This document shows, in pieces, positions 1 to 64,000 of a stretch of DNA of 64,000 nucleotides (its first letter is position 1; each line of letters starts with the position of its first letter). The position numbers were made by a program, and so were the translations under genes. Source of the stretch: Gyromitra esculenta (lineage: Eukaryota > Ascomycota > Pezizomycetes > Pezizales > Discinaceae). Location of the stretch: positions 1,178,001 through 1,242,000 of the forward strand of contig JBCAML010000017.1 of the NCBI GenBank assembly GCA_038503075.1. The letters run 5' to 3'. The notes under the pieces are model-generated. The model ran no database searches. It was given only the letters and a program-made list of their open reading frames with translations, and was not told where the DNA came from.

Positions 1-922
1 TGCCTGACCCGGATAAGTTCAATGGGTCTCGCGATAAGCTCCCTGGGTTTGTTCTACAACTCAGGTCAAAACTCTCGGTCAACGCCGATCGCTTCTCCAA
101 CAGCAACAATATGATATTGTATGCTATTAGCCGCCTCGAGGGAGCCGCCCTCGAACAAGTTCGCCACTCCGTCCTTCCTGACGGAACTACCACATGGAAC
201 TCAGCCGCCGATCTGATCACCGCCCTAGAAACAGCCTTCGGCGACCCCGACCCTCTCGGTACTGCCCGCCGTGAGCTGCACCAACTCCGTCAGGGTAAGC
301 GAGATTTCTCTGCCTATTTAGCAGACTTTCAAAGAATTATGGGACGCCTCAATTACGACGAATCTGCAAAGAATGATGCCCTAGAGTATGGAATGTCGGA
401 CGAGCTGAAAGAGGCCGTGTAACTGTCGCCGACTTCCCCACTACCTTCCCTTCCCTCTGTGCCTTCCTCCTTCGTCTCGATAACCGTATCCGAGCAAGAG
501 AAGAAAAGAAGAATATCGCCTGCAACACCATGGGACAGTTTTCCGCTCCCGCCGCGACCCCTGCCTCTTTCGTCCCCGCTTCCTCATCCTTCGCGCCCGG
601 AGGACTCGCCCCCATGGATCTTTCCTTCGGACGGACTTCTACTTCTCACCCTGCCTCCGAACAGCGCTATGTTCAGGTTAACGGAAGAAGAAAACTGTCT
701 CCCGAAGAAAAAAGATGGAGACAGACCAACAACCGCTGCCTGTTTTGCGCTGGAGAAGGACATATCTTCTCCAACTGCCCCTCCGCCTTGAAACGCCCCG
801 CGATGAGGGGAGCTGTCACCAACGCCGCCGCCCTTCCCCCTGCTCCTTTCGTGTTTCCCCCACCCCTACCGCCTCGTTTTCCTGTCTTTGATGCAGCAGA
901 CTCAGTTGAGTCTTTAAACTAG
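1..922 (+). pseudogene. Gypsy element A: gag, 5'-truncated by window and frameshifted
   Basis: Gag of a Ty3/Gypsy chromovirus, the capsid/nucleocapsid precursor. The window opens inside the gene, at the MPDPDKFNGSR stretch that lies about a third of the way into the intact copy at 6426-7673. The frame from base 3 stops at 420-422, where the intact copies read EAVVTVAD; one base is missing near 418, and the protein resumes in the next frame from about 420 to 922. The CCHC zinc knuckle CLFCAGEGHIFSNC (C-X2-C-X4-H-X4-C) is encoded near 738-780 in the second frame. It ends with the TAG at 920-922, directly behind a slippery heptamer. The frameshift makes this copy defective. Confidence 0.9.
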
Positions 923-957
923 TTCAACCAGAGTCGCCTAGTGACCCTGCTCTGGTT
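913..957 (+). promoter_or_regulatory. -1 ribosomal frameshift signal, element A
   Basis: TTTAAAC at 913-919 is positioned in the gag frame as T TTA AAC followed at once by the gag stop TAG (920-922). Slipping back one base puts the ribosome in the pol frame, which is open from here into the protease. Six bases after the heptamer an inverted repeat AACCAGAG (926-933) / CTCTGGTT (950-957) forms a stem. The loop can fold into a smaller hairpin GTCGC/GTGAC. The same layout is at 6391-6435 and 15984-16028, with a compensated stem change in the latter. Function is inferred. Confidence 0.82.
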
Positions 958-3900
958 CATTTTTCTCCTTTGTCAGCGTTCTCTATTTCTGGATTTTCAG
1001 TGTCGGATGTGTGTGTGGAGGATAATTTGGATGGGGAACATTTTGTAGTTTCATATAGCCTTTCCCACCAAAATAAAGTCATAAAAACACACGCACTTCT
1101 TGACACTGGAGCCTCAGGGTTCGCTTTCATTGATGAAAACTTCGTGTGTCACCATTCTCTGCCATTATCTCCCCTTAAAACCCCTCGCCAATTAGAAGTC
1201 ATTGATGGCCGAACAATTGCCTCGGGAGATATCACCAACCTTTGTTACCTGGAGCTTTCCATCCAACAACACAACGAGAAAGCTCCCTTCTTTGTTACCA
1301 AGCTATGCCATTATCCTCCAGTACTTGGTATTCCTTGGATAAACCTCCATGATGTTCATCTACAATTTGCCAATAAAAGCATCGAATTTAACTCTAAATT
1401 CTGCACCACCCATTGCGCCCCAAAACAATCTATTGTTTCCGCCGCCGCCATTCCCCCCCCCGCTAGATTGAACGCCGCCTTTATCAACGCAGCTAGCTTC
1501 CGCATGCTTGCCAGAAAAAAGGGGATCCAGGTATATTCGATGTCCCTCTACAAGATTAATAAAGTCCTCGATAGTAAGACTACGAAAGAGGAGTGGAAAA
1601 AACGAATACCCACTGAATATCACGAGTACCTGAATATGTTCGATAAAACCAAAGCCCAAGGAATCCCCCCCGTCGCCCATACGATCATAAAATCATACTC
1701 CAAGAGGGCAAAGAACCACCGTTTGGTCCACTCTACGGTATGTCACGAGATGAACTTCTAGTTCTAAAGAAATACATCGAGGACAACTTAGAAAAGGGCT
1801 TTATTCGCGCTAGTTCTTCATCCGCCGGCTCTCCCGTCCTCTTTGCCGCAAAACCTGATGGCTCTCTACGCCTTTGCGTAGACTACCGAGGCCTCAATGC
1901 CCTCACCGTCAAAGACCGTTATACTTCCCCGCTCATCAAAGAAACCCTCGACCGCCTCGCTAAAGCACAATGGTATTCCAAACTAGACCTCAGAGACGGA
2001 TTCCACCAAATCCGCATCGCAGAGGGAGAAGAATGGAAAACTGCTTTTAGGACTCGATATGGTCTTTATGAATACATGGTGATGCCATTCGGCCTCACTA
2101 ATGCCCCCGGTACCTTTCAGCGCTTCGTCAATGATTCTCTTCGAGAATACTTGGACCTCTTTTGCACAGCATATCTCAACGATATCCTTATCTATAGCGA
2201 TACCCTTGCAGAACATAAGATACACGTCCGACAAGTCCTCGATGCCCTGAAGACCAATAACATTCTTCTCAAACCCGAGAAGTGTGAATTCCACGTCCAA
2301 TCCATAAAATATCTTGGATTGATCCTTACACCTGAAGGGATCAAAATGGACGAAGACAAACTCAAAGCCGTACGAGATTGGAACCGCCCAAAATGCATCA
2401 AAGATGTTCAAGCCTTCCTCGGTTTCGCAAACTTCTACCGAAGGTTTATTCTAGGATTTTCTCGCCTTGCTGCCCCTCTCACTGCCTTCACAAAAAAAGG
2501 CATCACTTTCGAATGGACTGTCGAAGCTGAACTGGCATTCGAAGCTCTAAAAGACGCCTTTACCAAGGCCCCCGTACTCATACATTTCGACCCTCGAAAA
2601 AAGATCTTTGTGGAGTCCGATGCCTCCGACTTCGTCTCCGGTGGTGTTCTTTCCCAATTCGACGACAATGGTGTACTTCATCCCGTGGCCTTTTTCTCCA
2701 AGAAACATTCACCAGCTGAATGTAACTATGAGATTTACGATAAGGAACTTCTAGCTATTATCCGTTGTTTTGAGGAATGGAGACCAGAACTTGAAGGCTC
2801 CGAGTTACCAATTTCTGTTATTACTGATCATAAAAATTTAGAATATTTTATGACCACTAAGCAACTCAACCGAAGACAGGTTAGATGGGCAGAATATCTC
2901 TCGCGATTTGACTTCGTGATCACCTATCGTCCAGGAGTACAAGGAGGAAAGCCGGACGCTCTAACTCGGAGATCAGGAGATCTCCCTGAAGAAGGGGATG
3001 AAAGACTACAACACCAACACCAAGTAGTCTTGAAGGGAAAGAATTTAGATCCCAAGCTGAGTTTGTTTTCGGGTTCTTTATCAAATGAACCCGCTGAATT
3101 GGATGCCCCCCTCGAGACGTTAATGAACCAGGGATATATTGCTGATCTGTTCCCACAAAAAATCCTTTTAGCTCTCAAGAATGGAGAACGACAATCCAAG
3201 GAGATTACTTTAGGCGACTGTACTGAGAAAAATGGACACCTCTTCTATCGGCAAAAGCTCTATATCCCTGATCATGACCCTCTCCGCCTCTTAATCCTGC
3301 AAAGATATCATGATGCCCCCTCTGCTGGCCACCCGGGACGCGAAAAATCCTTCGAACTCATCTCCAGGCAATTCTATTGGCCTAAAATGAGAGAATACAT
3401 TGGACGATATACCCGAAATTGCCACACCTGTTGACGAGCAAAGCCCAATACACTTGGTACCCATGGCGTTCTCAAGCCCCTTCCAATTCCCAATCGTCCC
3501 TGGGAAGAATTATCGATGGATTTCGTTACTGGTCTCCCCAAATCCGACGGCTTTGATGCAATAATGGTGGTAGTAGATAGATTATCAAAAATGCGACACC
3601 TGATCCCCTGCATTTCATGGATGGTTGTTGTATTGTTAGATTAAGTTGTATGAGTGTTTGGTTGCATTGTTTTGTTGTTTTTTCGATATGTTTCCCCTGG
3701 TTTCCTTTACAATGAGTCATACGTTTGTCATCAGAAAGGTGGATTGCGAGTATATAAGCGAAGGGATTCCCCCCCTTGTTGTACTTTTTCTTTCTCTTTC
3801 CTTAAGCAACGTCTTCTATTGTACACTTTCGTATTTTACAAATACAAACCTCGGTTATACCTCATAACCTTCGCTGTCGCTGCCCTCAAGTTCTTATACT

Positions 3901-5014
3901 TGAAATTCTCGTAGAGCCTGTGGAATCCCGTGAACACTCTCGTCGCTCGGTTCTTTATTCAAGTAGCACTGCTCATCTCGGGGGATACCTGAGAGCTTGA
4001 TAGAAAACCTCGCTCCTTGAGAATGCAATACCACCGTCAACGCTGAACAAACGGCAGAACTCTATCTTCAAAATGTCTGGAAGCTCCAAGGATTACCTTC
4101 CCATATTACTTCTGATAGAGGAACGCAATTTACCGCCAAGTTTTGGAAACACCTCTGCCAGCGTTTGAACATTTCTGCTCGTATGTCAACGTCATTTCAC
4201 CCAGAAACGGATGGTCAAACCGAGCGCCTCAACGCCGTTATGGAACAGTATCTTCGTTGCTATGTTTCTTACCAACAAGACGACTGGGTGAAATGGTTAC
4301 CAATCGCTGAGTTCGCTGCCAATAACCAGGAATCAGCCAGTACTAAAGCCACACCTTTTTTCGCCAACTATGGCTACCACCCTCGTTTTGATACTTCTGT
4401 CGTTTCCAATGATCGTTCCCCACAGACCCTTGACGCCAACCTCTTTGCTCTGAAGATGGAAGAACTTAGAGACTTCCTCCGAATACAGATGAGAACAGCT
4501 CAAGACATTTTCGAGACCAGTACCAACCGACACCGTACCCCTGCTCCCTCATTTAAAATCAATGACCAAGTCTTCGTGTCCATGAAGAATATGAGGACAA
4601 CTAGGAATTCGAGGAAGTTAGACTGGAAATGGAGTGGCCCCTTTTCTGTGAAAAGGATAATATCTGCGCATGCCTATGAAATTGACCTTCCAAGATCAAT
4701 GAAATATCACCCTGTGTTCCACGTCTCGTTGATCAAAGCAACTCCCATGGACCCAATCCCCCGGCCAACTTATTCAACCGCCTCCCTCTATCCAAGTTAA
4801 TAATCACGAAGAATATCTTGTCGAAGATATACTGGACTCTCGCCTCCATCGGAGAAGACTCCAATACTTAGTCGAATGGACAGGGTATGCTTTGCCCACA
4901 TGGGAACCAGCAGAATACCACGAAGGGACAGAGGCAGTAGATGTTTTCCACCTACGCTATCCGCATAAGCCGAAGAAGGGCCTAACTAGTGTTCGCAGGA
5001 GCTCACGACTATAA
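920..5014 (+). pseudogene. Gypsy element A: pol (protease-RT-RNaseH-integrase-chromodomain), multiply broken
   Basis: Polyprotein of the chromovirus in fragments. Visible in order: aspartic protease DTGAS (about 1105), reverse transcriptase from about 1740, RNase H (FVESDASD near 2610), zinc HHCC of integrase (HHCC region near 3310-3430), the DDE core, and a C-terminal chromodomain (about 4810-4960). Lesions: a one-base shift near 1670, a CGA to TGA type stop at 3432-3434 in the last Cys pair of the zinc domain, a 410-bp solo LTR at 3613-4022, and another one-base shift near 4770. The RT catalytic motif, AYLDDILIY in the intact copy, reads AYLNDILIY here, so the first catalytic Asp of the pair is lost. 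The copy cannot be autonomous. Confidence 0.92.
3613..4022 (+). mobile_element. Solo LTR, Gypsy family 1, inserted in pol of element A
   Basis: A 410-bp family-1 LTR beginning TTTCATGGATGG and ending CTCCTTGAGA, in the same orientation as element A. It interrupts the pol sequence exactly: the base run CCCCTGCA continues after the LTR as ATACCACCGTC, as in the uninterrupted copy at 8450. The 5-bp flanks are CTGCA (3608-3612) and ATGCA (4023-4027), a target duplication with one substitution. TATA-like GTATATAAG lies near 3750, and TTAAGCAACGTCTTC, the segment matching the primer-binding site, near 3800. A solo LTR forms by LTR-LTR recombination. Confidence 0.93.
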
Positions 5015-5026
5015 GGGAGGGGGTAC

Positions 5027-5439
5027 TTTCGTGGATGGTTGTCGTATTGTTTGGTTAGTTGTATGGGTGTTTAGTTGCGGTTGCTTTGTTGTTTGTTCTA
5101 TACGGTTCCCTTGGTTTCCTTTACAATGAGTCATACGTTTGTCATCAGGGAGATGGATTATGAGTATATAAGCGAAGGGATTCCCCCTCTTGTTGTACTT
5201 TTCCTTATTCTTTCTTTAAGCAATGTCTTCTATTGTACACTCTTGTATTCTACAAATACAAACCTCGGTTATACCTCATAACCTTACGCTGTCGCCGTTC
5301 TCAAGTCCTCTATACTTGACCCCTCCGTAGAGCCTGTGGAATCTCGTAAACACTCTTGTCGCTTAGTTTTCTCTTCAAGTAGCACTGCTTATCTCGGGGG
5401 ATACCTGAGAGCTTGGAGACAAAACCTCGCCCCTTGAGA
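5027..5439 (+). mobile_element. 3' LTR of Gypsy element A (family 1)
   Basis: A 413-bp LTR starting TTTCGTGGATGG right after the polypurine tract AAGGGAGGGGGTAC at 5013-5026, and ending CCCTTGAGA. Immediately after it (5440) the sequence continues in the middle of the pol gene of element D on the opposite strand. The LTR end is therefore the boundary of A's insertion into D. The expected second copy of the target site GGTGA (5440-5444) and A's 5' LTR lie left of the window. Confidence 0.92.
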
Positions 5440-6435
5440 GGTGAGGGCATTGAGGCCACGGTAGTCCACGCACAGACGAAGGGATCCGTCAGGTTTGGCA
5501 GCGAAGAGGACTGGGGAGCCGGCAGAAGAAGAACTTGCACGGATAAAGCCTTTTTCCAGATTGTCTTCGATGTATTTTTTCAAGACCAGAAGTTCATCGC
5601 GAGACATACCATAGAGAGGTCCAAACGGTGGTTCTTTGCCTTCTTGCAGGGTGATTTTATGATCGTAGGGTCGACGAGGGGGGAGTCCTTGAGCTTTAGC
5701 CTTGTCGAACATGTCCAGGTACTTGTGATACTCAGCAGGTATTCTTTGTCTCCATTCCTCTTTAGTGGTTTTGCTATCGAGGACTCTGTTTATCTCATAT
5801 AGAGACATTGAGTAGACTTGAATACCCTTTTTTCTGGCAAGCATGCGGAAACTGGCGGCACCGATAAAGGCGGCGTTGAGCTTAGTCGGGGGCGGGATGG
5901 CGGCGACGGAAACAATAGGTTGTTTGGGAGCACAATGGGTGGTGCAGAATTCAGAGTTGAATTCAATGCTTTTATTGGCGAATTGTAGGTGGACGTCATG
6001 GAGTTTCATCCACGGGATACCGAGCACTAGGGGGTAATGTCCTAGTTTGGTGACGAAGAAGGGAGCTTTCTCGTTGTGTTGTTGGATAGAAAGCTCTAAG
6101 TGACAAAGGTTGGTGATATCTCCCGAGGCAATTGTTCGGCCGTCAATGACTTCTAATTGGCGGGGAGTTTTAAGGGGAGACAATGGTAGGGAATGGTGAC
6201 GCACAAAGTTTTCATCAATGAAAGCGAACCCTGAGGCTCCAGTGTCAAGAAGTGCGTGTGTTTTTATAACTTTATTTTGGTGGGAAAGGCTACATGAAAC
6301 TACAAAATGTTCCCCATCCAAATTATCCTCCACACACACATCCGACACTGAGAACCCAGAAATAGAGAACGCTGACAAAGGAAAAAATGAAACCAGAGCA
6401 GGGTCACATGGCGACTCTGGTTGAACTAGTTTAAA
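5440..6435 (-). pseudogene. Gypsy element D: N-terminal part of pol, cut by insertion of element A
   Basis: Minus-strand pol of a second chromovirus copy, entered by -1 frameshift from gag at 6435-6429. It encodes the aspartic protease (LLDTGASGFAFID) and the start of reverse transcriptase ([26 protein letters not shown] region), intact as far as it goes. It stops abruptly at DYRGLNALT because element A's 3' LTR begins at the next base. The remaining two thirds should lie to the left of the window beyond A. There is no ATG at the protease start (the first in-frame candidate there is TTG), consistent with expression as Gag-Pol. Confidence 0.9.
6391..6435 (-). promoter_or_regulatory. -1 ribosomal frameshift signal, element D
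   Basis: On the minus strand TTTAAAC (6435-6429) directly precedes the gag stop TAG (6428-6426). It is followed by the inverted repeat AACCAGAG (6422-6415) / CTCTGGTT (6398-6391). Stem arms are the same as in element A, while the hairpin loop differs (CAT instead of CTA), so the paired parts are kept and the loop drifts. Confidence 0.82.
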
Positions 6436-7673
6436 GACTCAACTGAGTCTGCTGCATCGAAGGCGGAAAAACGAGGTGGCAAAGGCGGTGGAAAGACAGA
6501 GGAAGCTGGAGGAGCAGCGGGGGCATTAGTAGCGGCTCCCCTCATGGTAGGGCGTTTGGAGGCGGAGGGGCAGTTGGAGAAGATGTGTCCTTCTCCCGCG
6601 CAGAACAGACAGCGGTTGTTGGTTTGTCTCCATGTTTTTTCTTCGGGCGATAATTTTCTTCTCCCGTTGATCTGAACATAGCGTTGTTCAGGAGCAGGGC
6701 GGGAGGTAGAGGTTCGACCGAAGGATAGGTCCATGGGGACAAGCCCTCCTGGGGCGAAGGATGAGGAGGCAGGGGTGAAGGCAGCGGGGGCGGCAGCGGG
6801 AGCGGTGAACTGTCCCATGGTGTTACGGGCATTGTTCTTCTTCTCCTCTCTTCTTGCTCGGATACGGTTATCCAAGCGGAGGAGGAAGGCACAGAGAGAG
6901 GGGAAGGTAGTGGGGAAGTCGGCTACGGTCACTACGGCTTCCTTTAGCTCGTCCGACATTCCGAATTCCAAGGCATCGTTCTTTGCTGACTCGTCGTAGT
7001 TCAATCGTCCCATGATTCGCTGAAAGTCGGCAAGGTAAGCAGAGAAGTCTCGCTTCCCTTGTCGGAGTTGGTGTAGCTCGCGACGAGCTGTTCCGAGTGG
7101 GTCGGGGTCTCCGAAGGCGGTTTCCAGGGCGGTGATCAATTCGGCGGCGTTGTTCCAGGTAGTAGTCCCGTCAGGGAGGACAGAGTGGCGGATCTGCTCG
7201 AGGGCGGCTCCCTCAAGGCGGCTGATAGCATACAATATCATATTGTTGCTATTGGAGAAGCGGTCGGCGTTAACCGAGAGTTTTGATCTGAGTTGCAAAA
7301 CAAACCCAGGAAGTTTATCGCGAGACCCATTGAATTTATCTGGGTCAGGCATCTTATCCGAGCGTCCTCCTTGAGTGTGAGCAGGAGGGGGTGGTGGCGA
7401 TGGTGCGGGTGGTGGGGGGACGACATTTTGGAGGCGGGCGATTTCCGCTTCGGCTGCCTGCAACTGTGATTGGCAGGTATTGAACCTAGCGGTCATGTTG
7501 TTCCTTTCTTGAGTGGCTTCCTCAAGTTGTAGGTCTGCGTAGGTGAGGTTGTCTACTCGCTGTTGGTAGTGCGAGCGGATTTCCTCGTAGGCGGAGGCGA
7601 GGTCGGCATTGGCGGCGGCTTGGAAATTCTCAAAAGTGGGGAAGGTCCAGGGGGCGGGAGCGGGGTTGCTCAT
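6426..7673 (-). CDS. Gypsy element D: Gag polyprotein (intact)
   Basis: Retrotransposon Gag of 415 aa if started at the ATG at 7673 (MSNPAPAPWTF). An in-frame ATG further upstream at 7736 lies inside the LTR and is unlikely to be used. Layout: an N-terminal helical segment rich in Ala/Gln/Glu, a Pro-rich linker (PPPPAPSPPPPP), a capsid-like core (LPGFVLQLRSKLSVNADRF through QGKRDFSAYLADFQRIMGRL), a Pro/Ala spacer, then a single CCHC zinc knuckle CLFCAGEGHIFSNC near the C-terminus. It ends at TAG 6428-6426 behind the slippery site. About 86 percent similar by eye to the Gag of element C. Confidence 0.93.
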   Translation of the reverse strand: MSNPAPAPWTFPTFENFQAAANADLASAYEEIRSHYQQRVDNLTYADLQLEEATQERNNMTARFNTCQSQLQAAEAEIARLQNVVPPPPAPSPPPPPAHTQGGRSDKMPDPDKFNGSRDKLPGFVLQLRSKLSVNADRFSNSNNMILYAISRLEGAALEQIRHSVLPDGTTTWNNAAELITALETAFGDPDPLGTARRELHQLRQGKRDFSAYLADFQRIMGRLNYDESAKNDALEFGMSDELKEAVVTVADFPTTFPSLCAFLLRLDNRIRARREEKKNNARNTMGQFTAPAAAPAAFTPASSSFAPGGLVPMDLSFGRTSTSRPAPEQRYVQINGRRKLSPEEKTWRQTNNRCLFCAGEGHIFSNCPSASKRPTMRGAATNAPAAPPASSVFPPPLPPRFSAFDAADSVESLN

Positions 7674-7730
7674 GGTGACGTTGGAAATAGACGAGTATTG
7701 GTAGAGGGTGTAGATAGGGAAGCAACGTAA

Positions 7731-8141
7731 TCTCAAGGAGCGGGAATTTCGTCAAGCTCTCAGGTATCCCCCGAGATAAGCAGTGCTACTTGAACGAGAA
7801 ACCAACGACAGGAGAAGGTACGAAGATTCTACAGGCTCTACTAATGGTTCAAGTTATGATGACTTGAAGGCGGCGACAGCGGAAGATTACGAGGTGTAAC
7901 CTGAGTTTGTATTTGCGAGATACAGTGAGTGTACAATAGAAGACGTTGCTTAAAGAAAGAAGAAGGAAAAGTACAAGATAAGGGGAACCCCTTCGCTTTA
8001 TATACCACGTTCCAACCCTTTCGATGACAAAGACATGACTCATTGTAACGAATAACCCATAGAAACACAAAGAACACCAACGAAATCCGACAACCATGTA
8101 CCCATGTACCTAACCGATCAACATAACAACCATCCATGAAA
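7731..8141 (-). mobile_element. 5' LTR of Gypsy element D (family 1) with self-complementary PBS
   Basis: A 411-bp LTR on the minus strand. Its start (8141) abuts the pol gene of element E; CAACG at 8142-8146 is the predicted target site, whose partner lies outside the window. Its end (CTTGAGA, 7731) is followed by TT and ACGTTGCTT (7728-7720). This is complementary to AAGCAACGT in the LTR itself rather than to a tRNA 3' end (no TGG). A TATA-like TATATAAAGC box lies near 7998-8007. Confidence 0.9.
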
Positions 8142-9440
8142 CAACGACATCATGATGCCCCCTCAGCTGGTCACCCAGGACGTGAAAAATCCTTCGAGCT
8201 CATTTCAAGGCATTTTTACTGGCCAAAGATGAGAGAGTATATTGGACGTTATACGCGGAATTGTCATACCTGTCGACGAGCAAAACCAAGCACTCTCGGC
8301 ACCCAAGGCGTCCTGAAACCACTCCCAATCCCTAATCGCCCCTGGGAAGAGCTATCAATGGACTTCGTTACCGGCCTCCCAGAATCCAACGGCTTTGATG
8401 CTATTATGGTTGTGGTAGATCGACTCTCGAAGATGCGGCACCTTATCCCGTGTAATACAACTGTCAACGCCGAGCAAACAGCCGAACTCTATCTCCAAAA
8501 CGTATGGAAACTTCACGGACTACCTTCCCATATCACCTCCGATAGAGGAACGCAGTTCACCGCTAGGTTTTGGAAATATCTCTGTCAACGTCTTAACATT
8601 TCCGCCCGTATGTCAACGTCCTTTCACCCGGAAACGGATGGTCAAACCGAGCGTCTCAATGCTGTCATGGAGCAATATCTTCGTTGCTATGTTTCGTACC
8701 AACAAGATGACTGGGCTAAATGGTTACCCATTGCCGAGTTCGCTGCTAACAACCAGGAATCGGCCAGTACTAAGGCCACCCCCTTTTTCGCCAATTACGG
8801 TTATCATCCTCGCTTTGACACTTCCATCGTCCCTAACGACCGTTCCCCGCAAACCCTTGATGCCAACCTCTTTGCTTCAAAGATGGAAGAACTTAGAGAC
8901 TTCCTTCGAATGCAGATGAGAACGGCCCAAGATGTTCACGAGACTAGTACCAATCGATACCGTACTCCTGCCCCTTCGTTCAAAGTCGATGACCGAGTCT
9001 TCGTGTCCATGAAGAATATGAGGACCACCAGGAATTCGAGGAAACTAGATTGGAAATGGAGTGGCCCCTTTCCTATAAAAAGGATAATCTCGGCATACGC
9101 CTACGAAATAGACCTGCCAATATCAATGAAATACCATCCGGTATTTCATGTTTCACTAATCCGAGCAGCTCCTACCGACCCGCTCCCTGGTCAGATTATT
9201 CCGCCGCCCCCCCCTGTTCAAGTTAATGACCACGAGGAATATCTCATCGAAAATATATTGGATTCTCGCCTCCATCGGGGAAGACTTCAATATTTGGTTG
9301 AATGGACGGGGTATGCTTTGCCTACATGGGAACCTGCGGAGTATCACGAAGAAACGGAGGCAGTAGACGCGTTTCACCAAAGATATCCGAGTAAGCCGAA
9401 GGAAGGTCTGGTTAGTGTTCGCAGGAGCTCACGGCTATAA
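8142..9440 (+). pseudogene. Gypsy element E: C-terminal pol (integrase and chromodomain), 5'-truncated by element D
   Basis: Plus-strand reading frame covering the integrase zinc domain (HHDAPSAGH and CHTC), the DDE core (FVTGLP, ITSDRGTQFT and FHPETDGQTE segments), and a chromodomain (EYLIENILDSRL through QYLVEWTGYALPTWEPAEYHEE). It ends in RRSSRL and TAA. The frame is intact over its whole length but begins in mid-protein, at the codon for Gln of LQRHHD, exactly where D's 5' LTR ends. E is therefore the oldest of the three stacked copies; its 5' LTR, gag and RT should be left of the window. Confidence 0.92.
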
Positions 9441-9452
9441 GGGAGGGGGTAC

Positions 9453-9863
9453 TTTCATGGATGGTCGTTGTGTTGTTCGGTTAAGTGGTATAGGCGTTTT
9501 GTTGTGTTGCTTTGTTAATCGTTCTATATGTTTCCCTCGGTTTCCTTTACAATGAGTCATACGTTTGTCATCAAAGAGGTGGATTATGAGTATATAAGCG
9601 AAGGGATTTCCCCTCTTGTTGTACCTTTTCCTTTCTTTCCTTAAGCAACGTCTTCTATTGTACACTCACAGTATTCTACGAATATAAACTCGGGTTACAC
9701 CTCGTAATCCTTCGCCGTCGCCGTCTTCAAGTTATCATAGCTTGAACCATTGGTAGAGCCTGTAGAATCTTCGCACTCTCTCTAGTCGTTGGTTTCTCGT
9801 TCAAGTAGCACTGCTTATCTCGGGGGATACCTGAGAGCTTGACGAAAATCTCGCTCCTTGAGA
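9453..9863 (+). mobile_element. 3' LTR of Gypsy element E (family 1)
   Basis: A 411-bp LTR following the polypurine tract AAGGGAGGGGGTAC, starting TTTCATGGATGG and ending GCTCCTTGAGA. GTTAC at 9864-9868 is the predicted right target duplication. Contains the TATATAAGCG box near 9590 and TTAAGCAACGTCTTC near 9642. Confidence 0.92.
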
Positions 9864-9922
9864 GTTACGACTTGAGTTCGCTTATGATGCACACATATGG
9901 ACTAGCGTTCAATCCCCGACCA

Positions 9923-10754
9923 TGTCGGTTATTATTAATCTTGGTTGATTATTAATAAGATTCAGATTGGATGTTTGGTTTCCTTGTGTCATCAATGGCC
10001 GACTCTTTCGATCGACACTTCCCCGATTCGCTTATACGTTGCGTCGCCGGTTAATTCCGACAATCACGCCATACGATAATGAGAGGGGTAGGAGCGAAGG
10101 AAAGCGTTTCAGGGTCTATGGGATTTCTTCATGTTAGTTCATGTTATTACATAGTCTTTGTATTCGACGCTTGACTACTATAAGTAGTCCAGTGTTCTAC
10201 CGTTGAGAAGGGTCTTCTTCCTGATCATTAGCGACGAAGAACGAGCCTTATCAATATTATATTGTATAGCTTAGCGGTATACGACTTTCATTCATACTCT
10301 CAAGGTCCTGCGTTCGTTTCATCTTCAAGTAATACTTTCTTCATGCAAAGAATCCTTTATTTCTTCAAGAGACTTTGTTGTTGCTTCACGCGACACGAAC
10401 CTCAAAGTCACGACGCGTCCACAACAGACCTCGTCCTTCCAGAGTGGTTAGACGAAGAGTATATTCGAACGAACACGATACCCAACAAGCAAAGCAAGCG
10501 ATATTCAAACTACACATAGGGCCAAGGACCCTTCAGCGTTAGTTATTAAAACCTTACTATTGGAAGTTCTTCACGGAACTTTGCTCGATCCCTACTTTGA
10601 ACCCTACGGTTATCCTTTAGCGGTTCATAAGAAGCAGTTAGGACTTGCGCCTGTGTATTGTGTTGCGGATAGCAACCGGGCAGGTTATAGCGTCTAGATT
10701 GTTATCTAAAGCTTCTTGGAGATTTCCTGTGCGGTAAGAAGTACCGGTCTTACA
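9923..10754 (+). repeat. LTR-like dispersed repeat R3, copy 1
   Basis: A roughly 830-bp repeat starting TGTCGG and ending CGGTCTTACA (TGT...ACA termini). It is shared with minus-strand copies at 22520-22854 and 53254-54710. A CTACTATAAGTAG box near 10175 looks promoter-like. Its 3' part keeps a reading frame ending NRAGYSV in all three copies. Copy 1 has about 250 bp of different sequence in the middle (about 10262-10519, open for 85 codons). I did not find matching 5-bp flanks, so the LTR (possibly Copia) interpretation is tentative. Confidence 0.55.
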
Positions 10755-10903
10755 TCCGTTTAAATACCCCGCTTTCTCGTAACACAAACAGCCATCTGGC
10801 AACAGCCGAAACATAACCGAAAAACAAAGCCATTATACTCAAAGAAAACCCTTCGTAACTTCCACAACCATCCTAGTCCATTACCCGATTCTTATCCGTG
10901 AAA
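10755..10903 (-). repeat. Fragment of a family-2 LTR
   Basis: The first 150 bp of a family-2 LTR on the minus strand, starting TTTCACGGATAAG at 10903. It includes the GAAAGCGGGGTATTTAA segment found in the complete copies. It is cut off at 10755 where repeat R3 begins, so its remainder was displaced or lost. Confidence 0.75.
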
Positions 10904-10955
10904 CCCTCTATCGTTCTCCATTCTCCATTTTCCATATAACTTATCATCTAAACCC

Positions 10956-11082
10956 TACAGGGGCATGTAGCTACCAAAGTCTAATCTGCGATTTGGCAGC
11001 AACCAAGCTCAAAGTGCAATGCAGCAACGCAGCAGCACGCCCACAAATAAAGAGATGTATGAAAATAATTTCGCTTTACTAG
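10956..11082 (+). repeat. Left TIR of the IS3EU-like transposon
   Basis: About 127 bp, roughly 85-90 percent identical in inverted orientation to 23841-23969. The shared core GCGATTTGGCAGCAACC and the inner end TTTCGCTTTACTAG mark the extent. The differences are mainly C/T and G/A transitions. Confidence 0.88.
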
Positions 11083-11132
11083 TGGCCTCAGGAATTGAAT
11101 TAATTGTGTCTAGAGAAGTATCTCTTACATGG

Positions 11133-11520
11133 TTTCATGGATGGTTGTTCGGTTGTTGGGTCTGTTATGTGAATATTCGGTTAACTTATGTTCGTTATAT
11201 TTCTTTGGGTTTATATTACAATGTGTCATACGTTTGTCATCGGAAGGACGGAATATGGGTATATAAGCGAAGAGCTTTCCCCTCTTATTGTACTTTTTCT
11301 TCTCTTCTCTTTAAGCAACGTCTTCTATTGTTTACCAAATACAAAACCTCGGTTACACCTTGTAACCCTCGCTGTCGCCGTCTTCAAGCCCTCTTTATTT
11401 GAGGAATTCGTAGAGCTTGTGGAATCTCCGTATACACTCTTGCTGGTAGTTTCTCGCTCAAGTAGCACTGCTCATCTTGGGGGATACCCAAGAGCTTGAC
11501 GAGAATCTCACTCCTTGAGA
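11133..11520 (+). mobile_element. Solo LTR, family 1
   Basis: A 388-bp LTR from TTTCATGGATGG to CTCCTTGAGA, slightly shorter than its relatives. Flanks CATGG (11128-11132) and CATAG (11521-11525) are a target duplication with one G to A change. It lies between the left TIR and the transposase stop of the IS3EU-like element. Confidence 0.9.
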
Positions 11521-11913
11521 CATAGTAACTTAATATATTCTAGGTCATCCTATTCCTCCAAAATTTGAGCTTTATTCACTATTAGAATCATGTTCTGTCC
11601 CACTATTATCAGCTGTTACATCACTTTCTTCTTCCCCATAAAACTCTTTCTCGACCTCCACAACTGACTGCTGCCTCTTTCTTTTCTTGCTGCTAGGCTT
11701 GTGTTCTTTAGGTTTAGGAAGAAGCGAAAGTACAGGATTTTGATTTCCCTTGCTAACATGCTTTTGCACATGAATTTTCAAAAAGCAATAAATATCAAAA
11801 TGAGATTTTTGACCATCAGGCATACAATCTTCACAGCTAATATTAGTTGGAAAGCCAGCTTTAACCAGCAAAGAATAACAGTAAGCCATTGTGGCGTCCA
11901 GTAAATATATATT

Positions 11914-12326
11914 TCTCAAGGGGCGAGGTTTTGTCTTCAAGCTCTCAGGTATCCCCCGAGATGAGCAGTGCTACTTGAAGGGAAAACTAAGCGACGAGAG
12001 TATTCACGATGTTCCACAGGCTCTACGAAGTGTTTTCAAGTATGGAGGACTTGAGGGCGGCGACAGCGTAGGATTATGAGATATAACCGAAGGTTGTATT
12101 GTGAAATACAGGAGTGTACTATAGAAGACGTTGCTTAAAGAGAAAAGAAGGAAAAGCACAACAAGAGGGGAAATCCCTTCGCTTATATATCCCATTCCAA
12201 CTCGCTCAATGACAAAGACTTGACTCACTGCAACGGAAACCTAAAGAAACACAAAGAATAACAACGTAACACAATAGCCTTGTACCCTTATACCCGACGA
12301 ACCAACGAAAACAGTTATCCGTGAAA
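11914..12326 (-). repeat. 3' LTR of element C
   Basis: 413 bp, TTTCACGGATAAC to CCCCTTGAGA on the minus strand. It carries GGGATATATAAGCGAAGG upstream of TTTAAGCAACGTC. It serves as the U3/poly(A) source. Compared with the 5' LTR it differs in a single block (about 12172-12194). Confidence 0.95.
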
Positions 12327-12338
12327 GTACCCCCTCCC

Positions 12339-15300
12339 TTATAGCCGTGAGCTCCTGCGAACACTAACCAGACCTTCTTTAGGTTTACCCGGATATTGTT
12401 GGTGAAAGACATCCACCGCTTCAGTCTCCGTATGGTAATCAGCTGGTTCCCATGTAGGTAAGGCATAACCTGTCCATTCCACCAGGTATTGTAGTTTTCC
12501 GTGGCGAAGGCGAGAATCTAGGATACTCTCGACAAGATATTCTTCATGATCGTTGACTTGGATCGGAGGTGGAGGTGGAATAATCTGGCCCGGGAGTGGG
12601 TCAACAGGAGCAGCTCTGATCAGTGAAACGTGAAATACCGGATGGTATTTCATAGACGATGGCAGGTCTATCTCATAGGCATATGCAGAGATTATTCGTT
12701 TCACAGGGAAAGGACCACTCCACTTCCAGTCTAATTTCCTTGAATTCCTAGTCGTCCTCATGTTCTTCATAGATATGAAGACACGGTCATTGACTTTGAA
12801 TGAAGGGGCGGGGGTACGGTGCTGATTAGCACTGGTCTCGAAAATATCTTGTGCCGTCTTCATTTGGACTCGAAGGAAGTCTCTAAGTTCTTCCATCTTA
12901 GAGGCGAAGTCATTGGCATCGAGGGTCTGAGGGGAGCGGTCATTGGGGATGATGGAAGTATCAAAGCGAGGATGGTACCCATAGTTGGCGAAGAAGGGTG
13001 TAGCTTTCATACTGGCGGACTCTTGGTTATTAGCAGCGAACTCCGCAATAGGTAGCCATTTTGTCCAGTCGTCTTGTTGGTAAGAAACATAGCATCGAAG
13101 ATATTGTTCCATAACGGCATTAAGACGTTCGGTTTGACCATCTGTTTCTGGGTGGAAGGACGTTGACATCCGAGCGGAAATATTCAGGCGTTGGCAAAGA
13201 TATTTCCAAAACTTAGCGGTAAACTGCGTTCCTCTATCCGAAGTAATATGGGAGGGTAGTCCGTGGAGTTTCCAAACATTTTGGAGATAGAGTTCGGCTG
13301 TTTGCTCGGCGTTGACGGTTGTATTGCACGGGATAAGGTGCCGCATCTTCGAGAGTCGATCCACTACAACCATAATAGCATCAAAGCCGTTGGATTCTGG
13401 GAGACCGGTAACGAAGTCCATTGATAACTCTTTCCAGGGGCGGTTAGGGATAGGGAGTGGTTTCAGGATGCCTTGGGTACCGAGGGTACTTGGTTTTGCT
13501 CGCCGACATGTATGACAGTTTCGCGTATAACGGCCAATGTACTCTCTCATCTTTGGCCAATAGAAATGCCTTGAAATGAGTTCGAAGGATTTTTCACGTC
13601 CTGGGTGGCCAGCTGAGGGGGCGTCATGATGTCGTTGTAGAATGAGGAGGCGAAGAGGGTCATGATCCGGGATATAGAGTTTTTGCCGGTAATAAAGGCG
13701 GTTGTTGACTTCAGTACAGTCACCTAGGGTGATCTCCTTGGATTGTCGTTCACCATTTTTAAGTGCTAGGAGGATTTTTTGTGGGAACGGGTCAGCATTA
13801 TATCCAAGGTTCATTAAAGTATCGAGGGAGGCATCCAATTCAGCGGGTTCATTTGATAAAGAACCCGAAAACAAACTCAACTTAGGATCAACGTTCTTCT
13901 CTTTTAAGACTACTTGGTGTTGGTGTCTTAGTCTTTCATCCCCTTCTTCAGGGAGATCTCCTGATCTCCGAGTCAGTGCGTCCGGTTTTCCTCCTTGTAC
14001 CCCTGGTCTATAGGTAATGACGAAGTCAAAACGTGAGAGGTATTCTGCCCATCTGACCTGTCGTCGATTAAGTTGCTTGGTGGTCATGAAATATTCCAAG
14101 TTCTTATGATCAGTGATAACCGAGATGGGTAGTTCAGATCCTTCAAGCTCTGGCCTCCATTCCTCGAAACAGCGTATAATAGCGAGAAGTTCCTTATCAT
14201 AGATCTCGTAGTTGCATTCAGCTGGTGAATGCTTCTTGGAGAAGAAGGCCACAGGATGGAGTACGCCGTTATCGTCAAGTTGGGAGAGAACACCGCCGGA
14301 GACGAAGTCAGAAGCATCAGATTCTACAAAGATTTTCTTTCGAGGGTCGAAGTGGATGAGAACGGGGGCTTTAGTAAAGGCATCCTTCAGGGCTTCAAAT
14401 GCGAGTTCTGCTTCGACCGTCCATTCAAAGACAACACCTTTTCTTGTAAAAGCAGTAAGGGGGGCGGCTAATCGGGAAAACCCTAGAATGAATCGTCGGT
14501 AGAAATTTGCGAACCCAAGAAAGGCTTGTACATCTTTAACTGACTTCGGGCGATTCCAATCCCGGACGGCTTTGAGTTTATCTTCGTCCATTTTAATACC
14601 TTCGGGGGTTAAGATTAGGCCGAGATATTTGATGGATTGTACATGGAACTCGCACTTCTCGGGTTTGAGAAGGATGTTATTAGCTTTTAAGGCATTGAGG
14701 ACCTGTCGGACGTGTACCTTGTGTTCGGCGAGAGTGTCGCTGTAGATAAGGATATCGTCGAGGTAAGCCGTGCAAAAGAGATCCAAATATTCTCGGAGAG
14801 AATCATTAACGAAGCGCTGGAAGGTACCGGGGGCATTGGTAAGACCGAAAGGCATCACCATATATTCGTATAAGCCATACCGGGTTTGGAAAGCTGTTTT
14901 CCACTCTTCTCCCTCGGCAATACGAATTTGATGGAAGCCGTCGCGGAGGTCTAGCTTCGAGTACCATTGAGCCTTTGCAAGGCGATCCAGAGTTTCTTTG
15001 ACCAGGGGGGATGTATATCGATCTTTAACTGTGAGAGCGTTAAGGCCACGGTAATCGACACAAAGGCGGAGGGAGCCATCGGGCTTGGCGGCGAAGAGGA
15101 CAGGAGAGCCGGCGGAGGAGGAACTGGCACGGATAAAGCCTTTTTCCAGGTTGTCCTCGATATACTTCTTAAGGACTAGAAGTTCATCTCGTGACATGCC
15201 ATAGAGAGGGCCAAACGGGGGTTCCTTGCCTTCTTGAAGCGTGATACGGTGGTCATAAGGGCGACGGGGGGGTAGTCCTTGAGCTTTCGCTTTGTCGAAC

Positions 15301-16028
15301 ATGTCCAGGTATTCATGATACTCTACGGGTATTCTTTGTCTCCATTCTTCCTTAGTAGTTCTACTATCAAGGACCTTATTTATCTCATAGAGAGACATCG
15401 AGTAAACTTGAATACCCTTTTTCCTGGCGAGCATGCGGAAGCTTGCGGCACCAATAAAGGCGGCATTAAGCTTAGCTGGAGGTGGGATAGCGGCGGCGGA
15501 AACAATAGGTTGCTTGGGGGCACAGTGGGTGGTGCAGAATTCAGAGTTGAATTCAATGCTTTTGTTGGCGAATTGTAAGTGGACGTCGTGGAGATTCATC
15601 CAGGGAATGCCGAGTACTAGGGGGTAATGTCCTAGTTTGGTGACAAAGAAGGGAGCTTTCTCGCTGTGTTGTTGGATGGAAAGCTCCAAGTGGCAAAGGT
15701 TAACAATATCTCCAGAAGCAATCGTTCGGCCATCAATAACTTCTAACTGGCGTGGGGTTTTGAGGGGAGATAATGGTAGGGAATGGTGACGCACGAATCT
15801 TTCGTCAATGAATGCAAATCCTGAAGCTCCGGTATCTAGAAGCGCATGTGTTTTGATAGTTTTATTTTGGTGGGTGAGACTACAAGAAACTACAAAGTGT
15901 TCCCCATCCAAGTTATCCTCCACACACACATCCGATACTGAAAACCCAGAAATAGAAAAAGCAGACAAAGACGAAAAATTGGGAACCTGAGCAGGGTCAC
16001 TTAGCGACTCAGGTTGGACTAGTTTAAA
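12339..16028 (-). CDS. Element C: Pol polyprotein (PR-RT-RNaseH-IN-chromodomain), via -1 frameshift
   Basis: 1229 codons from the slip site. Domains in order: aspartic protease (LLDTGASGFAFID), reverse transcriptase with catalytic AYLDDILIYS, RNase H ([13 protein letters not shown] and [12 protein letters not shown]), integrase zinc finger (HHDAPSAGH...CHTC), DDE core ([29 protein letters not shown]), and a chromodomain (YLVESILDSRL...LVEWTGYALPTWEPADYH), then RRSSRL. A C-terminal chromodomain defines chromoviruses and is thought to guide integration to modified histones. No ATG lies at the protease start; the frame is open back to TTT AAA CTA at the end of gag, so expression as Gag-Pol by -1 slippage fits. 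No lesion seen. Confidence 0.96.
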   Translation of the reverse strand, partial: FKLVQPESLSDPAQVPNFSSLSAFSISGFSVSDVCVEDNLDGEHFVVSCSLTHQNKTIKTHALLDTGASGFAFIDERFVRHHSLPLSPLKTPRQLEVIDGRTIASGDIVNLCHLELSIQQHSEKAPFFVTKLGHYPLVLGIPWMNLHDVHLQFANKSIEFNSEFCTTHCAPKQPIVSAAAIPPPAKLNAAFIGAASFRMLARKKGIQVYSMSLYEINKVLDSRTTKEEWRQRIPVEYHEYLDMFDKAKAQGLPPRRPYDHRITLQEGKEPPFGPLYGMSRDELLVLKKYIEDNLEKGFIRASSSSAGSPVLFAAKPDGSLRLCVDYRGLNALTVKDRYTSPLVKETLDRLAKAQWYSKLDLRDGFHQIRIAEGEEWKTAFQTRYGLYEYMVMPFGLTNAPGTFQRFVNDSLREYLDLFCTAYLDDILIYSDTLAEHKVHVRQVLNALKANNILLKPEKCEFHVQSIKYLGLILTPEGIKMDEDKLKAVRDWNRPKSVKDVQAFLGFANFYRRFILGFSRLAAPLTAFTRKGVVFEWTVEAELAFEALKDAFTKAPVLIHFDPRKKIFVESDASDFVSGGVLSQLDDNGVLHPVAFFSKKHSPAECNYEIYDKELLAIIRCFEEWRPELEGSELPISVITDHKNLEYFMTTKQLNRRQVRWAEYLSRFDFVITYRPGVQGGKPDALTRRSGDLPEEGDERLRHQHQVVLKEKNVDPKLSLFSGSLSNEPAELDASLDTLMNLGYNADPFPQKILLALKNGERQSKEITLGDCTEVNNRLYYRQKLYIPDHDPLRLLILQRHHDAPSAGHPGREKSFELISRHFYWPKMREYIGRYTRNCHTCRRAKPSTLGTQGILKPLPIPNRPWKELSMDFVTGLPESNGFDAIMVVVDRLSKMRHLIPCNTTVNAEQTAELYLQNVWKLHGLPSHITSDRGTQFTAKFWKYLCQRLNISARMSTSFHPETDGQTERLNAVMEQYLRCYVSYQQDDWTKWLPIAEFAANNQESASMKATPFFANYGYHPRFDTSIIPNDRSPQTLDANDFASKMEELRDFLRVQMKTAQDIFETSANQHRTPAPSFKVNDRVFISMKNMRTTRNSRKLDWKWSGPFPVKRIISAYAYEIDLPSSMKYHPVFHVSLIRAAPVDPLPGQIIPPPPPIQVNDHEEYLVESILDSRLRHGKLQYLVEWTGYALPTWEPADYHTETEAVDVFHQQYPGKPKEGLVSVRRSSRL
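15984..16028 (-). promoter_or_regulatory. -1 ribosomal frameshift signal, element C
   Basis: Minus strand: TTTAAAC (16028-16022), stop TAG (16021-16019), then the stem AACCTGAG (16015-16008) / CTCAGGTT (15991-15984). Relative to elements A and D (AACCAGAG/CTCTGGTT) one base pair is changed on both sides (A-U to U-A), a compensatory change. The inner hairpin GTCGC/GTGAC (one G-U) with a 3-base loop is also kept. Confidence 0.87.
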
Positions 16029-17290
16029 GACTCATTTGAAGAGCCTGGGGCCTCAAGGGCAAAGAACTGTGGTGGGAGCGGAGGAGGAGGAAGTGAGGAA
16101 GCGGGTGGCGTGGCGGCGGCAGCGGGGTTGGTGAGAGCACCCCTCATAGCAGGGCGTTTATTGGCAGAGGGGCAGTTGGAAAATATATGACCCTCGCCAG
16201 CACAAAACAAGCAGCGATTGTTATTTTGTCGCCAAGATTTTTCTTCGGGGGAGAGTTTTCTTCGTCCGTTGACCTGGACGTAGCGTTGATCCGGGGCAGG
16301 GCGAGAGGTGAAAGTGCGACCGAAGGATAGATCCATGGGGGCGAGCCCTCCAGGGGTAAACGAGGAGGCAGGGACGAAGGCAGGTGCGGCAGCGGGGGCG
16401 GAAAACTGTCCCATGTTGTTGCGATTATTCCCTCGTTTCTCCTCCCGTCTAGCACGAATACGATTATCAAGGCGGAGGAGTAAGGTGCACAGGGGCGCGA
16501 AACGAGTGGGGTAGTCGGCGATGGTGACAACTGCTTCTTTGAGATCCTCTGACATCCCATGGTCGAGGGCATCAACCTTGGCTGCCTCGTCATAATTCAG
16601 TCGTCCCATGATACGCTGGAAGTCGGCGAGGTAGGCAGAGAAATCTCGCTTGCCTTGTCGTAGCTGATGGAGCTCGCGACGAGCGGAACCGAGAGGGTCA
16701 GGGTCTCCGAAGGAGGTTTCCAAGTGGGCGATGAGTTCGGCGGCATTGATCCAGGAGGTAGTGCCATCGGCGAGGACAGTATGACGGACTTGTTCCAGGG
16801 CGGCTCCTTCCAGACGGTTGATGGTGTAGAGAACCATATTGTTCTCAGATGCGAAACGGTCAGCGTTAACTGAGAGCTTTGAGCGTAATTGTAGCACAAA
16901 GCCGGGAAGTTTTTCTCGGGACCCGTTGAATTTCTCTGGGTCCGGCATTCTTTCTGAACGGCCTCCTCTATCGTTATTAGCTGGGGGTGCTGGGGGTGCA
17001 GGGGGTGCGGGAGGAGCGGCAGAGCGAAGGCGGATGATTTCTTCGTTAGCTGTTTGTAGGTTGGCCGTGAGGTTTCCTACAATCAGTTGGGCGTTGTTCC
17101 GTTCTTGGGTCATTGTTTCGAGTTGGAGGTCGAGGACTTGATTGTCTTCCTGCTGCATTCTAAAGTGTTCTTCGAGCATGCGGTAGAAGCTGATGGGATC
17201 AGCACGCATTTGCATGTTGAACTGTTCCATTGATGGATAAGTCCAGGCGGGGACAGCGGGGGTTGATTCCGACATTGTGGCGTCGGTCAT
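16019..17290 (-). CDS. Element C: Gag polyprotein
   Basis: 423 aa (start at 17290; a second Met five codons on, MSESTPA, is an alternative). Predicted coiled-coil N-terminal region (HFRMQQEDNQVLDLQLETMTQERNN area), a Pro/Ala linker (PAPPAPPAPPA), a capsid-like core with LPGFVLQLRSKLSVNADRF, and one CCHC knuckle CLFCAGEGHIFSNC about 60 residues before the end. It terminates with SNESLN and TAG, the last three codons being TCT TTA AAC, the slippery site. Intact. Confidence 0.96.
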   Translation of the reverse strand: MTDATMSESTPAVPAWTYPSMEQFNMQMRADPISFYRMLEEHFRMQQEDNQVLDLQLETMTQERNNAQLIVGNLTANLQTANEEIIRLRSAAPPAPPAPPAPPANNDRGGRSERMPDPEKFNGSREKLPGFVLQLRSKLSVNADRFASENNMVLYTINRLEGAALEQVRHTVLADGTTSWINAAELIAHLETSFGDPDPLGSARRELHQLRQGKRDFSAYLADFQRIMGRLNYDEAAKVDALDHGMSEDLKEAVVTIADYPTRFAPLCTLLLRLDNRIRARREEKRGNNRNNMGQFSAPAAAPAFVPASSFTPGGLAPMDLSFGRTFTSRPAPDQRYVQVNGRRKLSPEEKSWRQNNNRCLFCAGEGHIFSNCPSANKRPAMRGALTNPAAAATPPASSLPPPPLPPQFFALEAPGSSNESLN

Positions 17291-17328
17291 GGGGGGGGGG
17301 AGGGGCTGGGTAGAGGGTGTGGATAAGG

Positions 17329-17337
17329 AAGCAACGT
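17329..17337 (-). other. Self-complementary primer-binding site of element C
   Basis: Minus strand ACGTTGCTT, two bases downstream of the 5' LTR end. It is the exact complement of AAGCAACGT found in every family-1 LTR about 50-60 bp after the TATA box, where transcription could begin. No tRNA 3'-end complement (starting TGG) is present. Tf1/sushi-type elements prime reverse transcription with the 5' end of their own mRNA, and that is the inferred use here. Confidence 0.72.
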
Positions 17338-17339
17338 AA

Positions 17340-17747
17340 TCTCAAGGGGCGAGGTTTTGTCTTCAAGCTCTCAGGTATCCCCCGAGATGAGCAGTGCTAC
17401 TTGAAGGGAAAACTAAGCGACGAGAGTATTCACGATGTTCCACAGGCTCTACGAAGTGTTTTCAAGTATGGAGGACTTGAGGGCGGCGACAGCGTAGGAT
17501 TATGAGATATAACCGAAGGTTGTATTGTGAAATACAGGAGTGTACTATAGAAGACGTTGCTTAAAGAGAAAAGAAGGAAAAGCACAACAACAGGGAAATC
17601 GACATATATATCCCATTCCAACTCGCTCAATGACAAAGACTTGACTCACTGCAACGGAAACCTAAAGAAACACAAAGAATAACAACGTAACACAATAGCC
17701 TTGTACCCTTATACCCGACGAACCAACGAAAACAGTTATCCGTGAAA
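17340..17747 (-). repeat. 5' LTR of element C
   Basis: 408 bp, TTTCACGGATAAC to CCCCTTGAGA on the minus strand; promoter region GGGATATATATGTCGATTTC. Differs from the 3' LTR only in that block (about 17590-17608), where the usual TATATAAGCGAAGGGATTTCCC reads differently and is 5 bases shorter. Confidence 0.95.
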
Positions 17748-17960
17748 ATATTATGGTCTTTAATATCAGTATATATATTATATAAGTAGGTTATAACAAC
17801 GACTTACCATAAAACTCTCTAGTATCTATATTTTGCAATTTTAGTGCTTTAATTTCATTAATTTTTTCCAACGAGAGTGGTTGGCCATAATTGAACATGT
17901 CTTCAAGAGGAAAAGTGTAATTGTAAAATGGTTCACCAGTTGCAAGATTTGGTCTATTGC

Positions 17961-18379
17961 TTTCACGGATGAAACTGGGTAATAGGTTAAGGCGAAGTTG
18001 TTGGTAGCAACGAAGGGTCGCCGGGATATAATGGCTTTGTTGTTCGGTTGTTTTTCGGTTATTGCTAGGTTGTTGTTTGTGCTACGGGAAAGCGGGGTAT
18101 TTAAAGTAAAGGATTTTCGGTCATTGTGGTTTCTCTTTTTCCTTCTTTCCTTAAGCAACGTTCTCGTTACCTTCTGCTGTAATTATCAAATACCATCTCG
18201 GTTCTACTTCAGAACCCTCGCTGTCGCCGTCTACCTCGCTGCACTTATCTCGCCTTGAGATAGACCTTAGTAGAACTTGTAGAGACACTGCACTCTTTAA
18301 ACGTGTTGTACCTTTGATTAAGTAGCACTGCTCACCTTCAGGGATACTGAAGGGCTTAACTCGAAGCTCAACCGTGAGA
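17961..18379 (+). mobile_element. Solo LTR, family 2
   Basis: A 419-bp LTR from TTTCACGGATG to CAACCGTGAGA, flanked by exact ATTGC (17956-17960 and 18380-18384). Family 2 shares ends and internal blocks with family 1 (TTAAGCAACGTTCTCG, AAGTAGCACTGCTCACCTT) but is otherwise distinct. It interrupts the IS3EU-like transposase between the codons for RKQ and NRPNLATG. Confidence 0.93.
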
Positions 18380-18959
18380 ATTGCTTTGTTTTCTAATTTT
18401 ATGGTTGTTCCATCTCTCGACAAAGGTGCATAACTTTGCTCGCAGTAGTGGAAGATATGTGTATAAAAGACTGATGGTACATCAGCAAAAATATTTTTTT
18501 CCTCCCTGACCTCCTGGAGGCCCGGGAGGCCCAGAAGGCTTGGAAGGCTCAGGGAGTAAATGTGCCTTCATGGAGGAGCGTACGACAACCCACTTCCTCC
18601 GGGAGTCAAGGCGGCCCAGGCACCCTCTCCCAGTGTCTCCTGGAGAGCTTGCCTGCTCCTCCATGCGTCTCCTGGAGATCTAGCTGTCTCCTCCAGGACG
18701 CCTCCAGGAGCTTCATGGAGAGGGTCACAGAGCGTGATATTCAGGGCTGATTCAGGTCCGATCCAGGTCCGTCACGCTGTCACGTCGCTTATTTGGGATA
18801 GTGGATTTTTTTTGTTTCGCGAAAATGTTTATTACAAGTCTATATGCTCTATATGCTCTATGTACAACGCATATATTCCAATAGACCCGATGCAGCTCCT
18901 TCCACGGCTCCTGCCCTTCCTATGGATCTTGCCCATCCCACGATCCTGAAAGCGCTTGG

Positions 18960-20150
18960 GGATTCGGGTCGGCTCTAGTGTGTTTATATGGTAGTAAGCG
19001 AGTAGTGGATACAGGAGCTCCTAAGCGAGCTCTAGGGGGTAGGGAGGCTTCCATATGGCAGGCAGCGAGCAGTCAATATAGGAGCTCCTAGGTGAGCTGT
19101 AGGGGTATTAAGAGCACGTCTATATGGTAGTCAGCGAGCTGTCTATATGGCAGTTGATATAGGAGCTCCCCAGGCGAGCTCCAGGGGGGTAGGGAGGCGT
19201 CTCGTTGGCAGGCAGCGAGCTGTCGGTATCGGAGCTCCCTAGGCGAGCAATAGGGGGATCAGGAGCGCGTCTATTTGGCAGGCAGCGAGCTGTTGATATA
19301 GAAGCTCTCTAGGCGAGCTCTACGGGGGTAGGGAGACGTCTCTTTGGCAGGCAGCGAGTAATTGATATAGGAGCTCTCTGGGTGAGCTCTAGGGGGTAGG
19401 GAGGGCGTCTATTTGGCAGGCAGCAAACAGTCGATATGGGAGCTCCTAGGGGTAGGGAGGCGTCTAGCGAGCAGCGGATATAGGAGCTCCTAGGCAAGCA
19501 ATAGGGGGATCAGGAGCGCGTCCATATGGCCGGCAGCGAGTAGTGGATACAGGAGCTCCTAAGCGAGCTGTAGGGGTGTTGAGAGCACGTCTATATGGTA
19601 GTCAGCGAGCAGTCAAAGCAGGAGCTTCCTAGGCGAGCTCTAGGGGGGGAGGTCGTCTATATGGCAGGCAGCGAGCAGTCAATATATGAGCTCTTTGGGC
19701 GAGCTCTAGGGGGAGCAGGAGTGCGTCTATATGGCAGTCAGCGAGCTGTCTAAGCAGGAGCTCCCAGGCGAGCCCGGGGCAGGCGAGCTCTAGGGGGGCA
19801 GGGAGCTCTAGGGGGGTAGGGAGCTCGTCTATATGGCTGGCAGCAAGTTGTCAATAAAGGAGCTCCTAAGCGAGCTTTAGGGGTGTTAGGAGCGTGTCTC
19901 TATAGCAGGCAGTGAGCTGTCGATATAGGAGCTCCCTAGGCGAGCTATAGGGGGGTAGGGAGGCGTCTCTTTGGCAGTCAGCAAGCTGTCGATATAGGAG
20001 CTCTCCAGGCGGGCTTCAAGGGTGTCAGGAGCGCGTCTGTAGGGCAGTCAGCGAGGTCTCTATAGAACTGCTTATATAGAGCCTTCATAGGCGGGCTTTT
20101 GGAGGGAGTCTATATGGCAGCCAATAGAGCAACTTCCTAGGGGGGTTCTG
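18960..20150. repeat. Minisatellite array, unit about 70-85 bp
   Basis: Roughly fifteen degenerate units built from GGCAGGCAGCGAGC, a variable AGTCGATATA block, the palindrome AGGAGCTCCT, GGCGAGCTCTAGGGGG and GTCTATATGG. Unit length and the order of sub-blocks vary, and one segment carries a doubled CTAGGGGGG(T/C)AGGGAG piece (near 19795). Open frames across it (for example 19309-19497) are by-products of the repeat. Confidence 0.88.
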
Positions 20151-20447
20151 GGGTGCTGATGTGGACGAGGAAGGAAGAGCTCAGGGATTGGAGCGAAGGG
20201 AGGCATGACTAAATGCTCCAAATCCCGTGGGTCAGGGGTCTCTAGCAAAGGGATCCCTCCAAGTCGTGTGGGTTAGGGCTCTCTAGCGAGAGAATCCGTT
20301 GAAATTTTCTCCAAGTCCCATGGGTTAGGGTTCGCCTAAGGTTCTTTGAGGGAGCGAGCTCTCCTGGAGGACGGGAAGTGGGGGGTATGAGAGTAGTTTT
20401 CTCCGGGAGGAAAAAGCTGCAGCAGAGACGTGCCAAAAGCTCCAGGA

Positions 20448-20857
20448 TTTCACGGATAAAGATCGGTAATGGGTCAAGGGTATTGTGTGGGTAGCAACGG
20501 GATCTCGGTCGGAAATATAATGTCTTTGTGTTTCGGTTGTATTCGGGTATGGGTTGTTGTATAGGAAAAGCGGGGTATTTAAGTGATGGATCTTGTTCGC
20601 TTGTTGTCTCTTTTTCTTTCTTTTCTTAAGCAACATTCTCGTTATACTTCTCTTGTACCAGTTTTAATATCACTTCGATTCTGCCTCAGAATCCTCGCTG
20701 TCGCCGTGAACAATCACCGATACTTCGCCTTGAGGTATACTCCCTGTAGGACTTGTAGAAACCTCGCACTCGTCGAAACGAGTTGATACCTCTCTTAAGT
20801 AGCACTGCTCACCTTCGGGGATACCGAAGGTCTTAACTGAGAGACTCAACCGTGAGA
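20448..20857 (+). mobile_element. Solo LTR, family 2
   Basis: 410 bp, TTTCACGGATAAAG to CAACCGTGAGA, flanked by exact CAGGA (20443-20447, 20858-20862). Inserted in the TA-flanked transposon, downstream of the minisatellite. Confidence 0.93.
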
Positions 20858-20894
20858 CAGGAGGAGAGCTTTGCGCTCCGGCTTCTCCAGGAGG

Positions 20895-21304
20895 TTTCAT
20901 GGATGGTTGCATCGTTGGTTCGTCGGATATATTGGTACAAGGTTGTTGTGTTTTGTTGTTGTTCTTTGTGTTTTTTCGGGTTTCCATTACAGTGAGTCAT
21001 GTCTTTGTCATCGAAAGGGTTGGGATGTAGTATATAAGCGAAGGGTTTTTCCCTCTTGTTGTACTTTCTCTCTTTCTTTCTTTAAGCAACGTCTTCTATA
21101 GTACACTCCTGTATTTTACAATACAACTCTCGGTTATACCTTTTAACCTTACGCTGTCGCCGCCCTCAAGTCCTCTATACTTGAAACACTTCGTAGAGCC
21201 TGTGGAACATCGTGAATACTCTCGTCGCTTAGTTTTCCCTTCAAGTAGCACTGCTTATCTCGGGGGATACCTGAGAGCTTGAAGATAAACCTCGCCCCTT
21301 GAGA
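20895..21304 (+). mobile_element. Solo LTR, family 1
   Basis: 410 bp, TTTCATGGATGG to CCCCTTGAGA, flanked by exact GGAGG (20890-20894, 21305-21309). It sits 37 bp from the preceding family-2 LTR, inside the TA-flanked transposon. TATATAAGCGAAGG and TTTAAGCAACGTC are present. Confidence 0.93.
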
Positions 21305-22519
21305 GGAGGTCAGGGAGGTCAGGGAGGTCCGGAAGGAAAACGTCTCCTGGGGAGACATGCCTGATCTCCAGGAGGCATAATATTTTTTGCTGATGTATCT
21401 TCCATACTATCTTCATGAAAAAGATTATCCTGCTGCAGTTGCCGAAAGTGTCTCTATATACTTATTAGAAATTCTGTTTATTTAAACAAAACTTGAAAAT
21501 TAATGTGGCAATCTTACCTTCCACTCATTGGTTGCCCCCTTAGTTAACTGACCCCAACAGCTTTCAATTCGGACATTTCTTGTGGATGTACCGTACCAGA
21601 ACACTTCTGGAAAAGTTACATCTGGATTTTCTACTCTATGGAGTACCCAAAATGATTCTGCAATCATCATGGTTGCCGTACCTCTGTCTGCTCGTATATG
21701 AAGAGGTATACAGTTGTGAACCTCAGCAACTTCCAAAAAATTGACTAAGAACACTTATACCAGTTTTTGCAGATACCTCACAGTAAAACCATGTTATGTA
21801 ACGAGAATAGGCATCAATAGCTGCATATATCTCAATTCCAAACATCTGTAATTTTAGGTGGCCATTGATAGACCAGCACCAATTGGGGCCAGGGCATGTA
21901 TATTGTGTATGGTGCCGATTAACTCCTTTCCAATGATTCTCAACACCAACTGGATCCACAACTTTTAATGCTCTTCTTATACGTTCACTAATTTAAGTTA
22001 ATATTATGATCAGAAATTATTAAACTAGTAACAAACTTACTGTGAAGCTAGAACTCCCATGTTTCGTATATGAACCCATACAGCCCATCTACCAGATAGA
22101 GTAATGTTCCCCTTTTCCAGTTCTGTTTCAATTACTTTTTGAAGTTTTTTATCTGCATCTTCATTGAGGTTTTCTGGAGATTGCTGCCTAAACATTCCCA
22201 TAGATTTTCAAATCAATACCAAATGACATTGTTCAATTTGGTATCCATGACTTTGTAATATCTAAATTATATTAGCCTAACTAGTATGCTATTAACAATG
22301 AGTAAATTGATTTATATTTACCCTTAAAATCTTCGTATCATTTAAGCATCTCACCCAAAATAAATATGCTAGCTCAACTTGTAGTGATGGTGTATCTTCA
22401 GATCGCTTATTTTTGGTAAAACCCCATTCTTTCATTCTGTTCATTAAAGTAGCACGTGAACACTTTACTCCCAATGACTGTAACATATTCAAAGTTTCTG
22501 GAAAAGTTTTGTTTTTCTC

Positions 22520-22854
22520 TGTAAGACCGGTACTTCTTACCGTACAGGAAATCTTTGCGAAGCTTTAGATAGCAATCTAAACGCTATAACCTGCCCGGTT
22601 GCTATTCGCAACACAATACACAGGCGCAAGTCCTAACTGCTTCTTATGAACCGCTAAAAGATAACCGTAGGGTTCAAAGTAGGGATTGAGCAAAGTTCCA
22701 TGAGGAACTTCCAATAGTAAGGTTTAATAACTAACGCTGAAGGGCCAAGGCCTTGCTAAGCGAGATAAAAGTAATTCACAAGTAAATTGCACAAAAGTGA
22801 TTTTGCTAGAAACAATATAATATTGATAAGGCTCGTTCTTCGTCACTAATGATC
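22520..22854 (-). repeat. LTR-like dispersed repeat R3, copy 2 (truncated)
   Basis: About 335 bp matching the 3' half of R3 copies 1 and 3, beginning TGTAAGACCGG at 22520. Similarity ends at AATGATC near 22854. It interrupts the 5' coding part of the IS3EU-like transposase: the open frame runs right up to 22519. Confidence 0.65.
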
Positions 22855-23840
22855 CGACTCAGAGTTTACATCCACTGCGAGAGTATTTATAATGCCTCCT
22901 CTCTACTATGTTAGGGTATAGTGTGGTGTAGAGGTGCTAACTACTATGACAACATGAAACTACTTCACCTTATCTCCATACCCGATACCCCATTGAGTTC
23001 CCTGACCCCGATCCGCGATTCTCCGAGCAGTATGCATGTTGGTAACACGGGAGTTACATATTCGTCTTCATTGCATTTGTCTCTTCAAGACGATTATTTT
23101 GCCTATCTGAATCGTCGTGTAGCATTGCGTTCCCTTATCTTTGTCAGTCTATAACTCCGCCAGTTTTGGTCTGATTCGCAATCCATTTGAACCACCGCGA
23201 AGCCAGACACTTCCCCTACATACCCTCTGGGTCCCATTCCGCTGGACGGTTTTGCTTGACGGCCTAGGGGTTACTTTTGCTCTCTGGAACAGGTCTTTTC
23301 TGGTGCTGTTCCCCCTTCTCCAAATACTATACCTACTGGAAGGATTGGAGGCAGGGTAACAGACTCCAGTCCCGATCCGGAAGGTGCTAAAGTAGGGTAA
23401 CTCCAAAGATAGGGTAACTCCAGGGCCAGGAACTCCTTCAAAAGGTACAGGTATAACAGATTTTTGGTGAAGTAGGTAGGATAGTTGCGGTGAGAAAAAA
23501 CTTGAAGAGGAATTAACTGAATATAAGATATAGCGTTCCTTGCTTGCTGTTATATTTATTACTGACAGGTAGCCTGGGGTTGCTAGCCTGTAAATACCCA
23601 CTTGTAACCTATCTTTTATTGTAAGGACACATTACTATTATCCTTATCATCTATTTAGCTACTAGTAATGCATTGCATCATGCTAGATATGTAGAGGTTT
23701 TAGTGACATTTTATGCCACTGAGTTAACTAGTAGTACTTTGTACTAGTGCAATTGGAGAACTGCAGAATGACTAGGTAAGTAAATAAAATATAGGTGGAA
23801 TTTTTTCTTCAGTGCATAAATAATATATTCTCTAATATAG
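22855..23840. other. Unassigned interior of the IS3EU-like element
   Basis: No gene supported. The region should contain the 5' end of the transposase gene and probably part of another insertion; I could not place either. Open frames at 23149-23601 and 22921-23154 show no recognisable motif. Confidence 0.5.
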
Positions 23841-23969
23841 CTAGTAAAGCGAAATTATTTTAATACATCTCTTTATTTGTGGGCGCGCATTGCTGCATTG
23901 CTGTGTTGCGCTGTGAGTTCGGTTGCTGCCAAATCGCGGATTAGACTTTGGTAGCTACGTGCCCCCGTA
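23841..23969 (-). repeat. Right TIR of the IS3EU-like transposon
   Basis: 129 bp, the inverted counterpart of 10956-11082, ending with GTA at 23967-23969 and followed by the target copy AAACCC (23970-23975). Confidence 0.88.
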
Positions 23970-24169
23970 AAACCCTCGTTACCGTACCCACAATATCTAT
24001 ATCGTCCAATCGATTGAGGGTGCTTTCTTTTCCGTAAAGCTTAATGCATCCGCATCTAATAGAAGGTATCGAACAGTAGAGATATACAAAGATAGTCTCG
24101 ATCTTGTTATAAGTGTCTATAGCGGTAGGGATTCCTACAGCTTTCCTTCTATTGTTGTGGTTGTTGCTT

Positions 24170-27100
24170 CTAGATTTCTTTCTCTAATAGCCAGGGGCTC
24201 TCCAAGCCTTCTGCTGGAGACATCCTCGATCCAGGGTCAGGATCCAATAACCTCTTCACAAATCTAATACCCTCTTCGCTTACTTTTGAATCTTGCAAAG
24301 GCCCGGTTGGGAATTCGGCAGTGCTATTGCAATATTCCGAAAGAAGCTTCATATCAACCTGTGGTTCAATAGATTCTTCACTGAGAAAAGAAATATCGGA
24401 GTAGCCAATCTGGAATTCTGCTTCGACAAATGGTATTTGGGAGGTCAAGGTCTCATGGACGAGGCAACCCAAAGCCCAAAAATCCACAGCATTTGTATAA
24501 GATCTTCCTGTTCCGAACCGTCGAGGCAGCAGTCCTAAAAGCTCCGGTGCTAGATAACCTCCTGTCCCAAGCTGAGTGTAGAGATTGGCGTCTTTCTCGC
24601 GCTTGGATACTCCAAAGTCAGCTATCTTGACCCATATCGGATCTTTACAAGCGACAAGGACGTTCTGTATCACGGATTTAGCCTTTTTCTCTCGATTACA
24701 AGATGTGTAAATGTCAAACCTGCGGTTTCAGATCACGATGGCATATTTGTCTCTCATGTAGTACCATCAATCCCTCAAGAAGCTGGCTTGTGATATCCCT
24801 AGCTTTAGGTCTCGCGCTTCCGTCTTTAATATATTGACTTAAGTCGCCGTACTCAACATACTCCATCGCAATATACAGGAAATGAGGGTCTTGGAACCAC
24901 CCGAAAAATTGGACGAATAAGTGTTGATGCTTTTCTCTTATTAGCTTTGCATTATATAAAAGTGAGGTTACGGCAATAAGAAATCCACCTACGTCTGTCA
25001 ATTTCGCTAAAGTATTCAGTTCCCTCGAGTAATCAAAATTTCGTGCCACCAGAGGCATTTTTTTAACTGCCCTTAATTTACCTCCTTGTTCCTCTTCGAG
25101 CAAAACGACCCCAAATCCACCAGCACCGATCTCTTTTTTTCTTGTCCACTTCTCTTCGACAGGTACCTTGCGCTGCCTGGCCGCAAGATCTGTTTTGTAT
25201 ACCGTATGGATTACATGATCCTCATAAATCGCAGTTTCTAGCTTGTATCGGTCTAACTTTGAGCTTAGACTAGCGCGAGTAGCTTTGTTACTCCCATCGT
25301 TATCTGAGGCGGGGGTACTATAGTCCTCTGGAGGTGTTAAGATTGCCGACTCATGACTTTCAGATGTATCTGTGCTTGAAAAGTTGGAACGTTTCGACAG
25401 CATGGACCGAACAAGAGACTCCTGCCCTTTGCTCTCTGCCCACTTTAATGCCGTGATTCCATCACTATCTGCGGTGAACGGGTTGGCGCCTTTCTGAAGC
25501 AGCAACTGAACCACTTCTACGTGACCTTCTGCTGATGCGATGTGAATTGCTGTTTGTCCCCTTTTGTCCACGGCTTCAATATCCATATCCTCTAATAACA
25601 ACCAAACTACAGAGCGGTGTCCCAAAGTAGCCGCTATATGTAGCGGATTTTGGCCTTTGGGATACGCGTCATAATCATCTTTACCACAGAATACTCCTGA
25701 ATCCTTTTCAGCTTGTTTTGGAGAGGCGTGGGCCGCTTGTAGGTAGGACTCGATACTTCCTGGTTCCTTCAGAAATTTAAGAATAAGCTGCGTGGTTAAA
25801 TCTTCGGCACATTCTTTAAGATGGATTGCCAGATGTTTCGCTACGTAATCGAGGAAAGGGTAGCTGCGATACCGTGCGTGTAGAGAGCTATCGGAATTAC
25901 ATGCGCCTTCGGTAAATATGTTGTATGAAAGAAAGGTCACACAAGCCATTGCAAGTTGGAAGCCCGCATTCTGAGTGATAATCGAATTCCTCAGTAGATA
26001 CTCCTGCGTTGTTGGATGCGCAAGTCGAATTGTGTTATTTGATTCATCAATCGCTACCAGGCCGGCACACACATCCAGCAAAGTTGTTGCTTCAGAAAGA
26101 TCCATTTCATCCAATCCGTATCGATTTGGCTCTATAGAAATCGCCATTTGTATTTCTTTAACCGTTAGTACACGGCGAGCCTTAACGAGCCACATGAGAA
26201 TTCTCAATGCTAAGTCCACGCAATTCTTGGTTTGCGACTGAACGATTGCCATGGTTTTATCATAGGTGGGGTCTAAAGGTCTATCCAAGCTAGTAGAATT
26301 TCGAATCCTCTCAAGCTCCGCTAAGAGGTGCCTACTAGTAACTTGTTGGCAGATATACTTGAGGTGGAAATGAACAAGTAAAAACCTAATTATAAATCAA
26401 TTTAGCACTTCATATTCAGCAAAGGAAATACCCCAGGCCACTTGCATTCCTTGAGCGTGGTGAACTAGGCAAGAAATTATCTCGTCCTTACACTGCGCCT
26501 GCTCAATAAACCGTGATGCTCGAGCGTCCTCGGAGATCTTTTGATTGATGTAACGGATAATATCTCCCTCACTTGCTGAAAGTCTGATTTTAAGTCCTGA
26601 GTTCATGGAGAGAAAAATTCGAATGTCCTGTGGGTGTTCCCGACTTATTATAAATAGATTTGTGCCGGCCTCATGTAGCTGACGGAATAACGGTAAAAAG
26701 TCCATCCGTCGGATATCCTCACGGCATTCGTCCAAGGCATCACAAACAATGAACATTCGACGGAATAATTTTCTTAAAGCTATAATGGCGTAGCACAAAT
26801 CATTTAGAGTAGGTCTTCTTAGCTGACTACTCAATTTTTCGTACAGCACTTCGATTTCCCTAGGTATCTGCGGTATTTGGCACAGAAGCTGTTTAACCAG
26901 ACTGGAGAAAACTCTGCTGGGGTCTCGTTGATTTTGCTCTGCAGGATTGAAGTAGATATAAGCAACCCCATAGCTTTCCATTACCTGTTTCTCTAACAGA
27001 TAGTCGATCACCCGGGAGCTGTAACCACGTTTAGGACTCTAATTGATTTTCCGCTACAGCTAAGGAACAGTAAATACGTACCTTAAGAACGTTTTACCAG

Positions 27101-28031
27101 AGCCAACTATGAGAAGGTGCACCGTCAGGCCCAGTGTCCAGTAAAACGCAACACCCGCCATACAAGTACGTACGGATTCCATAACCCCAAAGCAACTTAT
27201 CATCCAAGTTCTCCCATTCTACAAATTCAGGTGTATTTAGAATCCATTCGCCGGTACCTGGTTGTCTTCTGTTGCGAAGTTGAACATGTGTCTTGTCGAA
27301 GGGCTCCGGATATAACCAATCCAGCACACGTATTCGATAGGCCTCTCAAAATAAGATTAAACCACTTGTCAGCGACATTACTCAAAGCTATCTACGCTTT
27401 TCTTACCAGTTCGAATATTTTCGTCTCGTTCCTTTGCAAGTTCCAACTCTTTCTGCTTCAAAACATCCAATTGAGACCTAACTTTTGTCAGTGGGGATCA
27501 CTTAACAATTCGGGTAACAAAGTAAAAGACGCGTAGAAAGATCATTTTCTAGGCAGTACATCCACAGAATCCTGAAACCTTGTTCTCCAATAGTAAAAAT
27601 GATGGTGTAAATTTAACGTACTTTTCAGTTTTTTCCCAAACTTCGGTAAACACCCCTATATGCTTTCGAAGCACCAAAACACGGCTCGAAGTACTCTCCA
27701 TCATCCATACGAGCTTCGCAAAGGGCATGTGACTGGCGCCATTTATTTTAGCGGAAAGTTTATCCACATCTTTCTCGCATTGACCGATGGCACGCTCGAT
27801 GGTGCCCTGGATATCGAATGGTATGTCGGACTTGTGGCCTTGTGCGCGCAACCCTTTAAGGATCCCGCTGAGAACCCCAAGCTCAATCACAATTCTTTGA
27901 GACCCTTTCAGGGGTTTCACTCCCCTATCTGGGGAATTTAGAGAATCAATCGCCTTAGATATCTTCTCTATGATCAAATCGATCGTGACACCAACGGGAG
28001 GTCGAGGCCGGTCGGAGTCCATGTGCGACAT
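24170..28031 (-). CDS. NLR-like STAND protein with C-terminal protein kinase
   Basis: Modelled as eight exons (28031-27622, 27477-27407, 27344-27174, 27106-27082, 27018-26442, 26357-24993, 24944-24720, 24664-24170), 1112 aa; lengths and phases agree. Residues 1-150: helical domain like the SesA/NACHT-N type found on fungal STAND proteins. About 165-420: NACHT, with lead-in WLYPEPFD...GTGEWIL, Walker A GILGSGKT (split by an intron), and Walker B FIVCDALDEC. 420-600: winged-helix-like part (HPTTQEYLL). 653-741: three ankyrin repeats (NPLHIAATLGH, TAIHIASAEGH, ITALKWAESKG). 822-1112: Ser/Thr kinase with GAGGFG, AVKK, HRDLKPQN, DFG, APE and DFWALGC, all catalytic residues present. The intron at 26441-26358 has a weak donor (GTGGCC) and is the least certain. 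Start could be upstream (28121). Role in non-self recognition or cell death is inferred from the family. Confidence 0.85.
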
Positions 28032-31000
28032 AGCTATGCGTGTTTTAGCGGTCTGTATAGTAGCTGTTAGAAGTGAGGAAATAAGTAAAGTCTTCAGCAA
28101 TGGAGAGAAATTGGTACGCAAATATTTTGAACTGATGGCGGCTGCGGGGCTGGGGTTGATGACCGCGTGTCGGCCTGTGTAACAGGTATTTGCCTAGCCA
28201 ATTACAACTACATGCACTGAACAGGGATATCAAGATGCCATTCCACTCAAGGTGGCCTTCCTGAGCCCTCCAACGAAGAAAGTGTCTCGTTACTAAGAAC
28301 AGCTGAGGATATTCTAGACGTAGGTCCTGCTCCGCGGCACCTTGAAGCGTTGCTCAAGATACCATATTAACTACTAAAATACGACCTGCAATTGTCCCGT
28401 GGCTCATGTGGAGAGCAAGCCTCTGAATGGCCATGGTCGAGTTCTTTTGGCTCTCACTTTTTCTGCCACATTCAGTATCATATTAAGTTTAGCTAGAGCA
28501 AAGTGCAGTTCGTATTTCGACAGTACATACGGTATTAGAATAGGGTTTCTTTTCATCCGTGTTGGAGGGTCAACGCAGAATTTTATTGGTTAAATCGAGC
28601 GGGGATCGAAACTCCCATTTGAATCTCTTTCCTGCCATGGTTTCGGCACCCTAGCCATGATGTTTACGGGAGCTTACAGTTTGGTTGGTTTGCGGGAAAT
28701 TGGCTACAATTCAACCTACACCATAGCTAAAACGTATACCTTTCTCCCTACAAATTGTCTGAGTGATACATGTAGAAAAGTAGGGGTCGCCAAATGCAAA
28801 CATACGTATAGCTACGGTAGCCCGTATACTAGCAACAGAACTGCCATTATTCAAAAATCAAAAGTCGAAAATGCCCCCAAAAACTTTTTCTCTCAGAATA
28901 AACTAGAGATAAAGTAGGCTTTAGGCATACCTACATATAGAGAAGCCTTCCTAAGATTCTGTCTGTCCCAAAATGTCTCTTCAGGTCCAAAATAGCGGAG
29001 GTACTAGTAGTCAGTATTTCGAGAAATGACCCACTTGTGCGAATTGTAGGACTTGCGCTAGCGCCAACCCACATAGAATAATAGTCTAGCTCGGATACCT
29101 CCCTTATTTCAATGCACATCTCTCCTCTAGGAATGATCCCAAATTACATGAACCTACGATTTATATTAGGCACAAGTGAGACCGATTGCTTGCTTGCTTG
29201 CTTGCTGTCTGTCTTCTACTAGAAAAAGGCTCTATGTACTACATATTGTACTTCCCCACTACTGATCTTCGCCAAGCCTGCCGAGGCCCAGAGCCTATAC
29301 ATATTAGGGGGCTATTTCCAACTGATAGGCTGATAGAATAAAGTACGCTCTACTCATGTCGCCGAGTTGCTATTGCTTTCCCGATCTAGGAAATAGATCT
29401 GGATTCTTACGCAAGTAGGAAACTTTCCAGCGTGGCAACCAACTTCTTGGCCACTCTTTCCAAGAATTAGCCTCTCATAACGGTCTCGCTGGGTAGTTTT
29501 TGGTGGGCAGATCTACTTCTATAAAGGGGAAAGCAATAGCAACTCGGCGACATGAGTAGACTCCTGGCACTTTGACATTATCTTAATAACTGAACTCTGC
29601 TGTTGTCGTTAGGTGCCTGCACCTGCTGGTGATCGCTAATGTGCTAGGTGAGTAAGTAGAAAATCGTCAAATTCTCAAGGTTAGGGTTGTCTTTATGATA
29701 CTGACTACTACCTCCACTATTTTGGGCCTGAAAAGACACCCTGGGGCATCCAGAATCTTAGGAGGGGTTCTCTAGGTATGCATAAAGCCTACTTAACAAT
29801 TAAACTAGTTTGCAATACATTTCGCGTGAAGATTTAAACGTACATATGTACGCTGAGCGAGTATGAAAACAAGTCAAGACTCAGATTAACAGCCAAGCCC
29901 GAGACCCGACTTAAACCTATAGCCAGTTACGAGTCTAACATATAATCCGTGCTGGCAAAATGTACGGAGGTTGTATATATCTTAGAGAAGCATCATTGAG
30001 ATGCTATGCTGAGGTACTCGCTGATAGCTAAGGTAGCTAGTACTAGTTAGTTCCTGGTATTCTCCGACGGCGAAATTTAGTTCAGGTAAGGAGAAATTTA
30101 GGCATAAATGTGCTACGGTACATCGTGATCCTTTAAGTTTCAAAGCTCCCGAACCGGGAACTGCCATCGACACAGAGTGACCAAAAACGGATACTTTAGC
30201 ATATCCAGGGAGCGCTAGCTACTGCAATTGGTGATGTAAAAACCCGTAGAGAAGTTTTTGGCTCGTTTACTGGATCTTGGTACAGGCTTAATTCATATAG
30301 ACCCATTTACATATGCTTTCTATGCTGATCAATCGTGTATATAAACTATTTTCTCACTGCCCCGCATCAATTGCAAGACAGCACAGCACCATACAGCATT
30401 GTGGTGGAGCCACTCTAAGATCTCGAACATTATAGGGTTAGGGCTATTTGCCCAGATTGATAGATAGATATTTCATACACGCATCCAACCTTTAGGTTAT
30501 GGCGGCTAACTAGACAACAAAACAAAACAAAATAAAACAAGCAAAACAATCCTAAAAAAAACAATTAATCTCGCAAACAAACACACAAAATGATCCTTAG
30601 CCAAAATAAACCTCATAGCTAATAAAATATCCTGACCAGTAGCAAAACATATCGCATTCTTCGGCTCGTCCCATATTCGGGTTATTGGCCTAGACTTAGA
30701 TCATCTTAACTGGTTTAGCATCAGACTGGCAACCGTAAGTCCGTTATATAGAGCTACTATGTTGCTATACACTAGTCCGCCGGGTTGAATTTCATAGAGA
30801 TACTATACCATCGTTTGTGCCCGTATTTCACGACACTTTAGTACAGCCATTTAACAAATGTATTCGTCGTCGATCTAACCAAGCGAAGGGAGCAACAGTG
30901 CTTTCTTACCAACTTAATCGGTGTCACGCAGAGAATCCGAGATGGTGCTGCCTTGGTAGGTATAGTGCTCTGCTTAGTACCGGTCCTGAAAACGAATGAA

Positions 31001-32008
31001 GGGATGGGGGACCCGTGGTTTTGATTGGGCGTGCGATTGGTTAGCAGGCGATACCACCAAGTGCAATTGTAGCGATCGCAGACTCAGCTAAGATCCAGGA
31101 TAGATCAGGGATGCGATTAGATCGTTTAGTGTGAACCTGTTGTTTTATTACCAATCACACTACATGTATCTATGAGTCCGTCGGAGCGATAAGATGATAA
31201 ACGGTACAGCGGTGAATTAGTAGGTAATAGTAAGAGTACTAAGCGGGGTCTGCCTTTTCTTGCTCTAGAGCCGTGTAGATCATGCAATCTAATCACCGCA
31301 ATAGTAATCCAACGAGCATACCACCAACAATCATTTACAATCAGTTGGATTAGTAGCGCTACTATAAATAGACAGTTGGCATGGAAGTAACTGCCGGACC
31401 ACAAAAGAGAGAACCCATCCTCTACCTAAGTCAATCAATTAATGCCCCTGCCCAGACAGAGTGCAGATACGAACTCCTCGGAGATGATTACCAACCACAT
31501 TACCCCACGATCCTGACAGCTCACATATGTAGGTACCTGCTCTGCTCCCGCGGACAGGGGTTAAACAGGCCATCTCGGTTTGCAGCGGGGTGAGATGCAT
31601 CTTGGGCCCCACCCTCTGCAGCCTGCGATCTTCCGCTTCTGTGTTTCTATTTGACAGATCAATCACTGCCGGAGAACGGCCGGGGGGGGGTGGTTTGTTA
31701 GGTCCTTCCGAAGACTGTGCTCGTAAGCAATTCTTTCGGATTCCAAGGAAACGAATGCTATTAGTCAATGCATTCCTAGGATCCGTACCTTTACTGCGGG
31801 GGAGGTGGAGAACGATTGAAGCGTTCAATATGATATTCCAGCTAGGGTGAAGCCCCACTCAATACTCCAGAGTACCGGCTACGTCATTGTTCTTTGCTAA
31901 GGTTTATAAGCCGACGATGTTTCTCTTGAAGCTGAAGTCTGCTATTCCGAGTACTCAATCCCAATCCCCTTCCCTCGCCCTCCCCACCACCACACCGCCA
32001 CCACTGCA
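28032..32008. other. Intergenic region, no gene recognised
   Basis: About 4 kb without a supported gene. It contains a short GCTT run near 29187, a 34-bp perfect inverted repeat pair (29349-29560), A-rich DNA at 30515-30600, and a 41-bp motif at 30470-30510 shared with 48297-48337. The longest open frames (31439-31858) have no family features. Confidence 0.6.
29349..29560. repeat. Fold-back element: 34-bp perfect inverted repeat
   Basis: Left arm 29349-29382 (TCTACTCATGTCGCCGAGTT...) is perfectly complementary to right arm 29527-29560, separated by 144 bp. Size suggests a MITE, but I found no target duplication at the ends of the arms. Confidence 0.8.
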
Positions 32009-34853
32009 ATGGGTTCCCTCAACCCTGACCACGGTATCGAGATCCTCGACATCCGTGTCAACAAAGCCAGCCTCACCAACTCGCTTAAGGACGAGATCCT
32101 CTTTGGCCTCCAGAAGCCCACGGGGGAGAAGACCCTCCCCACCCTGCTCCTCTACAACGAACGAGGCCTCAAGATCTTTGAAGAAATAACCTACAACGAC
32201 GCCTACTATCTAACCAACACCGAAATCTCAATCCTAGAGCAATATGCCGAAAACATGGCCGCTCGAATCCCCGACGGTGGGATAGTGGTAGAACTAGGGA
32301 GTGGGTAAGTCCCCCCTACCATGTCGCCCTTTACCACACTATTCCACACCTACTAACATATCACCCCCTCTCTAGAAACCTCCGCAAAGTCAACATCCTC
32401 CTGCATGCCCTCGACCGTCTCGGTAAACACATAACCTACTACGCCCTCGACCTCGACCGCTCCGAGCTCGCCCGCACTCTCCACGCCGTGCCCCTCGGGA
32501 CCTTCAAAAATATCCGCTGCGTCGGTCTCCACGGCACCTACGACGACGGACGCGCTTGGCTCGCGTCCAGCACCGACACAAGCCGCTGCATCCTCTGGCT
32601 CGGATCTTCAGCCGGCAACTTCAGCCTCAGCGAGATTGCGTCGTTCCTGCGCGAATGGTCGGCTGATGCGCTGCGGGCTGGGAAACCGGACCGCATGCTG
32701 GTTGGTCTGGACGGGTGCAAAGACGGCGGCAAGGTCAAGCTTGCGTACAATGATCCTGAGGGGCTGACGGAGGAGTTTATACTCAATGGGCTCTGGAACG
32801 CTAATAAGATACTTGGCAGCGAGATGTTCGTGCCCGGAGATTGGGAGTATGTAGGGGAGTGGAACGCGGACGAAGGGCGCCACCAAGCATATTACGGGGC
32901 GCTGAAGGATATAGCCTTCACCGGCGACTTTGAGGGCGTCACTGTGGTTAAGGGCGAACGTATCAATGTTGAATACAGCTACAAATTCGATAACGACGAG
33001 TCCCGACTGCTTTGGTCTCAGTCAGGACTTATGGAAGGAGCCCAATGGTCTAACCCCGCAGGGGACTACTGTATAAACCTCCCTCCCCCCCTCTCTCCCT
33101 CCCTCTCTCCCTCCCTCTCTCCCTCCCTCTCCCCCTCCCTCCCTCTCCTCAAATCTACACCCCTAATATTGCTGTATAGACCTCCACATGCTCTACAAAC
33201 CAACATTCACATTCCCGCTCGGTCCACCAGCAACCTACGCCCCCAGTCCCACCCCGACCCTCGCCGAATGGCGCCAGCTCTGGAAAGCATGGGACATGGC
33301 CACCCTCGCAATGATACCGAAATCCAAGCTCCTATCCAAGCCCATCGATCTGCGAAACCCATGCATCTTCTACCTGGGCCACATCCCCACATTCCTCGAC
33401 ACGCATCTCGCGCGCGCCACAAGCGGGGACCTAACGGCGCCGGGACAGGCGTACCAGGATATCTTCCAGCGCGGCATCGACCCGGATGTGGCGGACCCGA
33501 CGGTATGTCACTCGCACAGCGCGGTGCCGGAGCTGTGGCCGGCGCTGGACGAGATTTTGGCGTTCGCGGGACGGGTGAGGGCGCGGGTGGAGAGTCTGTA
33601 TGGTGGCAGTGGCAGTGGGATGAGCGGCAAATTGCGCAGAGCGCTATGGCTGGGGTTTGAGCATGAGGCGATGCACCTGGAGACGCTACTATACATGTTG
33701 CTACAGAGCGAAGATACGCTCCCGCCGCCGGGCGTTACGGTGCCGGATTTTGTGTCTGGGAGGACGTGGGAGCGGCGGCGGAAGGAGGAGGAGGGAGACA
33801 CAAAGTGGGTCGAGATCCCGCGGACGGTGGTGGACGTGGGGATGGATGATCCAGAGGACGGACAGGAGACGGGGGGCTACTATGGATGGGATAACGAAAA
33901 GCCGCTGCGCAGGGGGATTGAGGTCTCGCCGTTCAAAGTCAGAGCATACCCAATTACGAACGAAGAATATGCGCAGTATCTACATGCTACTTCGTCTACT
34001 ACTGCTACTCCTGCATCATGGACTGCACCCACGAGCAGCGCAAAGACCGGGACGAAAGAGTCGCTGGAACACTTCATGGCTTCAAACAGCGTTAAAACGG
34101 TATTCGGCCCCGTCCCCATCTCGCTCGCAGCAGACTGGCCGGCCATCGCATCGTACGATGAACTGGCTGGCTGCGCAGCATGGATGGGAGGCCGCATTCC
34201 CACCGCCAACGAAGTAAGGGCTGTGTACAACTACGTTGAGGCCATCGAGGCCGCCGAAAAAACACTCACAAAACGGGTCGATGCTGTGAACGGGTAGATT
34301 ATCCTCTCCTTCTCTCTCCTCCCCTCCCATATGCGGTAGCTAATGATGCAGCCACTTGATCAACAATGGAGTCCGCGAGTCCCCGCCACCTGCTGATTCA
34401 CTGTTTGCGGACCTGCGCGGACACAACGTGGGGTTCCAGTTCTGGCACCCAACGTCGGTCCGCTTCGCAGGGGGTAAGGTGCCGCTTGGCCGCGGTGCTA
34501 CTGGGGGCGCGTGGGAATGGACTAGCACTGTCTTGGAGCCCCATGAAGGGTTTAAAGCGGGAGAGTTGTATCCGGAGTATACTGGTGAGCTTTTTCGTGT
34601 GCGGTGCTGTGGCGAGGAGGGTGCTGACTTATGGGCAGCGGATTTCTTTGACGGGAAGCATAATATCGTGTTGGGGGGAAGCTGGGCTACGCATCCGAGG
34701 ATTGCGGGGAGGAGGAGCTTGTGAGTGTTATATCCCTTTCGGTGGTGGTGGCAGGTTGTGTGGTGGCTTACAGTAATTGGGGGTAGTGTGAACTGGTATC
34801 AGCGCAACTATAGGTATACCTGGGCTACTGCGAGGATTGCTGCTATTGAGTAG
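32009..34853 (+). CDS. egt1: Ergothioneine biosynthesis protein Egt1 (EgtD/EgtB fusion)
   Basis: Six exons (32009-32304, 32376-33070, 33180-34293, 34352-34584, 34639-34720, 34787-34853) total 2487 nt, 828 aa, in phase, close to known fungal Egt1 lengths. Residues 1 to about 330 are the histidine-specific SAM methyltransferase (GIVVELGSG, LWLGSSAGNF, LVGLDGCKD) making hercynine. From about 340 a DinB-like part carries the iron ligands HX3HXE as HEAMHLE (near residue 490), and the last 270 residues form the FGE-sulfatase fold (GGRIPTANE, GGAWEWTS, NIVLGGSWATHPRI, NWYQRNY). This part is the sulfoxide synthase joining hercynine to cysteine. The product is cytosolic. Intron 2 contains a CTCCCTCT microsatellite. 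Start ATG follows ACTGCA in a CA-rich leader. High confidence from full-length agreement. Confidence 0.96.
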
Positions 34854-35862
34854 TGGGGCTGGGTGTGATATGGGTCCTGGAGGGCTTGTTGAGACAGGCT
34901 GGTTATCGTAGAGCCGGTTGGCGTGTCCTGGTAGAGGAAGGGAAATGATTTACTTTCTAAGCTCAGATATGCCCGTGTATCGAGATTATATAGCTTTCGG
35001 GGTGTCAGAGAGTGTTTGTTTTCATTAGCTGAGCTTCACCGATTTACAGTCTATGTTACTCCAAATGAATCTATCTGCTTGCTGTGGCTTCTCCAACCTG
35101 TGGTTCGGTTTGCGGATCGTGGGTTTAATTAAGCTATTGTCTGCCCTCTCTAAGAGGAGTGATAACGCATCGTATAATACATCATTTGATGCATTTATTT
35201 TACTCCCCCAACATATGTCTACTTAAAACAGTAGTTTTCCCAAGAGACTTGCATGGAGCAGGGATTGGACCTGGTTGATTTATCCGGCTCCTGTACTCCC
35301 CATCTTGGCACCTTGGCTATCTGCTCATATGTCAAGACTCTAGTAAGGTGCTACTAGTGTTTGGTCCGTAGAAGATATAAAATATGCATTTCCTGATGAC
35401 TCTCCCAAGTACACCTCTCCTGATACCTTCCCCTATACCTTTCCCATATACACCTCTATCTAAAGCCCGCCTTTTCCTACAACCTTGCCTAGACACATTC
35501 CCTAACACATTTGCGGTACCTTTCCCGATATATTTCCCTACAGGAAATGCACCTATCGTCCACTGGCAGAGCAGATTCTACTCGTAATGCATTTCCGAAC
35601 TTGAGCTAATACGAATAATATTCACAAAACATCACTCGTTATCAACCACTGCGCGCGGGGAATATCTCGTGTCTTTCTTCCTCTCCGCGCTGCTCTAATT
35701 ACCCAAAGAATTCGATATAATTACCTCCGATCTCACGAGAGCTTAGACAGCACACAGCACAGCCATCATCCGCAGGTTTACTCCAGTCTTGGCAGCCCCG
35801 CTTAGGCCGAGGTGTTATAGAACCCCCGTCTTCCTCCCTCTATCCCCAAACACCATAACCCA
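34854..35862. other. Intergenic, nothing recognised
   Basis: 3' flank of egt1 and leader of the F-box pseudogene. CT-rich lead-in from 35390; no supported gene or RNA. Confidence 0.6.
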
Positions 35863-36525
35863 TGACCACCTTCGACGATCTCCCCAATGAGCTGCTCATC
35901 TCGATCGTCTCTAATCTCCAATTCCCAGATCTCGTGCACGCATCCCTCGTCTCCCGCCGAATCCACGTAGTCATAGAACCATCCCTCTACGCAAAGATCC
36001 GAACGTAGTAAAGATCTGGCAGCCAATGTTGGGTTTGAAGAGGTTTACGTATACGGTTAGTGGACTGCAGCGGGATGTGTTTTCTAGCATGAAGAGGTTA
36101 GGAGACGCGTTGGAGAGCGTGAAGGATTCGATTCGCTGGAGTATTTGGAGTTGCGGGCTCGAGAAGAGTAGGAATTCTGGTGGGGAGATTGCGGGCACTA
36201 TCGGGTCGTTACAGGAATGACCGGTGTTGAAGGAGCTGAATTGTGCTGTTACGACGTTGGCGGGGGCGCTGAATGGGGCTGAGGCGGTTAGGCTGGTGGA
36301 TGGGTTGCTGGGGGGTTGAGGGTATTTAAGGTGAGATATGATGGTAGGCGCTCGGTGGAGTGGATGCTAGGACAACTGTTGGAGGTGCTGGCGAGGAAGT
36401 TGGAGGGTGGGTTTGAGGGGCTGGAGAAGATGGTGGTTGGGGAGGGTTATGTGGGGGAGGAGAGACTGAGGGATGCATGTGAAGGGGCTGGGCTGAGGTT
36501 TGGGGTTAGCGTTTTGTGGGTGTGA
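35863..36525 (+). pseudogene. F-box protein remnant
   Basis: The ATG at 35863 opens a clear F-box: FDDLPNELLISIVSNL followed by LVHASLVSRRIHVVIEPSLYAKI, the adaptor motif that binds Skp1 in SCF ubiquitin ligases. The frame stops at 36007-36009 after 48 codons. Plausible continuation is spread over other frames (FTYTVSGLQRDVFSSMKRLG at about 36044, and LEVLARKLEGGFEGLEKMV near 36380), interrupted by stops and shifts. Unrecognised introns cannot explain all breaks, so I call it decayed. Confidence 0.65.
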
Positions 36526-37942
36526 ATAGTACTATCATAAGGTGAGTGGAGTTATATTGTGGTACTCATAGACATAGACAGTTAGTTTTGGTAGGTGATG
36601 GAGTAATGCAGCCTTTGGATCCGTGGCAGGGATGTTGGCCATTCATAGACTGTCACTCGCGCGAATCTGGCCATTTCTTAGCAAGTTTTGTCCAAGTCAG
36701 ATCGTAAGACTTGATAGATTTTATGATCATATCAACTCTGCGCGAACAGCGCTCAGAATTGGATTAGAGCGATATAACGCTGTTGCAAGGACTCGGCAGT
36801 ATCTTATGCGACAGAATATCACTTACCGGGCCATTTTATTATTCCACAGTTTCGTGGACTTCTGCAATAAAGCCTATCACTCAATTAAACATCATTCACC
36901 TTAGTCCATTATTCTCAACACCACCACCACCACCACCTTGTCCACACCACCCCACCTCCAACTATTCCCAAAATCACCACGCCCCACATCATCAATCGAA
37001 AACACCCCCGATACCCGCTAACGCTGCTAGATCGCAGATCACCCACCCCCCATCCAGATCCCCTACCACTACCCCCACCCCCACCACCTTCAAAACTCCA
37101 GACCGGCACTATCATCCAGCAAATCTCCACAAATCTATATCGTCATGCCCTAATTACCCTATTCCACACATCCCCATACACACTCCACATCTTGGCGATC
37201 CACACCCGACACCCGAACCAACTAGCAGATCTCCGCTCTCCACCAATAGATACGCCCCCTAAAACAGCAAAATAAACAACTATAAATAGTAACACGCCAA
37301 ACCAACCACCATTAGCCCTAACCCTGATGTCCGTGCTCGCTGCTGCGTTGGTCGCTCGACTCCACAATTCAACGTTGGTCGTGGGACGATGCGAGTGGAG
37401 GATGGAACTCGATGGTGGCGACTGAGGGAGGGGAGTGATTACTTTATTTGGTAGGTAATGGGAATAATGGGGTAATGGGGGGATTTTGGTTGGTAAAGTG
37501 ACTTGTAATATTAGTAGAAGGCTCTCGCTTAGGTATCCCAATGTGGTACTGTGCCTAACTGTTGTTCTATTACCAGATACATGAATAGGAGTGTGGATGG
37601 AAAAGCAAATCCCCTCCTCCCTCGTCCTTCATCCCCGTTATACATAGTTAGACTGGACCACCCTTTGCCGTGCCCTAACCTGAATCGACGATCCTCCAAT
37701 GGATTGCTGACAACAGATGTGAACGTCTGCAGTGTTCATCACCAAACCGATACCTCTGCTCATGTGGTCTCATCGCTGGGGGTAGAGGTGGAGGTGGGAG
37801 CATTAAATATTGCTGAAATCCCACAGTTCTCTCCCCTCCATACTTCCATCTTCACCACCAGACGAAACACCAGACAGGACAACCAACGAAACAAAACCCA
37901 CCAAAACCCACCAAACAAACCCACCAATCCCACCCACCCACC
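36526..37942. other. Intergenic, nothing recognised
   Basis: Contains a CAC-rich run at 36918-36945 and CCAC/ACCC-rich DNA to about 37110. Promoter and 5' leader of the SET gene (CA-rich 37850-37942) at the right. No supported gene. Confidence 0.55.
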
Positions 37943-38917
37943 ATGGCGAACCAGCTATTCGACGTAATGCTCATCCCCGGCTGCGGCAGAGGCATCGTAG
38001 CAAAATCCTACATCCCCCGCGGCACACGCATAATCTCCGAAAAGCCGCTCTTCAGCATCTCCAACTTCGCCGCAACAAGCCTAACCGACATTGTAGCCTA
38101 CGTGACCACGCAGCTGCGCAGCATGCCCAAAGACGACCAACGCGGCTTCCTCTCGCTGCACAACGCCTTCATCCGCCAAGCGAGCCCGTTCTACGGCATC
38201 GTGCGCACAAACTCGCTCCCCTTCGGACCCGAGTCGCCCGAGCTCGGCCTATTCCTAACCTGCGCGCGCCTCAACCACAGCTGCTCCCCGAACGCGAACC
38301 ACTCCTGGAACCCTGAAACACGCACGGAGAACGTGCACGCGATACGCGACATCGATCCCGGCGAGGAAATCACCATTTGCTACCAATCCGCACACTCATC
38401 GCACCAACCGCGCGCCAGTCGGCAGGACGAGCTGATGAAGATGTTTGGGTTCGAGTGCCACTGCGCGATCTGCGATCTGCCGGAAGACGAGTCGGCAGAT
38501 AGCGATCTGCGGCGCGGCGAGATTGAGCAGCTGGACGGCTTAATTGGGTCTGGCGATCTGCTGGCGTTCAACGCCCCCAAGGCGCTGGGCGCGTGCAGGA
38601 CCATGCTGGAGCATCTGGAGGACGAGGGGATCCAGGATATGAGGATTGCGAGGTGCTATTACGATGCGTTTCAGATATGTGTTTCGAACGGAGACCTGGC
38701 GAGGGCGAGCGTGTTTGCTAGGAAGCATATTGAGGAGATGATGGTGTGTGAGGGGGATGATGCACCTGGCCTGAAGGAGCGACTGATGCTGGCGGAGAAG
38801 CCGGAGACACATCGGTTGGCGGGGGTGTCGAATAAGTGGGAGTCGAAACTGGAGGATAGGGCAAGGTCTGATCATGCTGATTTCGAGGGGTGGCTGTGGA
38901 GGAGGGCGACGTATTAA
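37943..38917 (+). CDS. SET-domain protein (lysine methyltransferase-like)
   Basis: Single exon, 324 aa, ATG in ACCATGG context. SET landmarks: GCGRGIVA (residues 13-20), the catalytic-core NHSCSPN (111-117), GEEITICY (140-147), and a Cys-rich post-SET FECHCAIC (170-177). Residues 178-324 are helical without a family signature (TPR-like helices possible). These match small stand-alone fungal SET proteins of the SET5/SMYD-like kind, which use SAM to methylate lysine on histones or other proteins. Substrate unknown. No lesion. Confidence 0.92.
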   Translation: MANQLFDVMLIPGCGRGIVAKSYIPRGTRIISEKPLFSISNFAATSLTDIVAYVTTQLRSMPKDDQRGFLSLHNAFIRQASPFYGIVRTNSLPFGPESPELGLFLTCARLNHSCSPNANHSWNPETRTENVHAIRDIDPGEEITICYQSAHSSHQPRASRQDELMKMFGFECHCAICDLPEDESADSDLRRGEIEQLDGLIGSGDLLAFNAPKALGACRTMLEHLEDEGIQDMRIARCYYDAFQICVSNGDLARASVFARKHIEEMMVCEGDDAPGLKERLMLAEKPETHRLAGVSNKWESKLEDRARSDHADFEGWLWRRATY

Positions 38918-39877
38918 CATGTGTTGGCACGGTTGTACTGGTTGTCCTTTTGTTCATTGTATATCAGGGTGCGATGGGTTTGGTATTTGTAACGGGTTTT
39001 CTTTCTGTCGAGTGGTGGTGGTGGTGGTGGTGGTGGTGGTGGTGGTTTTTGATTGTAAATATCAATTGCATGCCTTGGAGCGGAGTTGACTGTATAAACG
39101 GTTGCCTGGATGGTATCAGCAACGAGATCCCCAACCGGCTACTGGATCATTGGCTGGCTGGCTGGCTGGCTGGGGTCTTTACCACAATGATTAGCTGCCC
39201 CTACACATCAACCCTCGACGTTCCACAAGGCTATAAAAACAATCCCTACCGTATATCGCTGATACCCAAGCACCAGGCATCAACCTTCACCCCTCCAACC
39301 CGAACCAGACCTCCCTCCATTAATAAATCCTAACAGATCACAAACCCCAAATCCTTCGACATCTTGTAAATTATAATATCGTGCCACAAATTCCGAGACC
39401 ACCCAGGAACCGACTACGCCAGCAAACCGGACATTATAACCGAGTGATAAATAATGATCCGGAAATTGACCGACCCCCAATCACAGCCAGCAACTGATAA
39501 TAATCCCCATAAAAGCGATGTCAGATTCAAAACAAACACCTAAATAATAGCTTATTATGTGAGAAATCACGGTTCTCAGCAGCTTCCAAGATGCTCAATT
39601 GGATCGGGAACGGATCGCTGCAAGAAAAGGAAATTTTATTTCTACCTATTTATAGTTTTTATCCATCGTACAAGCGTTCCGACACCAATCTAATTTTAAA
39701 ACGAATCCTTTTCCAGGAAAACAGTGTCCCGCCCAACCCCCACCTATTTCATCCCTCAATCATATTGATAATCATCCCCAGAACCATTGGCGCCTTAATT
39801 GAGAAGGAGATTCACTGGACTGCAGTTGTCTTCATAGATTGCCTGATCGTAGAGATTGTTGACTATCATCAATCACA
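38918..39877. other. Intergenic between convergent SET and PIR genes
   Basis: GTG repeat at 39013-39044, GGCT run at 39150-39172, otherwise AT-rich. No gene supported. Confidence 0.55.
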
Positions 39878-41564
39878 TTAGTCTCGTTTCACATACCATC
39901 GAAAAGAGCGAGAGAGATCATTACAGTCGGAGCTGCCACATGCGTAAAATGTGTTACTGCCTCCCAATGCAAGGGTTCCATCATCACAAGCAGAGAATCC
40001 GGCGGTATAGATCGCACCTGCCTGTGGAGGGCCGTCGAACTGAAATTGGCGATTATCGGCAATGTAGCCAATGCGGCCCAGGCTGTCGGTAAGAACACCA
40101 TTGTCGAGGGAAATAACTAAGGGATCCCCGTTTTGGCGAACCTGAAGGACAGAACGCTTCACCTGGCGGGCTTGCACTTGCCCATCGGCAATCTGAGTTA
40201 CTGTTCCTTGGTTTGTACTCGCAGAAGATGCACCAAGTGCAGAAGGAGACTGTGGAACTTCACCCTGAGCAGCATATGCAGCAGATTCCTGACCAACCTG
40301 AGCTGGGGGTACTCCTTGGGCACCAGCTTCTGCTGCAGCAGCACCAGCATTGGCTGCTTCACCCGGAGTAGCGCTCACAGATTGGGAAGAAGAAGAAGAG
40401 AGGCTATTGGAGGAACTATTGATGTTACCTGCGGAAGCTGCACCAGAATTACCGGAGCTGGAGCCCTGGGGAGCTTGTATTTGTCCGTCTCCAATCTGGG
40501 TTACAGGACCGGAGGGACCGGAGGGAGAAGAAGGACCGGAAGGAACAGAGGGGCCTTCAGGAGTAGTAGAGCCTTGAGGTGCAGAAGGACCGGATGGAGT
40601 GGTAGGACCCTCAGGTGCAGAAGGACCTGAGGGAGTGGTAGAGCCTTGGGGTGCGGAAGGGCCTTCAGGAGTGGTAGAGCCCTGAGGCGCGGAAGGGCCC
40701 TCAGGGGTGGTCGAGCCTTGAGGCGCGGAAGGGCCTTCGGGAGTAGGGCCTTCGGGAGTAGTAGGACCTGAAGGACCTGAAGGACCTTCGGGAGTAGGTC
40801 CCTCGGGAGTAGTAGGGCCTGAAGGACTTGAAGGACCTTCGGGAGTAGGTCCCTCGGGTATAGTAGGGCTTGAAGGACCTGAAGGAGTCTCGGGTATAGT
40901 AGAAGCCCCTGGGGATGGGCCTTCGTTATTGCCAATACCAGGAGCCTGGACCTGACCATCAGAAATCTGTGTTACGGCACCAGAACTAGTGGCAGTGCTG
41001 CTTGCAGTGTTGAAGCCATTTGAAGCAGCGTTGCTAGTAGTTCCTTGTTGATTAGATTGGCCAGCGGTGTTAGCTGATGCGATGTTAGCTGAGCCAGCGG
41101 TGGATGCTGTCGAGGCTATCGATAAATTAGATATAGATGATAGTTTTGAATTTAGATGTTTTACTCACCAGAGCCAATGTTGCTCGGAGCTTGAACTTGG
41201 CCTACAGGTTAAAATTAGCAAAAATTAATTTTAGACCAAGGGAAAGCAAGAATCAAAGCCTCACCATCAGCAATTTGGGTTACATCCTGTCTCCTTCTCA
41301 GAGGAGCAGCAACTAAGATACCGGATTTCATCAGCCACATCTCCATCTAAAGAACTTCGGTCACTCGATTCCATCATACGAAAGGAGCATACCAGCAATT
41401 GGGGCAATTGAAAGCCCAAAAGTGTTTGGAGCACTCAAGTTGCACTGATCAGGAGCAAGGCCTGGACTAAGCAGCTCAGTAACACCCTGGGCCACAGGAA
41501 GAGCACGTGCACTAGCACCGATGCCAGCAGTAGCAATGAGGAGAGGAAGAACGTGAGCAATCAT
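39878..41564 (-). CDS. PIR-family cell-wall protein with Pro/Ser-rich repeat insert
   Basis: Four exons (41564-41393, 41312-41265, 41201-41169, 41115-39878), 496 aa, in phase. A hydrophobic signal peptide opens the protein ([21 protein letters not shown]); a dibasic Kex2-like site (RRRQD) follows. Four PIR motifs of the form Q-I-x-D-G-Q-[VI]-Q are visible ([10 protein letters not shown] twice, [20 protein letters not shown]); in yeast Pir proteins the first Gln forms an alkali-labile ester to beta-1,3-glucan. Between motifs 2 and 3 lies a roughly 150-residue tract of [12 protein letters not shown] repeats. The C-terminal domain ([41 protein letters not shown]) is the usual PIR Cys domain. Secreted, wall-anchored. 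TATAAAG near 41717 may be the promoter. Confidence 0.93.
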
Positions 41565-44089
41565 ATTGTTGGACTTTTGTTGTCAAAAGTAGCAATGCTG
41601 TAGCGAACGAAGATATTTTGAAGCAAATGAATGTTAGGACTTGAAGCTTTGCAATAAAGAAAAATGATGATGAAGGAGAGGAGAAGGAGGATTGTTGATG
41701 GGAAAGTTTAGAGCCTTTATAGAAGCTCGGCCTGCTAGTTCAAGGGGATTGGCCTCCTGATATCGGCTATTCTCGAAAGTTTTTTTGAGAACTCTATCAC
41801 TCGTTACGCGTTGAAGGAAACTAGCACATGACGAATCTCAGAACGACGGCCTTGGAAGCCCTCGACTGCAAAGTTAACAAATTGTTCACTCGCAACTGAA
41901 AACACTACATTAATTTAAATAAGGATCTATTTACCAAAGTCTACAGCATGGGTTTCCATCTTATAGCAAAAGAAATAAAATGGCATCTTCTCGATGCATA
42001 CCCGTTTCTAAATAAACCATGTATGTACATTTATTTTTTTAGAAACATCAGCAAACTGTAGATGGTATGCTAGAGGCTCGATACTTATCCCCACAGCTCA
42101 TACCACCAGAAAACTCAAATCCTTAGTCTTGTGCATCGGCCGAGGTGTTCATAAGGTTGACGCGGTCATTCCGTCCCATTTTTTGCCACATGAAGTTAGG
42201 GAATCAATGTGAAGCACAAAATTATCGAGCCAAGTAAGAGACCAAAAAGACCCTGCGTTTCGGAAGTACGCAGAGGTTCTGATCTCTGAGTGTCTCGACC
42301 CTAACCCTTATATACAAGCCCTCCCTCAAAGACTAAGTACTCAGCTCACTTTTGAACGCTGCGTAGTACAGTAAAACAGTTAAAAGTGATTTCAACGGCA
42401 TTTTAAACAATTACTAGACGGTAATCCGACACGACACAATACGATAGGGAACTTGACGTTGCTCCTGAGAAGGAAGTCTGTTGGTCGAGCCGATCGCAAG
42501 GTCGTCGTAGTCTCCTTCGGTAACCATCACCCGTTGGCAAGTCTGATGACCCAAACGACGCCAGTAACTATTGCCCTGAGATCAAAGGGTCACCTATCTT
42601 CACTCCTGGCCACTCGTTTTCTCGTCTTCTCACGTCTGAATCCGGGTCTATTGCCAAAGGGTGCGGTCATCGTCGATTCCTCGGGCATAGTTGAAAATCG
42701 CAGCTCCCTCTTAGTTCACTCCGTGCTCCCCTGACGTCTTCCCCTCGCCTAAGCTCCAGGGGTATCATCCTTTTGATACTCAAAATAGGCTTCTGGCAGA
42801 ATTAAACCGACAAAATCCTTATCGGCAGTGAAATTCATATTTTCTAGGGTTAGTAGCCATATAAAGTACAGACTGAGGTATTCTGCCAGACTGGCTAGCT
42901 GTTCGCTTCGTTTTTAACTAGATACATTTCCTTCTTCCACGTTTGCTACCTACCTTGGGCTTCCCGGATAATTTTTATCTTTATTTTAGGAAACTGAACC
43001 GAATTTTAGTACTTCTAGGTTACAGGGCTCCCTCGTTCGCAGACACATGTTTCACCCAGTATCACTCGACCTATCGGGAAAACATCTCATTCCAAGTGCC
43101 AGTGCCACTTTTACTCGGCTATCTAGCAAACTATAATTTCTGGACAGTTTTAGCCGCTTCGCTATAGCCAAGTCTTAATAGTAGAGAACACTCACCTTAA
43201 TACCGTAATAGCTTATTAACAGGTAGTTTATTTCATTAGATAAAACAGTTCTTGGAGAGCACGGAATTCTCGAGTCGCTTGGGATTCAAAAATACGTCAC
43301 ATCGCTTTCGATTTTATGTGCCCATAGAGAATCAAAGTAGCATTCTTACGTCCCATCTGCGTACCGCAAAGTGCCTTACTGGATAAGAACAATTACCCGA
43401 TGAAACCTGTGATGAAGAAAGGGAACGTACATGCGACGAGAGATTAATTTAACGAAGCACAGTTTTACCAACTCCCTTGGGTTGGAAGAGTGGGAGAGTA
43501 TTTCTGTGGAGCGGAGCGTGCTGGATCCTTGTTGGCAGCCTCGGACTAGAGGAACGTGAAAATACTTGTAGAGCCGCATCTTATTCCCACGTTTAGCCTC
43601 TGAAATTTGGGATAATATAGAAACGAAGGTTATTAAATGCTCTAAAAGAGCTGAAGGTACCTAATGAATAATCCGAGACTCCAAGTATGGAATGAATCAA
43701 TTACACTTTGCGGCTTGAGACTTCGGGTTGCAACTGTCTGAGTGAGATCGTGAGACGAGAGACCGTGATGTATAAGGTTCGAAGCTTGTATCTCGTGCGA
43801 CAAATAGACTGTATCACAAGGCTAGCTATCAATTACACAGCAAATGGGAATTGGGTTTAAACATACCTGGTCCAGAGAAGCGGACCAACCCCTGATATTT
43901 TGTGTTACCTCGACGCCACAGTCTTGCAACATCGTTGATGGTTGGTATCACGAGCGGCACAACAACACAAGCGAAGGCTGAGAACTGTCTGTCGCACGCT
44001 ATATAATGAAGTGGTAGACCTCGCCCCTTCTTTTTGTTTGCAAAACCCCTACTTACACCTAGCCCCAATTATTCAAAACCTCCACGGAC
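41565..44089. other. Intergenic, nothing recognised
   Basis: PIR promoter side (41565-41760), then 2.3 kb with only short open frames without motifs. Confidence 0.55.
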
Positions 44090-44988
44090 ATGGAGCCCCA
44101 AGCCCAGCTTTTCTACAATGTATTGGAAGCGATCTTCGACTATGCTGATGCCAATCTTGAGCCAAAAGGCTTAGGTTTAATGACGATGGCAAAGCAGATA
44201 GTTATGTCCGAAAACGCGGGTGTACCTGAATTTGTCGCAGATTTGCGCATCTCTAATCTTGTTGTTGGTCGAAATACAATTCCTAATGTCCTTGCACGAC
44301 AGTCTACAAAACCATTCCCCCACATTTTTTGGCGGAACTGTATAAAATCATCGATTGCCAAATTTACATGGTTCCGTCTGACGACGCTAACGCCTCACCG
44401 TATGGCTTCCGAGAGCTAACCCATCCAGCAATGACAAAAGCTGGCTGGATAAAAAACGAAGTCACAGGCATGATTTCAAATAGACGGCCAGGTGGGAATG
44501 ACGTTTGTACCTCTCTCCCGCCTATTGTTTCGTAGCTACTACATGGTGCTAATTTGCTGATGTAGCTAGCATACCAAAATCTTCAGGGCTATATCACCAG
44601 TTGCAACCTAAAAATCAAGGACCCTAGCGAGAGAGCTCGTTTCGGTGGAGGGAGATACCTACCCTTTCCCGATAAACCAACTGTTGAGTAGTTTGCAAAA
44701 TCACTCGCATCGGCACTTAAATTCGAAAATATTTCGGAAAATTTCGAGAAGATGCAAGCTTGTTTCGAAAATTGGGCAGCAGGAACCATCCAAGCTCGAT
44801 CGGAACCGCAACGAGCCCTAGATCCACCTAGTGGAATGACCGAAAAAGAATTTGAGAGACAAAGAGAACACATTATGTTGCGCGAGCGAGAGATTCAGCT
44901 CTTGAACATGGCTACCAGGTTGGCTGATCAGCAAACCCGAAATGCTATGGAAAGTACATGTAAGCTTTGGACACCCCCGTCCCAGTAA
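44090..44988 (+). pseudogene. Hypothetical gene remnant, unknown function
   Basis: The ATG at 44090 opens MEPQAQLFYNVLEAIFDYADANLEPKG..., which runs to the T6 tract at 44327-44332. Beyond that, the sense frame shifts by one (AELYKIIDCQIYMVPSDDAN). A further stretch (KIKDPSERARFGGGRYLPFP) contains an in-frame TAG near 44692 before a Gln/Glu-rich helical tail (EKEFERQREHIMLREREIQLL) ending at 44988. One homopolymer shift plus one stop suggest decay, although an intron between 44535 and 44600 is possible. No family recognised. Confidence 0.5.
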
Positions 44989-46717
44989 TCTTCACACTAG
45001 CTTTATCTGTCAGACATGGAATTCCTCATGGATATTTACAGGGAAGAAAGAAGAGTCATGCGCTACATCTTAGATGCACCTAGAATACAGCTAATTTATT
45101 ATTTCTGTCGGATAGATGATTATACTTATTATTATCTCAAGGGCTATCTTGGTCCAAGGATTGCTCCAAGGTACTAGTAATTAGATCGCAGCTTTAATGT
45201 CATCATTAGCTTTGTAATTATCCTCCTTATGTTCTACAATATATAATCCCTATTTAGTGAGGGGTTGACATACCACCGTAGGAAATATACATTGAGAAAT
45301 AAGTTACCTACCAGAGCTACCATGCTCTAGTGATTAGCACTGGAACACCAATTTACTGAAAACGAAACCTAGCTGCGAGCCGCGTGCCATATGAAATAAC
45401 CACATCGCCCTGGCTTGTGTTACTTGCAATTGTTACCCGGAAGTAAATCACCACTCCCCCAGTCCGCCAAGAGCCTGATGCATCCACAATAGACTTCCCA
45501 AGTATTTATTCGAAGGAGGATAATCTCGATGTAGTTACTGGCGTGACTTCTATGAACTAAAATGGGGCCTAGGACAAAAATGCCACCGAGAGGGATCGTG
45601 TTCAACAATCGAGATACCTTACGCTCAAAGAGATAGATTTCTACCGGGAGGCCACAAGACAAGCATAGTATATTAGAAAATGATTATCCGCCAATTATCA
45701 TCACTGTAAACCACCTGGGTCTTCGATAATCAAACAAAAAAAAAAGAGATTTGAATTAAATAATACGAGTCGGCTATGTCCATACTGCTAAAGACACAAA
45801 GCCAAATCAAGACCTCTTTCCGTTCCTTTCGCTAGCATCAATAACTAGCGCAGACTCAGTTTGTTGTTGATACCCTCTTGGCCTTATGGTGTCACATCTG
45901 ATCAAGTCCATCACTAGAAGTATACATTGCTAATAAAAAACTAAGTAGGTAGAAAGATCGTGATAAATAAAAAGCTAGGTTTCTATGGACATTAAAGAGG
46001 AGGATGGGAGGATATGGGAGAAACCCGAACGCCCCGTCGCGACGTGTAAACCTGAGCTCTATCATCCGCGAGACACATTGCTAAGCTGAATTGGCCACCT
46101 TAAGTATGGTGTCTCATTGTCAACGTGGGGTATAGATACTAGATATCACTTTGGATATTAGCAGTTTTGCCCCGAAGGCACGTTCGTTGGCCGAGAGGGG
46201 AAAACTAGTGTAGCGGACGGGGATAGCCTCGGATTTTTGCATTGAAGTCTGGCTATTGACGATAATCGTTCACTTTATGGATTTACCCTTACGGTCTGTG
46301 GGATACGGGCCGTGCACAAGTTTGGTCAGACGCTGGGATTCATGCACCTAGGCCCTAGGACTAGTGAGTTATCCTGTGCTTTTAAAACCGATGACGCGGA
46401 CGGAATCCAGTCAAATTGCTGCGAGAACCCCTCGCGACATTGATACAGCAGACCCGCTTAAATACAGCCAAGACTTAACCGAGAATATGGGAATAAGGGC
46501 TCGTTGCATGAAAGTTATTCTCAGCACTTGAAGGTTGGCATCTCTACTAGTATCTACTCTACGCTCGGATGCTAGCCCTTAAACCCCTAAAGACTCTTCC
46601 TTGAACATAGTTCAAAGAGTTTACATTACAGCCATACAGTTTCATGACTCATGACAGCGGACAACAATCACTTCTTTCTTCGTCCCCTCGCCTGAGGCCA
46701 GGAAGACAAGGAAGGAA
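44989..46717. other. Intergenic, nothing recognised
   Basis: 1.7 kb between the hypothetical remnant and the U2 gene. Short open frames only; no repeat or RNA signature found. Confidence 0.55.
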
Positions 46718-46984
46718 GTCGCATCAACCAGAGACAGTGCAATACTGGTGACACAGTAGGACCGAGGACGTGCAAGCACGGAGCCCCGACCCCGGAATCA
46801 CAAAAATAAGTATAATAAATAAATTGTTCCGTAGAACGATTTCAGATATTAAACTATATATAGAACCATGTTAGCGATTGCAGAGAGAGAGAGAGAGAGA
46901 GAGAGAAAACAGTGAAGGGAGATGGGAACACACCTGAAAAGAACAGATACTACACTTGATCTAAGCCAATTGGCAAAGAGAGCT
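46718..46984 (-). ncRNA. U2: U2 snRNA gene containing a GT-AG intron
   Basis: The minus strand reads CTCTTTGCCAATTGGCTTAG then ATCAAGTGTAGTATCTGTTC, the invariant U2 5' region, with GTAGTA that pairs with intron branch points. After TTTTCAG (ending 46934) the RNA is interrupted by 80 nt (46933-46854) starting GTGTGT and ending ATATATAG. U2 resumes with TTTAATATCTGAAAT. Joined, stem IIa re-forms (UUUCAG/CUGAAA), followed by a IIb-like GUUC-UACG-GAAC hairpin, an Sm-like AUUUUUGUG, and a terminal stem-loop ACCAG(UAUUGCACUGUCU)CUGGU as in other U2 RNAs. A TATA box lies about 33 bp upstream. Mature length about 187 nt; the exact ends are estimates. Confidence 0.93.
46854..46933 (-). other. Spliceosomal-type intron inside U2 snRNA
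   Basis: 80 nt with 5' GTGTGT, a CT dinucleotide tract (46908-46882), branch consensus GCTAAC (branch A near 46871) and 3' ATATATAG. It sits between CAG and TTT, a proto-splice context, at the 5' edge of the stem IIa loop. All features match the window's mRNA introns; it has no group I/II or tRNA-intron character. Confidence 0.88.
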
Positions 46985-47015
46985 GCTGAGAGAAGAGGGG
47001 AGCGGGGTGGCAGAG

Positions 47016-47025
47016 GTATATATAC
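47016..47025 (-). promoter_or_regulatory. TATA box of the U2 gene
   Basis: GTATATATAC, about 33 bp before the predicted 5' end of U2, in an otherwise GC/AG-rich upstream region. Fits polymerase II transcription of U2. Confidence 0.65.
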
Positions 47026-47534
47026 TGCTGGAGACCTTGGCGCCCAGAGATATTTCGCCGCCGAAGACTAGCCGAATGCATTTAGGATTTCGCCGACCAC
47101 CAATCGTTCTGACAAGGCTCTCGAACTCCAAGACTTTTGCCAAGCCGTCCCTTTCCGGGAGCTCTAGACTATTGGTTTGCTTCGGTAATACTGCTTGGGG
47201 TCATGCCTGCCGGAAACTGTAAGCTGGATACAGGCGATTAGTAACACTAAGCGCGGGGTAATAACCTGAACTTCCTTGAACATTGTTATTCTTCATCTAT
47301 GACGTGTGACTATCGAACCTCTGGGCTGTTGGTATATTCCTCAAGCTCTTGGGTAACGATGCACATAAAACGCGGAAGAACGAAGATGGATAACCACCAT
47401 CATGGCCTTGAAATTAAACGAGAGAATAGTAATACATCGATCGCAATTGATTAAAATAGACAAGCTTAAAAAGGCAAAACACCCAAGAGAATAAAATCAA
47501 ATATACCAGCTTCCCTCATCGCCAACACCCTTAG
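47026..47534. other. Intergenic, nothing recognised
   Basis: Upstream of U2 and 3' flank of the 196-aa gene. The open frame at 47007-47222 overlaps the U2 promoter and has no features. Confidence 0.5.
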
Positions 47535-48125
47535 TTACGTCTTCACATCCCACTCTTCAATTCCTACAACAACCACTTCTTTCCTCCCCTTCTTAATAAA
47601 ACCCACGACAGAACCGTCCTTCTTCGTCTTCTTCTTCAGGGCAGCCGGTAGCTCTTCCGCTTTATCCTCCATATACTTCTCGACAGCCTTTCCTGCAGCC
47701 GCCATGCTCTGGCAAATCCCAACAATCTCCTTCCCCGCCGACTGTGTGTATTCCGCGTCAACGAAGACCGTTTTGGTGATTACAAAAACCTCAGAGCTGG
47801 CTTGCAGCGGTCTGGCGTCCGTCTCCACCTTCACAACTCTAACCGTAAACGTTTCGCCCTCCATCGCCTCCGCATTGACAGTGACGAGTCCGTCGGCGTC
47901 TCTAGTGACTTCATAAGTCGGGAAAAAGTCGCGATCCCATTCGCTCAGGAGATCCGCTTCGGCAGCAGCGTTTGCTTCCGCAAGCGTGGAATAGGTGCCT
48001 TGCAGCATGTTAAGTTCCGAGTTATCGTGCCATGCAGTGTCCCAGCCCGTCGTGGAATCCTCGTCCCGATATACTTGGCACACGACGCCTGTGTCCTGAG
48101 AAATGGCTTTGCGTTTCGGAGGCAT
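47535..48125 (-). CDS. Hypothetical protein, 196 aa
   Basis: Intact single-exon frame from MPPKRKAISQ to EEWDVKT. Basic start (PPKRK), then an acidic segment (VYRDEDSTTGWDTAWHDNSEL), an Ala-rich helix (STLAEANAAAEADLLSEW), a beta-rich middle (TVNAEAMEGETFTVRVVKVE), and a Lys-rich end (LKKKTKKDGSVVGFIKKGRKEV). No signal peptide or membrane segment. I do not recognise a characterised family; the compositional regularity and full-length openness argue for a real gene, probably nuclear or cytosolic. Confidence 0.75.
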   Translation of the reverse strand: MPPKRKAISQDTGVVCQVYRDEDSTTGWDTAWHDNSELNMLQGTYSTLAEANAAAEADLLSEWDRDFFPTYEVTRDADGLVTVNAEAMEGETFTVRVVKVETDARPLQASSEVFVITKTVFVDAEYTQSAGKEIVGICQSMAAAGKAVEKYMEDKAEELPAALKKKTKKDGSVVGFIKKGRKEVVVVGIEEWDVKT

Positions 48126-48841
48126 AGCTTTGGTTTAGGGGGGTGGGGGGGGGCTGTGTGTTGTGGCAGGAACGAGAGCTTGGCTTTCTACGAGCTCGGC
48201 ATTTATTGGTGAGGTCAGTGCTGATATTAGTAAGCTTATAGACGTGCCTGAGAGCCTTCAGCACCAGTTGTGGTTTTTTTGTTTTTTGTTTTGTTTATTT
48301 CATACTCGCATGCAACCCTTAGGTTATGGCGGTGTAACCAGCTGTGGTTCCTTGATATGGTTCTGAGTCAATAATAGAACATTATTCTCTCGTTAGACTG
48401 GGATCAGCTCTCTACTGCCGTAGTATTACGCTTATCGTGCAGCTTTCTTTTTTTTCTCTACGACTACATATAATGTGCACGTGGAAGGGCTTGGGGCTAT
48501 GGTATGTATTGTCAATTTCTCTGCAATAGGTGTATGGCACGGCGCGACGCAGGCAATTTCCAAATGATCAATGGCGTATGTATGTTGGACGCTGGAACAG
48601 ATACTACAACACAAGTGGCTTCCATTCTAAATCGAAGAGTAGATTAATTATATTGCAGCGGCATAAACGTTGAAACTAAAAACACAGGAGCCACTAGTTA
48701 GCAGAAATGAAATAAATATGAAGAGAATGTCTTGGGAAATAAAACTCCCTCCTAATTAATAATCGACCTGAAAATAAAATAAGAAAAGCTCAATTAGCAA
48801 CATCTTCTGAAGATCTGTGTACTGATTTTTTTATCTCAACT
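48126..48841. other. Intergenic, nothing recognised
   Basis: Contains a G run at 48139-48152, a T-rich tract (48272-48300) and, directly after it, the 41-bp motif 48297-48337 shared with 30470-30510. Confidence 0.55.
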
Positions 48842-49573
48842 TCAAGCAGCATTCTTCAACTCAAATACTCCAGCTTTTTTGACTATCGCATATCTGGTTC
48901 CTATTGTGTTAAGGATTACTTTCACTCTTTCGATTAAACGGTTGCCAAATTCATGAATCTGTAGAACTTCCACACACAGTTCTTTGGCCCAGACGAGAAA
49001 CCCGTGCTCCTTAACCGGGAAAGTCATCAACATAGAGCTCAGCGTGAAAATCCGACCTCTGATAAGCCTAATGAGGTCCTGTCGTTTTTTTTTCTCTTCT
49101 TCCAATTCTCCCGTGAGATAGAATGGGAATCTTGCAGTACTCTTCAACCCAACGGCGTCTGCGCTAGCCTCTAGTTCAAGCTGCACTGAATCGAATACAT
49201 AAGTCTCCCATTCTTTGGTTAAGGGTCGAAAGAACGGGTTCTTGGCATTTCGAGCGATTCCGTGAACATCAATGACAGGAAATTTCTGTTCTTCGTCTGG
49301 ACTAAGTCCATAAAGATAAATCTCATCCCAGGCACGATTAATGGCACTAGTCTTGGAATCAAAATTTCCGAAATATGGACAACCCTTTTCAAGCTCAAGC
49401 TCAAGCTCGTCGCGGATCTCAACCATATCCTGGAATAGAGGGCGTAGCTCCAAGTCTTTATGCTGAATGCTGAAGTCAAAGAATAGTTTCATATCCCGAA
49501 TGAGAGTTTCCACTTTTGCATTGTGATAGACTCCGCATTTGTTCCAGCCTTTAGGCAAGTCCGCGTAAGACAT
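48842..49573 (-). CDS. Orphan protein family, paralog 1 (243 aa)
   Basis: Single-exon, intact. Clearly homologous over its full length to the gene at 56319-57035: shared LPKGWxKxGVxxNxKVExL start, PYFGxxDxKxxAI, NPFFxxL, VFDSVQLELExS...GLKS, and a C-terminal helix preceding RYxIVxxxGxxxL. By eye about one third of positions are identical. Predicted almost entirely helical, acidic, with no signal peptide, membrane segment or recognisable catalytic motif. Function unknown. Confidence 0.82.
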   Translation of the reverse strand: MSYADLPKGWNKCGVYHNAKVETLIRDMKLFFDFSIQHKDLELRPLFQDMVEIRDELELELEKGCPYFGNFDSKTSAINRAWDEIYLYGLSPDEEQKFPVIDVHGIARNAKNPFFRPLTKEWETYVFDSVQLELEASADAVGLKSTARFPFYLTGELEEEKKKRQDLIRLIRGRIFTLSSMLMTFPVKEHGFLVWAKELCVEVLQIHEFGNRLIERVKVILNTIGTRYAIVKKAGVFELKNAA

Positions 49574-50590
49574 TGTTTTCCGTCTTGGGTTGATATACGG
49601 TAGAGGGCTGTGGAAGATCTTTTGCTTTGTTGACTAGAGATTTGAAAGTATCGGCTTAATTAGTTGTAGGCCGAATAAATAACTATAAGAGATCTTATAG
49701 CTTTTGGAAGGAGCGTGTATATTCTGAGTAAGTAAAGACTACGTACAGATGTAACTACCGCTAATTTTGAGCTCTATTTAGCATAAAATCTGATCATACA
49801 ATATTCTCTTCACTACCATTTTCTATTCTTCCGCTAATGTACTTTCAATAGCAATTCTGCGCTCAATAGAAGCTACCCTCTCTGGTATTGGCCTAGCTAC
49901 CAGCGATTACGTATCCGCTCCACTGGTCTTGCGTGGTTGCACGGCAGAGTTGCAAGTTAAGTTAAGTTCTCACCGCGGGAGCTAAATAAATTGTGGAAAA
50001 CATCTAGGATATCCATTTAATGCTCTGTAGTTGCTAATTGCTTCCTCATTCCCTATGACCTTTGTAAAATACTATAATTATTAAGTTTTTTTCTCTTAAG
50101 ATCATGTCCTTTAGATTTTACCTGTAGTCCTTTCTGTCCCAAGTCTCAGTTGCACTCCTCGGAAGTGTCAAGCATCCCATGATCAAATACCCATTGCGAC
50201 AACTTCTATCGTCGTATTTCCAAGCCAAGATCCCCCAAACATCGTCCCTCAACCCTATCCAGGGGACAGAGCTCCGGAAGCAATAACCCCGACCATCGCT
50301 AGTGATTAACAAAATAAATCCTTGCGTTGTGCTGCACATGGGGCTCTAGATGCGCGTCAAATATAACCTCCACCTCCACTGAACTTAGAAACGACTCGAG
50401 CCTGATACGTCGAACGCACTAGACATACTGGGCGAGCTGGGCAGGATATGGATGTATCGCGGTCGCCCTCCTGTCACGATACTTCCCGAAGCCTAACTGA
50501 TGAATAGGCGTAGACTCATCAATTATCTTCAACTAATCTATAAATGTCTATGGCGCTCTGCTTCCCTCTCCATTACTGCCGCAACCGACT
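49574..50590. other. Intergenic, nothing recognised
   Basis: AT-rich promoter side of paralog 1 and unassigned DNA; open frame 50118-50339 has no features. Confidence 0.5.
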
Positions 50591-51079
50591 AAAAGTGCAA
50601 ATATTCAAAAAGCACTTGAGCGCCACAGTCTAGAACGGGAAATCGCAGTGAGTCAACCAAACACTGTTCGGAACACCATTACTATTGCTGGAAAATCACT
50701 CACAGTAATACCAGCAAAACCTACCAGAGTAACCGGCGCGATAAGAGAAGTGGCAATGGAAGCAAGGGAAAGACATCGGAAGTGGGATGGAGCTGCAAAA
50801 ACGTTTACATTAATAACGGGGGGTGACGATGCGAAGTATGATGGAGAGGCAATGTGGTGTGAAGAAATTGGGGGGTAGGCATATGAGGCTCATATGGAAA
50901 TATTGACAAAGTTGGATTATTGGGGATGGATGTGTGTGATGAACCATGGTGAGAAAGGCGATAAAGTGTTGGGAGAAAAGTGGATGGAGCAGATGAAAAG
51001 GGTAAAAAAGAGAAAGATAGAGGACGTGGCATATGGGAAAGAAAAAATTGTCAAATGTGCGAGAAGGGTGGTTTTGTGA
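50591..51079 (+). pseudogene. Hypothetical coding remnant with in-frame stop
   Basis: A single frame is open from about 50600 (QKALERHSLEREIAVSQPNT) through TITIAGKSLTVIPAKPTRVTG and AMWCEEIGG. It meets one TAG at 50876-50878 and then continues for 66 codons in the same frame (AYEAHMEILTKLDYWGW...) to a Lys/Arg-rich end at 51079. No start is obvious before MSQPNTV (50648). A single stop in a long otherwise open frame suggests a recent nonsense change; family unknown. Confidence 0.45.
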
Positions 51080-51475
51080 TTGTTTTTATGTTTACCATTT
51101 TGGGCAGAGAAAGTGGACGTCCAGCATTATGGAAATGTGGTTAGGATGTGCGAGTTGGATTTATATTTTTGTTTTTTTGCGAGTGCTGGTATTAGTTTTT
51201 TTTTTTTTAAGAGTACCATAACCTCCAGGTTGAATGTACCTAATGAACAAACAACAACAACAATAATTTGCTTCCCTCTCGGTTCCTCTCAACTCTCAAT
51301 TTTCAACTCCCTATGCCCCTCTCCCTCCACATTTCACTCATTCTACTCGCTCTGTCACCATCAGTTACCTCAAATCAGGAGTCGAATAGGTACTCAGGAA
51401 CCTCAATAAGTAAGTCTATTCGGTAGCCAAACAGGCACTGTAGGACTTTCTAGAGCAATATATAGGGTAGTCGAT
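51080..51475. other. Intergenic, nothing recognised
   Basis: T-rich and CT-rich DNA between the remnant and the LTR cluster. Confidence 0.5.
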
Positions 51476-51885
51476 TTTCATGGATGAGTATTGTTGTTGG
51501 CTGGTTTGTTATAGGGATATACGGTTGTTGTGTTACGTTGTTGTTCGCTATGTTTCCTCTGGTTTCTATTACAATGAGTCATACGTTTGTCATCAAAGAG
51601 ATGGAACATGGGTATATAAGTGTAGGGTTTCCCCCTCTTGTTGTACTTTTTCTTCTTCTTTCCTTAAGCAACGTCTTCTATTGTACACTCTTGTATTTCA
51701 CGAATACAAACCTTGGTTACACCTTGTAATCCTTCACTGTCGCTGTCTTCAAGTCATCATAACTTGATACGATCGTAGAGCCTGTAGAATCTTCGTATAC
51801 ACTCTCACTGTTGGTTTCTCATTCAAGTAGCACTGCTCATCTTGGGGGATACCTGAGAGCTTGACGAGAACTCCGCTCCTTGAGA
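51476..51885 (+). mobile_element. Solo LTR, family 1
   Basis: 410 bp, TTTCATGGATGAG to CTCCTTGAGA, with exact TSD TCGAT (51471-51475, 51886-51890). Confidence 0.94.
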
Positions 51886-52231
51886 TCGATCCTGCAGTCA
51901 ACCTGGAGGCATATAGTTGTTTCTGCGCTAGCCAAAACGAGAAGCCAAACGGGGGCTGGACCTTGCTGGAATAGCTGAACAGAAGGCTAATAGTATTTGC
52001 TAGATTGGTCGATCTCGCAATTGGACATAAAAGGGAGCATGGGAGATCCTGGAGTAATCTATTCGACAGTTGGATAGACAATATCGCCTAAATTGGTAAA
52101 GCTGCCAATGAATTTGGTGGATGTGTGAAAGTTTTCATCTTAGCACTTGAAAATCCGTATCTATCTTAATACAGTAAAATTATCTACCCGCCTACCCAAC
52201 AGGAGCTAACGTCTTTGGCATCATCATAAAC
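51886..52231. other. Unassigned DNA between solo LTRs
   Basis: About 345 bp, no gene or repeat recognised; it keeps the TSD copies TCGAT (left) and TAAAC (right). Confidence 0.55.
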
Positions 52232-53049
52232 TCTCAAGGAGCAGGAATGTCATCAAGCTCTCAGGTATCCCCCAAGATGAGCAGTGCTACTTGAACGATA
52301 AACCAGCAGCGAGAGTGGATGCGAAGATTCTACAGGCTCTATGAATGGTTCAAGTTATGATGACTTGAAGGCAGCGACAGCGAAGGATTACGAGATGTAA
52401 CCGAGGTTTGTATTGTAGGATACAAAGAGTGTACGATAAAAGACGTTGCTTAAAGAAAGAAGAAGGAAAAGTACAACAAAAGGGGAAATCCCATCGCTTA
52501 TATACCCATAATCCAACCCTTTGATGACAAACGCATGACTCATTGCAACAGGGACCAAAAATGAAACACAAAGAACACCAATGAAACTTAACACCCAAAT
52601 ATCCAACCAACCAACGAAGTCAACCACTCTCACGGTTCAGCCCTTCGTCTAAGCCCTCCAGTATCCCTGAAGGTGAGCAGTGCTACTTAGGCGAAGTTCT
52701 AACACGTTCGAAGAGCGCAAGGTTTCTACAAGTTCTATGAGTGGTCTATCTCAAGGCGAGATAAGTGCAGCGAAGTAGACAGCAACCGCGAGGGTTCTGA
52801 GGTAGAACCGAGATAGTATTTTGTTAAAGACAGAAGATGATAACAAGAACATTGCTTAAGGAAAGAAGAAGAAGAAGACAAAGAACAAGTAAAATCCATC
52901 GCTTAAATACTCCGCTTTTCCATGCAAAACCAGATACCCTATAACAACCGAAAATACAAAGACATTATCCATCACAAAGCCCATAACTACCATTGAACCG
53001 AAACCTAACCCTATACCCATTCCTTAATCCGTGAAAACCACTCATGAAA
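52232..53049 (-). mobile_element. Solo LTR, family 1, split by a nested family-2 LTR
   Basis: Minus-strand family-1 LTR. Its end CTCCTTGAGA lies at 52241-52232 and its start TTTCATGAG at 53049. Outer TSD is exact: TAAAC (52227-52231, 53050-53054). After removing the nested LTR and one ACCAC the LTR is about 404 bp. Confidence 0.93.
52628..53036 (-). mobile_element. Solo LTR, family 2, nested in a family-1 LTR
   Basis: 409 bp, TTTCACGGATTAAGG to GAACCGTGAGA on the minus strand, exact TSD ACCAC (52623-52627, 53037-53041). Confidence 0.94.
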
Positions 53050-53759
53050 TAAACTAAATTATGGTATAGGGGTTCCTTTTGAGCGGGGTGAATAGGGCAA
53101 AAATGAAAGTGCAAGCATGAGGGGCAATATAAGAGAAGTTCAAGTGAGAAGTCGTGGGTAGGATCATAGTGAGTGAAGTTGGCTCACAGAGACCACTGAG
53201 CCGAAGGCTAGCGCTCTAGTTTAGATGAATTCTCTAGAGGCTGGCATAGGAAGTGTAAAACCGGTACTTCTTACTGCACAGGAAATCTCCGAGAAGCTTT
53301 AGATAACAATCTAGACGCTATAACCTGCCCGATTGCTATTCGCAAAACAATACACAGGTGCAAGTCCTAACTGCTTCTTATGAACCGCTAAAAGATAACC
53401 GTAGGGTTCAAAGTAGGAATTGAGCAAGGTTCCGTGAAGAACTTCCAATAGTAAGGTATAATAACTAATGCTGAAAGGCCAAGGCCTTGCTAAGTGAGAT
53501 AAAAAGTAATTCACAAGTAATAGAGTAAATTGTACGGAAGTAATATTGCTAGAAACAATATAATATTGATAAGGCTGGTTCTTCATCGCTAATGATCAAG
53601 AAGAAGACCCTTCTCAATGGTAGAACATTGGACTACTTATAGTAGTCAATCATCGAATACAAAGGCTATGTAATAACATGAACTAACATGAAGAAATCAC
53701 ATAGACCCTAAAACACTTTCCTTCGCTCCTACCCCTCTCATTATCGTATGGCGTGATTG

Positions 53760-54575
53760 TTTCATGGATGGTTGTTCTGTTGTAGGGTTAGTTGCGTGGG
53801 TGTTCGGTTGTTTAATTTCGTTGTTGTCATTACGTTTCCTGGTTTTTTCATGGATGGACGCTGTCGCTGGTTGGTTAGTTACGAGGGCTTATGGTTGTTT
53901 TGTTTGGTTATTGTTTATTATGTTCCCCTTGGTTTCGGTTACAATGAGTCATACGTTTGTCATCAAAGAGATGGAATATGGGTATATAAGCAAAGGGTTG
54001 TCTCCTCTTGTTGTACTTTTCCTTCTTTTTTCCTTAAACAACGTCTTCTATTGTACCCTCGTTGTACCTTACAATACAACTCTCAATTGCACCTCGTAAT
54101 CCTTCACTGTCGCTGTCTTCAAGTCATCATAACTTGAACCGTTGGTAGAGCCTGTAGAATCTTCGTATACACTATCGCTGTTAGTTTCTCGTTCAAGTAG
54201 CACTGCTTATCTCGGGGGATACCTGAGAGCTTGAGGAGAATCTCACTCCTTGAGAGGTTTCCATTACAATGAGTCATACGTTGGTCATCGAAAGGACAGA
54301 ATATGGGTATATAAACGAAGGGAATTCCCTCTTGTTGTACTTTTCCTTCTCTTCTCTTTAAGCAACGTCTTCTATAGCTCACTATTGTATTTCACAATAC
54401 AAACCTTGGCTACACCCCGTAATCTTTCACTGTCGTTCTCGAACCCTTATTGTTCGAAGAATTTGTAGAGCCTGTGGAATCTTCGCGTACAGTCTTGTTG
54501 TTGGTTTCTCGTCCAAGTAGTACTGCTTATCTCGGGGGATACCCGAGAGCAAGACGAAAACCTCACTCCTTAAGA
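53760..54575 (+). mobile_element. Solo LTR, family 1, outer member of a nested pair
   Basis: TTTCATGGATGG to CTCCTTAAGA (usual GAGA end mutated to AAGA), exact TSD GATTG (53755-53759, 54576-54580). The uninterrupted target is seen in R3 copy 1 (reverse complement near 10065). About 401 bp after removing the inner LTR. Confidence 0.94.
53846..54255 (+). mobile_element. Solo LTR, family 1, inserted in another family-1 LTR
   Basis: 410 bp, TTTCATGGATGG to CTCCTTGAGA, with exact TSD GGTTT (53841-53845, 54256-54260) in the outer LTR. Confidence 0.95.
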
Positions 54576-54772
54576 GATTGTCGGAATTAACCGGCGACGC
54601 AACATATAAGCGAATCGGGGAAGTGTTGATTGAAAGAGTCGGCCATTGATGACACAAGGAAACCAAACATCCAATCCGAATCTTATTAATAACCAACTAA
54701 GCTACCAACAGGTATAACATGAAGATAGTCTAGATTATTAAGAGTACCGGGAGTACGGACATATGAGCTAAG

Positions 54773-55174
54773 TTTCATGGATGAAGTTGAGTGATGGGTT
54801 AGGGTTTGGTAAAGGGTTGTAACGGGTAATGGATTCAGGGAATAATGTCTTTGTTGTTCGGTATTTTTCAGTTAGGAATTATCAGTGGGAAAGCGGGGTA
54901 TTTAAGTGATGGGTTTCGGTCGCTTTTGTTGTTCTTCCTTTCTTTCCTTAAGCAACATTCTCGTTTACCTTCTCCTGTATTGTTCGAATACTATCTTGGT
55001 TTAACCTCAAAACCCTCATTGTCGCTGTCCAAATCATGCTGCACTTAACTTGCCTGGAGTGCCCTCATGAACTTGTAGAAATATCGCACTCTTTGAACGT
55101 GTTAAGATTTCGCTAAGAAGACTCGCTCACCTTCAGTGATACTGAAAGGCTTAGTGAAAGACTGAATCGTGAGA
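54773..55174 (+). mobile_element. Solo LTR, family 2
   Basis: 402 bp, TTTCATGGATGAAG to GAATCGTGAGA, exact TSD CTAAG (54768-54772, 55175-55179). Confidence 0.93.
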
Positions 55175-55275
55175 CTAAGTTAGGGCCTACTGGGTATACT
55201 AATGTACCATGGGCCAATGTATTTAGTGCAGCAGCGTGTTAGTGTGTCATCGTACAGGCTTACTATACTACCAAT

Positions 55276-56035
55276 TTGTTTGACTTATGGACGTATATGT
55301 TCTGTCCCATATGCCAAGATATGGGATTTGCAAACCGCTCAAACCATTTACAAATAGCACATTCTACTTCCAAAGTAGTATATACCATATACAAATATTT
55401 ACAAATAGCACATTCTACTTCCAAAGTAGTATATACCATATACAAATATTTACAAATAGAATAACTTTGTATTTGGTACAACCCAAACTAAAAGTGGTGC
55501 TCTATATTCAAAGTACACCTTCAAAAAACCTGGTTTCCATAACCCGAAAAAATTAAAATTAAATCAAAACAAAATCAAAACAAAGATCAACAATAAAACA
55601 AAAACAAATCAGAGTCAAAATCAGAATCATAACAAATTAGAATCAAAACAAAACAAAACAAACAACAAAACAAACAACAAAAACACTGAAGAGCAAAGCA
55701 GATTTTTTATGATGTTTTCTTGCAGAGATGTTTCTAGAATGGAGGGTGCTTCGCTGGATGGATGTTTCGCTAGATGTTTCTGGGATAGAGGATGGGATGT
55801 TTTAGAGATGGAGGATTTTTTTCCTGCTGGCCTACAAAAATTATTTTGGCTAGTAAAAATATATTTTCGAGTTTTTAGAAATTAAAAAATTGACATACAG
55901 TACAAGCTTTGCTTATGGAACAACCCATATTAAAAGTTATACTATTTGCCAATATTGGTAAATGGTATGTGCGCTTTGCAAATCCCATATCTTGGCATAT
56001 AGGATGGAACATATATAAGCGCAATAAATTTAGCT
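55276..56035. repeat. Inverted-repeat (fold-back) element with internal tandem duplication
   Basis: The left arm (about 55276-55510) and right arm (about 55880-56035) are diverged inverted copies: both contain CATATGCC/CTATATGCC, AAGATATGGGATTTGCAAA, ACCATTTAC, AATAGNATAACTTT and a GGTACAACCC/GGGTTGTTCC block. The left arm carries a 50-bp tandem duplication (55350-55449, unit ACAAATAGCACATTCTACTT...). Between the arms is A-rich DNA (55556-55690). No transposase. Confidence 0.65.
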
Positions 56036-56318
56036 GCAATCGGGCCGCACGTACCGACGGTTTTTTATGCACCTGGCTCGAGTGCGCTCCTGTCTTGCTG
56101 AGGCAACTACTTTACACATACATATAAAAAATCTCACCTTAGTAGCAGTGGTATTAAGGATGAAGTATATATAATAAATTTGTGAGTGTTCAACTATGAC
56201 CAAATTTGAAGGCAATCGATCTAAAAGCTAAAAATACTTATTAAAAAAGGGTTAAAGATAAAAATGTAAATTATAAAGCCCAGAAAAGTAGATTTATTTA
56301 TGATATATCCTCTTAAGC

Positions 56319-57035
56319 TTACACCTGTCCCAACTTCCACAATCCAGATGCGTATACAATATCGTATCTCTTTTGTGCTGTTTCAAGCCATTCTACAACC
56401 ACAACAACCAAACGGTCACAAAATTCAAGTGCGTTTTGAATTTGCGTGAAACCATCTTTAACCCAATCCATGAATATTTTGTCATCGGGATAATTCTGAT
56501 ATATGCGATCTAGCGCAGCGGAACGAGCGATAACCATTTTGATCTTCTCCTTTCGATATATACTTTCCCCTACCAATTCTTTTATAATGTAATATGGATC
56601 GTCGTCGATACTTTTTAGTCCAGCCTCCTGGAGACTATTTTCTAGCCTCAACCGCACTGATTCAAAGATATGCTCTTCTTCATTTTTCATTAGTACCTTA
56701 AAAAATGGATTCTGCGAAGCTCTTATTATCCCTTCTACGTTCATTTGAGTATTGTCACCGTCACTATCTGGAAGTAAATCATAGATATACAATTCACTAT
56801 AACATTGCTTGATTGCATTTGCCTTAGGATCGTAATCTCCGAAATAAGGACTGCCAGGTTTTGTTCGAAGAATTTCCCGGACATCAAATGCCTGCTTTAT
56901 GATTATTTGCAGATTTATAAAGTGCTCCCTAGGTTCAAAGTGAAAAATGCAGTCCATCGCGATACAGAGTTGTTCAACTTTTTCGTTATTAAAAACTCCA
57001 TATTTGGACCATCCTTTAGGTAGAGTATTCGACAT
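56319..57035 (-). CDS. Orphan protein family, paralog 2 (238 aa)
   Basis: Intact single exon. Homologous to 48842-49573 over the full length (TLPKGWSKYGVFNNEKVEQL; SPYFGDYDPKANAI; NPFFKVLMKNEEEHIFESVRLRLENS; GLKS). Helical, no signal peptide, membrane segment or catalytic motif. Both genes are on the minus strand 7.5 kb apart, separated by LTRs and repeats. Divergence is high, so the duplication is old or selection has been relaxed or diversifying. Confidence 0.82.
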   Translation of the reverse strand: MSNTLPKGWSKYGVFNNEKVEQLCIAMDCIFHFEPREHFINLQIIIKQAFDVREILRTKPGSPYFGDYDPKANAIKQCYSELYIYDLLPDSDGDNTQMNVEGIIRASQNPFFKVLMKNEEEHIFESVRLRLENSLQEAGLKSIDDDPYYIIKELVGESIYRKEKIKMVIARSAALDRIYQNYPDDKIFMDWVKDGFTQIQNALEFCDRLVVVVVEWLETAQKRYDIVYASGLWKLGQV

Positions 57036-58771
57036 TGTAATTGAGATTTTGTAGGAGGAGAGATTTTCTTTTGCGTTTTACTTGGGAGGTTCGAAAATAG
57101 TGGATTTTTGAGTTAAAACTGTACCGGTAGGGCTTAAACTCTCTATTTATGCTACTGAAATCTAACTACTCCCATTGAATATATTATATGCTTTCCTTTA
57201 ATGAATGCACTAAAACATGATACTCTGCAAGAGTGTTGCCAGTGCAAAAAGATATACTTGCATGTTAGGCTGCTACGCATCGAAAGGCTCGGAGTTAATA
57301 GCGTAAACTTCCCACGTTGAATAAAGGGCCTTCGAGCCCATTCCTTATATTGCCTAGTTCCATGCGTCCTTCGTCGAAGTCACTTGGTACTTAGTTTCCA
57401 AACCATCTAACTCCCAATTTTATCAAGCACTTAGATTTGTATGATAACGCGAAAGCTCCATAATCCACCTTCTGAAGGCCTTACCGAGGGCCTTCTAGAT
57501 CTGAGAGGCGTCTAGAATTCCTCGCTCTTTGCAACTATAGCTAGCGATCTCCCAGATCAGCCCTTGGCCCAGATTCGATCTTTCTATTACACTAGACCTC
57601 TTTGACCAGTGAGTAAAGATGAGGTGTAGGGTTTATGTATACTTTGTTTGGCGCGTACGTTACGTTGAGGGGGTCATCGAGGATCTTTAAATTATCTAGT
57701 GTCCTGATGTATTATTTTAGATATTGCTATAAACATTAGCATTATCTACTAAGAATTGGTATTACTCCGTAGAAAGGCTTAGTGATATCATTATAGACGA
57801 AATAGTGATTTAATGGACCTATTGATAGAATTTAGAGTGCTTAAGCTTTTGCTGTAGATGTTGGTCACCTTGGAGAACTCGAACGCTTTGGCATATTATG
57901 AGTGCTGGCACCCACGTTGCGTTTTAAGTGGCCTATAGATCGCTGGCGCTGGTACATTGAAATTGAGAGTGGAGAGCCTTTTATGACCCCCTAAATCAGC
58001 GAGGGGAATTGTGTTCAATTAAATATCTCGGATTTACAGAATGGAATACGCATGTTACTTACCGCGATACAGTTAGGACTAACTAGTAGATTTGATCGGT
58101 ATGCATCCTCTAAAGCTGTAAGCACCATCTCAGAACGACTCAGAATGGCTGCGCGACGACACAATTTTTAATAGTAAACATAGTACTAACTTCGTGATCA
58201 TGATAACATAGGAGTTCGCTTTTGTACCCAAACACATTGGGCCGTCTTATTTCTCGTATACTCCAGAGAAGGTTGATCTTTGATCAATTCTGGGATAAAC
58301 TTCGGGCATTCTCAAATGTACTCCGGAGAAGATTTACGCTGGGGCAGTGAAAAATACAGTCCAAGTATCATCAACACCACGAAAAGTATCAAATAGTGGT
58401 GACATCGGATCAGAATCCTTGAGCAACATGCCAGATTTTCGTATAACTCAGGTGGTATCTAAAATACAGATTTTATTTATAGCTCGTCTGTGGTGGTCCA
58501 AGTCCAGAATTCAGAAATCTCACTCGCTTTCAGCACTCCGCGTATATCAACCCTCGGCGTAAAGGTTGGAGGAGAGCTGGAGAGATGCATATGGCTAGTA
58601 ATATATTTTGGATAGTAGATCTGGTTGAGAATTTGGCATGTGGATATTACATCACAGACAATAACGCCGGAGCACGCTTTATAATTATTGAGGCGATAAA
58701 GTACTTCAGTACTCTATAGCACGGAGGCCTCTTGTGTACTGAGGCTCTCTAAGAGCTGTAGCTAGCGAGCA
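57036..58771. other. Intergenic, nothing recognised
   Basis: 1.7 kb AT-rich, only short open frames. Confidence 0.55.
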
Positions 58772-58776
58772 ATAAT

Positions 58777-59028
58777 TGTTGAATATATTGAATAGATGAT
58801 GATATTCGGTAGCGAGTAGAGTAAAGAAGAGAAAAGAGAATACACGAGCGGGAATAGAGCTCCATATATATACTCCCTATGGAGTCATTTTTAAACAGGT
58901 TTATGGGGGCTCTTTGGGCGCCAAATAGATCGGCCCGAGAAGCCCCCATTAGTAGGTGAGACTATCCCGAATAGTGACGTACCAATGAAACCCTAGGAAG
59001 CCGATGGATATATACCATATATCCAACA
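58777..59028 (-). mobile_element. Copia-like solo LTR (252 bp)
   Basis: Bounded by TGTTGGATATATGG (minus strand start, 59028) and TATTCAACA, so ends are TGTTG...CAACA, with exact TSD ATAAT (58772-58776, 59029-59033). TATATATATGG box near 58870. Short LTRs with TGTTG ends are typical of Ty1/Copia elements. Confidence 0.88.
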
Positions 59029-59673
59029 ATAATTATATAATGTATAGCTAATTTAATTTTTCTCCCGCGTTGCAATCTGTTCTGTGAATCACCCTCAAAC
59101 CAATATATAGGCAAGAACTACAATCTGCCTCAAGATCATATGTACTAACAAGCACTTAGCCCCAAAGCAAATTCTCTACCGCCTGGCCTCGCTGGGACTG
59201 GCCTGAGGAGATCGTTTTTCGGCAATCATACTTAGGTCGACATTAGATACTCGACGTTTGTCACATAGCAAAGGCATCTCCATTCCCGTGTTGATCTACA
59301 ACTTTGGCGGTGTGTATAACACCACTCGCTGAAACAAAAATACAGGCCTAAGTGTCGAGCTTATTCCCAGTTTGATCGGTTTTTGACATAAAACTTCTAC
59401 TCTACTAGCCAAAAAAAAGTTTGTGACGGGGGTAAAGTTGGATAACAACCAAATCTACATTTCGGAGGCTACAACCTACGGAATTTAACACCGACAACTA
59501 TAAATTACAGACTAATTTGTAGATTGAACAGCCACAAAATAAACAGCAGTGGTAAGTTGATTGTGGGCTGGGGAATTGTGATGTTAATGGGGCATGGTTG
59601 CTGCCGAGGTCTACCCACGTCACAAACTTTATTTTTTAGCAAGTATACAGTCCGGAAATGGTTGTTGGATACC
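59029..59673. other. Intergenic, nothing recognised
   Basis: No gene or repeat recognised between the Copia-like LTR and the 5S gene. Confidence 0.5.
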
Positions 59674-59792
59674 GTGTTCGGTCATAGAACGATGAGAATG
59701 AGCCATCCCGTCCGCTCTGGCATATCCAAGCATCGTATCGCCTGGTTAGTACTGCAGTGGGTGACCATGTGGGAATCCCAGGTACTGAACTC
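59674..59792 (+). rRNA. 5S: 5S rRNA gene (119 nt)
   Basis: Shows the 5S signature: CATAGAA after nine bases, CATCCCGTCCGCTCTGG, CCAAGCATCGTAT, GTTAGTACTGCAGTGGGTGACC, and GGGAATCCCAGGTACTG. Terminal helix GUGUUCGGU/ACUGAACUC pairs at eight of nine positions. A T9 run, the polymerase III terminator, follows at about 59801. Dispersed single 5S genes are normal in Pezizomycotina. Length and paired ends suggest it may be functional. Confidence 0.88.
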
Positions 59793-59848
59793 ATGTATTA
59801 TTTTTTTTGGCTGCATCTCGTTTTGTCCAGAAATTTTTTGGAGATAAC

Positions 59849-59918
59849 GTGTTCGATCATAGAACTATGAGAATGAGCCGTCACATTCGCCCTGGCATAG
59901 TCAAGTATTCTGGGTCGT
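59849..59918 (+). pseudogene. Truncated 5S rRNA copy
   Basis: GTGTTCGATCATAGAACTATGAGAATGAGCC... matches the first 70 nt of the upstream 5S gene with substitutions. The 3' half is missing. Confidence 0.75.
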
Positions 59919-60056
59919 CTATTTCGATGGGTCTGACCGAGCCAAGCCAGTCCAATATTCCCAAAATCGTTTTATCGAAGCTATTATTCTTTCTCTCTCT
60001 GTACCGAGGTCCCCTGGGCAGATCTTTCTATTTTCTACTTGCAGGTAATTGAAATA

Positions 60057-60083
60057 GCGTTACGTCATAGAACACCACTCGTT
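60057..60083 (+). pseudogene. Short 5S-like fragment
   Basis: GCGTTACGTCATAGAAC plus about 10 bases resembles the 5' end of 5S only. Very short; could be chance. Confidence 0.35.
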
Positions 60084-60097
60084 TTAGCGGGCCCTCT

Positions 60098-60340
60098 GCA
60101 CGTTGGATATGTGGTATATTCCTGGGCTCACGTCCTCCGACGGAATACCGGTTCGGCTAGAAGTTTTAGCTACTACGGAAGTTGCTCAGGCCGATCTATT
60201 CGGCGCCCAAAGAGCTCCCTATAGCCTAGCTTATAAGGCTTTGTAGGGAGTATATGTAGGGGCTTGATGTCCATGTTTGATTATCCCTTCTCGTGTCATC
60301 ACTACCGCATAGCACAGGTATACGAGTATATTCGTTGTCT
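60098..60340 (+). repeat. Diverged Copia-like LTR relative
   Basis: CGTTGGATATGTGGTATATTCC and GGCCGATCTATTCGGCGCCCAAAGAGCTCCC match, in opposite orientation, the LTR at 58777-59028 in order and spacing. Ends are decayed and no TSD was found. Confidence 0.65.
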
Positions 60341-62417
60341 TCAGCACTGAATATTTCTGACCATTAATAACTTAAAACAAACCGCGATACAGTATTTGCA
60401 CGTGTTGGATTCTTTAGCCGTAGAGGCTCTCGAGACATCTATCTAGCTTGTGCACCTGCTGAGGGTGTCTTAGCCCGCGGCTGGCTAGGGGAATATAGCA
60501 GATGGGCGCCGGACTCTATCTGGGCCGCTGGGATTCTAGGAAAAGGGTGGGTGTGTGTGGGGGGGGTGAATCTTTAAAGTTGCATAATGTGGAGGTAGTT
60601 GAGCGACTGCTATATATATTAGTAGTGAGATATTTGCTACCGATCGATTACCCTGGCGTCCATCTATTCCCACGGAGAGCTGAATTAGGGGGGTGGTGAA
60701 ACTGATGTTGGTAGCTGGACACAGGTGATTTAATCTTCCGCTGAGAGAACAAGGCAGGCGTTGATCCTGACCAATGCGAGAGACGGACAGGACGTACGTA
60801 CGATCTCTGGAGAGTAAATCGCTGGATTGGGTACAAGTAGTCGGGACAGTGTATCTCATAACTACGAAGAATATACCACCGACGCCCAACGCTTTCCCCT
60901 GGTATTCTTCGATTCTCGGGGGATTCAGTGTTCCCAGAGTAGAAGCCGTGCTCAGCCATGGAGCCGGAACGAAGCCCGCGGTCAACGCTCGAAAACGGGA
61001 CAGCGCCGAGATATGGTCCTTCCGTTGAGATCGCGTACCATCGATCCTCCAGACACCTGGTGGCTTCCGATTCACCCGGAATCAAGCGGCTGGACGCCTA
61101 CTATCTAATAGAAACATCGCCACTGACCAAGGGCTCGAGTCTTCTTTTTCTCAGCCCGACTGGAGCACTAGCTTCCATCGCTGTTCACGGAATTGCTTCT
61201 TTTAGGTGAAGCTTCCCCCACGAGTTCCCATCCCCTCGGAGCCAATCTCGCATTCCAGCTCCTACTTAGCTCTCTGGCTGCGCGATTCCCCCCGGGGAGC
61301 CCAAATCAATAGAAATTTCTGAATGGGATTTCTCGGTAGGGCTTTCTGGGCACGACTGGTTTCCCGCAGATTTCCAGTGTTCTACCTGTGAGCCACCGCA
61401 GCTGCTAGACCGGGCGCCTGGGAATCGGCCGGCCGCTGAGTTTGGCGTCCATGGTAGTTGGTACACACTGCTGCAGGAAGTGGTGCGGGTGGTGTCTGCG
61501 GCAGTTGCGTATTCACCGGGGCCGTCAAGGTCTCTGTGTCACTAAGCGCGGTTACGCCGGCTGAGCGGAACAATCGTCGGAGGCGGCTCAGGCGAGATAG
61601 CCGCCCACCAGTTCCTTGTTTCTCCGGCACCCTGACAACGCTGGCACTGCAATAACTACACCAGAAAACATCTCCAGTTCTCACCGAAAGCAGTGCTGGA
61701 ACACGGAGAATTGCCCCAGAATGCCAACATCACCAGTCCAGACGCCGCTCTGGCAAGGTGCCCCCGGCCTCTTCGACGCCGAGCTCAAGCAGCCAGGAGC
61801 AAGTCAGGCTGCAGTTCTGCGATATCAGGGCTGGCTCGGTGTTCTTGCACCGAGCCACTGCGCTCTCCACAGCCAGCCCCGCATTCCCGGGGGCGAGAAC
61901 AGCCTAAACTCGCCCCGGCCCATGGAAGACGTCGGTCGCGCATCACCCACATCTCGCGTGCGCTCGCGCCCGCAGTTCCCCACGTTCATCGCCGGTGCTT
62001 TCGCCTGTTCGGCTCCTGCACCCCTGCCGACGGGCGACCGTTGGGGCGCGCGACAGCTGCACTGGAGTAAGCTTTGCGACTTTAGCCTGAGCCTCTTCCG
62101 AGATGGCTAAACTGCAGTTTCCGCTGTCGCTCGCAGTTCCTGGTCGTGGCGATCCAAGCTTGAATTGAGCAGGCAGTCCAGCATACCCCATGGGGGAGAA
62201 GTGTTGCCCGGAGGCATGGACGGAGGATGGAGCCATTATCGGGAATCCTGCGAGCGAGGCTTATAAGGCGCCTGTTCTTCCCCACCGGGTTGGGTGTTTC
62301 TTGCAATCGCTCTTCATCCCTTGGACGTGGAGAACTGGTATCCGGGTTCAATATATATACCGTGGGTCTTGGAGAGATTTTCGAACGAAACCCGGGGAAT
62401 AAAAAGTGCCTACAGCT
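60341..62417. other. Intergenic; GC-rich promoter side of the transporter
   Basis: No gene supported. 61400-62100 is GC-rich with overlapping open frames on both strands lacking motifs. TATATATA at 62352-62359, about 60 bp upstream of the transporter ATG, is a likely TATA box. Confidence 0.55.
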
Positions 62418-64000
62418 ATGTATCGCATAAGCAACATTTACGGTTCGTCGATCCCGCGGTAGAGAGGGGCAACGAAGCTGTATACTGACAGTTGTGCCAC
62501 TGACAGTGCTCGCCGCGTTCGGCACAATTGGTGGCGCGCTCTTTGGCTTCGATATCAGTTCCATGAGTGCGTGGATTGGTGCGCCCCAGTATCTCGAGTA
62601 CTTTCACAGCCCAAACTCAGATCTGCAAGGAGGTGTAAGTTCCACCCTGATTACGACCATCTGCTATAGCTTCCATTGACACGTACCACAGATCACTGCT
62701 TCCATGTCTGCAGGCTCTTTTGTCGGCGCGTTGGCAGCTGGGTATCTTTCTGACATCATGGGACGGCGATACGCCTTGGTTGTTGCTTCATTCATCTGGA
62801 TCATTGGATCTGTCGTTTCTCTGAGCGCGCAGAATGTGGGGCATTTGATTGCGGGTCGCATTATCAACGGTCTCTCCAGTACGTGCCACTCGCTCGCTGC
62901 CTTGCGGTGTGTGGAGAAAAGCTATGCTAACCTGGCGTAACAGTCGGTATCATGTCTTCTCAGGTTCCTGTCTACCTCGCCGAACTGTCGCCCAAGAACA
63001 TCCGTGGAAGGGTCGTTGGCATTCAGCAGTGGTCGATCGAGTGGGGTATCTTGATCATGTATATGGTTTCCTACGGCTGCACCTTTATCGACGGCCCGGC
63101 GGCATTCCGAACTGCCTGGGGCATTCAGGCAGTCCCGGCCGTGGTCCTCCTTATCGCGCTGTTCTTCTTCCCCGAATCTCCCCGCTGGTATGCATCCAAG
63201 GACCGCTGGGAAGAGGCACTCGATGTCCTCGCCCTCCTTCACGGGAACGGCGATATCCACAACCCGCTGGTCCAGGCAGAATACGAAGAAGTCCGAGAAG
63301 CCCAGGCGATAGCGGCCCAGGGCGCAGCTATGTCGTGGCTGGGTTTGTTCGGGCCGGACATGTGGAGGCGGACTACGTGAGTTCACTTCTCTTGGGATTA
63401 TCCCATCCTGCAAAGCAAAGCAAAGCAAAACTAACACTATCCAATCTACAGCGCTGCTCTCGCCGCACAGATCTGGCAGCAGCTTCTCGGCGGAAACGTC
63501 ATGATGTACTACATCGTGTACGTCTTCCAGATGGCCGGCCTCACCGGCAACGTCAACCTGGTCTCGTCGTCCATCCAGTACGTCATCTTCCTCGTCACCA
63601 CCGCCGTCACCCTCTGCTTCATCGACCGGCTCGGCCGGCGCCCGCTCTTCATCTACGGCGGCATCGCGATGGGAGCGCTCAACTTCGCGGTCGCCGGTCT
63701 GATGGCCACCGGCGGGCACTCGGTGACCAACGTAGCCGGGAACTTCAACATCAAGTGGCAGGTGCACGGGAGCTACGCGACCGGGGTTATCGCGTGCAGC
63801 TACATCTTTGTCGGCTTCTACGGGCTGACGTGGGCGCCGTGCGCGTGGGTCTTCATCTCCGAGGTCTTCCCGCTGCAGTACCGCGCCAAGGGCGTCGGCC
63901 TCGCCACCGCCGCAAACTGGATCTTCAACTTCGCCCTCGCGTACTTCGTGCCGCCGGCGTTCAGGAACATCCAGTGGCGCACGTATATCATCTTTGGCGT
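62418..64000 (+). CDS. MFS sugar transporter, 3' end beyond the window
   Basis: Exons 62418-62442, 62507-62634, 62692-62878, 62944-63376 and 63452 to beyond 64000 are in phase; the 25-nt first exon (MYRISNIY) joins VLAAFGTIGGALFGFD. Sugar-porter landmarks: GALFGFDISSMSA (TM1), DIMGRRYA (loop 2-3), GRIINGLS, PVYLAELSPKNIRGRVVGIQQ, FFPESPRWY, QIWQQLLGGNVMMYYI (TM7, the sugar-binding QQ-x-x-G-x-N), and DRLGRRPLF. About seven of twelve membrane helices plus part of the next are in the window. It imports hexose-like sugars across the plasma membrane by proton symport in relatives; the substrate cannot be read from sequence. Confidence 0.95.

Follow-up and report, generated by a model that had tools for sequence, protein, structure and literature searches.

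We identified four U2 snRNA genes in the 47.1-Mb assembly of Gyromitra esculenta (23 contigs), and consider it very likely that in each of these genes of a filamentous ascomycete the stem IIa loop is split by a spliceosomal intron of the U2 type, and that stem I of the copy on contig C20 holds a second one. The other three copies lie on contigs C8, C1 and C17, the last within the window, the whole stretch of 64,000 nucleotides that was analysed.

U2 genes in the window and in the assembly

A search with the Rfam U2 model (RF00004), the check that the original prediction had proposed, returned a full-length match above gathering at 46986-46713 on the minus strand (model positions 1-192, 105.2 bits against a gathering threshold of 46, E 3.4e-20), and the alignment placed the extra bases in the loop of stem IIa. 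The limits first proposed for the gene, 46984-46718, are only a few bases off, though an extent of about 46987-46719 is probably better. We put the 5' end at A46987, its probable position, because the spacing to the TATA box then resembles that of the U1 genes; the true 3' end of exon 2 may lie a few bases beyond 46719. Read in the direction of the gene, exon 1 ends in TTTTCAG at 46934, the intron runs from GTGTGT to TATATAG, and exon 2 follows with TTTAATATCTGAAA; TTTTCAG and GTGTGT had been noted beforehand together with the 80-nt length, a CT tract and GCTAAC, and all of them are confirmed in the sequence. In the minimum-energy fold of the joined exons six stem IIa pairs form, with IIb, the Sm-like ATTTTTG and the two 3' hairpins also in place, so the proposal that intron removal restores stem IIa is borne out. 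The insertion sits inside the IIa loop, outside the stem itself. It had been described as lying next to the branch-point-pairing region, and it is indeed near, but 'next to' is loose because the intron begins 14 nt after GUAGUA. A hairpin downstream of the gene folds in all four copies (-9.2 to -17.2 kcal/mol) and is a possible 3'-end formation signal. The features of the window are collected in Table 1.

Table 1 Features of the window, in order of subject
Feature	Position	Strand	Basis or remark
Upstream promoter element GGCGCCAAG	47036..47044	-	exact in 4/4 U2 genes
TATA box TATATATA	47017..47024	-	TATA present in 4/4 U2 genes
U2 exon 1: stem I, segment GATCAAGTGTAGTATCTGTTCT, 5' half of stem IIa	46934..46987	-	RF00004 alignment; 5' end inferred
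80-nt GT-AG intron in stem IIa loop	46854..46933	-	sequence reading; site within one base in 3/3 paralogs
5' splice site GTGTGT, fits GTRWGT	46928..46933	-	sequence
(CT)n pyrimidine tract inside intron, 25-nt dinucleotide array	46882..46906	-	sequence
Branch site GCTAAC, branch A 46871, then 17 nt of intron	46870..46875	-	sole RCTRAY in intron
3' splice site TAG	46854..46856	-	sequence
U2 exon 2: 3' half of IIa, IIb, Sm site, two 3' hairpins	46719..46853	-	RF00004 alignment
Sm-like site ATTTTTG	46801..46807	-	read in sequence
Short hairpin 3' of U2 gene, candidate 3'-end formation signal	46682..46707	-	folding
Ergothioneine-synthase-like (Egt1-like) gene, three introns	32012-34841	+	Methyltransf_33, DinB_2, FGE-sulfatase
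Ty3/gypsy-like retrotransposon pieces	910-9437, 12342-17341	both	two open frames with chromodomain beside integrase
Two related open frames, 263 and 252 aa	48842-49633, 56319-57077	-	35% identity over 240 positions; both start near LPKGW
5S rRNA gene	59674-59793	+	85 bits; shares the window with U2

Across the assembly, the RF00004 search, in which the best 46 of 977 candidates were scored, gave full-length matches in all four loci, with 128.1 bits for the C8 copy, 115.9 for C1, 109.5 for C20 and 105.2 for the window. Because only top candidates were scored, we added a separate search for a 22-nt invariant segment of U2. With up to two mismatches allowed, this segment occurs in the 47.1 Mb at exactly these four places, and the reversed control segment has no match in the assembly at the same setting. 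The U6- and branch-site-pairing segment GATCAAGTGTAGTATCTGTTCT is exact in all four copies. An intact intronless U2 gene, the finding of which had been set beforehand as the test to refute the original prediction, was found in the 47.1-Mb assembly by neither the RF00004 nor the motif search; every one of the four copies bears an intron.

When the four copies are aligned in the same orientation, the interruption site is the same within one base. The IIa introns measure 70 nt in C8, 85 nt in C1, 52 nt in C20 and 80 nt in the window, and the (CT)n array of the window intron is absent from the introns of the paralogs. The C20 copy has an additional 108-nt insert in stem I (GCCTTTTG/GTAAGT...TACTAAC...ATACAG/GCTTAG, slashes marking its ends), the removal of which leaves a stem I identical to that of C8 and C1. 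Beyond this genome, viral contigs gave 0 matches to U2, and other genome contigs gave four stretches from three contigs that are titled as bacterial MAGs yet bear U2. The matches in L027, L028 and L029 are 184-192 nt long without a large insert, two of them truncated by the 5' limit of the stretch retrieved, and that in L030 is partial, truncated by the 3' limit. We treat these as distant controls and not as relatives.

Splice signals and probable removal of the inserts

The criteria given for introns of fungal U3 genes, in one part of a published survey, are GTRWGT, RCTRAY and YAG, with 6-36 nt from branch to acceptor (PMC5832005). The donors of all five U2 introns fit GTRWGT, and each intron has a YAG acceptor and one single RCTRAY, with 11-19 nt of intron left beyond the branch A. 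The combination of donor, branch site and acceptor arose in 0 of 20,000 base shuffles for each of the five introns, and with these signals and the RF00004 score of 105.2 bits the original prediction of a spliceosomal intron in a genuine-looking U2 gene stands. For comparison, the introns of the Egt1-like gene in the window fit GTRWGT in one case of three, RCTRAY in two and YAG in all three; for each of them just one in-frame solution exists close to the exon ends that protein alignment indicates, and two have the non-consensus donors GTATAA and GTAGAT. Among the 8000 scored candidates with the most words in common with the Egt1-like exon, two unnamed proteins rank ahead of all named ones; the best named matches are from Sphaerosporella brunnea (65% over 48% of the query) and from Geopyxis carbonaria (57% over 52%), both of the Pezizales, Pezizomycetes. 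The 5.8S/ITS region agrees with this placement.

The most telling sign of removal is the exact position of the IIa introns. In C8, C1 and C20 the junction reads TTTTCAGT/ and /TTAATC, and in the window TTTTCAG/ and /TTTAAT. The window intron is thus shifted by one base at either end, and its spliced junction is identical to that of the paralogs. A slide that leaves the product unchanged makes sense, and is neutral, only if the insert is removed. From these sequences we infer that the inserts of the four U2 genes are U2-type spliceosomal introns that are removed from the mature RNA. By thermodynamic prediction only, stem IIa is present in the minimum-energy fold of all four spliced U2 RNAs, and in the precursors it amounts to 0.00-0.43 of the 6 expected pairs. 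Pairing in cis between the branch site and the GUAGUA of one and the same precursor was rejected as a predicted structure (expected pairs 0.000-0.017).

Alternatively, the insert could be an expansion segment that is retained in the mature RNA. The U2 of Saccharomyces cerevisiae contains a long dispensable insertion and large insertions are tolerated elsewhere in the molecule, and a long loop closed by stem IIa is possible in principle. However, retention is most improbable in view of the donor, branch and acceptor signals in all five inserts, the slide that only removal makes neutral, the range of IIa insert lengths (52-85 nt), the scarcely predicted stem IIa when the insert is present, and the second insert of C20, which splits stem I.

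Integrity of the four genes and other small RNAs

Pairwise identity among the four copies is 88-96% in the exons, 63-75% in the IIa introns, with 7-37 gapped positions, and 55-65% in the sequence 100-300 nt downstream, with 44-82 gapped positions. In the joined exons of the four paralogs 97.1% of 172 cells hold standard pairs, a value reached by 11 of 500 shuffles; three pairs are changed on both sides (reached by 58/500), and the covariation score was reached by 39/500. With four sequences compared, covariation thus lends only modest support. The Sm-like site reads ATTTTTG in three copies and ATTTTTA in C20 (L003); the only copy with an altered Sm site is also the copy with two introns. In the 3' helices, 90.9-100% of cells are paired. 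The outer pair of IIb has been lost from the window copy, the most diverged of the four. The C20 and window copies could be weakening genes, though C8 and C1 bear introns as well.

The promoters of the four genes are alike. GGCGCCAAG is exact at -57 to -59 and TATA stands at -35 to -38 in every U2 copy, and in four of the five U1-like genes the same elements are found at -60 to -63 and -38 to -40, respectively; as GGCGCCAAG is a near-palindrome, it was scored on the opposite strand in L007 (U1-like). The U1-like gene without the shared promoter elements is L009. All four U2 genes are presumably transcribed from this snRNA-type promoter.

We disfavour the reading of the window gene as a pseudogene beside an intact U2, because all copies are interrupted, their exons are conserved while the introns have diverged, and their promoters are common with U1. 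A broader version of this argument, that all four are pseudogenes or minor copies and that the working intronless U2 is absent from the assembly, could appeal to gaps that are possible among 23 contigs and to the weak copies that exist in other snRNA families (the U1-like L009 and the U4-like L016). We regard it as very unlikely: all four promoters are intact, the Rfam scores lie at 105-128 bits, the exons keep both their 88-96% identity and their pairing, the splice signals are maintained while the rest of the introns diverges, and the motif search gives no fifth copy.

Among the other small RNAs of the genome, the matches to U1 (5), U6 (2), U5 (1) and U4 (4) span about the model length with no interruption apparent; the five U1-like matches all fall short of the gathering score of 69.5, the best being 67.3. 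L009 and L016 are diverged and without the standard upstream element, and are probably decaying genes or variants. Three of the four U3 loci (L032-L035) are apparently interrupted after TTTCTATAG, and L032 runs unbroken, which gives a parallel to U2 with intron presence and absence inside a single genome. A GGCYGCTGNGCGNGGGG-like element lies 21-50 nt past the end of the Rfam match in the U4 loci L013, L014 and L015 and the U3 loci L034 and L035, and a weaker match is found in U1 L005; with the motif written after the sequences had been viewed, it is clear in 3/4 U4, 2/4 U3 and 1/5 U1 genes, and may be an snRNA 3'-end signal. In the U2 genes it has 5-6 mismatches, a fit reached by 0, 10, 16 and 5 of 100 shuffles, and because this fit is weak we claim no such element for U2 beyond the hairpin.

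Origin of the introns and possible consequences for U2 supply

The IIa introns all begin with GTRTGT and then have a T/C-rich TTCC stretch, and those of C8, C1 and the window also have a CAAT-GCTRAY core. With these parts in common they look homologous, which would mean that the intron was gained once, ahead of the divergence of the paralogs, and that its register changed once afterwards. The stem I intron, present in C20 and in none of the other three copies, is most simply a later gain; three losses in the other copies would explain it less simply.

The original prediction had ascribed the intron to reverse splicing, the insertion of an excised intron into U2 inside the spliceosome as opposed to another route of gain. 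This is possible, but we are inclined to doubt it. Position speaks for it: both sites belong to U2 regions within or close to the active spliceosome. By counts on the joined sequences, the IIa site is 14-15 nt after GUAGUA, and that in stem I of C20 borders the segment pairing with U6. The same argument has been published for the U6 intron of fission yeast (PMC10484740). However, of the five introns the three that were searched for a source, namely that of the window, the one in stem I of C20 and the IIa intron of C20, the last as 51 of its 52 nt plus upstream exon, match only U2 loci. With no similar sequence outside the U2 genes a donor is not visible; an old donor that had decayed would leave the same absence. 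Exon flanks such as CAG/T in the window and G/G around the stem I intron of C20 are of the ordinary proto-splice type, and equally expected from other routes of gain.

An mRNA-type intron in a U2 gene was reportedly described by Takahashi et al. in 1993 in Rhodotorula hasegawae, which is said to have one 60-bp U2 intron just past the branch-site-pairing domain and an intron-bearing U6 as well. In both cases a spliceosomal intron lies in the 5', conserved half of U2, on the downstream side of the region that pairs with the branch site. In contrast to that basidiomycete yeast, the host here is a Pezizomycete, all four copies are interrupted, the site is the IIa loop and one copy has a stem I intron; both U6 matches are uninterrupted here, unlike the U6 reported for R. 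hasegawae.

The U6 intron of fission yeast has been published together with an argument for its origin by reverse splicing (PMC10484740). Like the U6 introns of fission yeast and other fungi, the U2 introns lie near functionally critical bases of a spliceosomal RNA that would need its own machine to mature (PMC10484740). U6 is made by RNA polymerase III (PMC10484740), whereas the U2 genes here have a U1-like TATA-type promoter. In fungal U3 snoRNA, some genes are described in the survey section cited above as having two introns, and paralogs as differing at times in intron presence (PMC5832005). The U2 introns resemble those of U3 in carrying GTRWGT, RCTRAY and YAG within a structured RNA. However, U3 is not part of the spliceosome and so has no self-dependence, and in this genome U2 is interrupted in 4/4 copies and U3 in 3/4. 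Among the matches listed in the open-licence literature there is no ascomycete U2 intron, which is weak evidence because most subscription papers fall outside that literature. As far as we could check, the Pezizomycete host, the intron in every U2 copy found, the two-intron copy and the sliding are new.

We hypothesize that the snRNA-type TATA promoter would drive U2 transcription to give a capped precursor, which pre-existing U1, U2 and tri-snRNP particles would recognise. The intron or introns would leave as lariats; stem IIa, plus stem I in C20, and the normal U2 of ~188-189 nt would form only after this removal, and the matured U2 would enter the pool that processes the next U2 precursor. 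U2 biogenesis would then be autocatalytic. With all templates interrupted, functional U2 would be made only by U2-containing spliceosomes, and U2 particles would have to be passed on at cell division and into spores, since U2 could not be restarted from the genome by itself. Taken as a whole, that U2 is obligately autocatalytic and particle-inherited since every template is interrupted, and that the second intron of C20 was gained recently, after the split of the paralogs and next to the U6-pairing segment, in a manner consistent with reverse splicing inside the spliceosome, is a reading that we favour with moderate confidence. The dependence of U2 on U2 had been foreseen and follows if splicing occurs. 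The further suggestion that this could autoregulate the level of U2 has the wrong sign: less U2 means less U2 maturation, so that low U2 lowers maturation further, and the result would be positive feedback, the opposite of homeostasis.

How introns enter structured RNAs is a long-standing question, for which snRNA introns have been cited as evidence of reverse splicing, and the four U2 paralogs, with one common intron that has slid and one that is specific to a single paralog, form a natural series on how introns enter and shift in such RNAs. Annotation that expects an unbroken snRNA gene can overlook an interrupted one. For the cell, an essential RNA of the spliceosome whose genes all need the spliceosome poses a testable bootstrapping problem, in which a cell depleted of U2 would be unable to recover by transcription alone.
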